Notes under the pieces: generated by a model | What the model saw: only the letters and a program-made list of their open reading frames with translations | Databases searched by the model: none | Told to the model about the DNA's origin: nothing | Part shown: positions 1 to 64,000 of the stretch, piece by piece | Numbering within the stretch: position 1 is the first letter of the stretch | Layout of the letters: each line of letters opens with the position of its first letter | Position numbers and translations under genes: made by a program | Assembly: GCF_000003605.2 (NCBI RefSeq) | Contig: NW_003107089.1 | Location: 807,736-871,735 of the forward strand | Direction: 5' to 3' | Source: Saccoglossus kowalevskii | Taxonomy: Eukaryota; Hemichordata; Enteropneusta; Harrimaniidae | DNA length: 64,000 nt

Positions 1-839
1 GAATGTTCATGATTGGCCGCGCTAACTTGAATCGTTCTGTTCAATACATTCTAGACATACATCGAGCGAGAACGCCATCGACGGCGAGACGAGGATAGAA
101 TGGATATTCTATGTATGATATGATCAGAGGAGGCTATTACTAAATACCAATGTAAATTGCATAATGCGCGTGTAATTTAAAACTGAAACACGCACGAGAA
201 TACTAATTAACTCAGAAGATAACCATTTTCGTCAGATGCCCTTCTACCGACCACTGGGATCCCCTTTTAATCGGGAAGGAACAAGGAAAGTAACATAATA
301 AAATCAAGGAACAAGAGATAACGGCATAATCTTGTATCAATGTAATTAGCTTGTACGACCGTGCTGTTGGACAACCATACACGCCATATCCACCAGGGAC
401 ACGGGTTAATTTGGTTATTACTAAACACGACTCTTCACTAAATAGGTTTTCCACGGTTTCATTCGATGTACACATTACTTTGGGAGTATAGCTTTTAGGG
501 GTAGACGATGTTATGTGAAAAGACGTTCTTTGTAATGTTGAAATAACATACTATTCGGCTGATGATTGCGTGTTCGATACGATCTATGGACGTCTCTTCT
601 TGTCGTTTAGAGTATCATATTTCCTGGAGTTACCTTGAAATGGCAACTTAATTAGCTTGCGTACATCAAAGAGTCGCGAATATTGAGATACGTACGCTCA
701 GGAAACGGGAGAATCGGCCCACCCCCTCGTATTCATGGGTGCCCATGTCGACCTCGTGATTTTTAATCACGAACTCCGTTTCATAAATTCTGCTAATGCA
801 TCCAAATAACGATGCTCGCTTACCCGATGCAGACAAATA
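1..839. other. Intergenic, no gene seen
   Basis: I see no gene in this stretch. The only open frames are short, without recognisable domains or supporting splice sites. The sequence runs into the degenerate start of the satellite array near its right end. Confidence 0.5.
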
Positions 840-2262
840 TTAGTCAAATGAGTTGCAATGTGACCTGGTTAACCGAACTCTTTCAAGACAATCGGGCACT
901 TCGTTTAATTTGTCACAATGTGACCTGGTTACCCAATCTAGATCAGGGTAGCTTGATATTTTTTTTTTTGCAATGTGACCTAGAAAACCAAACGGTTCCA
1001 AGAGAGTCTGGCAATTTCATTTTACAATGTGACCTGGTTAACCAAAGTCAATTAGAATAGCTAGACATGTTTTGCTACAATGTTATCTGGTTAACCAATC
1101 TTGATAAGGGTAGCTAGACACTTACTTTGTTGCAATATGACATGGTCAACCAAACACTTTCAAGTTAGTTAACCAGTCACTTACTTTGTTGTAATATTAC
1201 ATGGTCAACCAAACACATTCAAGTTAGTTAACCAGTCACTTACTTTGTTGTAATATTACATGGTCAACCAAACACATTCAAGTTAGTTAACCAGTCACTT
1301 ACTTTGTTGTAATATTACATGGTCAATCAAACACATTCAAGTTAGTNNNNNNNNNNNNNNNNNNNNNNNNNNNNNNNNNNNNNNNNNNNNNNNNNNNNNN
1401 NNNNNNNNNNNNNNNNNNNNNNNNNNNNNNNNNNNNNNNNNNNNNNNNNNNNNNNNNNNNNNNNNNNNNNNNNNNNNNNNNNNNNNNNNNNNNNNNNNNN
1501 NNNNNNNNNNNNNNNNNNNNNNNNNNNNNNNNNNNNNNNNNNNNNNNNNNNNNNNNNNNNNNNNNNNNNNNNNNNNNNNNNNNNNNNNNNNNNNNNNNNN
1601 NNNNNNNNNNNNNNNNNNNNNNNNNNNNNNNNNNNNNNNNNNNNNNNNNNNNNNNNNNNNNNNNNNNNNNNNNNNNNNNNNNNNNNNNNNNNNNNNNNNN
1701 NNNNNNNNNNNNNNNNNNNNNNNNNNNNNNNNNNNNNNNNNNNNNNNNNNNNNNNNNNNNNNNNNNNNNNNNNNNNNNNNNNNNNNNNNNNNNNNNNNNN
1801 NNNNNNNNNNNNNNNNNNNNNNNNNNNNNNNNNNNNNNNNNNNNNNNNNNNNNNNNNNNNNNNNNNNNNNNNNNNNNNNNNNNNNNNNNNNNNNNNNNNN
1901 NNNNNNNNNNNNNNNNNNNNTCAAGTTTGTTAACCAGACACCTACTTTGTTGTAATATGACATGGCCTACCAAGCACATTCAAGTTTGTTAACCAGACAC
2001 TTATTTTGTTGTAATATGACATGGTCAACCAAACACATTCAAGTTAGTTAACCAGACACTTACTTTGTTGTAATATAATATGGTCAACCAAACACATTCA
2101 AGTTAGTTAACCAGACACTTACTTTGTTGTAATATGATATGGCCTCCCAAACACATTCAAGTTAGTTAACCAGACACTTTCTTTGTTGTAATATGACATG
2201 GTCAACCAAACACATTCAAGTTAACCAGACACTTTCTTGTTTGTCATGAGTCATGGCTAACC
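840..2262. repeat. 59-bp satellite array (interrupted by assembly gap)
   Basis: A tandem array. Units between about 1140 and 2230 have a 59-bp period: the anchor AAGTTAGTTAACCAG recurs at 1221 and 1280, and again after the gap. From about 857 to 1080 more diverged units carry CAATGTGACCTGGTTAACC at similar spacing, so the left edge looks older than the centre. Many units contain the palindrome GTTAAC. Neighbouring units differ by only one to three bases, which suggests recent homogenisation. Open frames here are repeat translations, not genes. Confidence 0.93.
1347..1920. other. Assembly gap (run of N)
   Basis: There are 574 consecutive N bases with satellite units on both sides. The true array length is therefore unknown, and open frames reported through the gap are artefacts. 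Confidence 0.99.
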
Positions 2263-2470
2263 AGTTAACCGAATACTAATAATCTCATTCTTGTTCATAA
2301 GGCTATACTGATTTAATTTTATAGATGACATCCTCTGGAGACCCTAAAACTAATGCGAGAGGGCAAAAAAAATCCTGCCAAAAAAAAAATGCTGCTAAAA
2401 CCACAGGACTACGGAGCTGGTATTACGAATAGAACCACAGAACACAGTGTATCAAAAAAAACCAAGAAGT

Positions 2471-2476
2471 CTTTAT
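2471..2476 (-). promoter_or_regulatory. Candidate poly(A) signal AATAAA
   Basis: TTTATT on the plus strand reads AATAAA on the minus strand, about 180 bp after the end of the open frame at 2655-2879. It supports a transcript end for the small minus-strand candidate gene. Confidence 0.3.
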
Positions 2477-2820
2477 TTGTAGGAGGCACATGTTGATGTA
2501 CACATCTCATACTGTATTACTGTCACAGGTATAACCATTTCAGACATCTCTAGTACATGTAGTCATGATGAAGTACCTTCAGTCAGAAACACTGCATTCA
2601 TGGTACAGCATGAACATCATTTTCAGTACAAGTCAAGGCGGAATGTACATATCACTACTTTATGACAATAACTAACAGAACATTACAATGATACAGAAAT
2701 GTCCTTGCTTGCTCCTCTCTACACAGCTGGACTTTTAGGTCTCCATACACCTCCACTCCTCTCCCATTTCTCTCATCGTTGCAGAAGAAACGTGGGACAG
2801 CCACTCTGGAAAATATGTCC

Positions 2821-2958
2821 TTAAAGTTGTCTGGGCAAAACTCGCTTGCCGCTACCAATCTCTCGTATAGCCAAGTCAATTGCGTACCAGTCTACAACAA
2901 TCCCTCCGTTTTTCCTCTGAACTGTTATGCTCACGTATTTTGGTGGCGTGGTCACCAT
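2821..2958 (-). CDS. Possible small protein, 45 aa, function unknown
   Basis: On the minus strand an ATG in a good initiation context (A at -3, G at +4) opens a 45-residue frame ending in TAA. It has protein-like composition, including VVDWYAIDLAIREIGSGKR. An overlapping minus-strand frame (2655-2879) also looks protein-like (SEFCPDNFKDIFSRV, VEVYGDLKVQLCREEQ). The two could be halves of one frame-shifted gene, or one may be untranslated sequence of the other. An AATAAA signal lies downstream on the same strand. I do not recognise a family, and a retroelement fragment is possible. Confidence 0.3.
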   Translation of the reverse strand: MVTTPPKYVSITVQRKNGGIVVDWYAIDLAIREIGSGKRVLPRQL

Positions 2959-2976
2959 GTTCGAATTCCCGGCAAC

Positions 2977-5238
2977 ACAATACGCGTGTGCACATCATTT
3001 ACGACAAAATTGGCACTTTTAAAGTAGTCCAAAACGAGTTATATGAAAACCCGGCGCTTTGCGACAATATGAGTCAGCAAGTTCCGAACAGAAAACCGAT
3101 CTGCGGAACTAGTCTTCAAGATTTTTTGTTTTTGAGAACAGGCGAAATTTAATGCGCGCGCGGATGTCATCCATAAAATTAAGTCTGTGTGGCCTAAGTT
3201 CGAGATTGAATGTTGAGTTGGCAAAAGTTGCAATATTTGTTAGTCAGTGTTTAGTTGTGTATGTTTGAATGCAGTTTTATATTTACGAACATTTCTTTCA
3301 CAAACATAAAATTTGGTTTTTGTATAAATTAATAAATTATATTTATATAAATTTACTTGCTTACTTGGGTTCTTTGCAGACTGTCTGCAGGCAGGCTGTC
3401 AGTGGTTTGACAGTATATTGAATAGCGACATTGTATTCGTTTTTGTCGAAGACTCATTTCGCATTCAGAGAGGGGTTTTCAAACAAATCTCATACTTAGT
3501 TCCTTGTTATAGACACTCTAGTTAATGTATAGTTACCTTCTACGGTAACGTGTGACATGTATAGTTAACTTTTAGGGTGTGTGGCAATAAATGTCTAAAG
3601 TTACTCCGTTGAAACTGAATGCAACAGTTGTGTTCCTAGGTAAATGTTCACGAGGTACACAAACGGTTAGCTTTATGTTGGAACCGACGCCACCTGATAA
3701 GTTTGAAGACAATTGGCAGATGAATATTACAAGAATAAACGCCTTTGTACAGTAATGGTGTTCCTTACATATGTCGTTTTTTTCACAAGACCTAACAATA
3801 AACATTAGCTCGAAATATACCTCAGAGTCATAATCTTCGTACTTGTGATGTGCAGACATTTAACTACCTAGAACTGTATCCAGGTGAAACTTGAGTTTTC
3901 ACGAGGGGCGTTTATTTCTATTATTTCCATTCGATTAGTGCAATAATTATCAGTTAACAGTGAGTTAGCTCTAATGTGACTTTATTGCTTGACGTGTGGG
4001 ATATATATACTTAGGACGACTTTATTGCTATGCTAAATTAACACGTGCGCAACTGTCAGTTTGACGTGGCTTCACGCGCATACTCCAAAGTACGCAAAAG
4101 ATGAAGTCGTGTGTCGTGGACCAATCAGCCCGGTATTTGCCCGCTGTGCGCGTTGGTACAACAATGTATGAACCTGATTTACAGTTAATACTCCATTCAC
4201 TCCGTGCTATATTCCATTCAAAGTGTTCTTTCACTTATATTAATATGATTCGTGGAACGTTACGACGGATATCACGACAACGCATATATTAATATATATG
4301 AAGTATAATCTTGTAAAACAAGCAAATGGCATTTTTACGTCATATTTATAGTGCATATTGCCAACGTACGTTGACCTCATTATAACTCACAAATGGTGAA
4401 ACGTTATTGTATTAATCTTATATATTCATTATATATTATACATATTATATATTCTACTACAACGCAGTGTGTTCAACTGTTAAATTTCTTCACTTTCTAT
4501 TCATTTCGTTCGAGACTGTCTGATAGAAGGGTAAATGAACCAGACGTATGTACTGACAGAGTTTCCGTGAACACGAATTGTATTGGAAGTCGAGTATTAG
4601 TGGAACACTGACAATAAACGTATTAAGCAACAACCATGTGATAAAGCCATGTTATATTTTCAATACCACACTGACAATTTGATTGGTTCTTCCACGCGAT
4701 TTGAGTCTATGACGTCACCGACTACCTTAAGTCGTACAATAAAGATATATTTTCTAAGGATCCCGTATGATAGAAAAAACAAAATATCCCTATTTGTTGG
4801 ACGGCTACTTTCAGAATGCCCTACGATATAAAGTATATAAAATATCCACCGCCTTTAACGCGCCACCTGGAAAAGTAGGTTACATGGTATACAATGTTCA
4901 AAACAGTGTTGCAAATACTTAGTGTGATGCCTACTATCGACATCACGCGATGGTGCACGCACGCCTGACATCAATGTTGACTAAACAAAGAGTAAATAAT
5001 CCGATATATGGAGCTTTTCTTGTCATGCCCTCCAGCCTAGGTTGTGTTAGACCACCAAACGTTACATTCACATTACAACGAGCAAATGGCAGTGTTGCAT
5101 CTACGTCATATTTATATTTAATATTGACCACATAGGGTGGCCCTACTTACAAATGGTGACGCTAGCAATTCCACTAAACTATTCTGCTGTAGTGTTTTTT
5201 ATTTTTTTATTTTCGACACCCATGAATAGGCTTTTACC
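2977..5238. other. Intergenic, dispersed repeat fragments
   Basis: No gene is seen. Two fragments recur further right: 4310-4400 resembles 5084-5160 (both contain CAAATGGCA, CGTCATATTTAT and ACAAATGGTGA), and 4900-4985 resembles 6640-6722 (both contain AGTGTGATGC and ACATCAATGTTG). They look like pieces of one old mobile element. Confidence 0.4.
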
Positions 5239-5302
5239 CTGTCTGTCTGTCCATCTGCCCGTCCATCCGTCCGTCTGTCTGTCTGTCCATCCGTCTGTCT
5301 GT
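5239..5302. repeat. Tetranucleotide microsatellite
   Basis: A (CTGT)n tract interspersed with CCAT and CCGT variants, 64 bp long. Confidence 0.9.
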
Positions 5303-8300
5303 ATGCTGTGAAAATTAGTTCTTAATAATGACAACATTTTATTTGAAAACAAAAATATAACTGAGTAGAGTAAAACTTCTGCCGATTTCGAAAAGTCGCC
5401 GTAACTGCGAATTCTCGTTTCGGCGATCGTTCATATGTCACGCTCCATTAGCATAAATTAGCATATGATCGTAAGTGTAGTTCCGTAAAATAATGACTTG
5501 TCTGTTGTTTTGACAGACAGGGTTAGTTATGTGTTAAAAAAGGTTGTCATCTGATCATTTCGAAGAGCTAGTTGATACTCGTGACGTTATGGAGTTGCGC
5601 CATATGTGCCGTTGTCATTTTTTAAATCCATGTCAACAAAATGTAGCGTAGTGTGGAACGAATACCGGGAAATATTGCCACCGCTAAAACACTATAGAAA
5701 ACCGCGAAAATCACAGTTCCTCATATGATACTTTTCGGTATTTTTACACAGACTGAGACAATACAGCAAAAACTGAAAAGAAAGTCAATGTGCCTCTGAG
5801 AAGCTTAACGTTTCTTTTCTACAGCCGTGGGGCACACTGCATCACTCGTAAAAATTACTTTCAATTCCTATAAACGTCATAGTCGGGCCGTGACGTTGTG
5901 TCACAATATTGTATTAACTGTATTTTTTTCAATGGACAGTGATGTACTTTATCTAATATGCCATGGCAGTTCAGTAAAACAAGTGTAATGAATCATACAT
6001 TAGTCTATGCAAGCACAATGACATCATGAATGTCTATCGCAAAATAAGCTACGATATTTCCTGAATTATTATTATTAAGAATTGTATTAGTTCGAGTATT
6101 TTTGTAGTTTCAGGGGTTTTTTTTGCAACCTCGACTTCTCCGCACACATAAACTTGTTTTACCAATAATGAAAAGACCACGGTTTGAATTGACTTCAAAA
6201 TTAGTAATTATGTTACGAATGCATCCCTAAACCTTAAATACAGTGATAACTATATTTTTTAATCGCAATCGGGTAAACTAGCAGTTATTGGCGTCCATGT
6301 ACGGCGATCGGTTATGCAAATGAGTCAGAACGCTCGTTGATGACATGAATAGGAGCTCACATACTACGAACTGTGGGCAAGTTGTTGGCCTTTAAAAATG
6401 AATACATGGGATATATTCAGGGTATCAAATTCGTGACCCTATAATATGTCAGATTTATTAATTTGTAGTTTTTCATTCGTTCTTCGCCAAACTGAGGCTC
6501 GGAACAATTTTTGCAATTGGAGTTATATCTTCCGTTTTTTGCCTTGTGTTTTACTAGATGAAACGTGGCTCGATTTACATTTTCAATTCTTCGTGTTTGC
6601 TGCTGTATTACCTTTCTCTCCACTTCAAAAAAATAAGTTGTATCTCAAATACTGAGTGTGATGCAATTAGAATCACGTGATGGCGCCACTGCATTTCTAA
6701 CATCAATGTTGCTCACAGTGACTATAATGGACAGTACATTTCCATACTTAAGGTGGTGATTTGACAGAGCATGTACATATGTTCATAAGATATATTGATG
6801 TATATTGATGAGATAGGTCCTTTTAATCACAAGAGAAACCATGGTTAGTTTGTCAATAGGTTAAGACGGTCAGCGGTGTCTAGTGTACTTGTCATTACCT
6901 ATTTATACGGTTGACTACATGTCCTTGGTGTTATATGTGACCTGCGTACAATTTATAGATATAACACATTCTGTAAGCTATGATATATCATTACGGTACG
7001 CATGTTTGATTATTTAATAGACATTACACAAAAAATGGTCGCCGGGATCTCGTTTAGAGCGAGTAGGACACGTGACTTGTACCACTCGAATAATGTTCCA
7101 TTTTCTCTCGTCGCATTTTCTGTCTCTCTGATATATGTACCCACGCTATCCTAGAACAGTGGATGCAATGCATGGACTGGATTGAACACTAACTCAGAGT
7201 GGAAATCAAGTCTCATGTCCCTGTCGCTTTTAAAGATGGCCATTTTTATCTAAGGCCTATTTTGTTATAGATTTAAAATTCTTTGCGACTTACATCAATG
7301 TTTATGTGAGTTTGGATTGATATGTATTATACGTCGACGTCGTTTTGGTTGTGCGCACTTATTTGTTGAATTGGATGATGTTTCTACTGATGGTTTTTGT
7401 GGGCACTCGCAGCAGGAATGGTCTATCCATTAAATATACCAGTAAAGAAACCATTTCCGCTGATTCGAAACCTTGTACGTGATTGTGATTATAGTACTGA
7501 TTGTAACGAGATGTGACTGTAGGGAAATGAAATAAGATCCTGTGAGTGCTCACTGATCGCGTGCCGATCTCTTCGACCACCAATGTCGCATGGGTTTGCA
7601 GGTGAAAATTACAATAATATTTATCACTAAATGAATCTTTGATGTATCAGCCTTGTGATATAAACACTAACAAAAAATATACGACAAAACAATTAACTGG
7701 TAATGTGTCTCAGTATAACTCCCGTTGACTCAAATCGTATTTGTTTGCAAACCCGTGTCCGTCATTGGATCTTCATTATACTCTTAGTAGTGATTTAATT
7801 AGCTTCGGTACTGAAATTGAAGTGATTAAAACGCTCGCCAAATCGGCTTGTGAAACGCAGTCACGGACATGGAGCTCTGCTTTGAATCGATTTCTTTGGT
7901 TAGTAGATCGTTATGATTACGATGTTTTGTCAATCGATTATTTCTTAGCGGCCAAGTATCAGTCTATTTCACAAATGATACAACTAGCCATGCTTATGTG
8001 CAACACACAATATGTAGTTTCCTGGATGGTGCATACTGGTATTCATCTAAGTGGTAGGTACAGCCTTGAATTAAAGTATGGTTTGGGGTCGTATTTATAG
8101 TCGTACAGTTGTACAGAATAACAGCGTCCAGCTTTTATTCTAAAATATTTATTGAAATAACTCAACTCTAGTTCCAATTCGATGGCCGTTAAATCGCCTC
8201 TAATCGATAATGAGACTAATATTCAGAACTAACTAGTTCCGTTTCCAAATTTAGTTCAGTATAAACTTCCACAAATCATTTGCGAATCATCTTCAGAGCG

Positions 8301-11300
8301 TCCCTACTCACTAAATTAAGTGTATGTAGTCTGACCCCCTCTCGACTCATATTGAACCGTCAGATTCGTTGACTAATTCTGAAATTAAAGTTGACAAGTT
8401 GACGCATTGTGATTTTCCTTAACTTAAAACAACTCTTATATATGACCACTTATATAACGCAAGAGTCAACCCGGAGAACATGCACGCCCCATTACCCGAA
8501 ACAGCGTGAATCGTGTTTGGGTTGGTATCGACTTCAACGCGTATCACGCTAGATTGTTTGTCTTGAACACGAGTAACTTTCATTTATTACATATCTGAAT
8601 GCATCGACTAGATCTTTACACCATATTATCATTACCAACTAGCATAGGCACGTATCATATGGCTCGAGATTCGAGCTAACACACGATTTATTAGCACATC
8701 TGCTCAATGATGTGATCGTGAAACGACATGCACAAGGACGCTTCATTTTATAGCGTGGGATACGCATTCAATGTCTTCAATTTTTATGAACTGGTGTCAT
8801 ATTATTATTTTGGAATTTATCTGTCACCCAATAAAATTGTGTTGTGTGTGAAGGATTGTATCTATATATAATGAAGTCGACGACTTATGTCCAAGGAGGC
8901 CGCAAGAAGAGCACCTGTCACAATTCTGTGTCATGTCGCTGTATAACTATAGATGTACACACCATTTACCAGTATATGTTTAGTCCCACAAGTAGTTCAG
9001 CTTTACGTAACTCGCTGTCTCAAATACACGCGCATTTTGTAGAACTATTGAAGTGAATATTATGACTTTACGTAGAGTAACACGGGGGATTGCTTCTGGT
9101 ATACATGTATGCACACCAAAGAACGTGTGGCGTTGATAATCGATGGTGATTATCAAAGTATTCACCTCCTGGGGCGGAACACTGTACACAAGGTAATTAA
9201 CATTCTCTTCCCCGATCTCCCAGGCGGAAATACTCTTATGTTTTTTAAATTATGGGTCTAATTAGTAACAAAGATATGGCACAACTACATCTATTTTTCT
9301 CGTCCAGTGGACGCCTCGTACGTTTTCCCAAGTATCCTGTTGCATATGTGTAGTGTACCTGTATGTAATGAATGTTCTACTAACTAGTTACAGGCAGTGA
9401 ATACTACTACGATACTTTAAGTGAATTTATTACATCTGTTGATGTACTTTGATGGTTAAAGAAGAAATAACTTTATGCCCAGTTGAAATTGATATTCATA
9501 AAAAATCAGAGTTTATAAACACAACTCAAAACACAGAATGACTAACAAGCAATTTACAATAGATCGTCAGAACACACAGGATCCTGTTTCACGTACGAAA
9601 ACCGCCACATGAATCTGAATCATAGCTAAGAGGTTGTTATCAATATTTAATAAATGTGTAAAACAACGTCACTCACAGATATGTCAATATATTACAATCC
9701 TTACGTTTGGTCTTATTTTTCATTGTATAACAAATCTGTAAGTTGTCGTGCTGGTTGTGTTTACAATAGAGTACTTGCATATACACACACAATCGTAGTG
9801 ACGGTCTAAAATGTCGACTCTTTTGAGCGAACAGGGAAAGGAGAATGCCTCTCGCTGATGCTGTCTGAATTGATTTATCAACAAATTTCTCATATAAATG
9901 ATCTTCTCATGATTGTGATTTAAAATAAACAATTAATGTGATTAAAACGGCACAACATATACGAGAATAATATGAAAATAATATCGCTAATGTGATATAC
10001 ATTTTAACATGGTATGCACTTTACACGCCAGTGGTAAGGTTTCAATATTCATATACTGTAGTTATTCTTCCGTACGCTGTCGCTTCTCATGTTTCAAATG
10101 ATTTATTTGTGGAGCTATCTAATATTTAATGGTTGGCGCAAAAGTACATCTGCCTGACGATCATATGTTATCAACTGACCTAGAAATGTTTCTGCTACAC
10201 CGCACTGAAAGGTCTTGTAGTATTCGTAGAAGAACACTAATTATACAGTTCATGAAAAATCCGTTTGTGATAAGTACACTTTGTTTTGAATGTGCTTGGG
10301 CATGATTGCACAGTTCATCGAACAGTAAATATTTCCAGTGTTTGATGGACTTGATAAACACATTGGGCCCTTCACACTAATTAGGTGCACGTGTACCGAG
10401 CTTAAATTTGCCTTGTTGTCAACCCAATAAATCCTGTGGTGGTCACATTATTCTACCACGCCGTCACAATTAAAGCTTAATTAATGATTGCGTACTTCCA
10501 TTTATCATTTAGGCCTCATTTTTATCTCACTTTTTATTAATTCATAAACTTTAATACGGTGATTCCCATATAACGGCCTAGTACATCAGCATTTAGGAAA
10601 TATGGAATCTTCGAGGCCAATTTGGAATGATGTAATCCCCTTTTATAATATTTCAGTGGAGTACAGCACACTTCGATCAGCATGGGATCTTCCAGTGTCA
10701 CGCATGCGTACAACGATCGCAAACGTCGTCGAATGATCGGAACGTACCACCACCTAAAAAGACTTGATTCGGATTTTTAAACGGTACTGTGCTTTTGATG
10801 TGGAAACATAATACGACCTTAGCTTCTTGCGAAAGATTGCCATTCCGGAGGTACTTTTACCGGGAGATATGCACTGTATTCATTAACCTTGTGTCAGTAC
10901 CTACATTAGGACCTTACTCATTAAAGTCTCTCTAGGCTTTATTCGAATTACGTAGAGACGATGGCGGTAATTACATCATCGGTAGATATGCTGACGTGCT
11001 TGATACTCGTTCTGCGGGGACGGTGATGATGAAAGGCTAGGTAAACAGTTTGCTCTCGTCATTTGACATGCCATAATCAGCCATTCTTCACTCAATTCAT
11101 CAGCACAAGTCATAAGGCCAGGGGTACAAACAAGATTTGATGTTGCTGCCTGATAGGAAATGTTTACTCTCGATTATGTTTAGCAATGTGATGTCATCGA
11201 TTACATAGCCTTTCATTGTGATAACGCGTGTTCTCATATTCCTAGTCGGTCGCAATGACTCATGTGAGCATTCAATAAAGCTGTATTTGGGATCTGTGAA

Positions 11301-12399
11301 TAATACTAGTATGTGATGGTCTGGGTTTGCAATAATTGTAGGAAATAGATTCAATTTATAATTATGCTGATGATTGTTTGAGCCCCCATTCCATTGCTTG
11401 TTTAAAATTAATTGTTTCATCAAAAAAAGAAATAAAAGAAAAGCGTTTTCAGTTTTCCTGAAATGTCATTGTCCATCGTATCTCTCAATGTACAGTAACA
11501 AACCATTCTGACTACATGTTCTCGTCCATTTAGCATTTTTAAGGCTGATTAATACAGTTTGCCACACACGCATGCCACTCAACAGTCACAAGACCCTTAG
11601 CTTTATAAACTATTTCCCGTTGCAACAGTGCATTGGCTTATATGATTACTTTCAAACATTTGATTTTATACGCATGATCAACATGCAGTATTGAAGATAA
11701 AAAAAACCTTGGGAGAAGGTCACTTACGGAAAAAAAATTTGTCGATATTTTTCAACGCAAGTCGTACTGACTGCATTCCTGGACCAATAATAGAATCGTT
11801 GGCCATTAGCTATATTATTGACAATCTATCGAATCAATAATTCCAAAAGTGTCACTGAATTCTTTCTTATTTCTTTAAAAAAATACTTACGTCACTTTCG
11901 AATGCAGCAACAATGCGGCTCGTGACGGGAACAGAATTCCGCAAACCACGAGATCGCTACAGATCTTATTTTCGTTGTCATTGGGGTTGTTTTCTGTCAA
12001 TAAATATGAAAAGGCACATAATAATATAGGCGGAAACAGTTTTCAATGCCTGACAGGCTTGAAAGCCTATTGTTATTGGTTTGCTTGTTTTGGTCTTCCG
12101 CGGCCATGATTAAAACTTCTTCTTAAAAACAGCAGTGTCATTCCTCCTGAAAGTTTTGGTATACATTCCGCTCTAAAATTAACTGATATGTCACGTGTTT
12201 CGACGCTATTTTAGTGAATATTTAAAACTCGGAAATTGTACTACTTTCCGATTTAGTGTGGTATCTATGAAATATGTGTAGTGATATTCATAAAAAAAAC
12301 ATTGACATGTTACCCTTTTTATTTTCCGAAAACGTGTTTTAAAAGCAGATAGTAGCTGGAAATAAATGTGGTGATTATGTGGTAATGTGACCTCATTAA
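5303..12399. other. Long gene-poor stretch
   Basis: I found no supported exon on either strand. The longest open frame (7741-8100, 119 codons, beginning at TTG) has no recognisable domain, no ATG near its start and no splice context. 6640-6722 repeats sequence seen near 4900. Distal regulatory DNA for the GPCR gene could lie here, but I see no specific signal. Confidence 0.4.
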
Positions 12400-12870
12400 T
12401 AAACATATATGCAATATTTCAAGCAGATAGGAACATGCAACCAGGAATAGCATTGGGCAAGATACGACTAATATATCAGATGATCATATATGGTCATTTG
12501 ACCACATCATTATGCAAAACTGTAATATCTCAATCATTGTTGCAGATTTCCTAAAAGCAGCCAGTAATTTGACTAACATACCACATTAATATATATAGTA
12601 ATCTTAACGTGCATAACTGTAATATATCCAGCACCACAAAAGATAGGGACATACGTATTTATAGGTACTTATAACGAAGGCATTGAACATGAGATATGAC
12701 TGACATGTCAGATGATAATATATGTTCATATAATCTCATTAATTTGCATAACTGTAATACCTCGGGAATATTGCACAACCACATATGCAATATAATAAAG
12801 ATACTGAAAAAGAGATATGACTAATATATATATTAGATTACCATACATGGTCGTGTAACTTTATTGTTAT
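12400..12870. repeat. Degenerate tandem repeat, units of about 118 bp
   Basis: The landmarks GCATAACTGTAATA (12515, 12612 and 12737 with variants) and AGATATGACTAATATATCAG (about 12460, 12692 and 12811 with variants) alternate through the stretch. This implies about four strongly diverged units of roughly 115-120 bp. Confidence 0.6.
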
Positions 12871-15800
12871 GTTTTTGATAGCTCACTGAATATGTGCATG
12901 CCAAGATTCATTGCAAAACATCGTTGCAATTTGCATAAACAACCCACTTTAATCAGCTAATTCATGATTACCTTAATGCCTTCGTTTTTGGCCTTGAAAG
13001 CTCTTAGTTGCTGCTTTACAGCTATATTTATTTTAGATATTACAAATGCTGAAAATATGTACTACGTACTCCGGTAATCGGTTGATGCTAAGACCATATG
13101 ACCTCCGTGCTCTTTTCGCGGGATTCTCGTGATAATCTCTTCTTATCGCCATTTTAAATATGTAATATTGTAGGACAATAACTCGTTCATTGGAGCCATT
13201 AACAACGCGGTTACTGGTATATTGTTCACTTTGTGTCAAACTGTAGCAAATAATGCACTGTTCCTGTGGAGTTTAAATCAATTTGTCTATTTGGCAACTG
13301 GAAAAATACTCTCCCTACTTTTTCGTTGGTGTTTGGCCATTTTTACAAATGTATATATTGTATGGTGTTAGACGGTAAAACCAGCGAGGATTTCGCATTA
13401 TAACTTAGAACAAACACATTATAATCTACCATAGCATCCTAGGATAGTTCAATCTCGACAATACATATGCTTGCGTGAATTTTAGAGAATGTCAGCAATT
13501 GTATGCCTCAAATAATATGCCTTTACAAAGCAATTCAATATTCTGTGTGCTGATAACCTTGCGTCAGTATATTTATAACACGCCTATTAGTAACTTGAAG
13601 AAGAACCGGTAATTTTGAGAGATACATTCGTAAAATACAACAAAAACTATTGAGCATAGTCACGCGTCGCATTTGAAAATAAATCCCATTTTTGTGAACG
13701 GTCAAGAGGTTGTGACTACTAAGTTAAGTAAAAAAAGATCGTGAGTTAATATTAAAATAATGTCTAATCTACACTTAGATTATACCTACGTCATTATATA
13801 TACAGAATATGACGTTTTAACGTTTTAACGTTTTTTGTTTTTTTAAATTAACATTTTATCACTGAGTACTCGATATTTGAGTTGTAATTAGTGTAATTGT
13901 GTTATAATCGGATCAGATTGGATTGTTCGATATATATTATAAAAACGTACTAATCTGATATTACGTGTAAGTGTAAATGGCAAGGCCGGTGATGGTGATG
14001 TAAATTTTGCCTCAAAATCGTTTGTTGGAATTCGGTTATGATGGTACCAAAGACGTTGATACGAACACCACACGTCAACTATAGCAATTATTACAACTCT
14101 GCATCAAAGCTGAAAGGCTGAATTGTATTATATTAGACGTCATGCTTAGTTCGGTGTGGTTCAGTTCAGTTCACTTGCTGCATTCGGCTTACAAACCAAT
14201 ACTCACAAAACTGCCTGCTTTTAGACCATAAACTCGCAAAAAAGAGGAAATACGGCATACATCCCCCGGGGAGAAGCCGCTCAAACAACTCGCTCCATTA
14301 AATTTAATCGTCGTAACTGAACTGAACGAAGTGTGCGAGGAGAACGGAACTTCGTCACCTGAGAATTTCTCGCGTCAACGTTAATTCATTTGGGGAGGGT
14401 TTTTACAACTTAAACGCCAATACATACGTATTGCTTACATTCGCTGGGTTCATTTTTGTAAGAAGAAAGAAATATGGGATGGAATGTGTAAAAAAAAAAC
14501 TTTTTCGTAAACATTCATCAATAAGTGTTATTATGTAAAGTGGTACATGTACTTCCGTTCATAGCACTGCAGTTGATCACGTGACAATCCCATTGACGGT
14601 TAATACGTCTGAACACTTCTTGCAAACAGACCTGCGTTTCATTGTTTGACACACAAGTACCATGTCAACTGCTATTATAGATATGTGCGATGAATGAGAA
14701 ACACAACAATACGAAATAGCGAACCCCCGTCATCATGACGTCATTAAGTCGTTCACGAGAATCAATACTCCCAACTCAATGTTGCGTCTATGTAATCACA
14801 ATTTATATTTTCTATTACATTTCATGCGTTAAAATATAATGAGAGTTTTGTTTTTAATTGTGATGACACCGTAGCAGAATATGGTCATTACTTTAAATTA
14901 TATTTGTCATTCAGATCAGATGAAATTAAATTTAATGCTTTGAAGTATGTAGACAGTGTTCGGTGAATATTATGTCATTTAAATCAAATTTTAGAAAAGG
15001 TGCTCAGTGGAAAGCACAGAAATTTGCATAAATTAAACTAGACATGGATAACAACCCATTGTAGAAACGTGTATTCATATAGCAATTGAGAGAATGTATT
15101 CTAATTGGTGCATCGTTGACGCGCATGCTCTGTGTTCCGATATTCCGTGCAGCTACACAACGACGTGATCTGTAGCAACATCGCGATCACTTGGTTTGCG
15201 CATTTCCTGTGCTTCGATTGGGGACTTGGGGAGCTCAAGTAAAAGCGATATCCTTGTATGGGTGAGTTGTTTAAAAATCACGGATGAAATGGCGATTTCG
15301 CCGTGTCCATGACGTTGATAATGATTTATTTATTCACTGGCATGCGTGTCTTCTGTCGTCCGTTAAATCTCAGAGCAACTTCACTTTCAACTAACGTTGA
15401 CTTAGAGAAGCAGTTCTTTCCATTTTGGCGTTTAGACGGTGAGTCTTTTAGTAATGTTGTTCAAACCTATGAATACGTACCTCGGCAGTATTATTGTAAC
15501 GCTCATGTACACGCTGCTTCAATTCAAGGCTGTTTCTGGTATATTGACTGAGCGTTTTTTTTTCTGGCAATACAGATGGGTTTGAAAATCAATGTTATCA
15601 GTAAACCAGTTGGATTTTCTGTGCGTGGTTTAGACTTCTACATTTAGTAGTAAGTTTAAAGTACATATATTCATACACTCAATGTAGTTGAAGCAGATGC
15701 CGTACAATGCCGAACAGTCTATTAGTAGCTTTAAAGCTCGCTTTTAGTTGCATCAGTTCTATATTCTTTTCTCGTCGATTTTTGTAAACAAAAGACAATT

Positions 15801-16085
15801 ATTGGAATGGCTGGTGATGAGTCAATCGATGGATTTTAAAATGTCATGTCAGCTGCGGTATAATACGTACACGCATGTGGTTCGGAGCATGCAGATACAT
15901 ACATGTATTATATATCATTTCTTTGAAAAGAGTATCTTCGCAATTACCAGATAGAATGCAATTATCAACATGATTCTCTCTTCTTGTGCTATTTTGAGTA
16001 CGAAGGTGAAACATATTATTGAGCGGAATGTGACACATGGCAACATTATTGCATTTACGTTGCCGCAAATGACCCGAGAATCACG

Positions 16086-16089
<4 letters not shown>
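12871..16089. other. Intergenic, AT-rich
   Basis: No gene is recognised. A short CGTTTTAA micro-repeat occurs near 13815. Open frames are short and featureless. Confidence 0.4.

Positions 16090-16156
<67 letters not shown>
16090..16156. repeat. (TA)n microsatellite
   Basis: About 33 consecutive TA dinucleotides followed by CATACATATATG. The apparent frames encoding (YI)n on both strands are translations of this tract. Confidence 0.97.
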
Positions 16157-16160
<4 letters not shown>

Positions 16161-16270
16161 CATATATGTCGTGTTCACATCTGTTTTTAGCGTTACTTTA
16201 CAACGTGAACACCGAGGTAGAGAGGTTTACAAATAGCACAGTTTTAACCTTCTTGAAGGTGGCAGTATCA

Positions 16271-16340
16271 GCACCGGCGTAACTATTACGTAATAGTTAC
16301 GTCGACGTAAAAACAGATGGGAATATGTTACGCCGGGGTA
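16271..16340. repeat. Perfect palindrome with flanking inverted repeat
   Basis: 16278-16301 is a perfect 24-bp palindrome (CGTAACTATTACGTAATAG, then TTACG). ACCGGCGTAAC at its left and GTTACGCCGGGGT at 16328-16340 are also inverted relative to each other. It could be the core of a small inverted-repeat element. Confidence 0.7.
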
Positions 16341-17355
16341 AATGGCCTTAAATGTGGTGGAGGCAACACCGGCGACCATTCACAAAGGTATTGTAAGTGT
16401 ATTGGCGTACTTAACTGAATTTGAGGACCACAGCATGTTGTATTTAAATGCATTTCATTTCAAAGTAGGCAGGCCCGCAAATGCGTCAAGGCAGTTTTAG
16501 TTGTTATATTTACCCGTATATCTTGTTCAACTCAATTGCCGACTGGTTCAAACATACAGCCAAACAAATGTTTCGTTCTAGAAGTTTATATGTATGTATA
16601 TTATGTATGTAACATGGTACAGTATACTAGTATATTGTTAACTGTGATTGAAAAAGTACACAGAACACAATCGAAATATTGCCTATTTTAGCAAATCCTG
16701 GTGTGAACGCAAGATTATGAGATTTTTGTGATTACCGGGCACATCTTATGCCGACGTAGCTTGTTTCTAGTCAGAACACAATAAGAGTCGAGATCTCATA
16801 CGTGACACAAAATGACGCTTCCGCGCTTCACAAATACCACGTCAGTTATGTCAGAAATAGTACAGTTCCTCGTAGCGTTTAAAACTACTTGTCCGTGTGT
16901 TGTTGTTTTTTAAATTGCTCATGTATCCTGCGAATAAGGTCGACTGAGAACGTACTGTATGGTACTAAAACTATGAACGGGAATTTGAAATTCACGCTTC
17001 GGTCAGTGGCCTGAAATTGATGTATGTACGCTTATCTGCAGGTAACCCACAGTCTATAGCAAAAACAGTCTGAGCAAGAAAAAGCAAAAAAATAATGTTT
17101 TTGTTTTTTTTCACTCTCGAGTGTCCACGGACCTGCATCTATACCTTAAGTAAATCTCCACTTGAAGTATTAGCAGTTTAATATGTTTTACTACCCAGTG
17201 TAAATGTATTTTATTTTATGTATTTTTTGTATTTGTTTCACAGGACCACTTTTAAGCCACTTTTACATCGCACATACGTATGCTGGAAGTTATCGTTGGT
17301 AAAATGTACAACAGATTGCAGTAGTGACCGTGAATATAGATACAGTAATATCACA
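16341..17355. other. Upstream region of the GPCR gene
   Basis: There is no other gene here. It probably contains the 5' untranslated region and promoter of the receptor gene, but no clear core promoter element can be assigned by eye. Confidence 0.3.
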
Positions 17356-17378
17356 ATGAAGAACTACGAAACAGCCGG
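17356..17378 (+). CDS. GPCR gene, candidate first coding exon
   Basis: ATG followed by seven and two-thirds codons (MKNYETA plus GG) ends at a strong donor, GTGAGT, at 17379. The leftover two bases join G at 19526 to make GGG and continue straight into the receptor frame (W-A-T-M-I-T-M). The splice junction is phase-consistent and the downstream acceptor is strong. The intron would be 2.1 kb. If this exon is wrong, translation could begin at one of the Met codons shortly after 19526. Confidence 0.55.
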
Positions 17379-19084
17379 GTGAGTAGTAGTTTCTCTTTCA
17401 CTCAGTTCACAATCGGTTATTAATAGCGAGATCGGGTTTGAGATGAGAATAATTCTGCTCATTTTGCAAAAAAGAATATCAGACAATCGACCCATGGTCT
17501 ATGTCCGTGACATAGTATATTACTCACTGCTAATTCGGATTCTTGGTTCATTTGCTTGGCAACATTAGGTCGGCGCGTTAGCAGATATAAATTATCTAAG
17601 GGGAATTAATAAGCCCCTAAACACTGCCAGGGAAGTATGTGGTAAGCCCCTGTCAGCGTGGGATTTAAGTGATATACCGACAAACGTGGTACGCCACTTT
17701 ACGAGAATATTACCGGGTAATTAAAATTGAAAGAACGCCATATGACACTACGATTAACCCTTTTACGTGATCTAATATATCTGCGATGTGAAAACCCCGT
17801 TCTTGAATTCGAAACACAAGAAAGTTTCAATTGATCTGAGAGAGTGCTTGATCCGTGTGTACTACTCCACATGCACCACACATTAGGCGGCAAATTTTCA
17901 CTAGTTTTAGAGTAGAAGTAGGTATATATTTTCTTGACTTATTTGCCCAACAGTTTAGAAAGATTTTAATTGTCCTTTTTTTAAGAAATTTGACAAGAAG
18001 TCAAGCTAAAATGTCCCGGTGTGATTACACCTATGCAACATTTGAAAACAGTTGCCAAGTTCAATAATCCAAAATTCAGAAGTGAGTATCCCAAACAGTA
18101 ATAAATTTGGAGGTCTAGCAGTTGGGGCGTGGCAGACCCCTTAGCAATAGTTATAGTATGCATAATCGCTTATAAGTGTTTTGAAATCGATAGACAATTT
18201 AAGGATGAGATGCATATTTCGATTTTTCATTTTTTTGACCAAGTCGAGAATCACCATCTGTTTTCCCGAGAAATTGCATATACCTAATTCCTGGACTATA
18301 GTGTAGTTTCATTTCTATAGTTTTATTCGATTCGCAAAATCACTAACACATTTCCGTGGTAGAGACGAATAATCAACACATTGATTGTCATAGCTACTCT
18401 GTCAATATCTGTTATGACAGCTACGACGTAAGAGTGTTATTTATTGCTAAATAGTTCATCTTTGAGCACCTTACTAATAATTGACTTCAAACATCATCAT
18501 TGCAAACGCCTTAAGAGAGGGTTGGCACAGTTTGCTTTCAAAAACAGAAACAGTAGTCATGGGAACTCAAAACTATGATCATGGCATTAATTTATTTAAA
18601 CAAATGAGAGAGTAGCCAGAAAGTAATTACAATGACAGGATGAGTAAATGTAGTGCCCGACACAATGCTGCACTCAGACGGAAAATTAGTTTAGAATATT
18701 TACATAAGCCATTGCCCGAAACGTCTGGCTATTCGGAATAATTACCTAAGACAACAGTTATCAAATATATATATATAGTTGATATAACATGGTTTACTGT
18801 ATGCTTAAGAGGTGACATGCAACACAATTCATAAATAGAACAATTCCATATGTGTTAAATGTCAGTCTTAGCATATTAACAACCAATTTAAAATGTGTGT
18901 CATATCCTTAATTTATCTTACGTTGTAAGAAGTGAGTTCAGGTTATAATCCCAACTAAGATCACTACCTCAATAGTCAACAATTCAAGAAGGATTTTGAT
19001 AAGCTTATTTTTTCAGCAGATGAACGAACATATATATATATATATATATCATTTCCTTGTCAATGCGGACAGTCAAGCCTTCTG

Positions 19085-19480
19085 ATGCTTGTATATCTTA
19101 ACCATTATCGTGTTTATGACATGCTTAGCTCCTCTAATAATCCCGCCATCAGGGAAAAGACAGCGTTTATGACGGGAGCAAGACTCTCTCAAGGGCCAGC
19201 CATACCTGGGAATAAGGCGTTTATGACGTGCCTTAGCCCTCTAATGGATTTAATATATCAGAGACGACAGCGTCTATGACATTACCTACACCATTTTTAC
19301 GGCCCACCGTCTCATGAAAACAACAGCCTTTATGGCAGTACATAAACTTTCCGGTTGGTCTACTATCATGTTCATGACAGTAAAGCGAGTTTTTGACAGT
19401 CGGCTTAGTATGGACAACGCGTTGTTGGCATAACTTGAACGTTTTGACGACGTTCGGTCACTGAAAGGACAGTGTTTATG
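19085..19480. repeat. Degenerate 54-bp repeat before the GPCR exon
   Basis: The motif CGTTTATGAC and close variants recur at 19111, 19164, 19218, 19271, 19327 and 19369. Spacings are 53, 54, 53, 56 and 42 bp, with weaker copies up to about 19480. Similarity extends beyond the motif (GCTTAGC/CCTTAGCCCTCTAAT, AAGACAGCG/ACGACAGCG). The array lies in intron 1 and ends just before the acceptor of the main coding exon. Confidence 0.65.
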
Positions 19481-19525
19481 GTTGTGCCCCGGGGTCTTAT
19501 TAAATATTATTTTGTTTTTTTACAG

Positions 19526-20621
19526 GTGGGCTACGATGATAACAATGATATACCATAATGCTACTAGCATGGACGAGTCGGCGCTAAATTCTTCAAATTC
19601 AACTGAGATTGCAGGGCCACCTCGAAAATATAATCGGAATGTTCGTCTAGCGGCGTTCATTATCATCTTCATTATTTCGATTATCGGAAATTCTATCGTT
19701 TGTACCTGGATGTGGACCCATCGCAAGCAAAAATCTCGAATGAACAAAATGATTCTGAGCCTGACCATGGCGGACCTATTTGTCACTCTTTGCCCACTGG
19801 TGACCGAGTTTGTCCAGGAGTTGCTAGAGGCTCGTTGGATAGCTGGAGATACAGTCTGCCGCGGAGTTATGGTTCTACAGACCTTTGCCATCCACGCCTC
19901 AACCAACAGCGTTGTGGTAATATCCATCGACAGGCACCGTGCACTTCGTAACCCGTTCGCCAGAAATATCCCGGTGAAAATTCTAGTCAGTGGAGCCTGG
20001 ATTGCAGCTTTTGTGTTTTCAATACCACAAGCCTTTGTATGGAAGCTAGGCTACCGCAGAAACGGGGTTCCCAAATGCACGTCTATATTTTCAACATTGC
20101 CGGGCTTCCATGTCAAAATCTACATGGTGTATGCATCCCTGGTTGTGTTCCTCATTCCCTTCTGCATTATATGCATACTATATCTTCAAATTTTAAAAAC
20201 CGTATGGGAACGAGGCAAGGAAATTAACTTAGATAGCAAACACAAGAAAGGCGCGGGTCATAAACAGATGAGCGCCATTATTACCCGCGCAAAGATTAAG
20301 ACGCTGAAGATGACCCTTGTGATTATACTGACCTTTATTATCTGTGGAATGCCCTACTTCCTGATGGAGATGATAGTGAGTAACAACAATACCGTGAAGG
20401 TCGACCCAAATGTATACGCAGTGCTTGGAATTTTCGCGCTATCCAACAGTGCCGCCAACCCATTCGTGTTTCTCTTCTTCAATTCGGACAACAAGCTCTT
20501 CCTCTTGCTGGAGCAGCGTTTCTGCTTTACCTGTTTCAAGACTCACGAGGTAAAAGGTCATGCCGTTAAAAGTTGTGACATGGACAAGTCTGATGTGACA
20601 ACAACAATAAGCTGCGTCTGA
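19526..20621 (+). CDS. Rhodopsin-type peptide GPCR (vasopressin/GnRH/corazonin-like)
   Basis: A seven-transmembrane receptor, expected in the plasma membrane and activated by a neuropeptide. With exon 1 the protein is 372 aa. It has N-glycosylation sequons in the N terminus (residues 19, 29, 32) and TM1 at about 49-70 with GN at 62-63. TM2 is at about 83-108 with LTMAD. The disulphide pair is Cys119 and Cys192, and DRH (143-145) stands in the DRY position. TM4-TM7 are near 159-180, 206-232, 266-291 and 304-326. AKIKTLKMTLVI at the start of TM6 is typical of vasopressin, GnRH and corazonin receptors. CGMP replaces the usual C-W-x-P, and NPFVF replaces NPxxY. Cys341 and Cys344 are possible palmitoylation sites. 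The whole 7TM domain is in one exon, with an acceptor (poly-T then ACAG) at 19525. The exact ligand class is inferred and uncertain. Confidence 0.9.
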
Positions 20622-22236
20622 ATGGCGCCGTTACATATTGTTGTTCAAAAAAATGAAAAGTTCTGTCGGTTGTGGAGTGTTAGTAGTCTTAGAGCCACCA
20701 AACCAGAATTTGAAGATTGCCTATTCTTCATTCGCCTCTTGAGGGCCACTGATTCCCGTATTCTTGGTTTCGCAGGAGGAAGACCGACGGTTTGTGTCGA
20801 CTTTCTCTACAAGAAATGGTGGTGGACAGGAAATGACGTCGATAACCACTCGTAATTTTATTCGGACGTGATGGTGTGATGCGAAGATACCTTATATGGG
20901 TTAAGGAAAGAATGACTTTCTTGTTATATGGAATTGAAACACGACAATACTGACTGTCACTGATTTCCGTTTAGTTTTCTCTGAACTAGCGCAACTACAA
21001 CTACAGAGGGTGACGTCACATCTACAGAGGGCGACATAACGCATAAACCAACTATTGCAGACTGCAAGACATGGTCATATTCATGAATGTCATCCTTCAT
21101 AATCACCAAGAACATTACATAGCGCGAACAACGACAGACATTGTCACTGACAGCATGACAACGTACCCCGTTGCAAATATGTTACAGCCGTACTACACAC
21201 ATCTACAATATTGACCATTCGAAAGAAAAAAAAAATCTAATAATCAACTTTCAATAATCATTGAATTATATTCCAAAACTTAGTACTATATACATACCGA
21301 GTTTTGATTACATTGATTTTAGTTTAATTCAAAAATTTACCACATCACGCATGTATAAATATTGCCGCCTGGTGGCGCGCTTTCATTGCAGCGAGTATTG
21401 CCAATGATGTCACCAACGTTTATTTATAGAACTGTACTGTAATCTGATTCGGTGAGTGTTTTAGAACCATTTAGCTTTCCCTAATCACTATTCATAAAAT
21501 ATTTATAAAAAAAATGCGGTTATAACGCCGTTGTGACTAGGTATTCAGAAATTATGACAATAATGTTTTTAAGGGCATGTAGCTGCCATCACACATATCT
21601 AACGATTCTCAGAGATATGTTGGAATATTTTTCTTCCCATTTTTGTTCCCGTAATACAGATTGCGTTATTTGCAGTTCTTGTCTTGTAGCGAGCCGACAT
21701 TTTCAAATGAACCCCAACGCCAAGTCGTTTAATATCATGTTACGGCCATTGCTGTAAATTAAGGCAGAAATAATAGGTTACTGGGCGAGTACGTACCCAG
21801 CGTGTAACACTCAGCCTGAGTATCCATGATTGGCTACCGGTTCAGGAAACACCTTTTTTTACTGGATGAGTTAGAAGTAGTATGCAAGATTGTACCTGAT
21901 TAGCTGCCCAGCCATAACACCTTACCGGCGAACCAATTAGGCAAGACATTGCTAGATCTGACTACCAATCGACTTCTGGCACGGCTCAATTGATGTTGTC
22001 ATGTTTGTCTTATTTCTAGTATATAACAAAATGTATGTGTTATGTCTGCAATGCGTAAGTCTCTCGAACAGCCAGCGAAACTGTTAGTACAATTTTACAT
22101 ACATTAGTTTTCAATCAGTTCGTGCGATTTAAGATTTTGAATTCCTTATCACAACTCAAACGCTTATACCAGTTCATTATATTATGATTCAAGTCTGTCG
22201 ACAGTTCTCGGGTAGAATCGTGTTATTGCATTTCAA
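20622..22236. other. 3' flank of the GPCR gene
   Basis: No second gene is seen. The sequence probably contains the receptor 3' untranslated region. A duplicated CTACAGAGGG(T/C)GAC motif occurs at 21000-21035. No AATAAA lies close to the stop codon. Confidence 0.35.
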
Positions 22237-22307
22237 ATTCAAACGCTGGGGGCGTATGTCTGAAATGTCGTAGGAAAAATTCAGACACACGCCCTCAACG
22301 TTTGAAT
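22237..22307. repeat. Hairpin (28-bp inverted repeat)
   Basis: The arms 22237-22264 and 22280-22307 pair with three mismatches (ATTCAAACGCTGGGGGCG against ATTCAAACGTTGAGGGCG). They leave a 15-bp loop. A short palindromic element or a structured RNA is possible; no homologue is recognised. Confidence 0.75.
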
Positions 22308-24185
22308 ATGAGTTATTCCGTCAGGTTTTAGAGACGAATTAGGCCACAAAACAGGCGACGATGTTCATGAATGAACTAATAATTATAATCCGAGAATTAC
22401 GGGAACACGTTTGGTGTTTGCGTCGTATTTGTGCGATGTTCTACCGCCCATGGTTCTGCTCGACTTCAATTAACGTTCTCTGTTTTTTGTTCCTCTCTGC
22501 GTTTTCGTTTGTTGAAACATTATGAATTACAGATGAAATATTGTTGATGTTATGAATACTTAATATATCCGTGATTAAGCAGTTTTGACATTCACTCCAA
22601 TCCATTATCTTTAGACCCATCTAGTCAGAAACAGAATTTAATATTTGCAATACACAGAGAAATATTATCCCTCTCTGCCCGGAATTCACTCCAACTTTGA
22701 CGAATATTCTGTCTGTATTCTGTTTAAAAATTGAACTACTTTTCAATCAAACATTTTGCTCATGTAATAAAGCGTTATAATAGAAGTTTAAAGTGTTATC
22801 ATGTTAACTCAATAAGGATTTTTATTGGGATGGCTTATACTAGGGGACTGGGCAAACTTTCAGTTTGACCCCGGGCCAGTTCTAACCAAATTTTGTCGCG
22901 AATCTTATCTAAACTTAGTACCAACCAAAATGGCGAAACGCGGCATTTATACACCAACAAAATATTTTTTCCAGTGAATGGTCAGCCCGGCGATAACTGA
23001 ATTGTAGATAGTCATTCATAATATATTTAAATTGTTTAAATAGAAATAGGAGGTGTATGTATGACGTAATAGCGTGTATATTTCCTTTTGGCAATGTGAA
23101 GCCGTAACGCTGAAGTAGATTTCACATCGCACAGAACAGCTTTACATCAACGTATGATTAACACAGAATATGACACTAAATTACCGACAGTCCATAAACA
23201 TGTGAGCAATTCATGAGTCGATCATTCACAACCATACGTACTTGTAAGCTAAAGAACACCAAGCTTGAATGAGAACTGCACAGATTTACAAAAAAAAGCG
23301 GAAAAATGTTCTGATATTAATCTTCAAACGATTAAACTAAATATTGGACCAAACTGTGTTGTAACAAAGGATAAACAATATGCCACGCATATACTCGTGT
23401 CTGCCAATTCACGTTACAGTCACGTGATGTGTTAGTTCAGCCTCCTGACATTTACAATCAGTGGTGTTTACAGCCGTATATGAACGACAGCGATCACATG
23501 ACAATTGACTCAATTAATAACAGCGGGAAGCCTCCCTCTTTTCCACTTTATTAGTTATGCGACTACTTAACACAAGAATATATTGAGCGTTTTAATATTA
23601 GTTTGCTTCTAATTCAACTCATATCTATAAATGAGTAGGAGTAAATAGAATACTAGTACTATTATTTAATACCTGTAAAATACATTATTTTCGCTGAAAG
23701 AATGATTCAGAGAATATACCTGTTGCCTATATTTTACATTCAGTTTGTCAGAAATCAGTGGAAAATAAAATTCCATAAAAAAACATCCGATAAGTCTTTT
23801 CAGCAAAAATTAATTAAAATAAAGTATTTTACAGTAGAATATGTGAGTATTTTTATGATGTTCAATGAACATGTATGACTGATACGATGATTTGCAATCT
23901 GCGTAGCAGTATGCTACTATGGTTTACAATACGCATATACATATAAGTGATACTATGAAAGTATGATTTGCAATCATTACGTTAATATGCCTGATACAAT
24001 AAACCTATCAGCCTTTCCAATCAATCATCTAACCCGATCAACGTCACAAGTTCTGACCGACCGACTGACCAACTACTAGTAATCAAATTGTATATAAGGA
24101 TCAATCGAATTTTTTGGCTGCTAATGTGGTATGCATATATGAATGATGAGTCTTTTTACGATATTTTCATGATCTGGGTATAATA
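22308..24185. other. Intergenic, no gene seen
   Basis: AT-rich sequence without recognisable coding potential on either strand. Confidence 0.45.
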
Positions 24186-24321
24186 TGAGGTTATTACGAG
24201 GATACCGAAAAATATGCCCGAAGACAGTAGAGCGGGAGAATAGACCGACGTGCAGCGGAGGTCGATGTGACGGCGTACTGTCTGAGTGCACACTTTGTGG
24301 TATCCTAGTAATAACCTTATT
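24186..24321. mobile_element. Palindromic MITE-like element, about 135 bp
   Basis: The left end AGGTTATTACGAGGATACC and right end GGTATCCTAGTAATAACCT are inverted copies with one mismatch. Pairing continues inward (GACAGTAG against CTGTC), so the whole stretch can fold into a long imperfect hairpin. This is the form of a foldback or MITE-type non-autonomous element. Confidence 0.7.
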
Positions 24322-24327
24322 ATTAAA

Positions 24328-24562
24328 TTATTATTATTATACATCCTTTCCTTCTAAGGATACATCTTGGGAATGCCGAAATCCAAAAAGTATCGAACAT
24401 ATTTAACGAACTTCTTTGTGTGGAGTCCGGTCTAACCCTAGGGGCTGCCATGTTTGTTTTCATTATTAGAGAACGCTTACGCACGCAATCGCTCCCTATT
24501 TGGAATTTCCTATTTTGCAAAACCGCAAAATTACAGCACGGGACAGATGTATAATAATAATA
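24328..24562. mobile_element. Second inverted-repeat element, about 235 bp
   Basis: TTATTATTATACATC at 24330 is mirrored by GATGTATAATAATAATA ending at 24562. The interior is non-coding. It sits immediately beside the preceding hairpin element, so one may have inserted next to the other. Confidence 0.55.
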
Positions 24563-24829
24563 GTTATTCCATACGTTGGATATTTGTTTTATTGTGATGT
24601 GTGCAGCGATTCCGGATACCATCATCTTGATTAGTTGGATAAAAAGTCAAATAGTTTGATTTTACTTTGCATTATCGCATTTCTTGCATAATAATGCTAT
24701 TTATAATTGGTCGAGTTTCGAGCTTGCCACCATAGCAGATCGCCTAGCCGATGTAAGAAAACACGCGCACGTCGGTTCAATGAACCTACATTGACTCGAC
24801 GGCATGCGCAACACGTACACTACACTGTT

Positions 24830-24940
24830 GACAGTCCTCGGGACTAATGTAATTGTGTTTCCTAAACATTCGAAAGCCGAAGGCGTTTGATGGGAATGCG
24901 AACCATTTCACGCGAGGGACTTTAGTCCCGAAAGACTGTC
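24830..24940. repeat. Inverted repeat with GGGACTAA arms
   Basis: GACAGTCCTCGGGACTAA (24830-24847) pairs with TTAGTCCCGAAAGACTGTC (24922-24940), with two changes and a one-base bulge. The loop is about 74 bp. It lies just upstream of the ZAD-like open frame, and may be a small mobile element or an upstream structural element. Confidence 0.6.
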
Positions 24941-25047
24941 TCCGTCTGCAGGTTTTTAGTTGATATCATAATTCATAGTTGATGCTGATGTCACGAAATA
25001 AATTATATTAACATAATGTTGCAAATCTAAATGACCCCCTGAATGCG

Positions 25048-25501
25048 TTGATTGTTCACGTTATGGACACAATGAATACAGTTACCCCAACCAAAATAGC
25101 AAAGAAAACTATTAAATCGCCTAGAACCAATGAAACAACGTGCATTGTTTGTGGCAGTCAAATAGAAAATATAGAAAAAAGGAGGAGACTGTTTCGCGGG
25201 ATCAACAGAACTACGACATGCGAATTTGTTGTGGCAGAGACGATCGGTCTACATCTTTCCAGTTTGTATGCGTGCATACAATGTGAATGAGAATGACGAC
25301 TCTGCAAAAACATTGGATGAGTTTCGACAAACTAAGCGCGAGTTATTGAAAAGGTTGCAGGCATTTTCCTCTAAGAGAATGACAACTGGAAGCACAGGCG
25401 CTCGGAACGTTTGCAGATCATACTTTAGATCATTTTTTATTATCCAAGAAACGTTCCGAGTGTCTGTGACTGGAAGTGGGGGATCCCTGCTTTTGGCATG
25501 A
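25048..25501 (+). pseudogene. Cys-rich zinc-finger-associated-like domain, frameshifted
   Basis: The first frame (25048-25290) encodes TTCIVCGSQIE and, about 50 residues later, LSSLYACIQCE, then stops. The next frame (from about 25226) continues with ENDDSAKTLDEFRQTKRELL. Joined across a +1 shift near 25285, the C-x-x-C ... C-x-x-C followed by a charged helix has the pattern of the N-terminal Cys-rich domains found before C2H2 fingers or DDE domains in invertebrate proteins. The shift may be a decayed gene, an assembly error or an unrecognised intron. Family assignment is by pattern only. Confidence 0.4.
25394..25467. repeat. Stem-loop with 19-bp arms
   Basis: ACAGGCGCTCGGAACGTTT (25394-25412) and AAACGTTCCGAGTGTCTGT (25449-25467) pair with two mismatches, leaving a 36-bp loop. 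A direct ACTGGAAG flanks both sides (about 25384 and 25469). This is consistent with a very small insertion in the end of the ZAD-like frame. Confidence 0.7.
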
Positions 25502-26782
25502 CGAGTGTCAACACGGCACGCAGACGAACACATCTCTCCTCTCTGTGTAGTTTGCTATAGTGTCTCGCTGGTATTCTTTGCAAGAAATAACATTAGTAGT
25601 CTAAACGTTTCAGCGCTTTTACAATGCATTGATCAAGATTTGTTTGTGATATGATATCAAAAACTACCATTTCACGATTGGCCACGGTAAAATGACATCT
25701 TCGCGACTATTCATTGGCATATGAAAGTACCCGGAACTGATAAGAAATCTTACCAGTGAATTGCAGCACCGGACAGTCGGTCGGGCGTTCGCAATTTATT
25801 CACGCCTATTACGTTTATACACAATATTTATTGATAATAACAGATTAATATTAAGTACGACCGACTGTCGACAGTCTATACGTACATTTAACCAATGACC
25901 TATTTACTTGACATGATATTCATTTATCTTTGAGCTAGCATTCATTGCCACAATATTCCGACTAAATAAACATTATCCTATGCTCGCTACTGTAATATTT
26001 TTGTTATCTGATATGATATTTATTCAGCAGTTAAAGGGTCACATGCTACATATATGTGAAATTCTTAATGTAAAGTTTTTGGACAATATATCGTTCATAT
26101 TTCAAATTAAATCTTTTCACGCTGGTATATATGTATGTCACATAAATGAAGAGCCTATAATTACCTCACCTCGGCAATTTGTGACGATAGCTAACCACTA
26201 TACTAATATAGATCGCTGTGAACAATGAGTTATACAATCTACACGACTTCTCCGACAGAACAGTGGTGCTGCAAACATCCACTTTGTTTGACAACAGCGC
26301 TTATTATTTTCTTAATGTTCCTAAACAGCATTTGAAATTGCTTTAAATGAAAGTTTTAAACGTTCCCAATATTTAATTCATGGTGGTAATTCGTGGTGCA
26401 TGGGTATTTAAATACGTGCCATTCGAATATGAATGATACGTTTCCATGGAAACAACAATGTTACTAGAATTATGCATAATGCTGAAACTCAATTCTATGA
26501 TTTGAAAATAAATGTTACAGTGGTTGTATACAAAGCCACTTAAACATATACATACTTGCAGTGAAATGTTTGTGAAGTTACGTACATTCATGTGCAAATA
26601 TCTGAAATATCATATAATCTATTGTTGTAACATCATATAATAGTTGGCAACATAATGTGTGCAAGTCTTCGAAACGACATGATCAACATAACTTACACCA
26701 CCTGGAAAATCTATAATTCCCAATATTGATTACAAGTCAATACAACATCAACATGATGAATGACTGGGTTATTTCATTACGT
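25502..26782. other. Intergenic, no gene seen
   Basis: No supported exons. The frame at 25980-26228 is short and without recognisable features. Confidence 0.45.
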
Positions 26783-27705
26783 TTAAGGTAGAGATGCAGG
26801 TTCGTGGGCACTTGGGGTGGATTTTTTTTTTGGATTTTTATTATCCAAAAAGTCTTGGCTATAGACTGTTAAAATTTTGTAGAATTGTGAATAGTGAAAC
26901 ATACTCAAAAAACGATTTTAAATTATAGATAACAGGTGCAAAATTATCTCTTTTGAATGCTTAGCAAGATTTAGAAAGGCTGTACATAAATAATTGAAAA
27001 AAAACATGGTGAAAAAAGAAATGACGGGATCTCCATATTATGCACTGTATTTAACTTTTTACAAAACGATAATACATTTTAATTTGAAACTGTAACAGCC
27101 ATTTTAATTATGAGCATTAGCAAACTTCTTACTGAGTGAATTGTTATGCAAATTAGCAATTATCTAAGCTTCTTTTTAGTGCACATTCCAGAACTTTAAA
27201 AAAAATAGCTCCTAGACGCTTTGACCTTTTGTTTTGAAATTTTCACAAATGATTGGCAATGTGTTTATCTTCAAAACGCCGTCGGGGCATTGTTTTTAGT
27301 TGAATAGTGTTACAGCAATCGTACAGACAACTAGCCTGGGTGTTAATTTATGCATAAACTTGAAGTAGTGAAATTTTAGCTGCTGCCCTACAAAATTGAC
27401 AACTGGTAGACAGTTTTCAAGACGGTGTTTTCTTCATAGTAAACAGATGTACCCATAAACCAATTTTGACAGGAAACAGAAGCATGGTTTAGAAGCTATT
27501 TTTTTTTAAATTACTTTTGACCAAAAAAGCACATTTTTGTGCATATTTCAAACTACAGTGTCCATAAAATAAAATACTAACAAAACTTTAAAATTCATAC
27601 AATAAGCTTTCCGAAAATATATAGTTTTGTGGACAAGGGAGGTCATCTTGGTTTCCTAATTAACTAATTAAAATACCTGTCATGTAAACTGCATCTCTAC
27701 CTTAA
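26783..27705. mobile_element. TTAA-flanked TIR element, non-autonomous (piggyBac-like)
   Basis: TTAA at 26783-26786 is followed by GGTAGAGATGCAG. CTGCATCTCTACC is followed by TTAA at 27702-27705. Perfect 13-bp terminal inverted repeats with an exact TTAA on both sides are the signature of piggyBac-type insertions. The 0.9-kb AT-rich interior has no transposase frame, so this would be a non-autonomous copy mobilised in trans. The superfamily assignment rests on the TTAA duplication alone. Confidence 0.75.
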
Positions 27706-29744
27706 ATCATTGCCAGAGCATTGATACTGCATATGCTAGTTCTATTTCTGCCTGTGATTGCCTGAATAAATGCAGAATTGCCTATACTTACGATATTGCG
27801 GATTCATTTAAACAACTATTGAAAACGAAATCGGAGTAGCAAATGGGGCCATAGGTGGACTAACCAGCGCACCATTTTAAATAGATTCATTTATACGATA
27901 TATGTGGACATTTTGTAGACCATTTGCAGATAATGACCATTTCCAAAAAGACCGAAAACGACTAACAAGTTTTTGATGAAGTTTTTGCTTTACCAGAGAT
28001 AATGTTTACCATCAGTTAACACTCATATCACATTACTGTTGCTATTTTAGAATTAAGCGAATATGAATGTATGAATATATAATGAAATATCGAAAATTGT
28101 CATATTATGTTTTACATTAAAAAGGTATAATATACATGGGTATATTCACAGATGGATCGTGCATACCACATATGCTCTGTTAATTAAAATTAAATTGCTT
28201 TGTCATTCACACCGGACGTAAGTTATTAGTTCGTCAACTATCATAAGCAGTTTTGTTGTAAATATAAAGTTTCGTATTTGAAAAGTGCTATGCTCTCTTT
28301 TCACTGTACTAACGTTTGCTTTTTGGTTGTAAGCATAATGTCTTTATTGTGTTTAGGTGTTTATTGTTCTCAGAGACATGTATTTTGATTATGTGTCAGT
28401 TGTCACTATAGAGCATTCTTTATTTTATTTAATTAATTTTTTAATTTATTTTTCCATTGGTGTTTGTGTCTTCTTCTGATTAGATACGCGAGAAACATGT
28501 TATATTTCCAAAGTAACATTTTTTTCTTCTATTAATCAACATTCTTATATGCATTAGGATGTAAATTATGGTTCAAATAATGTGCACTCGCAGTTCTTAA
28601 TTTTTGGCAGGCAGCTCACAACAAAATTACAACCTGGTTTTAACTGATGACTGTCTTGTATATTATCATTATCAGTGGTCTACTTATAGAGATCAGCATT
28701 CGGTGCCAAAACAAGTCGAGGTATTGTGAAAGATGGCATAAGACCTAAAAATACTATCATTTTAATTACTGTTTCACAAAATGTTATTTATAACTATAGT
28801 AAATTATATGGGGATCGCACTATCTCTTTTTGAAATCAATTATTTTCGTAGTTACAAATTGCAAATTATGTTGATCATTCAAAAGAAGAGCAAAGTAATT
28901 TGTAAAATAGAAACACAGTGATTTTTTATATTAGGAATCATATTAACCATAAATCTATGATTTAAACATGATGAAAATAGTGACATGATTTTACTGCAGT
29001 CATTTGTCTTCATGTCTTTGCTACGATATTACAAGAGCATTCAATGGTACAAATAACACCAATCAAGAAATTCAAGGTAAATTTATATGGTTTGGCCATG
29101 GTTTTATTGTGTTGTGAGCTATACAGTACTGTCTGATGAATGGGACTTATGGCAACACATTTCGATGAGGTTTATGATTGATCGATATCATTTGGCATAA
29201 GATTGGACACAAGTGGTATGTGATTAAACACATTTAGTCTAGTATTTTAAACAATCGGTATATGATTGACTTAGTATAGTGTTGAATCCCTTTGATACAG
29301 GATTGGGCACATATGGTATATGTTTGGATATATTAAGTCTGAACACATTTTCGTGCAGGATTGGACATATTCAGTATGCGAGATGATATATCGTGGTATT
29401 TCGTACTAACTTGGAATGCTTTCATTCAAATCTATAAGATCGTCCGCAGCATGTGACAGGGATAATGTACGTGTGTGTTACTCCCGCACTGTTAAAGTGC
29501 AATTAGATTCAAGTTTAATTTCGTAAATGTCACATCACCTCTCTCCAAAGATTAATGCAGAACTGTGTAGCATTTTTCCTCAGAACGAAACGGGCTTCTG
29601 ACAATTTTCAACAGTTTCATTCTAATTACATTGTTTCGGAATTCACGAATGTTGTATTTTGTTTAACAAGACCTTTTCAAAATACTGGTAAAGATTTAAA
29701 TCTGAATGGCCCACTCTTCTAATTTCTTTTTGACTGTCATTGAA
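27706..29744. other. Intergenic, degenerate repeat near the right end
   Basis: No gene is seen. 29200-29390 contains diverged copies of a GATTGGACACA...TGGTATATG pattern about 96 bp apart, a possible old tandem repeat. Confidence 0.35.
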
Positions 29745-29995
29745 AATGTTGTTTTTGATTGACACTTCGTACCTTGTTGGATATGTCATGGATGCATCCC
29801 CACTCAAAGCACTGGCATCCCACAAAGACACAAAGTCACAAAGAGCATGTTTGGCGCAGAGTGCTGGACAGACCACTGCCTCATTGTCTCCAAACTGAAC
29901 CTCCGCGTCAAGCATAAGAGACGGCCAAAGGATTTGAAGACACAAAAACGCCAAATATCAGCTAGATGAAGGTCAGCAACATCAAGTAGTCTTTT

Positions 29996-30624
29996 GTGGT
30001 CACCCTGGAGCAACGCTTAGACTCCACTGTGCTTGAAGGCAAGGATATTGAGACAGCATGGGCCGCGCTCCGTGAGACAGTGTATAACACAGCCACGGAG
30101 TGCCTTGGACCAACTACAAGGAAGCATAAAGACTGGTTTGATGAGAACTGCACAAAGATCCAACAACTGCTAGAAGAACAGCGTCGTGCCTACAAGGTTC
30201 ATCTCGATGACCCAAAAAATCAGCATCAAAGAAAGACACACTGAGAAATGCACGGAGCACTATTCAAGTTAAATTGCGTCAGATGCAGGATTTCTGGTTG
30301 AGCTGCAAAGCAGATAAGATCCAGGGCTTTGCAGGCCGGAATGACATGAAGAATTTCTATAACAGCTTGAAGGAAGTCTACGGCCATACTACCTCAAAAT
30401 CACTGCCTCCCATTCTCATTGCTGACGGGACAACACTTACCACTAAGGAGAAGGTTTTGGAGAGATGGGAACTTCGGCAGCAACCTGAGCAGACCATTGA
30501 CAAGTCTCAAGTCTGTGTTGAAAAGACCATGGACTCCTCTCCCACCCAGGAGGAAATTCAGAATGCAGGCTTGGTTTGCATTCTTGGCCTTCATTCACCT
30601 TGGCCTTCATTCCCAATTAAGTAA
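29996..30624 (+). pseudogene. LINE ORF, endonuclease-RT linker and RT N-terminal remnant
   Basis: Two successive frames (29996-30244 and 30274-30624) carry the linker and the start of the RT domain. A frameshift near 30240 separates them. After PTQEEIQNAG the sequence jumps to an out-of-frame piece that resumes as VKQGYVLAPTLFSLMFSAML at about 30608. The fingers and part of the palm are therefore deleted, and no enzyme can be made. Confidence 0.85.
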
Positions 30625-30975
30625 AACAAGGATACGTCCTTGCTCCCACCTTGTTCAGCCTTATGTTCTCAGCCATGCTGATAGATGCCTTCACGGATGC
30701 TGGCGTGGGCATTGGCATCAAGTACTGGACTCATGGTTCATTGTTCAACCTCAGGAGGCTTCAAGCAAAAACCAAGGTTGCGACGGACACCATCAAAAAC
30801 TTCCTATTTGCTGATGATTGCGCACTCAAAAGCTGCCTCTGAGGCTGATATGCAACACAGCAGTGACCTGTTCTCTGATACCTGCAACAACCTTGGCCTT
30901 ACCATAAGCATTTAAAAAGACTGAGGTAATGCATCAGCCCTATGTTGTACCCAATTGAACATCACTATCAACAGT
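30608..30975 (+). pseudogene. LINE RT palm remnant with FADD motif
   Basis: VKQGYVLAPTLFSLMFSAML, NLRRLQAKTK and FLFADDCAL mark RT motifs B and C. FADD is the catalytic box. The frame is broken soon after FADD, and the coding sequence is then cut by the insertion at 30979. Confidence 0.85.
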
Positions 30976-30978
30976 GAC

Positions 30979-32009
30979 TTAAGGTAGCGGGACTATTATT
31001 GACATACTTGTTTTCAGCTTCTGATTGTGATTACAAATAGACCCAGGAAAGTATATATTTTTGGAATCGCAAAACTTCAAGCTTTTCAAAGGTGTGTTTG
31101 CCATGCCCGTATCTGCATTCTACGGTGCGTTACTTAATCAAAAGAGAAAAATTACTTTTTTGTAAAAAATAATTACGCATTTATGCTGGTGATAGGAAGT
31201 TTTTTTCACTTTTCCTAGTTGTTCAATAGTTTGGTAAATTGAATGTGTCTGGTCAGTTTTATTCAAGCAACGCGTTTTGAAAAGTAGTGTCCTGAATTTT
31301 AATTTTTGTTTAGTCGCATTGCTCCCAAATCAAACCACAACACATTGGTGAATAATCCATGAAATAGTGTTAATCCGACGACAATAAGTATTCGTTATTT
31401 TTTGTTGAAGACCTTGTATTTTGAAAAATATAAACTCTTAGAAAACGTCCATGAAGTTCACAGCAAAGATTTCAAGCTTGTTTATCGGCACAATCGATTT
31501 GTTTTTCCATCAAGGTCTGTTTTAACATGTGTAGGGGCATCCAAATGTGTAAGGCTATTGGAAACCAAAAAATAAAGGAATGGGATAGCTATAATTCGAT
31601 AAAATCGGCAGATGAAAACACCAAAATCAATGTTTTTTTTCAGTGGCATTGTGACCTTGTGTCTGACACATTCATATGCAAATGACTAATCTGTGAAATA
31701 AACAGGGGCGGAGACAAACCACTCAAATGTTTGGAAACACTCATTGTGTGTCAGATAGCTACTGATAATACATCCTAACATTGCTTTGTCTTGAGTTAAT
31801 CTTTGAAACTTATAGGCACACAGATTAAACCTGTGTTGTTGATTTTGGAAAACACTACTGAAGCTGCCTTGCTTCCCTTCAGAAAATCTACATTTTAACC
31901 AACTTACATGACATTCTATGTTATGTTGACTTCATAGTGCATTTCATCAATTAATAAATAAATGTGAAAATCGTAATTTTCAACACAAATAATAGTCTCG
32001 CTACCCTAA
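30979..32009. mobile_element. Second TTAA-flanked TIR element, inserted in the LINE
   Basis: TTAA at 30979-30982 is followed by GGTAGCGGGACTATTATT. AATAATAGTCTCGCTACC is followed by CTAA (one change from TTAA) at 32006-32009. The TIRs match over about 18 bp with one mismatch. The LINE protein resumes immediately afterwards (VDKFTYLGSTLSRNVV), so the insertion postdates the LINE. The interior is AT-rich and has no transposase. It shares GGTAG(A/C)G ends with the element at 26783 but is a different family. Confidence 0.85.
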
Positions 32010-32796
32010 TACAGTGGACAAGTTCACATACCACAAGTTCACATACCTTGGTAGCACACTTTCTAGAAATGTGGTCATTGACAACAAAGTCAACACCAGA
32101 CTTGCTAAAACAAGTGCTGCCTTCGACAGGCTTCACAAGAATGTCTGGAACAGGAGATGGATCACTAAAGAGACAAAGATCAAGGTGTTGTTCTCACTAC
32201 GTTGCTCTACAGTTCTGAAGCCTGGACAGTCTATAAGCATCATACTAGGAAGCTAATTACATCACTTTCAAACCACCCAGCTCAGAAAACTCCTTGACAT
32301 AAAGTGGCAATACAGGATCCCAGACTCTGAGGTTCTAACACGTGCTGACCTGCCTAGCATTCACACCATCCTGATGCAATCTCAGCTTCACTGAGCAGGA
32401 CACGTAGCTCGCATGTCAGATTAGCGTCTCCCAAAAAGACTTCTGTTTAGTGAGCTACAGCAAGGAAAACGCTCCCAAGGTGGCCAAAAGAAGCGTTTCA
32501 CGAACACAGTAAAAGCCGCACTGAAGGCATTTAACATCAGTCACGGCACATGGCAACAGTTGGCCCAAGACAGAGGAACTAAAGTATGCGAGGCCAACAG
32601 GAGCTCTGCTGCTAAATACCACAGACAGGCCAGGAAGAACACGACCAACAACTCTGTAGCAGCTGCTACCGTTCCCTGTCCGCACTGCCAGAGACTCTTC
32701 CGGGCGCAGATTGGCCTCACCAGCCACCCCAGGATGACTAGATGGTTCTTGTCGTATCGATGGATGAACAACATACTAGTAATATATATGGGCTGA
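32010..32796 (+). pseudogene. LINE RT C-terminal region and zinc finger remnant
   Basis: VDKFTYLGSTLSRNVVIDNKVNTRLAKTSAAFDRLHKNVW is the thumb/connection region. After several frame changes the frame at 32560-32796 encodes CPHCQRLFRAQIGLTSHPR, a C2H2-like finger typical of the C terminus of these LINE proteins. Stops (for example after QPGQSISI) confirm it is dead. Confidence 0.85.
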
Positions 32797-35700
32797 CACA
32801 GTAAATTATATAATATTAGTAACGACTCATCAAAATATACAGTTATTATTATAAGATTCATCTATTTTCATATAGACTGTATTATCAAGAATCTGCATGA
32901 ATTCCTCGTCAACTGTGAGTCACATGTATTTACTTTATGTATTTGTCTGAAGAATTGGGTCATTTGTCCGAATATGCTCGTCCCAATCAAAATAACCAAA
33001 CGCTGATTCGAATCGCTTCAAAGGATGTCGTGGTATTGATAAGTTGTATATTATGTTTATTTGGAATCAGTACATAAAGCCCTAAACGGTTGAACTTTGC
33101 ATGATTTGTTAATCATATCAAAATTACTAATAACATCAATATTCAAAACCATACCTCTGTAGGAGGAATCACTTTAATGTGAAAATCCATGAGCATGTTT
33201 AGGTAACACCATTGTGAGATTTCTCGTATAACCCAAAAAATACTTCCGGTTTTGAGGCATCGCGGATACGTATTGTATTAGCTATTCCAATGTATTTCTG
33301 ATCAAATTATGAAAGTTTACTTTCAATTCAATTCTATTCAATGATATCTCAAATGTACCACAAAATGCAAAATGATACAACAATATAAAAAGACATAGGG
33401 AATAATAATAATAAATAAAATAAAAATAAAAATAGAAATCAAGAAGGGAAATGAAAAAAAATGTATATGAACAATGCAAGCAATCAAACAAAGGCAAATA
33501 ATTTAAAATAAACACACGGTGAGCATATTTTACACACATCAAAACCGCTCCTCACAACACAGCCACTTCGTAAATTAGTTAACCGTAATTAAAAATTCTA
33601 GTTTACATATTTACAACTTAAATCCAATTACCCACATATCAATCGTTATATATTATAATGTATTGTATATTTCAAATATAATAATTGTATTATTAGAATA
33701 TTTACACAACCTGTGATTCGTCTGCATCACTTAAGATAAGGCGGTAATATAAACAATCGAATTAAAAGTCAATTTCCTGGCATATGTCGCACATACAACA
33801 ATTAAGTGGGGGTACCCAGAGTTATAAGAATCAGAATTTTAAATTGGTGAAGTCTGATAAAAGAATGTTAAAATTCTAGAAATAGTATACAACAGCAAAT
33901 ATGGACTTCCCTCTTGAAAAATTCTTTCACATAAAAGCGATTAAGAAAAACTAAACAGGAAGTGAAGTCCCTTTTGTTGCCACCGCAATAGACATAGATT
34001 GTTTAATAGATATTGATTGTGCCTTGGCGTTGATGAGGAGACAATATAGATAGTTGTGAAAGGTGTTGTGAAAGATTGAGTGTTGATGTCAGACTTTGGT
34101 AGTGAGAGGATCCATTGAAAATGAACTTCAAAGTATCCTCTTACTAAGTGGATGTATGTGTAGATGTAGATCCATAGACTTGACCGACATTTGTCAATGT
34201 CAACAACACTCCCACAGTTTAAAGTGGGTATGTATTACCCTTCTTATATGGACGAACACGTTTCCAATATACCACGCAAATGTCACGCATGCGTTGTGGA
34301 ACACATAAGAACGACCTGAAATATGCGCACTACGAAATTACCTTTGATGAGATTCTGACGTTGACTTTTCTCATGAATAGTATTATAAATTGCGATTATT
34401 AAATAGAAAGCATTTATTATGAAACGCCGCAAGCAAGCACATATTTACGACCTTGACCTTCACTCTGCGTATTGTGGTTATTAGACGACCGTACAAGATG
34501 TATATAATAAACTGGTAACCAGATTTAACAAGTGCCGCTGAATTTAAAACTATACAACGGCACCAGTGGCTGTTCCCGGCCATATGCATCTTGTAACCAA
34601 ATCAATTGCATTGTAAATACATATTTTTGTTTCCGATTGGTATAAATTATTTAGTATTAAATTTATAAAAATAAATAGCAATAGTTAATAATGCTTGCAA
34701 ATACCACACCGGTACCTGCTCATTGACAAGTTCTTGCCTCACTCAGCAATGTAAACTATCTATTGTTATGCATAGACAGTTTATTCGGTTTTATAAACAG
34801 CGGCAACAATGTACGATAATTCATGTTAATATATGCACAAATGTTGCTTTAATTAAATGAAAAAACTGATTAGCTGTTGATTTACGAAACCATTTTGTTT
34901 AATTTCTGTCAAATTTAGATCTACTCAAAATATAAGATACAATACTACAATTTAAGTAAAATGTGAATATAATTACAAAACAAATGAGTTTATTGTTCTA
35001 CAATAACATTGAGACATGACGCCATTAAACAAATAGCGTCTGGGAATACATACTTTCTTGAATAAACAAAGATATTGCAGCACACGCTTGCGTGTTTGAC
35101 ACCAGCAATTATTACCCCCCCCCCCTACTTCCATCGTAAACTGTGTTTATCCTCCGTCATTTCTACCGACGGTCACAATAACAGCGGTGCATGAAATCTC
35201 TCTACGCCTTCTGTTTTAACATTACATGGCGATAAAAAGACTGACCAATCACTCGCTGTTCCTGGGGCTGTCAACAGGTTTGGTAAATAATACATAAACT
35301 TAAAGCGTGGTGGTTGTCGCGCAGCGCGTGTTCGAATTTCATGTAAATAAACAATGTATTTTACACGCGTTGTATACGTCGCTTTGAGTCCTATATCGAA
35401 CAGGACGCGGCACGATGACTGCCGCCCTTAAAGTTCCATGTCGATTCTGGTTTAAATATATAATACAAAGTTGACGTTATCTTAGTATCTTATCAATGAA
35501 TGACGTTTACTATATGATGCAGACCAAACGTTTCATTTGCATTTCCTATATGGTTATTATTCAAGCAGATAAATGGGGAGTGCCATGCGCGGGGCAGGAT
35601 GTGCTAAGAAGCACCTGACACCAATTCCTAGCCGCGTGTTGTATAGTGCTTTGTTTTGTTTATTGTCACGAAACTTACTTGGATGATGAATTTAGATAAC

Positions 35701-36960
35701 GATTACGTATAATATTGTTTTCACTTTTAATATAAGAGTGATGTATATAATATTGACAATGCAACATTAAGATTGCATCAAATTATGGCTCGCCAAACTA
35801 CAAGTATCTATACACCATGTCCCACTGGTATTACGCTATTACAAGTAGACAGATGGCTTACCAGCAGCAACAATGTCACTACATGCAATGTACGCAGAGA
35901 ATAAAAAAAAATACTCCCACACAAATGAGTGTTTCCACTGTAACAAAGTCGGGTTGTATATCTTAATGGGGAGATACACAATGACGTCGGTTGTTGGGCG
36001 CACAAAAACTATAATATCGTGACTCAAACAAGCCAGATGAATTCAGAAACACCTGACGTTTTCCCCTTGCCGTTTGTAATGTGTTATTTTTAGTACATTG
36101 TCTCATTGTAAATTTCGTTTATCTCTTTACCTCGGTGACGTGTTAGTATAAAGTCCAATTCGATGATTATCTCATTTGCCGAAAGAGAAAGAAGGACGGT
36201 CGGAAGGGTAGTGTTTGAATCGTGTAGTATAGTTCTTGTTATAAAGCCATTTATTTGGTGAGGTTGTGATTCATTCATTATATCATGAGAAACAGAAACA
36301 CATTGGTGAAAACAATTGATTTGTTTCTTATCAATTCCTAGTTTGGGGCTCAAATGTTCTTGAAATGTGTTTGTAATTCGGCAATATGAATATATTTGAA
36401 ATTTGGTTTTCGTTTAACTATAAGGCAAATTAAATCAAACTTCGTACGATGATAAAATCTGAAAGCGTGCAGGACAAAATGGCCAGTAGGCCGGAAGTGA
36501 CGGAATGCCAACGACCCCTGCTAGACCCCTGCATATGTACGATGTGTTGTATATCGGTGCTTTCTGAAATGTCTCACAGTAATGAAACGTCAATTTACCA
36601 GATATATTATATATTTCCGATTGTGTATTCAAACTATTAGTATGAGAATCATTTTTCAGCACATCCTATAAATACATCACATTTTCTACCAAATTACAAT
36701 CAACACAGAAAAATATGACATTGTTAAAAATTATGTTTGTAAACGATAATTGTAAAATTTTCAAAATTAGTTCACATTCATTGTCTCTATATTATGGATG
36801 ACATTCATTCATTTCTGCCTAGTATGTCAGTCGGACAGTTATATTTTAGATAATGCTGTATTATAAAAGACGGATTTAAAAATTTGTAAGCCATGACCCC
36901 ATCCACTACTTATGCTTAATTGAATCACTTAACCTCAAACAAATATAATCAGTGCAATTC
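32797..36960. other. Intergenic, AT-rich
   Basis: No gene is supported. 33330-33540 is a low-complexity A/T tract with (AAT)n and (AAATA)n runs. A C-homopolymer occurs at about 35115. Open frames are short and without domain features. Confidence 0.4.
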
Positions 36961-37361
36961 TTATTTTGTTTTCTTGCAGCGGGGGTATGCCCAATGCCTC
37001 ATAAAAACAGTAAACGTCTCAGAACCTACTTTTTCATAAGTGTTCTGGACAAAACGGCAGTCTACACAGTCTAACAATGTTTCACCTAAACTATCCAAAA
37101 ATAATAATTCATTAAAAGAAACATTTTGATGGCGGCACCATATTTCTAAACTATGAGAAATCTTGAAATATAACTCATTAGTTTGTGACTTTTTCAAAAT
37201 ATGTTTGCTCTTCTCTATTGTTAGGAGGCAATCGCGGCATTCACATAGGTGTTCAGTACCGATGGCCTTGTGAGAAGCAGCAGCTTTGCGTACAGACGGG
37301 GGTTTGCTACACCGACCATCGCCAGCAGATGTTGTTTGTTGATACATAACACATGAGGTCT
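36961..37361 (-). CDS. Cys-rich paralogue B, exon 3 (last exon)
   Basis: The exon starts after a TACCATCAG acceptor and joins exon 2 in phase (G + AG makes Glu). It ends at TAA (36961-36963). It encodes 132 residues with LCECRDC, HSLEIWCRH, TLLDCVDCRFVQ and a final TFTVFMRHWAYPRCKKTK. The Cys spacing suggests metal binding. It is clearly related to the last exon of the neighbouring gene at 41181: same motif order and nearly the same spacing, both stopping shortly after a (V/I)(F/Y)(M/V)xH segment. I recognise no named family. Cytoplasmic or nuclear location is likely because no signal peptide or membrane segment is present. Confidence 0.65.
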
Positions 37362-38427
37362 CTGATGGTACCAGTTTATGTTCTAAGACAGTAATGATAA
37401 ATGTTGAAAGTTACTAAGGCTACAAATATGCATTAATCTCAAAATTATATTTTGGGCATATTTCTTTGTATTTAGCTAACAACAGGTGTTAAAAATTGTT
37501 CTGTAATTAAGACATTCTCTAAACGTTACTAAGCATAGTTAGGTCAGTGCAATGTATTTCTTAATAAATACATGATAACCAGTATCTGAACGACTGAAAG
37601 TAATGAAAAAACTGTTTTTTTTCTAGTAGTCGGGGTAGTAAAAAAGCACAATAGCGATTCTGGCCATCAGGTAAGCACTTATATATAGACATAGGTATTG
37701 CTTATGCACTACCATACTAATCTCACGTATAAGCTTTCAGATGATATATAGGTTAATTATCACTTGTTGCAAATGTAAAACTTACAGGAAGGCAATAACA
37801 TTATTATTATATGAGCAGTAATCATCATCTGAGGATAGATGTGAAAACAACATATTCAATTTAACTGAAATACCGCTTAATATATTCATTTAATTACCTT
37901 ACCAGAACAATAGGGGGATAACGAATTGGGTAACTCTGAACATTCTATTGGATAGACACTCTTCTGATCATGATCCACTACCCCTTGCTGCTCTGTTTAA
38001 CAAAAGACACAACACTGAATGTAGTGCGCGGCACGTGTACATTTATTCAAACAACGGGACGTTGATTTAGGTTATCATCTCATGGGAATGGAACACAGCA
38101 AAATATTGTTTTTTCACAGACAAAATATTGACCCTGCTATGATTTTTGACATGTCCCTTGAATCACAATTACAATACACATAAATGATTCAAAAGTTATT
38201 GTCCTCGGTTATAACTATGAATTCCGAGATTTATATTACATGGAATCAGTTGAGCTGTGTCAATCACAAGTCGGCCAAAACTGTTTGCGACTGGAGTGTA
38301 GTACCCCTGCGATTGTGTTGTTTTCCGCCAGCAGCTACGACAATACTTATTAACAAATCTTCAACATTCTTTGAAATCATAATTAGTTTGTTGTGAATAA
38401 CGTAAAAAATATTTGTAGTTAACTAAC

Positions 38428-38491
38428 CTTTTTCTGCGTCTTGATTATTGTAGTGTCGATGTGTATTATCTTCCTCTTCCTCCAAATTATT
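38428..38491 (-). CDS. Cys-rich paralogue B, exon 2
   Basis: A 64-bp exon between an AATTTTAG acceptor and an AAAAAG|GTTAGT donor. It encodes 21 acidic and polar residues (NNLEEEEDNTHRHYNNQDAE, then K) plus one base. It starts in phase 0, matching exon 1, and ends in phase 1, matching exon 3. No domain is present; it is probably a flexible acidic linker. Confidence 0.6.
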
Positions 38492-39549
38492 CTAAAATTA
38501 CGAGCATAGCATAAGTATAAGGAAGATATAAGTGTGTTTGTAATGTTGAATATCTGCTGCCCCAATTGTACTTGTGTTCACACATTCAGACTGTCCGTGT
38601 CGTAAGCATGCGTTCAAATCAAAATGATAACAATAACTATATGTGTGGGCCACAATATGTGAGTCACAATATATTTTAGTAATATAATTATTTATGTGCA
38701 GCCTCGAAAATTATGGAGAGTATTTATTTCACAAATTTAGTGTTGTTATTTTTATTTTTATTTCGTATTTTCTATTTTAATCTCGGTGTAAATTTCGAGG
38801 CTCGAAGTTTAACGAACCTACAATCATGAAAGAAATATATAAAACATATACATTTTAGGAAAGTATGTAATTGTCTTGACAAATCGAGAACAACAAAAAT
38901 TGTTTGTCTGAACTCAGCTTCTGTCCCCGGTCTTTGCATTGCATCAGCCTCACGTAGAAGGACGTTGAAATTGACAGTGAGAGGGAAGCATGCTGTTAAA
39001 CATATTAGACAATTTTTGATTCTTACAGTGAATACCGTGTTTACAATTTGGATGTATGAATTCAAACGCTTACGCTAAAACCGGGACTAAATATGGATTG
39101 TTACAAAATGGGGTCACCGTACCATTAATGGATAGAACTGTAGTATGAGATAACAGAACTTATTGTTTTATGAGGGGCGAGATTGAAATGTGGTGGTCAT
39201 TGCGTTTTTATTAAGGTATAGTGATTGATATTACGATTATCAATATTGAAACTATAACGATTTATATGTTTCAAGGATTTATAAGAATTCGACAAAGATC
39301 TCATTCAGCATTTCATTTCCGCGAGTTTCATATGCGCGTCAATAAAACTTATTCTGGCCAATCACATGACGTAATAGCTGGTTGAAAAAGTTCGATTGTG
39401 CAAATATATACGAGTACGAATATTACCATGTTCGAAATACCTTAGTGTGCACAAAATGTTATCAATAAATTATATCTTGTATTTAATATAGACTTTTGCA
39501 TTTGTGCAAATGAGTCTGAATTAAAGTATTGAAAAGAATTAATACTCAC

Positions 39550-39573
39550 CGGAGTGCGAGCTCTCTTTGACAT
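39550..39573 (-). CDS. Cys-rich paralogue B, exon 1
   Basis: ATG opens eight codons (MSKRARTP) that end at a strong GTGAGT donor in phase 0. The basic start resembles the MFKRRKL start of the neighbouring paralogue. With exons 2 and 3 the predicted protein is 162 aa. All three junctions are in phase, which supports the model although exon 1 alone is short. Confidence 0.5.
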
Positions 39574-41180
39574 CGTCGCACTCAACACACATGGAAGTGA
39601 AAATAAAAGGTTGTCGAGCTCATTGTAGCCGGTTCTATGAAATGCTGATAATGATAATTACTTAGAACTAAAACTACTCAATCAGTACCCCGAGGTATTC
39701 GGTCCGCACCACGCAAATATTCTTTGACCCCGTGTTGTTTTAATCCAAAGTTACCATTCTTTCTCACGTGAGCAGTATTGATATTGTTTTCGGCAAGGAA
39801 CCAATGATAAACGTGGAGCGAGCTCATGTCTATTATGGCAACATTCAACACCCTAGTGTGGTCAGTCAAAATTGATCGCATATTTAACATACTAATTCAA
39901 ATTTCTTCAGTACTAACAAATCTTAGAATATGTAACATTTAATTGTTTATATCTTTTTTTGAGCCGATAATTCTTCAAATCGAATTATATAACGTTTGAC
40001 AGTAATTCCCATGTAAATAATCGTCTATTCGACAACAATAACGAGTACCTGTTGTCTACTGAGTACTGCAGTACGCCCATTGTTCTGTCCGTTTATGCCA
40101 CAGATCTGGTTCTCGTAATTTCACATTTGTGCACTTTTCGAGTTTTACTGTATTTGTACTTATAATAAGCAGCTTCTACGCGGCTAATAGCGGCGATAAT
40201 GTGTGGAATTGCTCAAGCTTAAGCTAAGGCACGAATAACTTATAGGTATGTGTGTTATTTTTGAAATTCCCAGGATGACAATTCCATGTGATAAAGCAAT
40301 GAAACTTTTTCGAAATCCCCATACATACTTTAACTCGTTTACAGATCATACATAGTCCTTGGAAAGCCGGTCGCATTTACAGTAAATCTGAGCCTCTACT
40401 TACAGAATTTGTATGAGCCATGGATAAAATTTATTGAGAATTTGGTAACCATGAGAACATAAGAGACACACAACAACGAGTCGTAGAGTTGACTATGATT
40501 GGTGTATGTCAGCTGAACTAAAAACAAATATTACGGAATCATTTAGTTACATTCACAAGCCAGGTTTTTGTTTGCTTTAAAAAAGATAATAATGCTTATA
40601 CCATCAGTCACCAGGTTTCATAAATGTGATTTAACACATGAATATATTTCTTCAAACGTAGATGAACCATTACAACTAATTAAGACATGCAAATTTGCCG
40701 CTGAAATGGATGTTAGAAAAATTGCTTTCCAATTATGTTTGTATAATGAGTCTCTAGAATGACATAGACAATAGGTATATTTGGAATGTTGTTTATTGTA
40801 TCGTATCAGCTGCTCTTGAAGTGTTCTTTGATTGTGAAAAATAACAAGAATTTTAATATATGCATTTACATAGCAATGGGTCTTACATTATTTTCACAAA
40901 TTTATATTATTGAGATAGAAATATTCTTCTAATAAGTGTATTAATACATTTTATAGTGTCGTGCTCATAGCGGACTTGATAATTGTGGAAATTCAACAAA
41001 TCTGTCGTGCTTAGAACCAATAGTGTTCTGTTATGTGTTATCTAGTTTGCATAATGTTTGTCAGCGTTTGGTTGGATTCTCGTTCAAATTTGTTTCACTA
41101 GCGCCAAACCATGCACAAATTGTTGATATATTAAACTGCAAATGTTATTTATTGCAGAAATACCGTGGTGGCTTGGACAG
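39574..41180. other. Intergenic between the two Cys-rich paralogues
   Basis: No further exon is recognised. It should hold the promoter of paralogue B and the 3' end of paralogue A. The plus-strand frame at 40568-40762 has no support. Confidence 0.4.
41149..41154 (-). promoter_or_regulatory. Poly(A) signal AATAAA of Cys-rich paralogue A
   Basis: The minus strand reads CTGCAATAAATAAC about 27 bp downstream of the stop codon at 41181. The close spacing supports a genuine, very short 3' untranslated region. Confidence 0.45.
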
Positions 41181-41502
41181 TTAATTTTTGGCATTGTGCT
41201 CTACATAAATAGTTAGTCTACTCCCCTCTTCATATCCAAGAACTTTCTGAACATGATGACAGTCAAAACAGGAACATGCTTCGAGTTTGGTCTCAGGATA
41301 TCCTTTGAATGCAGTCTTCATCTCAGGTTTGCTGTGTCGCAACCAAATCTGTAAACACCGTGACAGTTTAAAAAGCGACACTTCCAACCCATCCGTTTCA
41401 CATATACGATTACTTGTTTCCTGTATGGCTCTACAGTCGACGCATTTGCATTCATTCTGTTTTTTCAAATGTTGGTATGTATTCCTGGACCAGTTACTGT
41501 GA
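41181..41502 (-). CDS. Cys-rich paralogue A, last exon
   Basis: The open frame encodes NECKCVDCRAIQE, LSRCLQIWLRH, ACSCFDCHHVQK and ends RLTIYVEHNAKN then TAA. Two C-x-C-x-D-C clusters flank an L-x-I-W-x-R-H helix. This repeats the architecture of paralogue B 4 kb away in the same orientation, so the pair probably arose by tandem duplication. The start is an acceptor, either CTTCACAG (used here, 41502) or GGTCCAG (41487). Both enter in phase 2, so a middle exon is needed between this and exon 1 at 42724. No database family is recognised. Metal binding is an inference from the Cys pattern. Confidence 0.6.
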
Positions 41503-41740
41503 AGACTTTTCCCATTATTAGTCGGCGAATGGATCTAACAAACAAATTCACATTGGTAAATGATTGGCTAAAGTGATAAATTAATAATTTGCCATTTTTT
41601 TTAGTATACGTGAGATTGGGAGTAATTATTTTATCATAAACAAAAAAACTCAAATGCACCACGGCTGTTTGTTATCGCATTCGTTACTACTTTGTGCCTT
41701 TCCCCATGCCTCGTGCGTAATCGCGGGATGGGTGGACTAC

Positions 41741-41829
41741 TGCCTTTGAATAAGTTCGGCCACAAGGTCACATGTATTGTAGGAATTTTCCTTTCCATTA
41801 GAATGACTGTATTTCTCTTTGAACTCTTG
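41741..41829 (-). CDS. Cys-rich paralogue A, tentative middle exon
   Basis: From an AAACAG acceptor the frame reads QEFKEKYSHSNGKENSYNTC, continues for nine more codons, and ends CA before a weak GTAGTC donor. Its phases (0 in, 2 out) are exactly those needed to join exon 1 to the last exon. The acceptor tract lies inside the end of a repeat element that begins beside it. The weak donor keeps confidence low. Confidence 0.25.
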
Positions 41830-41830
41830 C

Positions 41831-42085
41831 TGTTTAAAGAGCGGTAGTCGTTGCGCCACGCATGCGCGAGATATATGGGTCTCATATAAACAAAGATGGC
41901 GCCTTTGACTGTTGCGCAGTTCAACAAGTACAAACTGAGATGTTACCAAGTTTTAATTAGGTTTTTAGGTGATTTGAAGGTATCGAAGGAGTCACCGGCG
42001 GTAATTAGTGCAAGTCGCGCCCAGGTCAAACCTCATACTTGTGATTTTCATTAGAAGAGCGCATTGAATTGTGGGAAAATCGAAT
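41831..42085. mobile_element. TIR element copy 1 (related to 62837-63143)
   Basis: It begins TTTAAAGAGCGGTAGTCGTT. It shares about 200 bp with 62880-63085 (CATATAAACAA, ACAAACTGAGA, GTTACCAAG, AAGGAGTCACC, GGTAATTAGTG, GATTGTGGGAAAATC). The copy at 63 kb retains an inverted version of this same end, so the sequence is a TIR element. This copy appears to lack its right terminus. It lies inside the intron of Cys-rich paralogue A. Confidence 0.7.
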
Positions 42086-42723
42086 ACACTTGCTTAACTG
42101 CTTGCAGGCCTGTCTATGTCTTGACTACGGTAAAAGTAAAGTTATGCTACGTATTTTGTCGGGGGCTATGTCGTAAACGGCAAAACGGAAATAAAATCAT
42201 ATTTTTGTAGTTGCGAATACAACGAAAAAACAAACGGAAATGAAGTATTAAAAAAACGTTTGCTGTTGTGTAGTGGTATGACAACAGTGGAATAATAAAG
42301 TATCTCTTCTCGTTTTATGTAATCTCAAGTAGAGAATACATTGGTAAATCAGAGCAGTCAGGGCAAACAGAGGTCACATTGCGTTAGGTGCGATACACCG
42401 CTGTGCAAACACAGATAGCAAGACACTGTGTACAGAGTTTATAGTATACGAAAATGCACTTTGGCACACAAGAAGTGATAAACTGTGTATGCTGTGTATA
42501 AATTGTACTACTTATGTCTGATTACCATGCAAACGCACTGAAACGAGTTTCGAGTGTGCAACCTTTTGGCTACCGGCCCAAAAAAATGTGTTTTTGTAAA
42601 TTCTGAAACCGCTGTCGGAACATTTTAAAGGACAAATACTAGTATAACACATCCGTTGAATGTGTGACGCTCTATGGTTCTATACTGAAAAAACGAATAC
42701 ACTGAATGAAGGACATTACTTAC

Positions 42724-42792
42724 TTGCTCAGAAACGTCAATATTATATGAGTCATCTATTTCATTAGTGTTAAGCTTTCTCCTTTTGAACAT
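42724..42792 (-). CDS. Cys-rich paralogue A, exon 1
   Basis: ATG opens 23 codons (MFKRRKLNTNEIDDSYNIDV, then SEQ) that run to a strong donor CAA|GTAAGT in phase 0. The basic start followed by an acidic, polar stretch mirrors MSKRARTP plus the acidic exon 2 of paralogue B. Upstream in the presumed 5' flank is a 29-bp tandem repeat. Confidence 0.5.
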
Positions 42793-42878
42793 TTTCAGCA
42801 GCGGTGATAGAACAATGTTATTTCGTGCGTTACAAAGTGAAGTATGTGGCAGGGAGTTGCCCGAGACATAAAAGAAAT

Positions 42879-42957
42879 TGGGAAATACCCATGATGTAAA
42901 CAGGGTTTGGGAATTTACCATGATGTCAACAGGGTTTGGGAATTCCCATGGTGTGAT
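42879..42957. repeat. 29-bp tandem repeat, 2.7 copies
   Basis: Units of TTTGGGAATTTACCATGATG followed by TCAACAGGG repeat with few changes. It lies about 90 bp upstream of the candidate start of Cys-rich paralogue A, so it may be in its 5' untranslated region or promoter. Confidence 0.85.
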
Positions 42958-43139
42958 TAAAGGTCCCTCTAATTGGACCATGTAAATTGCCTGCATATAA
43001 ATATTAGCCGGGGAAGTAGATACAGTGGCTCAATTAACATTTAAAACACTGCGATAAAGATTTTCCGTTTTCGATACAGTATTTTTACCAAGTAAAATCA
43101 TATTTATTAAAGTAATTATAAAAAGTGTTATGAATTATT

Positions 43140-43440
43140 CTTAATATAAAATTCGAGTTATCAAATTTGATCGTTAAACAAAACAACAAACCTATGTTGC
43201 CCGTAACTCGAAGTTCGGTTAACTGTTTATTAAAGTTTGAGTTACTAAATGTGGACGTTCAACAAAAACAAAATTATATATTGTCCATACCTCGATTTCT
43301 GCTAAAAGTGATAATTGAATATCGAGTTACAATTTTGGCGTGGTTCCTCAAAAGTGGGAGTGGTTTCCGAAATGTGAACGTAGTCATTTGTGAAACTCGA
43401 TTGTTTCGTAACTCGATGTATCGTAACTCGAATAATCCAG
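43140..43440. mobile_element. Possible pogo/Tigger-like transposon remnant
   Basis: The sequence is rich in repeated GTAACTCGA/TCGAGTTAC words (43145, 43203, 43325, 43405, 43422), with a right edge CGTAACTCGAATAATCCAGTA. Sub-terminal repeated words of this kind occur at the ends of pogo/Tigger-type elements. The left end is not clear and no transposase is present. Confidence 0.3.
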
Positions 43441-44160
43441 TATCTCCTTTGTCACAGTTTTTTACACCACTGTTGGTCACGTGACCCATTGTTCTAGTCG
43501 TTTATTCATTTAGAAGTTGTGAGCGTCTTTCGCAAGTTAGGATAAGACCATAGTATTCTTGCACCTGATCAGCTACCATGAACTGTAGAGCGAGCATTTC
43601 TTCTTTCAACTCATTCTAGTTTTTGCGATAGTTCGTAGCCCCAGAAAGTCTGAAGACTTATCTGATGACACGCTACCCATCCCTCACCTGATGCGTGATA
43701 GTGACTATAATGTTGGACAGAGAATCATGGTGGTCAGCAAAGGTCCACCAAACTACGCCCTATCAAGCACTGTCTGATAGTCTGACATGGTTGTTGAGAA
43801 CGTTACGGTCTGCAATTGTAGGTGGAAAGATTAATATGCAGAACCTGGCAGTTTTAGAGTCTCCTCTTCACCTAAGCAATAATTGTTTAAAATGTGTAGA
43901 ACCTAAATCAGTTCTAGGACCATGTCATTTCAGGTGCATTAAAGTCTCTAAAGGTAGCTGAACCAATCAGGCAGTGAAGCAGCATATTGTTACTCGTAGG
44001 GAACTTTCTGAAGATATTCCAATGCTAATTACAATGGGAACCTTTTATTATAACAGTGAACATCTGAGATCGCGTTTCAACAGTGCTTTAATGCCATCTT
44101 TTTCGGTGATGTTCCTACCTAAACTGATAACCTATTACGATTGTATAAACCCGTTTGTTT
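43441..44160. other. Intergenic, no gene seen
   Basis: No supported coding sequence. It abuts the left end of the DIRS-like region. Confidence 0.4.
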
Positions 44161-44163
44161 ACC

Positions 44164-44413
44164 AACCAGAAAATCCGTGGAAAGCTAAATTTCATTTATT
44201 ACTCATTTATTATCATTTATTACAGATTACGGCCCCTAACGGAAACAACTAGAGAATACACCCAAGTCCAAAAGAGACACCCTAGGGTAGCATTCTCTAA
44301 AAAAAAAAGGCCTCGCCTAAAGGGTCACGCTAGGGCGATCACGCACCTGAGGCCTGTCAGTTTCAATTCTCCATTACATTTTTTCCATTACCTACCAGAA
44401 AATCCGTGGAAAT
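44164..44413. repeat. Direct repeat CCAGAAAATCCGTGGAAA flanking a 230-bp segment
   Basis: An 18-bp word occurs at 44166 and again at 44396. The enclosed segment contains AT-rich duplications followed by AGGCCTCGCCTAAAGG. It lies at the outer (3') end of the DIRS-like copy and may mark its terminus or a secondary insertion. Confidence 0.5.
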
Positions 44414-44799
44414 AATAAATTTAATAATAAAATGAGTAGCACGCTCACCTGAGTTGGGGAAGCTCCGACGGTTTTCTTTCGACACAAAAAGGCAAGAAAG
44501 TCAAAAAACTGATAGAAATCTAAAACTACTCACCAACAAGGAGTCTTGTCCTTGGATATCCCCAATTAGGTGACTCTTCAGGGACTGAGTGCCCAAGAGT
44601 AGACTCCCTCCTCCTCAATTTAGGGAGGCTTACTGAAGCCGGCCAAAAAGCCGAACAAAAAAATAGGGCCCAAACAATTTTAATGCTTTAAAACAGTGTA
44701 TTTATTCGGTTCAAAAGCGCAGATCGAAGTCAGCAACGTCAATTAAATCGAGGCTGGTTTTCAACAGAAGAATGAAGCATTAAAGATTTCACGTGTGGG

Positions 44800-45560
44800 G
44801 CCCCTTGGTGGTGCGGGCTGGATCCACAAACACTGTCTAACCCGTCGTCACTGGTCACAACCTGTAGAGACCCTCCTCCAACGCTTAGAGGTCTCTCACA
44901 TAATAGTTAATGAAGAACACTGCTCGGAGCACCTGTTCAAAAAGGCACCAGACATCAAAGCCAAATATTTAGCTATTCTGCACACTTCGAGGCAGGTTGG
45001 CTTTGCTTGCTCCGCCCATAACAGACAAATATGCACCTCTCGCTGCCCCGATATAATTTGGTGCAATCGCAGTACTATCTCAGAGCTCGGAAAGGACATA
45101 GAATCTGTTCCTGACAGTCTTCCTTGCCCACTATGTTAGCGAGGCGTGGGATGACAATCAGTTCAGGGTCATGCCCTGGGATTTGATTCTTGGCAAGAAA
45201 GCCCATCCAATAACTTTTGAGTTCATAAAAGTGGCACATCCATCACTATAGTGTCCCTCTGAACGCCGCCTACCTGACACCATAGCCAAAAGAAAAAAAC
45301 TGTTTTCATAGTGACATACTTCATGACTCAAAAAGGGGGTGTCGTAATGTCGCTAGAACCAACAACAAATCCCAATCTGGAGGATTTGTTAGCCCCTTGG
45401 TGCGCAGCCTCTTCGAGCAGAAAGACTTAAAAAGTTGTTGCATAACTGAACTCGAGGCCAGTTTCAGTCCCACAGACTCTGATAAAACTGGGAACAAAAC
45501 TGACCGATATCCAAGAATCGTTGATATAGATTTTCCTTGAGCAAATAAATACAAGAAAAA
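44800..45560 (-). pseudogene. DIRS-like tyrosine recombinase remnant (copy B)
   Basis: The frame at 45321-45554 encodes the N-terminal SAM-like domain (FAQGKSISTILGYRSVL, then RLRTKGLTNPPDWDLLLVLATLRHP). The catalytic part follows in other frames at 44880-45310 (QILCPFRALRYY, then CLLWAEQAKPTCLE). Several frameshifts make it inactive. The GYRS and WDLLLVL segments are characteristic of DIRS recombinases. Confidence 0.8.
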
Positions 45561-45599
45561 GTCGGCTACCTTGCTAATGGCACTGAGATGATCAATCTC

Positions 45600-46740
45600 C
45601 CTTCTGTTACACCAATCAATGTAAAGTCTCCATCGGAAAGTACAAACGTGCCATCCGACTGTGCCGAAGCGAGGAACTTGGACAACTCTGCAGAAAAGCC
45701 TTGCGCTTGCACAAGTTTATTGACAGCCTCCACGCTTGGAATAATGCGGGGCTCGTCAGTAGAGTGCTATCTGTCTTGGACAACAGATCTGGAAGATCCA
45801 GCAACACCACAGAGGACTCGACTAGAAGGTCCATCAACATTGGGAACCAGACCTTCATTGGTAAATTGGGCGCCACCAGTGTCAGAAGGCAGGTGGGCTT
45901 GAGTCACAGTTTCTCTAACACTTGGTGCACTATTTGGAAAGGTGGAAAGGCGTAAGCCATCCTGCATATATGGTCGGCCACGTCCCATGGACTTGAAAGT
46001 TGATCACATGGCCACCCCATCCTTGGATCGTCAAATCTGTAATGAGATTCAGCGAGGGAGTCATCAGATCTAGGGGTATTCCCCTTTCCAAGTTCCGGGC
46101 GTCCTTCCACCAAGGACGAGTCTGGAGAGCTGCTAACAAAACTAAACGTCACTGAAGTCATTTCACCAATTTTGACAACAGGAGTTGGCTGGCGATCTCT
46201 GTAAGGATGTTGCACAGTGTCTGAGAGTGGCGGTATTGAGTTGGACTTGGGAAAATTTATTAAAAAGCCTCGTGGAGGAGTGTTTGTGTCAATCACATGT
46301 GCTCCGCTAACACCTCCCTGTCTTGGTTGTGAAATAACCAGTCGTTGAGGTATGGGGTTCAGGTAAACAGATAACCGGTGTAGCACCTAGGTCACCAGTC
46401 TGTTGAAGACATACAGTGCCATGCACAAACTGAAAAGGAGAGTGGTAAACTCGTAAACTTTGCCCTCTAAGGAGAATGTGAGATATCGGCTGCAAGAGTG
46501 GTGAATGGGGATGTGGAAATATGCATTGCTCAAATCCAGCAACACCAGTAAATCACCTGTGTGCACTGACAGAAGTACTGAAGCCGGTGTTTCCATTCGG
46601 GAGCAATTGAGCTCTACAAACCTATTCAGTCGACTGAGGTCTAGGACCGGAAGCCATCTCCTGAACTCTTGTGAAAAAGAAAGATGTGGGAATAGAATCC
46701 TGGAACTGAATGGGGCTTCTCAACTAGGTGTATGACCCTT
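45600..46740 (-). pseudogene. DIRS-like reverse transcriptase/RNase H remnant (copy B)
   Basis: RT motifs appear in order on the minus strand: FRRWLPVLDLSRLN at about 46660, LVLLDLSNAYFHIPIH with YEFTTLLFSLCMALYVFNRL (46387-46596), then a linker. The RNase H start (DLTIQGWGGHV, 45930-46139) is followed almost at once by the conserved AYAFPPFQIVHQVLEKL segment. The central part of RNase H is therefore deleted. Several stops and frame changes are present. Confidence 0.85.
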
Positions 46741-46899
46741 TTCTCCAGAAGGCTGGCCACTGCCAGATCGTCCCGCCTTGACCTCGTCCCTCAGCAGAAG
46801 ACCAGAGGGAGGATGAGGAGGAGGAGAAGGAGGAGACCGAAGAGCAATCTGATACCCTCCAGACACTACTGTGAGCGCCCAGAGATCGAAAACTCTCCT

Positions 46900-48026
46900 G
46901 CGCTAATCTTGAATGTGCTGCATAAGGCACGATCCCACGGGAAGGAGCGGATGGGGGTTCAGAGCCAGAGTTCCTCGAACTCCAGCCTCCAGCACAGAAG
47001 GATAAAGATGGGGAGACTGGGCCTGAGGAATCCGGAGGGGGGAATCTAGAGTTGTTCCACCATCCATGCCCAGGCAGCCGGCAACACCTTCAAAGAGACT
47101 GCATGGCTCCCTGTCCCCAGAGGCGCCAGAATGCCCACCACCAAAGCCACGTCTCTTCGGCTTTTTCTTACGTTTCTCACTACTAGTCCGTTAATCGGCC
47201 ACAAAAAAGCCAGTCACGCCCCAAGGCCTTCTCCACATGCATTCAAACTCGTCTCCCGCTAGGGTACAATAGGCGCACTGACTAAGAACTGCCTCCCGCT
47301 CGACCAAACCGCTCCTGCCAAGAGTGCAGTATGGAGTTCCATGATATTGCACATAGCAACTTTCTGCGCAGCCAGAAACTGTCCCATCTGCCCAAGGATT
47401 GTGGTTCGTTGCTGAGCACTTTGTCAGACGGTCAGAACTTAACAGTGTAGGCTGCCGCTCTAATGCCAAAGTACTCATTCTAAAAAATATACGGGTTTTA
47501 GCTCTGCCTGTAAAGCCTGATGCACCTGCAGGCTCTGGTGATGGTCAAATGAGCATGCAACATGGCCTTCCTGATCTGCGCAGCCCACCATAACAAAGGT
47601 GAGAGTACCAAAATCAGGATGGGGAACCCATAGAGAAGGCAGGAGAAGGTAAAGCATGGGTATCCCACACCAGGGACCTGTTGACGGTTTGCATAGCCCC
47701 GATTGCATATCAGTTCCCCCAACGGAAGGCATATGACAGGACCGATTCAAATCTAGGATCAGTATTTTTGTTCTTTTCTCCTGAAGGGTACCAATCACTC
47801 CCATCCATTGCTCTCTGAGCCCCCTCCATAGCCTGAGCCACACAAGGTGCCAAGGGGAGTTGGCCAGTGGGCCTGGTCTCCACACCGGAAGTGGGAGATG
47901 AGAGCGCCAATGAAAACGAGTCCAAAGGCGACTCCACCATCCGGGGTGTGGGATTACCACCAGCCTGCATGAAACAAGTCTTGCGGCAAGCGCTGCCCAG
48001 TTCACAAGCTGCGACCTTAACTGCAT
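46900..48026 (-). pseudogene. DIRS-like gag remnant (copy B)
   Basis: The frame at 47475-48026 ends HQALQAELKPVYFLE, matching HHTLRAELRPIKLLE in copy A. Further pieces at 47191-47478 extend it. The product would be the nucleocapsid-like protein. It is broken, and fused upstream to the end of copy A. Confidence 0.6.
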
Positions 48027-48049
48027 ATTAATACTACAACAGGACCCAT

Positions 48050-48860
48050 CCTAATGAGTCCCTTCTCAATGGATTGAGTATCACTTAGGTAGTAGTTGAT
48101 AAAGGTGTTTTCCATTCTCCAGAAGCCTGCCCTCAGAATATGTTCGAGGGAGGCACCTGACACTAGTCGGGAAGGCTGGCCTGTTTGGCTTGCCTTGGCC
48201 ATAATACATAAGCATGTGCTTGGCACCCTGCTTTGACTCTCTAGTACGGCCTTCGTAGTAACTCAGTGCTCTGACCGGGCAGAGAAGCAATTCTTCCTGA
48301 TCCTGGGCCAACAATATTTGTTAGCCAGGGGATGACGATCGGCTGTGGGTTGTGCCCTGGGATTTGGTTCTTGGCGAGAAAACAGATTTGTGTCTTTAGC
48401 ACAACTTGATTGTCCATAAAGGCGGCACATCCGTGGTTCTCGTGTTCAGGGTTTCGGCCTCTGATTATGGAAAGCAGTAAACAGACTCCTAATAATAGGA
48501 AAATCTGCTAGTATTGTCCGCAAAGCATTCTCAATAATGGGAGACATGGCTGACATATAGCCCACTTCGTCAAACAGGTGGACCAAAAAGTCTGCTACCT
48601 GGCCAACAGAGGGATGAAATGGATCAATCTCCCTTCCGCTACACCAATCAGTGTACGCTTGTCATTTCAAGTTGTAGGCTGCATTGGCGGAATCCCTATT
48701 CGCCCTGGCCAGAACGTTGACAGCCTGAGCAGATAAGCCTTTTGTCTGTGCAAGTCTACTGAAAGCCTCCATGCGTGTAAGTGGTACACCACTGGACTCG
48801 TTGGTAATGCGCTGTCCTGAAGCACTACTGGTGTTTTGAATAGCATTTCAAACAAACCAA
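48050..48860 (-). pseudogene. DIRS-like tyrosine recombinase remnant (copy A)
   Basis: The frame 48081-48314 encodes QEELLLCPVRALSYYEGRTR and MLMYYGQGKPNRPAFPTSVR, the catalytic-domain region with the RALxYY box. An internal deletion near 48450 removes much of the core compared with copy B, and the N-terminal linker lies in other frames at 48500-48860. Confidence 0.75.
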
Positions 48861-48862
48861 GC

Positions 48863-50655
48863 CTAGGTTGGCCAATTGGGCGCCAGCAGAATCAATATAC
48901 AGGTGTGCTTCTGTCGAAGTTTCTCCAGTACTCGGTGAATTAGTGGGAAGGGAGAAAAGGTGTACGCATCCATGTGGGTCCACAGGAACGACAACAAATC
49001 CATGGCCCTAGCTCCTGGTGTCAGCAGGAGTGTTATGTGCGTCGGGAGCTTGGCATTCTGGGGTGTGGCGAATAGCTTAAACAGCCTGGAGGCTACCCAT
49101 TGGGGTATTTGCCACTCTGTTTTAGAGATGGAGCCGCTGCGAGATGGCATTTTCCTCACTCCTGGAAGGTAGTGTGCGGTTAGCTCCACATTGTTTTCAA
49201 GGCACCAAAGGAGAATTTGCTCTGATAGGACTGACAACGATGGGGATCTTGCCCCACCCCCCACCAAAGCTGTGTTGTCCGTGCACAGCAAGACTCGAAC
49301 TACGGGTAGAAAGTGTACTAAGTGCACAAGTTCACTGCTTTCAGTTCAAGCCAGTTGATATGGCGGTCTCAAATCCAATGCAGGGGCCATATTCCTTGGG
49401 CTTGTTCGTCCAATGAGTGCACTCCCCAACCTGTGAGGGAGGCATCTGTTACCAGAGTCATAGCCGTGGCGAGTGGGTCCGGGAAGCCCCCTGTCTCCTT
49501 CACTTGGTCCGAGAGAGTTACTCGCCTCTCCAGTTCCCGTAAGTGCACTCGGTGTTGTAGTAAAGTGCGCTGTACCGGGCGGCTGCGCAATGCAGCCTAG
49601 GAAATTACCCTGCGAACCAAGGTCATCATGCAGATGATCCGCATTAGTTCTCAGGACACTGAGGTAATGCCAAGCAACCCGCCCGTGATGGATGTAACAA
49701 GCTCGCCTGTCGAACTCCATGCCCAAAAACACCAACTGTTGTGTTGGTTGGGGATGGGACTTTGCTTGATTTACTAGAAAGCCCAGTAGGTGTAGTAAAT
49801 CCTGTGTTAGCCTTACTTGTTTGGGTTGTGTAGTAACAAGTCGTCTAGGCATGGGTTGATGTGTACCGACCCCCGGTGCAGCAGCAGAACTACCTGTTTC
49901 ATCACTCCGGTGCACACGTAGAGAGCTGTGAATAACCCAAAGGGGAGCACTCGATATTTGAATACCTAGCCCAGATGGGCGAATTGAAGGAGTTGGTGAC
50001 TACTCACTGAGTGCATAGGTATGTGCAGATGGGCATTGCTTAGGTCTGATGAGGCTAGCCAGTCAAAATGGTGGATGGAGAGTAGAACGCTGTTTAGAGT
50101 GACCATATGGAACCGATCAAGCAACACATACTAATTTAGTCTGCTTAAGTCCAGAACTGGACGCCAGCCACCTGTAGCCTTTGGTACTACGAACACATTT
50201 GAGTAGAAGCCTGGATTTAATGCCAGTTGTTTTACCTTGTGTATGGCGCCCTTTGTTAGCAGACTATTTACTTCCTGTTGGATTTCTTCCGCATTGCGGG
50301 GGGCCCATGGCAGTGCTGACAGGGGTGGTGGAGATCTCAGTGGTATCTTGTAACCATGTGTCACTACCTGGAGAGTCAAGGGATCAGTCATCCACTGCCT
50401 AGAAGCCGAAATGCACAAGCACAATATTATTCTGTGTGCAACAGGGATATGTGGCCATGGGTTTGGCGGTTGTAGGTTGGGTGTGCTCTTTTGCGGAGGT
50501 GAGTCGCCACGAGGCTTGAAGTAGACCTGGCCTCTCATCGAACGTATGCCCATCCCTCCTCCGCAGAGGTAAGCGTCAAAGGTACTTCCTCCGCTACCGG
50601 GGTGAACGACTGCCAAAGGAGAAGCCACGACCTCTTCTTTAGGGGCGCGTCGCAC
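48863..50655 (-). pseudogene. DIRS-like reverse transcriptase/RNase H remnant (copy A)
   Basis: In minus-strand order the pieces are NVFVVPKATGGWRPVLDLSR (RT fingers, 50131-50655), ASSDLSNAHLHIPMH and YRVLPFGLFTALYV (about 50080-49900), LDD in HINPCLDDLLLHNPNK, and LVFLGMEFD. RNase H follows with VTDASLTGWGVH, then LLCTDNTALVGGG and the VLEKLRQKH segment at about 48920. The LDD stands where YLDD is expected. Four or more frameshifts are needed to read through, so it is inactive. Confidence 0.88.
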
Positions 50656-50780
50656 CTCTTCCCTTCCGCGGCAGGACGTGGTCGCTTACCTCCTGGCTGA
50701 CTCAGGCCAGCAAGCGTCGCTTTAGGGTGTTGTGTTTTCTGCGCTTAGGGTGCCCTCCCTTTGTCTTTGGCAGCAGCCAA

Positions 50781-52100
50781 CTATCTAGCAGACTCAACCT
50801 GAACCATCTGGTTGGTGGCTTTCCGAAACTCCAAGACTCCACGTGCCATCTCCCCATCAAAAAGGGTGGAAGACGTCCAGTTTGCGTAACTGAAGTAGTG
50901 ACGTACCCCCTGATTCAGCTCGTCGGCGAAAACACACGCATTTAAGACAGCGTCCTGTTGTACAAAAGTAGCCCCGGCTAAGAGAGCCAGGTGACACTGG
51001 AGGATGTCGCACGTAGCTGTGCGGTGTCCTAGTGATAGTTGTGTTGCCTGGTCTAGGAGGCTGATGCACTCTGCCTTCGGAGTCTCAGAGTCCTGGGCAT
51101 GCACAATGATATGCTTCAGCGAGCAGACCACATACTCCAAAAGTTTAATGGGTCGTAACTCTGCCCTCAGAGTGTGATGGATCGTTTTGACTTGAGCTGA
51201 CAAGAATGTCAATGGAACGTGACCATCCCCCTTTACTTGTCCCGCCGAACAAAAATTTGTGGTACCCGGGTCAGGGGGAAAGGAACCTTGGGATCCGGTC
51301 AGGGGCGTTTGGCCTCATCCCAGACTTTGCCGGAATCTGAGTCAGGAACAACTCTGATCAGGTAGCGTTTGGTCCAGCAGAAGAAGTTTTGCATAAGATT
51401 ACCCCAGCCGGGGGTCTTAGGTATCACCTCCTCTATAGACGACCAATGTCTGCACATCAACACCGTCTACGGGCACTCTGCCACACTTAGCACTTGGCCG
51501 GACCAAAGAAGGCGTGCAGGCTGGGATGCAATCCCATGAGCGTCAAAGCAACAGTAAGCGACTGCTTTAGGATCGAGGGTGGGGGTATGTACATCTTGTC
51601 ATTAGGTTTGATGATACTCTGCATCATCCCTATGGCGTGGCTCACCGAGTCATTACGAATGGATGACTCCGAGGGGCCGCTCGATGATGTACCCACTGTG
51701 TCTGACGCAGCCGTACTGCTTCCCCTCATCTTAAAAATGTAACCTAGAGCGTGTTCGACTGAGCGTCTGATAACTGGGTCAGCCCCTCTCAGGGAATGCC
51801 TGTGGGTCGACAAGAAGGATGTTGATATCCACAGTGGAGGCCGGACTCAAGGGTAAATTCCTTATACCGGTTCCACGTGGCGAACCCTGGCTGACTGTTC
51901 ACAAGGGGGAGGCGCAATGTGCGTCATGTCCTGATTGCTCTGCCTCGAGATCGGAGGCTTGGCTGACAGCATCCCCGTCAGCTTTCTGTGACTGAGGTCC
52001 CGGCAGAGACCTGGTGCCACTAGCCTGTGCCTAGCCTTCATCCCAATTAACGGAAAGGTCGGGGCTGGGAAGGGGGGTTCTCGGGAAGAGGCATCTTTTG
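50781..52100 (-). pseudogene. DIRS-like gag remnant (copy A)
   Basis: The frames 51487-51813 (SRGADPVIRR-like start, then KMYIPPPSILKQSLTVAL and LHPSLHAFFGPAK) and 50781-51212 (HHTLRAELRPIKLLEYVVC, then LDQATQLSLGHRTATCDILQ) belong to the structural protein of DIRS elements. The pieces are in different frames. Confidence 0.65.
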
Positions 52101-52560
52101 AATGCGATTAACATTTCTTAGAGTGCTTCTTCCTGCTTGCCGCCCGAGTGCTGCAGTGGAGACAGCTCACTCCGTCTGCATTTGGTCTACTCGGCCTGCA
52201 AGGGACAGAATTTGTCCAGACAGTCCTTCGACCAAAGCCCTAAGCTCAGAGGCAAAATAAAAAATATACACACACAAAGGGGCGACCCGGGGTTAAAAAA
52301 AAGAATAACTTGTCCTACCAGCCACGGCATCGGCTGCTGCGTCAGCGGTCCAAGCTAAAACTCGAACAGGAAAAAGCAGGCTTCTAGGCTGGACCACACA
52401 TGTACAGTTTCATCCCCGTCAGTGCAGAGAAAGAAACAGAGTGATCTAGAAGGCAATACAGCTGCGCCTCATTACCTTGTCACGTGGTTCGTGACGTGAG
52501 GGTAAATCTTTAGGTCATGGGGCTTTCTCTGACCTAGATTTATTTCTCCGTCATTGGCTG

Positions 52561-53080
52561 ACTCGCAGATTAATGCCTACAGTTCAAAATAGTCATTTTG
52601 ACTGGCAGGAGTCTAGAGTGGGTAATTGAACGTAGTGAATTTCTGGTTTTGGTCAAGAATTAAAATAATTCATTTGCGCAAAATGGAAAATCAGATACAT
52701 TGACTCACATTGACTCCTATAATGGAGAATTTACACATTGAACGCAACACATATGTAACTCCACACCTAGTTGCTCATCTAGAGTAGCCTCTATACAACA
52801 ATTTAATGATACAATATGGAAGAAAACATAATTTTTAATATCATACTGAAGACAAATCACCACAGTATATCAGTTATTCATAAAAAAATAAATATGAAAC
52901 AAAGCTTCAACAGAGATAAGCAAAACAAATATAGTTATAAAAATATCAAAGATAACAGATGGTAATGGATGCATATGAAATAGAAATATGGAATATTTAA
53001 AATAAATAATAAAAAATACAATCAGCCTTTCAAACAAGAAGCCTGTCAACCTATCTCTGGCTCTTTGTGACACACAATGT
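52561..53080. other. Intergenic, no gene seen
   Basis: AT-rich sequence between the DIRS-like element and a repeat family shared with the SNAPC3 intron. Confidence 0.4.
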
Positions 53081-53560
53081 AAAAGCAATCTTATCCACAG
53101 TCTTGAGTATATTAATACACAAAGTAGTTCTGCTGTCTTTATCAATTGTCTGTTTATAGACTATCGCCATGGTGATTGTAATTATTACATACTTGATACA
53201 GGTCATACAACGTATACCAAGTATTAAAGCAATCAAGATGGTACTTTTCAAAGAAACTTGATAACATTAATTTTATTTATTTTTACCAAAAATGACGAAG
53301 ATACTGGCCAGCAATGAAAAGGATACAGTCACGAAATAAACAAATCTGATAGAGATCCACCCAAGGTACCTAAATACCAGGAAGCAAAGCAATCAGATTT
53401 GAACTTTTTCAAAAAGAAGTTGACAATATTGTTACCGTTACTTACCAAAAAGAAGAAATCACTATAAGGTTGAAATATAATTTTGAAAAGAACAAATATA
53501 ATAGTGTTACATCCAATATACCTACATATCGAAAATCCAAAGCCTGTACTTTTCAAGAAG
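53081..53560. repeat. Repeat related to the 156-bp tandem unit in SNAPC3
   Basis: TCACGAAATAAACAAATCTGA at 53325 and AAAGCAATCA near 53228 and 53386 match the tandem unit at 59391-59890. Units here are more diverged. The same family therefore sits on both sides of the SNAPC3 coding exons. Confidence 0.6.
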
Positions 53561-54646
53561 TAGCTGTTTTAGTAAAATTTTACTGACAGGGTACACAAGC
53601 AGATGTGGTACAAACAAGAACAGTGAACAATCGACTATATGAATAGCTCTGCAGTGTCTTCCTCAAAATATTGTATTTTGTGGTTTGTTGTACGAATCAT
53701 TCCAAGGCACTTACATGTAAGATTTAATTTAAATCTGAAGTATTTATTGAGATATCAGAAAATTTGTAATTTATACATATTTTATCATTATTATGCGAGG
53801 ATATCGTCCCAGGTCTGAGGATTAGCCAAAAGCCCCTACTGAGATCTCAAGAGTGGTAATTGAAACATCTAATTTATGTAAATTAGGTAAACAAATATGC
53901 ACAATTTCAACTTTGAAATAAGGACCTCTGTGGATTACACCAGAGCAGGTATATGTACAAAAGTTCATTATTCATGAAAAATGGCTAATCATTAAGCTTA
54001 TTAGCTAATATGGACAGATTTAAACCTTAAACTAATCAGGTCCAAGGATTACCCAAGATCATATATGAACCATATTACATTGTCACACTGAGTATTTTTT
54101 GAAATATCATTAAAACAGCTGAAAATGGCTGATTATCATGCAAACTACTACTACCAAGGGGTCAAGATTCTTGGTTTTAAGGCATTTTTGTCCATGAAAT
54201 TGGGCGCCCTCGTAATTTCAAAATTCAAGGTTCAAGTATCAGTTTATCTTAAACACAGGATGACGGCATGAGTTCATGTATTTGTGTCATGTTTTGTCAG
54301 CCATATTCAGAGACATTTTATCTCTACATATATATATATCAGATATACATGTAGGTTTGCATGGTTGCACAGATGACTTTCAAATATTGCAATATATACC
54401 ATGGTTTCCGGGTTTGAACTCACATCAGATAGATTTATGATAACATTTATCAGTTTCAGCGCTCCCTCAGTAGAATTGGTTGCAACAAAAACAACTTGTC
54501 ACTGATGTTAATCTGACATAATGACATACTCGCCAGCAAGTTCATGTAATGGCAGAACGTTCATGTGAGCAATAATGGCAAGGCATCATTTCAGTTCCAC
54601 ACACCATGCCATGCATATCTTGGTAGTACATGAATAAAATACCACA

Positions 54647-54794
54647 TCAACTAAACACTCCTTTGTCCACGAATGGGTGTGCCAAAAAGTCACCTAATTT
54701 ATGGCCGTCTTTATCATAGTGCAGCATGTGGAAACATTTATCACAGAAAAAACATGGATCTTCAGGAGCAAGTCTGTCTTCTGTGGTCATCCAC
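54647..54794 (-). CDS. SNAPC3 last exon, C-terminal Cys-rich end
   Basis: 148 bp from a GCCTTGTAG acceptor to TGA. It encodes [40 protein letters not shown] and FVDKGVFS. The open frame continues upstream into the intron, but the acceptor and family match place the exon start at 54794. Confidence 0.95.
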
Positions 54795-57700
54795 CTACAA
54801 GGCAATGTACAAAATTGGGATAGGTAGTCAAATGAATTGAGTTGAAATCCATCAATTATCACCTTTTCTTGCCTTTCATATCTGGATACTTACTTTGAAG
54901 TGAACAATTGGCAAACCCGGCATAGCAGTCGTTTTTGGTGTAACTTTCTAATCACCAAAGGATACTGGGAAATGTCATGACAATCGTCAGGATGGAGCAA
55001 TCTGTGTGTGAGAAATATCCTGTTGAGTCAAAGCATGTATAAGACAGAATGTGATATGTAAGGAAAAAAACCTATCAACAAAGAAGCTGCTCTCTGATTG
55101 GCCTGAATGTTGGGGGGGGGATGGGTGGCCAATCAGGCACTTGTAAGTAGCTTTGTCTTGAGTCGAAATAAACAAACTACAGCAGCATAATCAAATGACC
55201 AAATGTTTTCCACATTACTAAACTACATTCATCTGCATGTGATGCATACATTGCATGTTTGTTTACACATTTAAACACATGTTGTATATTGGAATCTCTT
55301 GAAGTGTAGAGACATTCAGTGGAATTTATGGTTTACCATTTGATGCTTGGCAGAACCAATGTCAATGTATATTACAGCAAGTCTCAGAAGTATTGGGGCA
55401 GCCAATTTGCAAACTCGCTAGCGAATTGGCTAACTGATTGGGTTTTGACTAAACAGTTTGCTTTCGAATCTTGCTGGCGCCGACTCGTGGCCGTGTCCAC
55501 TCTGGGCGAGTCTATATTGCATTAGGGAACATAGTATGCTTTTACGTAACCTCAGTGGTACATGTCTGGATTCTCCTGAATGATTTGCTATGCGAAGCGT
55601 GATAATGTGAAAGTAGTTTCCCTGGTCAGCCAAAGAATGGCCACAGTCAGCTGGCGTACAAGTGATAATATGATAAATGCAATTAATCCACTGCTATATA
55701 TGGGGGCCATTTTGAACACTGATTGAAACTAAATAAAGGGACAAGTTGAGAAACAGTTGCCTACAAATCAGGGAGAAAATAAATGTTCACATCCAAAGGA
55801 TTTGTTGGGGTAACATTAAACCAACCGCTCATAAAATCCGACTTCATTCATCGTTTTTGCGTGGACAATCCCTTGTATATGAACACTTCATTACACGAAG
55901 AATATTTGAAAGCGAATCGCCATCCAACTAAAGTATGACAACCCCTACTGTTATATAGATTCACCCAGAGTGGCCGTGACCACAGGATGTTGCCAGCGAG
56001 ATTTAAAAGCCAACCGTTCAGGCAAAACCCAATCAGTTAGCCAATTCGCTAACAAGTTTGCAAAATGGCTGCCCCAATACTTCTGAGACTTGTGTCTCAT
56101 ATGTGTGTTTCATAAAGCATATTTCAAGTGTGACTACATGCATTCCTTACAGTAGGTTGCACTTGTTTAGGATTTACATACATGCAAATGCGCAGTGACT
56201 AGTTAGCAAGAACCTGTTAGTTGCATCCAAAGATAAAATAATGGTGATGCTCACTGCTGTGATAATTAAATATACATGAAAATGTCCTTGTTAATACAAC
56301 AATTCAGTGGCAATTATGTCACAGCTTATTGCAAGCTAGTAGTGCTAGCAATTCACTGAGCAGAAGTTTTCTATCAGATATTCACATGCTGGCAAAAAAC
56401 AAAACAAATGATGTCAAAGTGGAACAGTCTATTACAAAACCCTTTCTTCATAGAAGAACCTTACAGTGACTATCATTACCCATTAATATTATGTGATTTT
56501 GTTTAAAAGCTACCATTTTGACTGCACATGGTCATGACGAGCACCGTCCTTCACTTAGTCTTGAGATTAGTCCTACAGCAAGATGTACCTCCCTTGAAAG
56601 GATCTTACTGATTGAATAGCAAATTCAGATACTCACCTTAAATCAGCAAAGACTATGACATGTTCACAGTCACCCTGATGGCAGTACACATAAGGCTTAC
56701 CAATTTTGATATCTATGTCATTAAACGTGCATTCTTCCATCTTCTTGATGGAATACTTTGGTCCAGAAAAACCTCTATCATTAAGCCAATCTCTAATTGG
56801 TCTGAAGGCAGTAGGGCAAAAAAAAAACAGCAAATAAGGAGAAATGGGAATTAAATCATACTATGTCTTATACAGTTAATAAGAACACTAATTTCCTGTT
56901 TCTGCTTGTCTGGGTATGCTGGATCAATCACTCTTATCAATTCACAAGCGTTTTTTTCAAAAAGGCAAACTAATAGCCTAAGGCTATAGAATTCATTTTC
57001 CGTGTACATGAATTAAAAAAATAATTTGTAGTTGATTCAATAAATATGATAGGACATAACATTTGCCAGGATCTAGCATCAGAATTTCATGCACATATTG
57101 ACAGTGTCGTTTCAAGGGAGCTTTGTAGAAAGAACACTAATCTGCCAAAAAATAACACTGACATTTAAGTTACGCACAAGATGTGCATGCAAAAAATTAC
57201 TCTAGACTTGTTTTCCCAAAAAATATATATAATGCAATCATTGTTACATGTTGATGCAATCAGAAATTCTGATTTATGAAACTGAGAGATTTGTTGATCT
57301 GACGAGCTTGTACTGACACAGCCGAGGAGCTATTCAATCAAAGATGTGAATTAACACATGGGGACACTTATGAGGTTCATATATGGTAGCGATAACTTTC
57401 AACCTTTCAACAACATGGCAACAAATTAATTCATGCTAAGAGTTGTCACGAGTTGAAATGATTTAATTTCACTTTTTTGTTGAAATTATCAATAGGAAGT
57501 CATATTTTGAAATAGACAATAATGATTTCCATGAACACTTAGTTGTTTTTTACAGTAAGGTTACCACATTAAGCACACTAATGGGAAATACAGTTTGATA
57601 AACAAATATCAAGACACAAAATAAATTTTCTCAAACCAAATAAACAAAACAGACAAAAAGATGATTTGCCGCAACATGATATTTGACAGGTCGTTGACCC

Positions 57701-60700
57701 TGGATGACATCATTTGCATACTGTGCTGTCATCAAAAAAAAGAATCACTTTTTCACAGCCTGATACAAGTTTCAAAATGCACTATAGTATATATGAAAAC
57801 AAATTTCTGGTCAAAAGCTGGCCAGACACGTGATCCGCAGTATTCTGCAAACTTTATTACAAAAAACAGAAAAAAAATGCATACTTACTCCGATAAGTCT
57901 GTACAAGTCTCATCTCTCATATCATTATAAAAAACATTCTCAATGAAGAAAAAGGATGACTTAAAGACATCTTTTGCTCGGTTATCTTGGGCTAACATTG
58001 GCGTCTCACTAAATTCACCCGCCACAGAAAGATCAGATACACATAATATTTTATCACGTAGTTCTGTCAAATACTGGGGTCCAAGCACAAGAATTTCAGT
58101 GTTTATAACTACCTACAAACAAATCAAGTGTGAATAAAGATTCTTGGTCTAGTGCCGTCTCGCTACGCCCAAATAAGGATAGGAAAAAGATAATGAGATA
58201 CTATGACATAATCAGAGCTTACCCATTCAAAGTCAAATTTTATCACTTTTCACAAAATAAACCTAAATAATATTTTACATTCTTCTTCAAGATACCACCT
58301 GATAATGAGATATTATATCTATTTTATTCAAATTTAAGATAGAAATATAGAAAAAATACACAAAAAATTGTAAAATGTTGCATAAACATTTTGGTGGTAA
58401 AAAAACTGTTTTGTGAAAAGATAAACAGTTGATCAAAGATATTGCACCACAGCCTACAATTGATCTAGATAAATTCATTATGGACATAATTTCCTGCTGA
58501 TTACAGATCTTTTTCTAAATTATTAAAATAATCTGGTGAAAATATTTTGCATTCAAAAATTAAATGTTTAAATACACATATATGAGGTTACCATGACAAT
58601 ACTGGAAAGTATATGCACAAAAGCAGTACAGTGATTGTATTTACAGATTGTGATTCCATACTGCCTCAATGAATAATCTGCGGTATTCTCTTAATTACCT
58701 TTTCTGGCTTCCCGTAATATATTACTATACACGTCCAACTTAGTGACTCAGGATACTCAACTCTAGGATCATGTTTTTAGCTACATATACAATGCATGTA
58801 AAATACATTGTTTGTTTACATAAAAATCAAACACACGCTTCGCGGTGATGTCCGCCCTTTAATTATTTATGTGTGAAGCCACTTTATCTAATCAACATTT
58901 TTACCAATGTTGTCAATTGATTTTCTCTTTTAGGATAATTCATAAACAACATTTTTCATTCCTATTTTTGTTTTGTACCAATATTATATATCTACAAGAA
59001 GAAATTAAATGACTAAACAGGTAAACATATTGCCTAAGTAAGTGAGTAATTAATTAATAAATGTAAAGCAATACTTACCCTAGAATTCTTAATGACAGGA
59101 TGAAATGTGACAAGGGAAAGTACCGCCTCTGGCTGTTTCAGTATACTCTGCTCATCAGGTATGTTGGACATGTGTTGATGTTCCTAAAATACGTTATAAG
59201 ACAACTTGTGTGAGAAATGTCGATGACATCTGTGATCTATTCAATAATTTTTCAAAAGTTATATTCATTTTGAATAAATTAGGATATTTTAGAACTAGCA
59301 GCCTGTCGGCTGAGATAGCTCTGCTGTTCTCAATGCACATTTCAATTAAATAACTGAAGATATCATCAGAAAATGAACAATATGTATAGTATTAAAGCAA
59401 TCAGACTTGCTGTTTTCAACAAAAATTCAAAAATATAACTTTTTATCAAAAATATTCATTAAAATTAGATAATTGAAGAAGAAAATCATCACGAAATGAA
59501 CAAATCTGAGAGAGGTCTACCTGTAGTACCTATGTAGTATATATAATATCAAAGCAATTGGACTTTCGGTTTTTAACAAAAAGTCGAAAATATCACTTTT
59601 TACCAAAAATTACAAAAATATTCATAAACATTAGAGAATTGAAGATATCATCACGAAATGAACAAATCTGAGAGAGGTCCTCATGTAGTGCCTATATATG
59701 TAATATCAAAGCAATTGGACTTGCGATTTTTAACAAGAAGTTGAAAATATCACTTTTTACCAAAAATGACAAAAATATTCTCGAAAATTAAGGAATTAAA
59801 GATATCATCACGAAACGAACAAATCTGAGAGAGGTCCATCCAAGGTACCTTCCTAGAAAGTTTCACAGCTATACAGTTTGTGGTTTTTAAGAAGAAGTCG
59901 ATAATGTAAAGTTGACGATGTTGACAGCGGAGCTAAAAACACATCAAAATGTGCAAAAAATTGCACAAGGAAAATTCATAAGCTTCTTACTAAATCCCAG
60001 CTATAAGGGTTGTATTTCCTTTGTATTCTGGATCTCCTCTCCAACATGTGTTTTCGTGATCTGCGATAGAAAGAAAGAAACATGTATCAAGTCATCAAGC
60101 AGTTATGAAAAGTACTATCCCAAGCTAGAAGGTCACCTTACACTGTTATGAGGCCAGTGAGTACTCGGACAAAATTAGAGACCCACAAGAACCTCTCTCT
60201 CAATTAAAACAGTCTCACTTCTAATTCAGACCAGGGCTTATATTCATAATAGATAATTGACACTGAATCAAGTATCACACAAACTTCACCTCCAAATAAG
60301 TAAGTGTTGATGTTACAATCTTTATTTGGAAATGTCTCATCCTTTAAGGCAAAGGGTTGATGCAATATACCATAAAATTATTGCTAGATATCAATACAAT
60401 TTAGGTATTATATGTAAATGTGTATGAAAGTAAATAAAAACAAAAGGACATGAAATGTGGATTATAGGCTGAAAGTCACACAAGAAATTACACAATACTA
60501 ACACAAGTGACAAGTAGCATGCTTGTATACTAGTTTTAGCTCAGATTGTTTCTTTCTTTCTAATGTTATGTACCTCTACTTCCAAGCACGTTCTCACAAT
60601 TTATTACACTGACAACATGCCAATTATGTGTGAAAATACATTCAAAATTACATATAAATGTTTTCTGTTCAATCATTTGTTATTTTATCTTTTTTTATCT

Positions 60701-62174
60701 TATCCAACTTTGTGGTATTTGTGTGAGACAATTCTTATTTGATTTTCCAATGTTCAAAACAAATTTTCATACATGCACTTCTTTTTCTGAATTTTTTCTG
60801 CGCAACGTCGACATGACAATGAAGTAATGTGTTTTGAGGCTAATTTATGGCTTATGGGAATTTTAAAAATAAATTTATATACAAAACTATAAAGAATGGT
60901 GTCATTCTGTTTCAATTATATTATTTAGTCAGTGTTCTTGGTCAGGTTTTCAGCTGGGCAGTCCAATTTTACAGCAGTCCTGTGACTGTCAATACCCACC
61001 CACCAACGTGTACATCTGTCAGCTGAGCAGTTACCATGTCATTGTAGAATAGTTGCCCAATTGTGTGCATTTTCTTATCATAAATTCTTTTAAGAATGTA
61101 AATCACTGGACTTGTAATAGAGAATGTTGATAATAACAATGATTTCTCATTCATCAGGATCATCAGGTCACTGTGGCCCTGATTATTTTAAGGCAACATG
61201 CAAACTGAAAATAAATGTCTTGTTTTAATAAAATGACATTGATTGTCTTTGACAAAATATTTTACTTATTAATTGAGTCGCATTTAATAAATTTCTGGAA
61301 AGTTGGCAATCACCAGGAATGAATATTAAAATCAACTCTCTGGATGTATATGTGTAACCAAGGAAAGGTTTTAAATCATGTTTCTATGTAGGCACAACTA
61401 AAAACCCTGAAAAACACCCTTCAATAGCTTCCAGCAATAACTTAGTAGTGTTTTCAAGTGGTCTATTTGCTTTTGCATGTTAATGCACTAATATTACATA
61501 TGGTTGTTACTGCACATTTTTATTTCCAAGGATTGTAACTAGGCGTGATATTAACCTTCCTCACAGCCATTTCCAATCAAATCATGGGTTACCAACATAA
61601 AACAAGTAGTTCAGCAAAATAGTTGTATTGACACGAGCGAAGAACACATGCAAAAATATGAATATACTTGTGGGTTTGCATATCACAGCATTTCAATGGG
61701 ATCATAATTTGAGCATATTGTGGTAGTTGCAAGCTACCTACCTTTATCTACCTTTGGAATATTTGTGTACAGTATAAGTAATGAATAATAGGGAGCACAA
61801 TAAGTTATGACAAGGTGTGCTAAGTTCTATAGATAACATGGGGAGCGCCATTTTGTTGTTTCACAAATTATGCAATGCGAGAAAGCTCATCAATGATAAA
61901 ATATCTTCAGAATGTTATTCAAGGATAAAACAAACTGAAAATAGTTAAATTTTGAATAGTGTTTTGAGTCATTTTGAACAGTGGTGAAATACAAATCGTG
62001 CGTGGTGGCATCGGCTGAGCTCGCTCACTCACCAGGAACTGCCTGCTACATGTACATATTACTTACACTAGTGTGTACAATCCCTCCCCACCTTCCGGTA
62101 TATTTTCCGTGATATTGACCATCTTGATTGGTACAACCAGTTTGTCTTCACTGGCGCAATACAGAGAGTCCAGG
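54647..62174 (-). CDS. SNAPC3, snRNA-activating protein complex subunit 3 (six exons, 5' partial)
   Basis: SNAPC3 (SNAP50) is a core subunit of SNAPc, which binds the proximal sequence element of snRNA genes and supports Pol II and Pol III initiation in the nucleus. Six minus-strand exons join in phase: 62069-62174, 59079-59183, 57889-58112, 56637-56801, 54894-55001 and 54647-54794. They give about 285 residues. Family landmarks are [54 protein letters not shown], the Cys pair RLLCRVCQ, and [19 protein letters not shown] with the second pair (putative zinc site). The family is usually around 400 aa, so over 100 N-terminal residues are missing. Their exons are probably beyond 64000. All key Cys and His residues are intact, so the gene looks functional. 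Confidence 0.93.
54894..55001 (-). CDS. SNAPC3 exon with the first Cys pair
   Basis: 108 bp from a TCACACACAG acceptor to an AAA|GTAAGT donor. It encodes [20 protein letters not shown] and [15 protein letters not shown] with the preceding LC gives C-x-x-C. Confidence 0.93.
55378..56092. mobile_element. Long-TIR element, 715 bp, in SNAPC3 intron
   Basis: CAAGTCTCAGAAGTATTGGG at 55378 is mirrored by CCCAATACTTCTGAGACTTG ending at 56092. The inverted similarity continues inward for about 130 bp per side with insertions and changes (CAGCCAATTTGCAAACTCGC, AACTGATTGGGTTTTG, CCACTCTGGGCGAGTCTATA). The interior has no transposase, so it is a foldback or MITE-like element. No clear target-site duplication is visible. 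Confidence 0.85.
56637..56801 (-). CDS. SNAPC3 exon with [15 protein letters not shown]
   Basis: 165 bp from a TGCCTTCAG acceptor to an AAG|GTGAGT donor. It encodes [18 protein letters not shown] and [20 protein letters not shown]. The first base completes the Glu codon split from the previous exon. Confidence 0.95.
57889..58112 (-). CDS. SNAPC3 exon with LRDKI and [13 protein letters not shown]
   Basis: 224 bp from a TTTGTAG acceptor to a GA|GTAAGT donor. It encodes [27 protein letters not shown], and [19 protein letters not shown]. This is the most conserved block of the family. Confidence 0.95.
59079..59183 (-). CDS. SNAPC3 internal exon
   Basis: 105 bp, 35 codons, phase 0 at both ends, between a GTATTTTAG acceptor and an AGG|GTAAGT donor. 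It encodes [20 protein letters not shown] plus Arg, typical of the region before the LRDKI block. Confidence 0.85.
59391..59890. repeat. 156-bp tandem repeat, about 3 copies
   Basis: Anchors AATATCAAAGCAATTGGACT (59391 variant, 59548, 59704) and TCACGAAATGAACAAATCTG (59487, 59650, 59808) recur with a 156-163 bp period. The array lies in a SNAPC3 intron, and a diverged copy lies downstream of the gene at 53.1-53.6 kb. Confidence 0.85.
59891..62068. other. SNAPC3 intron, no additional exon seen
   Basis: This is the largest SNAPC3 intron. Short frames such as 59912-60151 (plus) and 60969-61163 (minus) have no domain features and no phase-compatible splice sites with the SNAPC3 exons. Confidence 0.4.
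62069..62174 (-). CDS. SNAPC3 internal exon (most upstream one seen)
   Basis: Between a TTCTTCTCAG acceptor and a CTA|GTGTAAGT donor it encodes [20 protein letters not shown] and [13 protein letters not shown]. The phase-0 end needed by the next exon requires the GTGTAA donor rather than the stronger-looking GTAAGT two bases on, which keeps this exon less certain. Confidence 0.55.
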
Positions 62175-62339
62175 CTGAGAAGAATGAAAAATAATAATAA
62201 TTATTTATTCAAGCAGTTTACAAATTAGACCTTCAAATGTTTTCAGATTGCAATCATAAACTCACTAAACCAAGGACGTAAAAGACGTAAATGAGTTATT
62301 TTTACCTCCATACACGTACTAACAAGATTGCAGCGTCCA

Positions 62340-62520
62340 CTCCCCTTTATTTAATTTTTTTTTATTTATTAATTAACTCATAACAAGCTACTGGAGGAGG
62401 TTAAAGGTTTCAAAAAAAAATTACAAATAAAAATTAATCAAATTACAATGGCTAAGAGTTTAAAGAACAACCAAAAGCAGACTAAATAGAATTAGTAACG
62501 GAAAATAAAAAAACACTCTA
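62340..62520 (-). mobile_element. Possible LINE 3' tail fragment
   Basis: Read on the minus strand, CTCCAGTAGCTTGTTATGAG is followed by a (TTAA/AAATA)n tail. This resembles the tail of the LINE at 63345-63420. No coding part is recognisable. Confidence 0.3.
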
Positions 62521-62671
62521 CCCCACCTGAGGGTTATACTGTAAATGTATTAACTATTCACTGCTTTTCAATTTCCCTATTTTCGTTGTTAAGTAAAAAT
62601 TCTTAAAATTCAATTCATGTGAACATGAAAAATGACAATACAACTCATTGTTTCCCTGACAAATTCGTGAA

Positions 62672-62839
62672 CTTAAAGCGGGAGAGTCATTACCTGTGCA
62701 TGCGTCAGATGGCCATAGCGTGACATTGTTTACAAACAAGCGTCTACCCATAAGCCTTTGGGTTATTGGAGTGTGTTGTTAACATCACTTGGGACTCAAT
62801 TCCAGCGCGTGCGCAGGTGACGACCCTCCCGCTTTAAAA
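62672..62839. mobile_element. Short MITE (about 165 bp) with GC-rich TIRs
   Basis: The left end CTTAAAGCGGGAGAGTCATT and right end AGGTGACGACCCTCCCGCTT (then TAA) are inverted copies. The interior includes GCGTCTACCCATAAGCCTTTGGG and GGGACTCAATTCCAGC. A truncated inverted copy is at 63236-63347. Confidence 0.75.
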
Positions 62840-63143
62840 CTCAGCGAAATCAAAAGGGCGCCACACATGCACAGGATATCGATGTCATATAAACAACCAT
62901 GACTGTAGCGCACACCAGCTAATACAAACTGAGAGGTTACCAAGCTTTAATTAAGTACTTTGTTTTGGTGTTTGGAAGGTATCAAAGGAGTCACCGTCGG
63001 TAATTAGTGTAAGTGGCGCCCAGGGCAAAACTCTTACTCATGACTTCATTAGAAAAGCGTATTGGATTGTGGGAAAATCATTGTTTATCAACACAAATGT
63101 CGCACATGCACGGCGCGACGACTACCGCTCTTTAAAATCAAAT
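62837..63143. mobile_element. TIR element copy 2 (related to 41831-42085)
   Basis: It shares its core with 41831-42085 and ends with CGCGCGACGACTACCGCTCT followed by TTAAA, the inverse of the start of that copy. The left end is TTTAAAACTCAGCG and is more diverged. It is flanked by copies of the 165-bp MITE, so the region is a nested cluster. Confidence 0.7.
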
Positions 63144-63235
63144 TAGTGAAATTAATGTCAGTGAAAATATATGGTTTTACAGTTGCCAGAAAATGGAGAA
63201 AAAAAAAATGCCTACAAAAAATTGAAATGATACAA

Positions 63236-63347
63236 CTTTAAAGCAGAGGGATCGTCACCTGCGCACGCGCGGGAATTGAGTCCCAGGCGACGATAACAAC
63301 ACATGCTAAAAACGCAAAGGCTGATGGGTAGACACTTGTTTGTATTA
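63236..63347. mobile_element. Truncated, inverted copy of the 165-bp MITE
   Basis: TTAAAGCAGAGGGATCGTCA, CGGGAATTGAGTCCCAGG and GATGGGTAGACACTTGTTTG match the inverse of 62729-62839. The copy stops where the LINE tail starts, so the LINE may have inserted into it. Confidence 0.75.
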
Positions 63348-64000
63348 TTTATTTTTTTATTTATTTATTTACTTATTGACTCTTACACAATCCCCGGAGG
63401 GAAAGAAAATGGTCACAAAGTACAAGGAGAAATATATATACAAAAAAAACAAAACAAAAACACAATATACTAAATAACAAATACAATCACTAAATTACTA
63501 AAAAATACAAAATCTCTAAAATACAATCTAATATAAAATTACAAAATTGACAGCAGGCATTAAGATGCCAAGTAAGACCCTGCTTCCTGACTTCAAAGCT
63601 TTTACTTATGAACTGTGCTACTGGAATAATAATGTTTTCATTCTGTAACAATTCCATGAATTTTTTCTCTGCAGGTTTATTTTCAAATGCTGGGATCATA
63701 TCCTTAGCTTTATTGAACAGTTTGGCACGCAACTCATTATATTTGTTGCATTCCAGCAGAAAATGCATTTCATCCTCAATTAGACCTTTGTTACACATGT
63801 CACAAACCCTGTTGTTTAGTGGGATTTTTTTATGACGACCCATTTCAATTTTGAGACTATGGTCACTAAGACGAAATTTGGTAAGCACACTACGCAGTTC
63901 AAAGTTTTTTAGCTTGACTAAATATGGCTCAAGTTTTAAATCTGATTTGATTAGCCGATATGTTCTTAGTTTGTTTTTCTCATTGCTTTGGTGCGGTTAT
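63348..64000 (-). mobile_element. LINE retrotransposon 3' end (runs off the window)
   Basis: An (AAATA)n tail at 63348-63400 on the minus strand follows the C-terminal part of a reverse transcriptase ORF. The coding part extends from the window edge to 63490. It is a different LINE family from that at 29.7-32.8 kb. Confidence 0.85.
63490..64000 (-). CDS. LINE reverse transcriptase C-terminal domain (5' partial)
   Basis: The open frame on the minus strand begins beyond the edge (KNKLRTYRLIKSDLKLEPYL, then VLTKFRLSDHSLKIEMGRHK) and includes VCDMCNKGLIEDEMHFLLEC, a Cys-His zinc-knuckle-like motif common at the C terminus of animal LINE RTs. It stays open for 170 codons without a stop, so this copy may be relatively young. 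The last 30 residues are not family-typical and may be read-through into the 3' region. Confidence 0.85.

Follow-up and report, generated by a model that had tools for sequence, protein, structure and literature searches.

The CXC/CRC domain of the CPP (tesmin/TSO1-like) proteins is rich in Cys and contains CxC steps, as do the two proteins described here, although it has many more Cys residues per domain; Pfam includes a CXC-domain model. A second possible likeness is to the N-terminus of senataxin-type proteins, where CxCx[DE]C precedes a hydrophobic stretch and then a His. In the SV40 small t antigen, each of two CxCxxC clusters binds a zinc ion together with a single additional ligand (Cys103 at the first site, His122 at the second), and the bound zinc has a stabilising effect on the domain (PMC1945078).

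Here we describe two neighbouring minus-strand genes, A and B, of the hemichordate Saccoglossus kowalevskii, located within a stretch of 64,000 nucleotides of contig NW_003107089.1 (positions 807,736 to 871,735; hereafter, the window). Their last exons, at positions 37382-36961 for A and 41534-41181 for B, encode homologous proteins, each of which has two CxCxDC-type Cys cores; after each core comes a hydrophobic stretch closed by a His. The two resemble the unique domain of polyomavirus small t antigen in being small proteins with two CxCxxC clusters, both of which are present in B, whereas the second cluster of A is CxxC only. They differ in that the clusters are separated by 58 residues in B versus 27 in SV40 small t, and in that the additional ligand of SV40 small t precedes its cluster while the candidate His of A and B lies after it. 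Because neither protein gave a sequence match to a small t-like zinc domain in Pfam or PDB, we regard the similarity as one of build rather than kinship. There was also no Pfam match to the CRC/CXC domain (tesmin, CPP) for A or B.

The segments that end in His read IWCRH and VFMRH in A and IWLRH and IYVEH in B. In both proteins the third Cys and the His are 33 residues apart in module 1 and 21 residues apart in module 2. An earlier first-pass annotation of this DNA had claimed the same spacing for the motifs of the two genes; this holds inside the modules but not across the whole, given that aligning the link between them takes one gap of two residues and one of three, and that the second core of A is without its first Cys, both CxCxxC clusters of B being intact. 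Residues common to A and B, in the last-exon numbering of A, include C46, C48, C51, H84, C105, C108, and H129. The basic M(S/F)KR start and the early stop after the hydrophobic-His segment, both pointed out in that annotation, are indeed present, with ATG codons reading MSKR at 39573 (A) and MFKR at 42792 (B) and with stops that lie 10 residues (A) and 4 residues (B) past the last His.

In a single BLASTP comparison, the last-exon proteins were identical in 26 of 89 columns with 5 gap positions (E 6e-9). Smith-Waterman alignment of A with B over the whole stretch gave a score of 99, whereas shuffled sequences averaged 30.8 (sd 5.7) and none of 5000 scored as high; the claim of two same-strand genes with their motifs in the same order was borne out. 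When the modules were aligned separately, module 1 extended over 39 residues without gaps (15/39 identical, 0/5000 shuffles as high) and module 2 alone was weaker, its score being reached in 2 of 5000 shuffles; in these tests the module borders were picked after the motifs had been seen, and Cys-rich composition inflates the scores.

At the DNA level, A and B share only short chance matches. Identity at codon positions 1, 2, and 3 was 0.54, 0.55, and 0.33, respectively (87 aligned codons), and among identical residues with fourfold-degenerate codons the third base was the same in just 1 of 6. The comparison of dN with dS between the copies, which the first-pass annotation had proposed, yielded a dN of 0.75 and a saturated dS of 2.70 (NG86). 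Taken together, the protein homology, the codon-position pattern, and the saturated dS indicate that the pair is real, old, and held at the protein level. We conclude that A and B are ancient tandem duplicates whose last exons are constrained as protein. It could be argued that one or both copies are now pseudogenes, as the second core of A has lost a Cys and the exon structure of gene B is unclear (see below). However, both last exons are open, stop included, over 422 bases (A) and 354 bases (B), and the constraint extends over the history of the pair, although this is compatible with a recent loss. We consider decay of either copy unlikely.

Similarity is also seen between the two modules. 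In a profile-profile comparison, module 1 against module 2 scored 34.0, a value reached by none of 600 shuffles, which averaged 14.6 (sd 3.4) and peaked at 28.25, with the aligned part consisting of the 12-column Cys core only. Single-sequence tests across modules supported the repeat for B1-A2 (0/5000 shuffles as high) and B1-B2 (6/5000), and were not convincing for A1-A2 (179/5000) and A1-B2 (343/5000). Structure prediction, another check proposed in the first-pass annotation, gave AlphaFold models with mean pLDDT values of 35.5 (A) and 44.8 (B). A strand pair was predicted in the second module of both proteins, but the first module differed between the models, which as predictions are too weak to merit a fold search.

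For the gene models, donors were ranked among 3900 GT sites and acceptors among 3256 AG sites; the percentages given below, obtained with consensus matrices, are only rough. All exons discussed are on the minus strand. The last exon of gene B, which contains both Cys modules and the stop, is certain, being homologous to the last exon of A, and its acceptor ranks in the top 20%. Exon 1 (42724..42792; MFKRRKLNTNEIDDSYNIDVSEQ), which begins with ATG, ends in phase 0, and has a donor in the top 0.72%, is plausible on splice signals without homology support. The first-pass annotation had assigned three exons with consistent phases and 162 aa to gene B. We recovered this model (42792-42724, 41829-41764, and 41534-41181), whose 22-aa middle exon has an acceptor in the top 3.4% and is the sole in-phase 66-base insert above the thresholds used. 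Nevertheless, we regard this exon as doubtful: its donor is only in the top 34%, two other in-phase inserts outscore it in summed splice score, and on the acceptor side it adjoins a MITE-like repeat whose matches begin at 41833. Joining exon 1 straight to the last exon is also in phase and yields 140 aa (23 + 117 codons). Given the weak donor and the adjoining repeat, this two-exon model stands beside the 162-aa model. An AATAAA is located 27 bases 3' of the gene B stop. The MITE-like repeat itself (41833..42081) lies within the gene B intron and is no part of the gene; it is 77% identical over 234 columns to a second copy at 62858-63136, and a 40-base terminus matches inverted at 88%.

For gene A, a consistent four-exon model with phases 0, 1, and 1 gives a product of 199 aa. 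Exon 1 (39550..39573; MSKRARTP) starts with ATG, ends in phase 0, and has a donor in the top 0.13%; beyond its basic start, it shows no conservation with B. The predicted exons 2 (38428..38491; acceptor top 15.7%, donor top 2.4%) and 3 (37903..37992; acceptor top 4.2%, donor top 0.31%) both end in phase 1 and join in phase. They are followed by the last exon, which is homologous to that of B, carries both Cys modules and the stop, and has an acceptor in the top 7.8%. No AATAAA is found less than 705 bases from the stop of A.

Searches of family libraries yielded no significant matches. In Pfam-A, no family matched at E ≤ 10 (with stretches of 120 aa from A and 94 aa from B as queries) or at E ≤ 1 (using the full last-exon proteins), and none matched in NCBIfam or PADLOC. 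PHROGs gave three weak matches, the best with an E of 0.056. Among PDB sequences, A had six matches, all to one unrelated receptor (best E 0.51), the A+B profile had one (E 1.3), and B had none at E ≤ 10. No relatives were confirmed in IMG/VR, GTDB contigs, or phage records (the latter searched with A only), although viral and prokaryote collections are poor ground for an animal gene. In the literature, no described family with the Cys pattern of A and B was among the matches listed. A strong profile match to a known domain family, which the first-pass annotation had named as evidence that would count against it, was therefore found in none of Pfam-A, NCBIfam, PHROGs, PADLOC, or the PDB sequences. 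Its proposal of a metal-binding module outside known families agrees with these searches as far as the families are concerned, while the putative metal binding is read from the Cys/His pattern. Its further proposal of an undescribed protein family holds in that the Cys pattern is outside the libraries searched, but novelty as a family exceeds what those libraries can say. We tentatively entertain the possibility of an unnamed animal family built on a small CxCxDC...H zinc module that has been doubled both inside the protein and at the level of adjacent genes.

The likeness to senataxin-type N-termini, which concerns the first core only, raises the question of whether the two last exons belong to larger genes for a known N-terminal CxCx[DE]C protein that are here shortened or mispredicted. 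The gene models in the window are unproven, and this would leave room for such an error. However, A and B are predicted to be small proteins, and both frames stop shortly after their common end. Furthermore, no Pfam family matched A or B, and no helicase was present in the Pfam-scanned pieces, which cover a minor part of the window. We therefore judge this origin unlikely.

The surroundings of the genes were also surveyed. The GC content lies between 28 and 41% over most of the window and is higher in a single block at 44-52 kb. Positions 45904-51314 (GC 44-53%) contain long minus-strand frames and may represent a DIRS-type retroelement, although none of the six frames scanned matched Pfam. 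The models of A and B have long introns, and transposon-like remnants are present. An uninterrupted rhodopsin-family receptor frame occupies 19434-20621 on the plus strand (7tm_1, E 3.2e-45). These features together give the window a eukaryotic, probably animal, character. A plus-strand frame at 25012-25290 with CxxC ... CxxC, possibly another small zinc protein, matched Zn_Ribbon_TF under the curated cut-off (E 0.0067), and a minus-strand frame at 63490-63996 that looks like a reverse transcriptase end matched zf-RVT, also under the cut-off (E 0.076). Tandem arrays are located at 1119-2223 (59-bp units, interrupted by an N stretch at about 1346-1920) and at 59447-59905 (157-bp units). No Rfam family or tRNA was detected in the window.

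With repeats and retroelement-like stretches nearby, A and B might be thought of as remnants of a mobile element with a Cys-rich protein as cargo, the two having been duplicated together. Yet a search of 34000-46000, around the two genes, for paired flanking repeats or inverted termini gave only short matches. In addition, a profile built from A and B found only A and B among 1615 six-frame pieces of the window (at least 25 aa, not N-rich), and the absence of a third copy, like the constraint on the two copies, argues against a mobile origin, which we regard as improbable. The next-best match to the profile was a short CVDC stretch at 36669-36791 on the minus strand (E 0.56), which was taken as chance.

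We favour the reading, with a probability of about one half, that the products of these old tandem duplicates are small intracellular, probably nuclear, two-module zinc scaffolds that may bind partners in gene regulation. From the pattern of Cys and His residues, we infer that each CxCxDC core may hold one zinc ion through its three Cys and the His closing the next L/F/T-x-[IV]-[WFY]-x-[RE]-H-like segment. One zinc per core would make each protein a two-module zinc scaffold, as an analogy with SV40 small t antigen would also have it. The second core of A, which has two Cys only, might hold zinc less tightly or recruit a different ligand. As small Cys-rich proteins are frequently secreted, A and B might instead be extracellular, with their Cys in disulfides. 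However, the predicted N-termini are basic and hydrophilic and, by eye, do not look like signal peptides, and CxCxDC clusters with a conserved His are more usual in metal sites; thus, secretion also seems improbable to us. For the zinc scaffold that we prefer, the basic starts, KRAR and KRRK, could serve as nuclear import signals. These few basic residues suggest a nuclear location, though they lie in exons not otherwise conserved; with no conservation between A and B upstream of the last exon, the basic start may be due to chance. Our guess, made from its build, is that such a protein would most likely serve gene regulation by binding another protein or a nucleic acid.

Many lineage-restricted small Cys-rich proteins are found in animal genomes, and at present A and B amount to a solid but ordinary gene-finding result. 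If confirmed, they would provide a new small zinc-binding module whose proposed ligands can be put to the test, together with two anciently diverged neighbours in which to study it.
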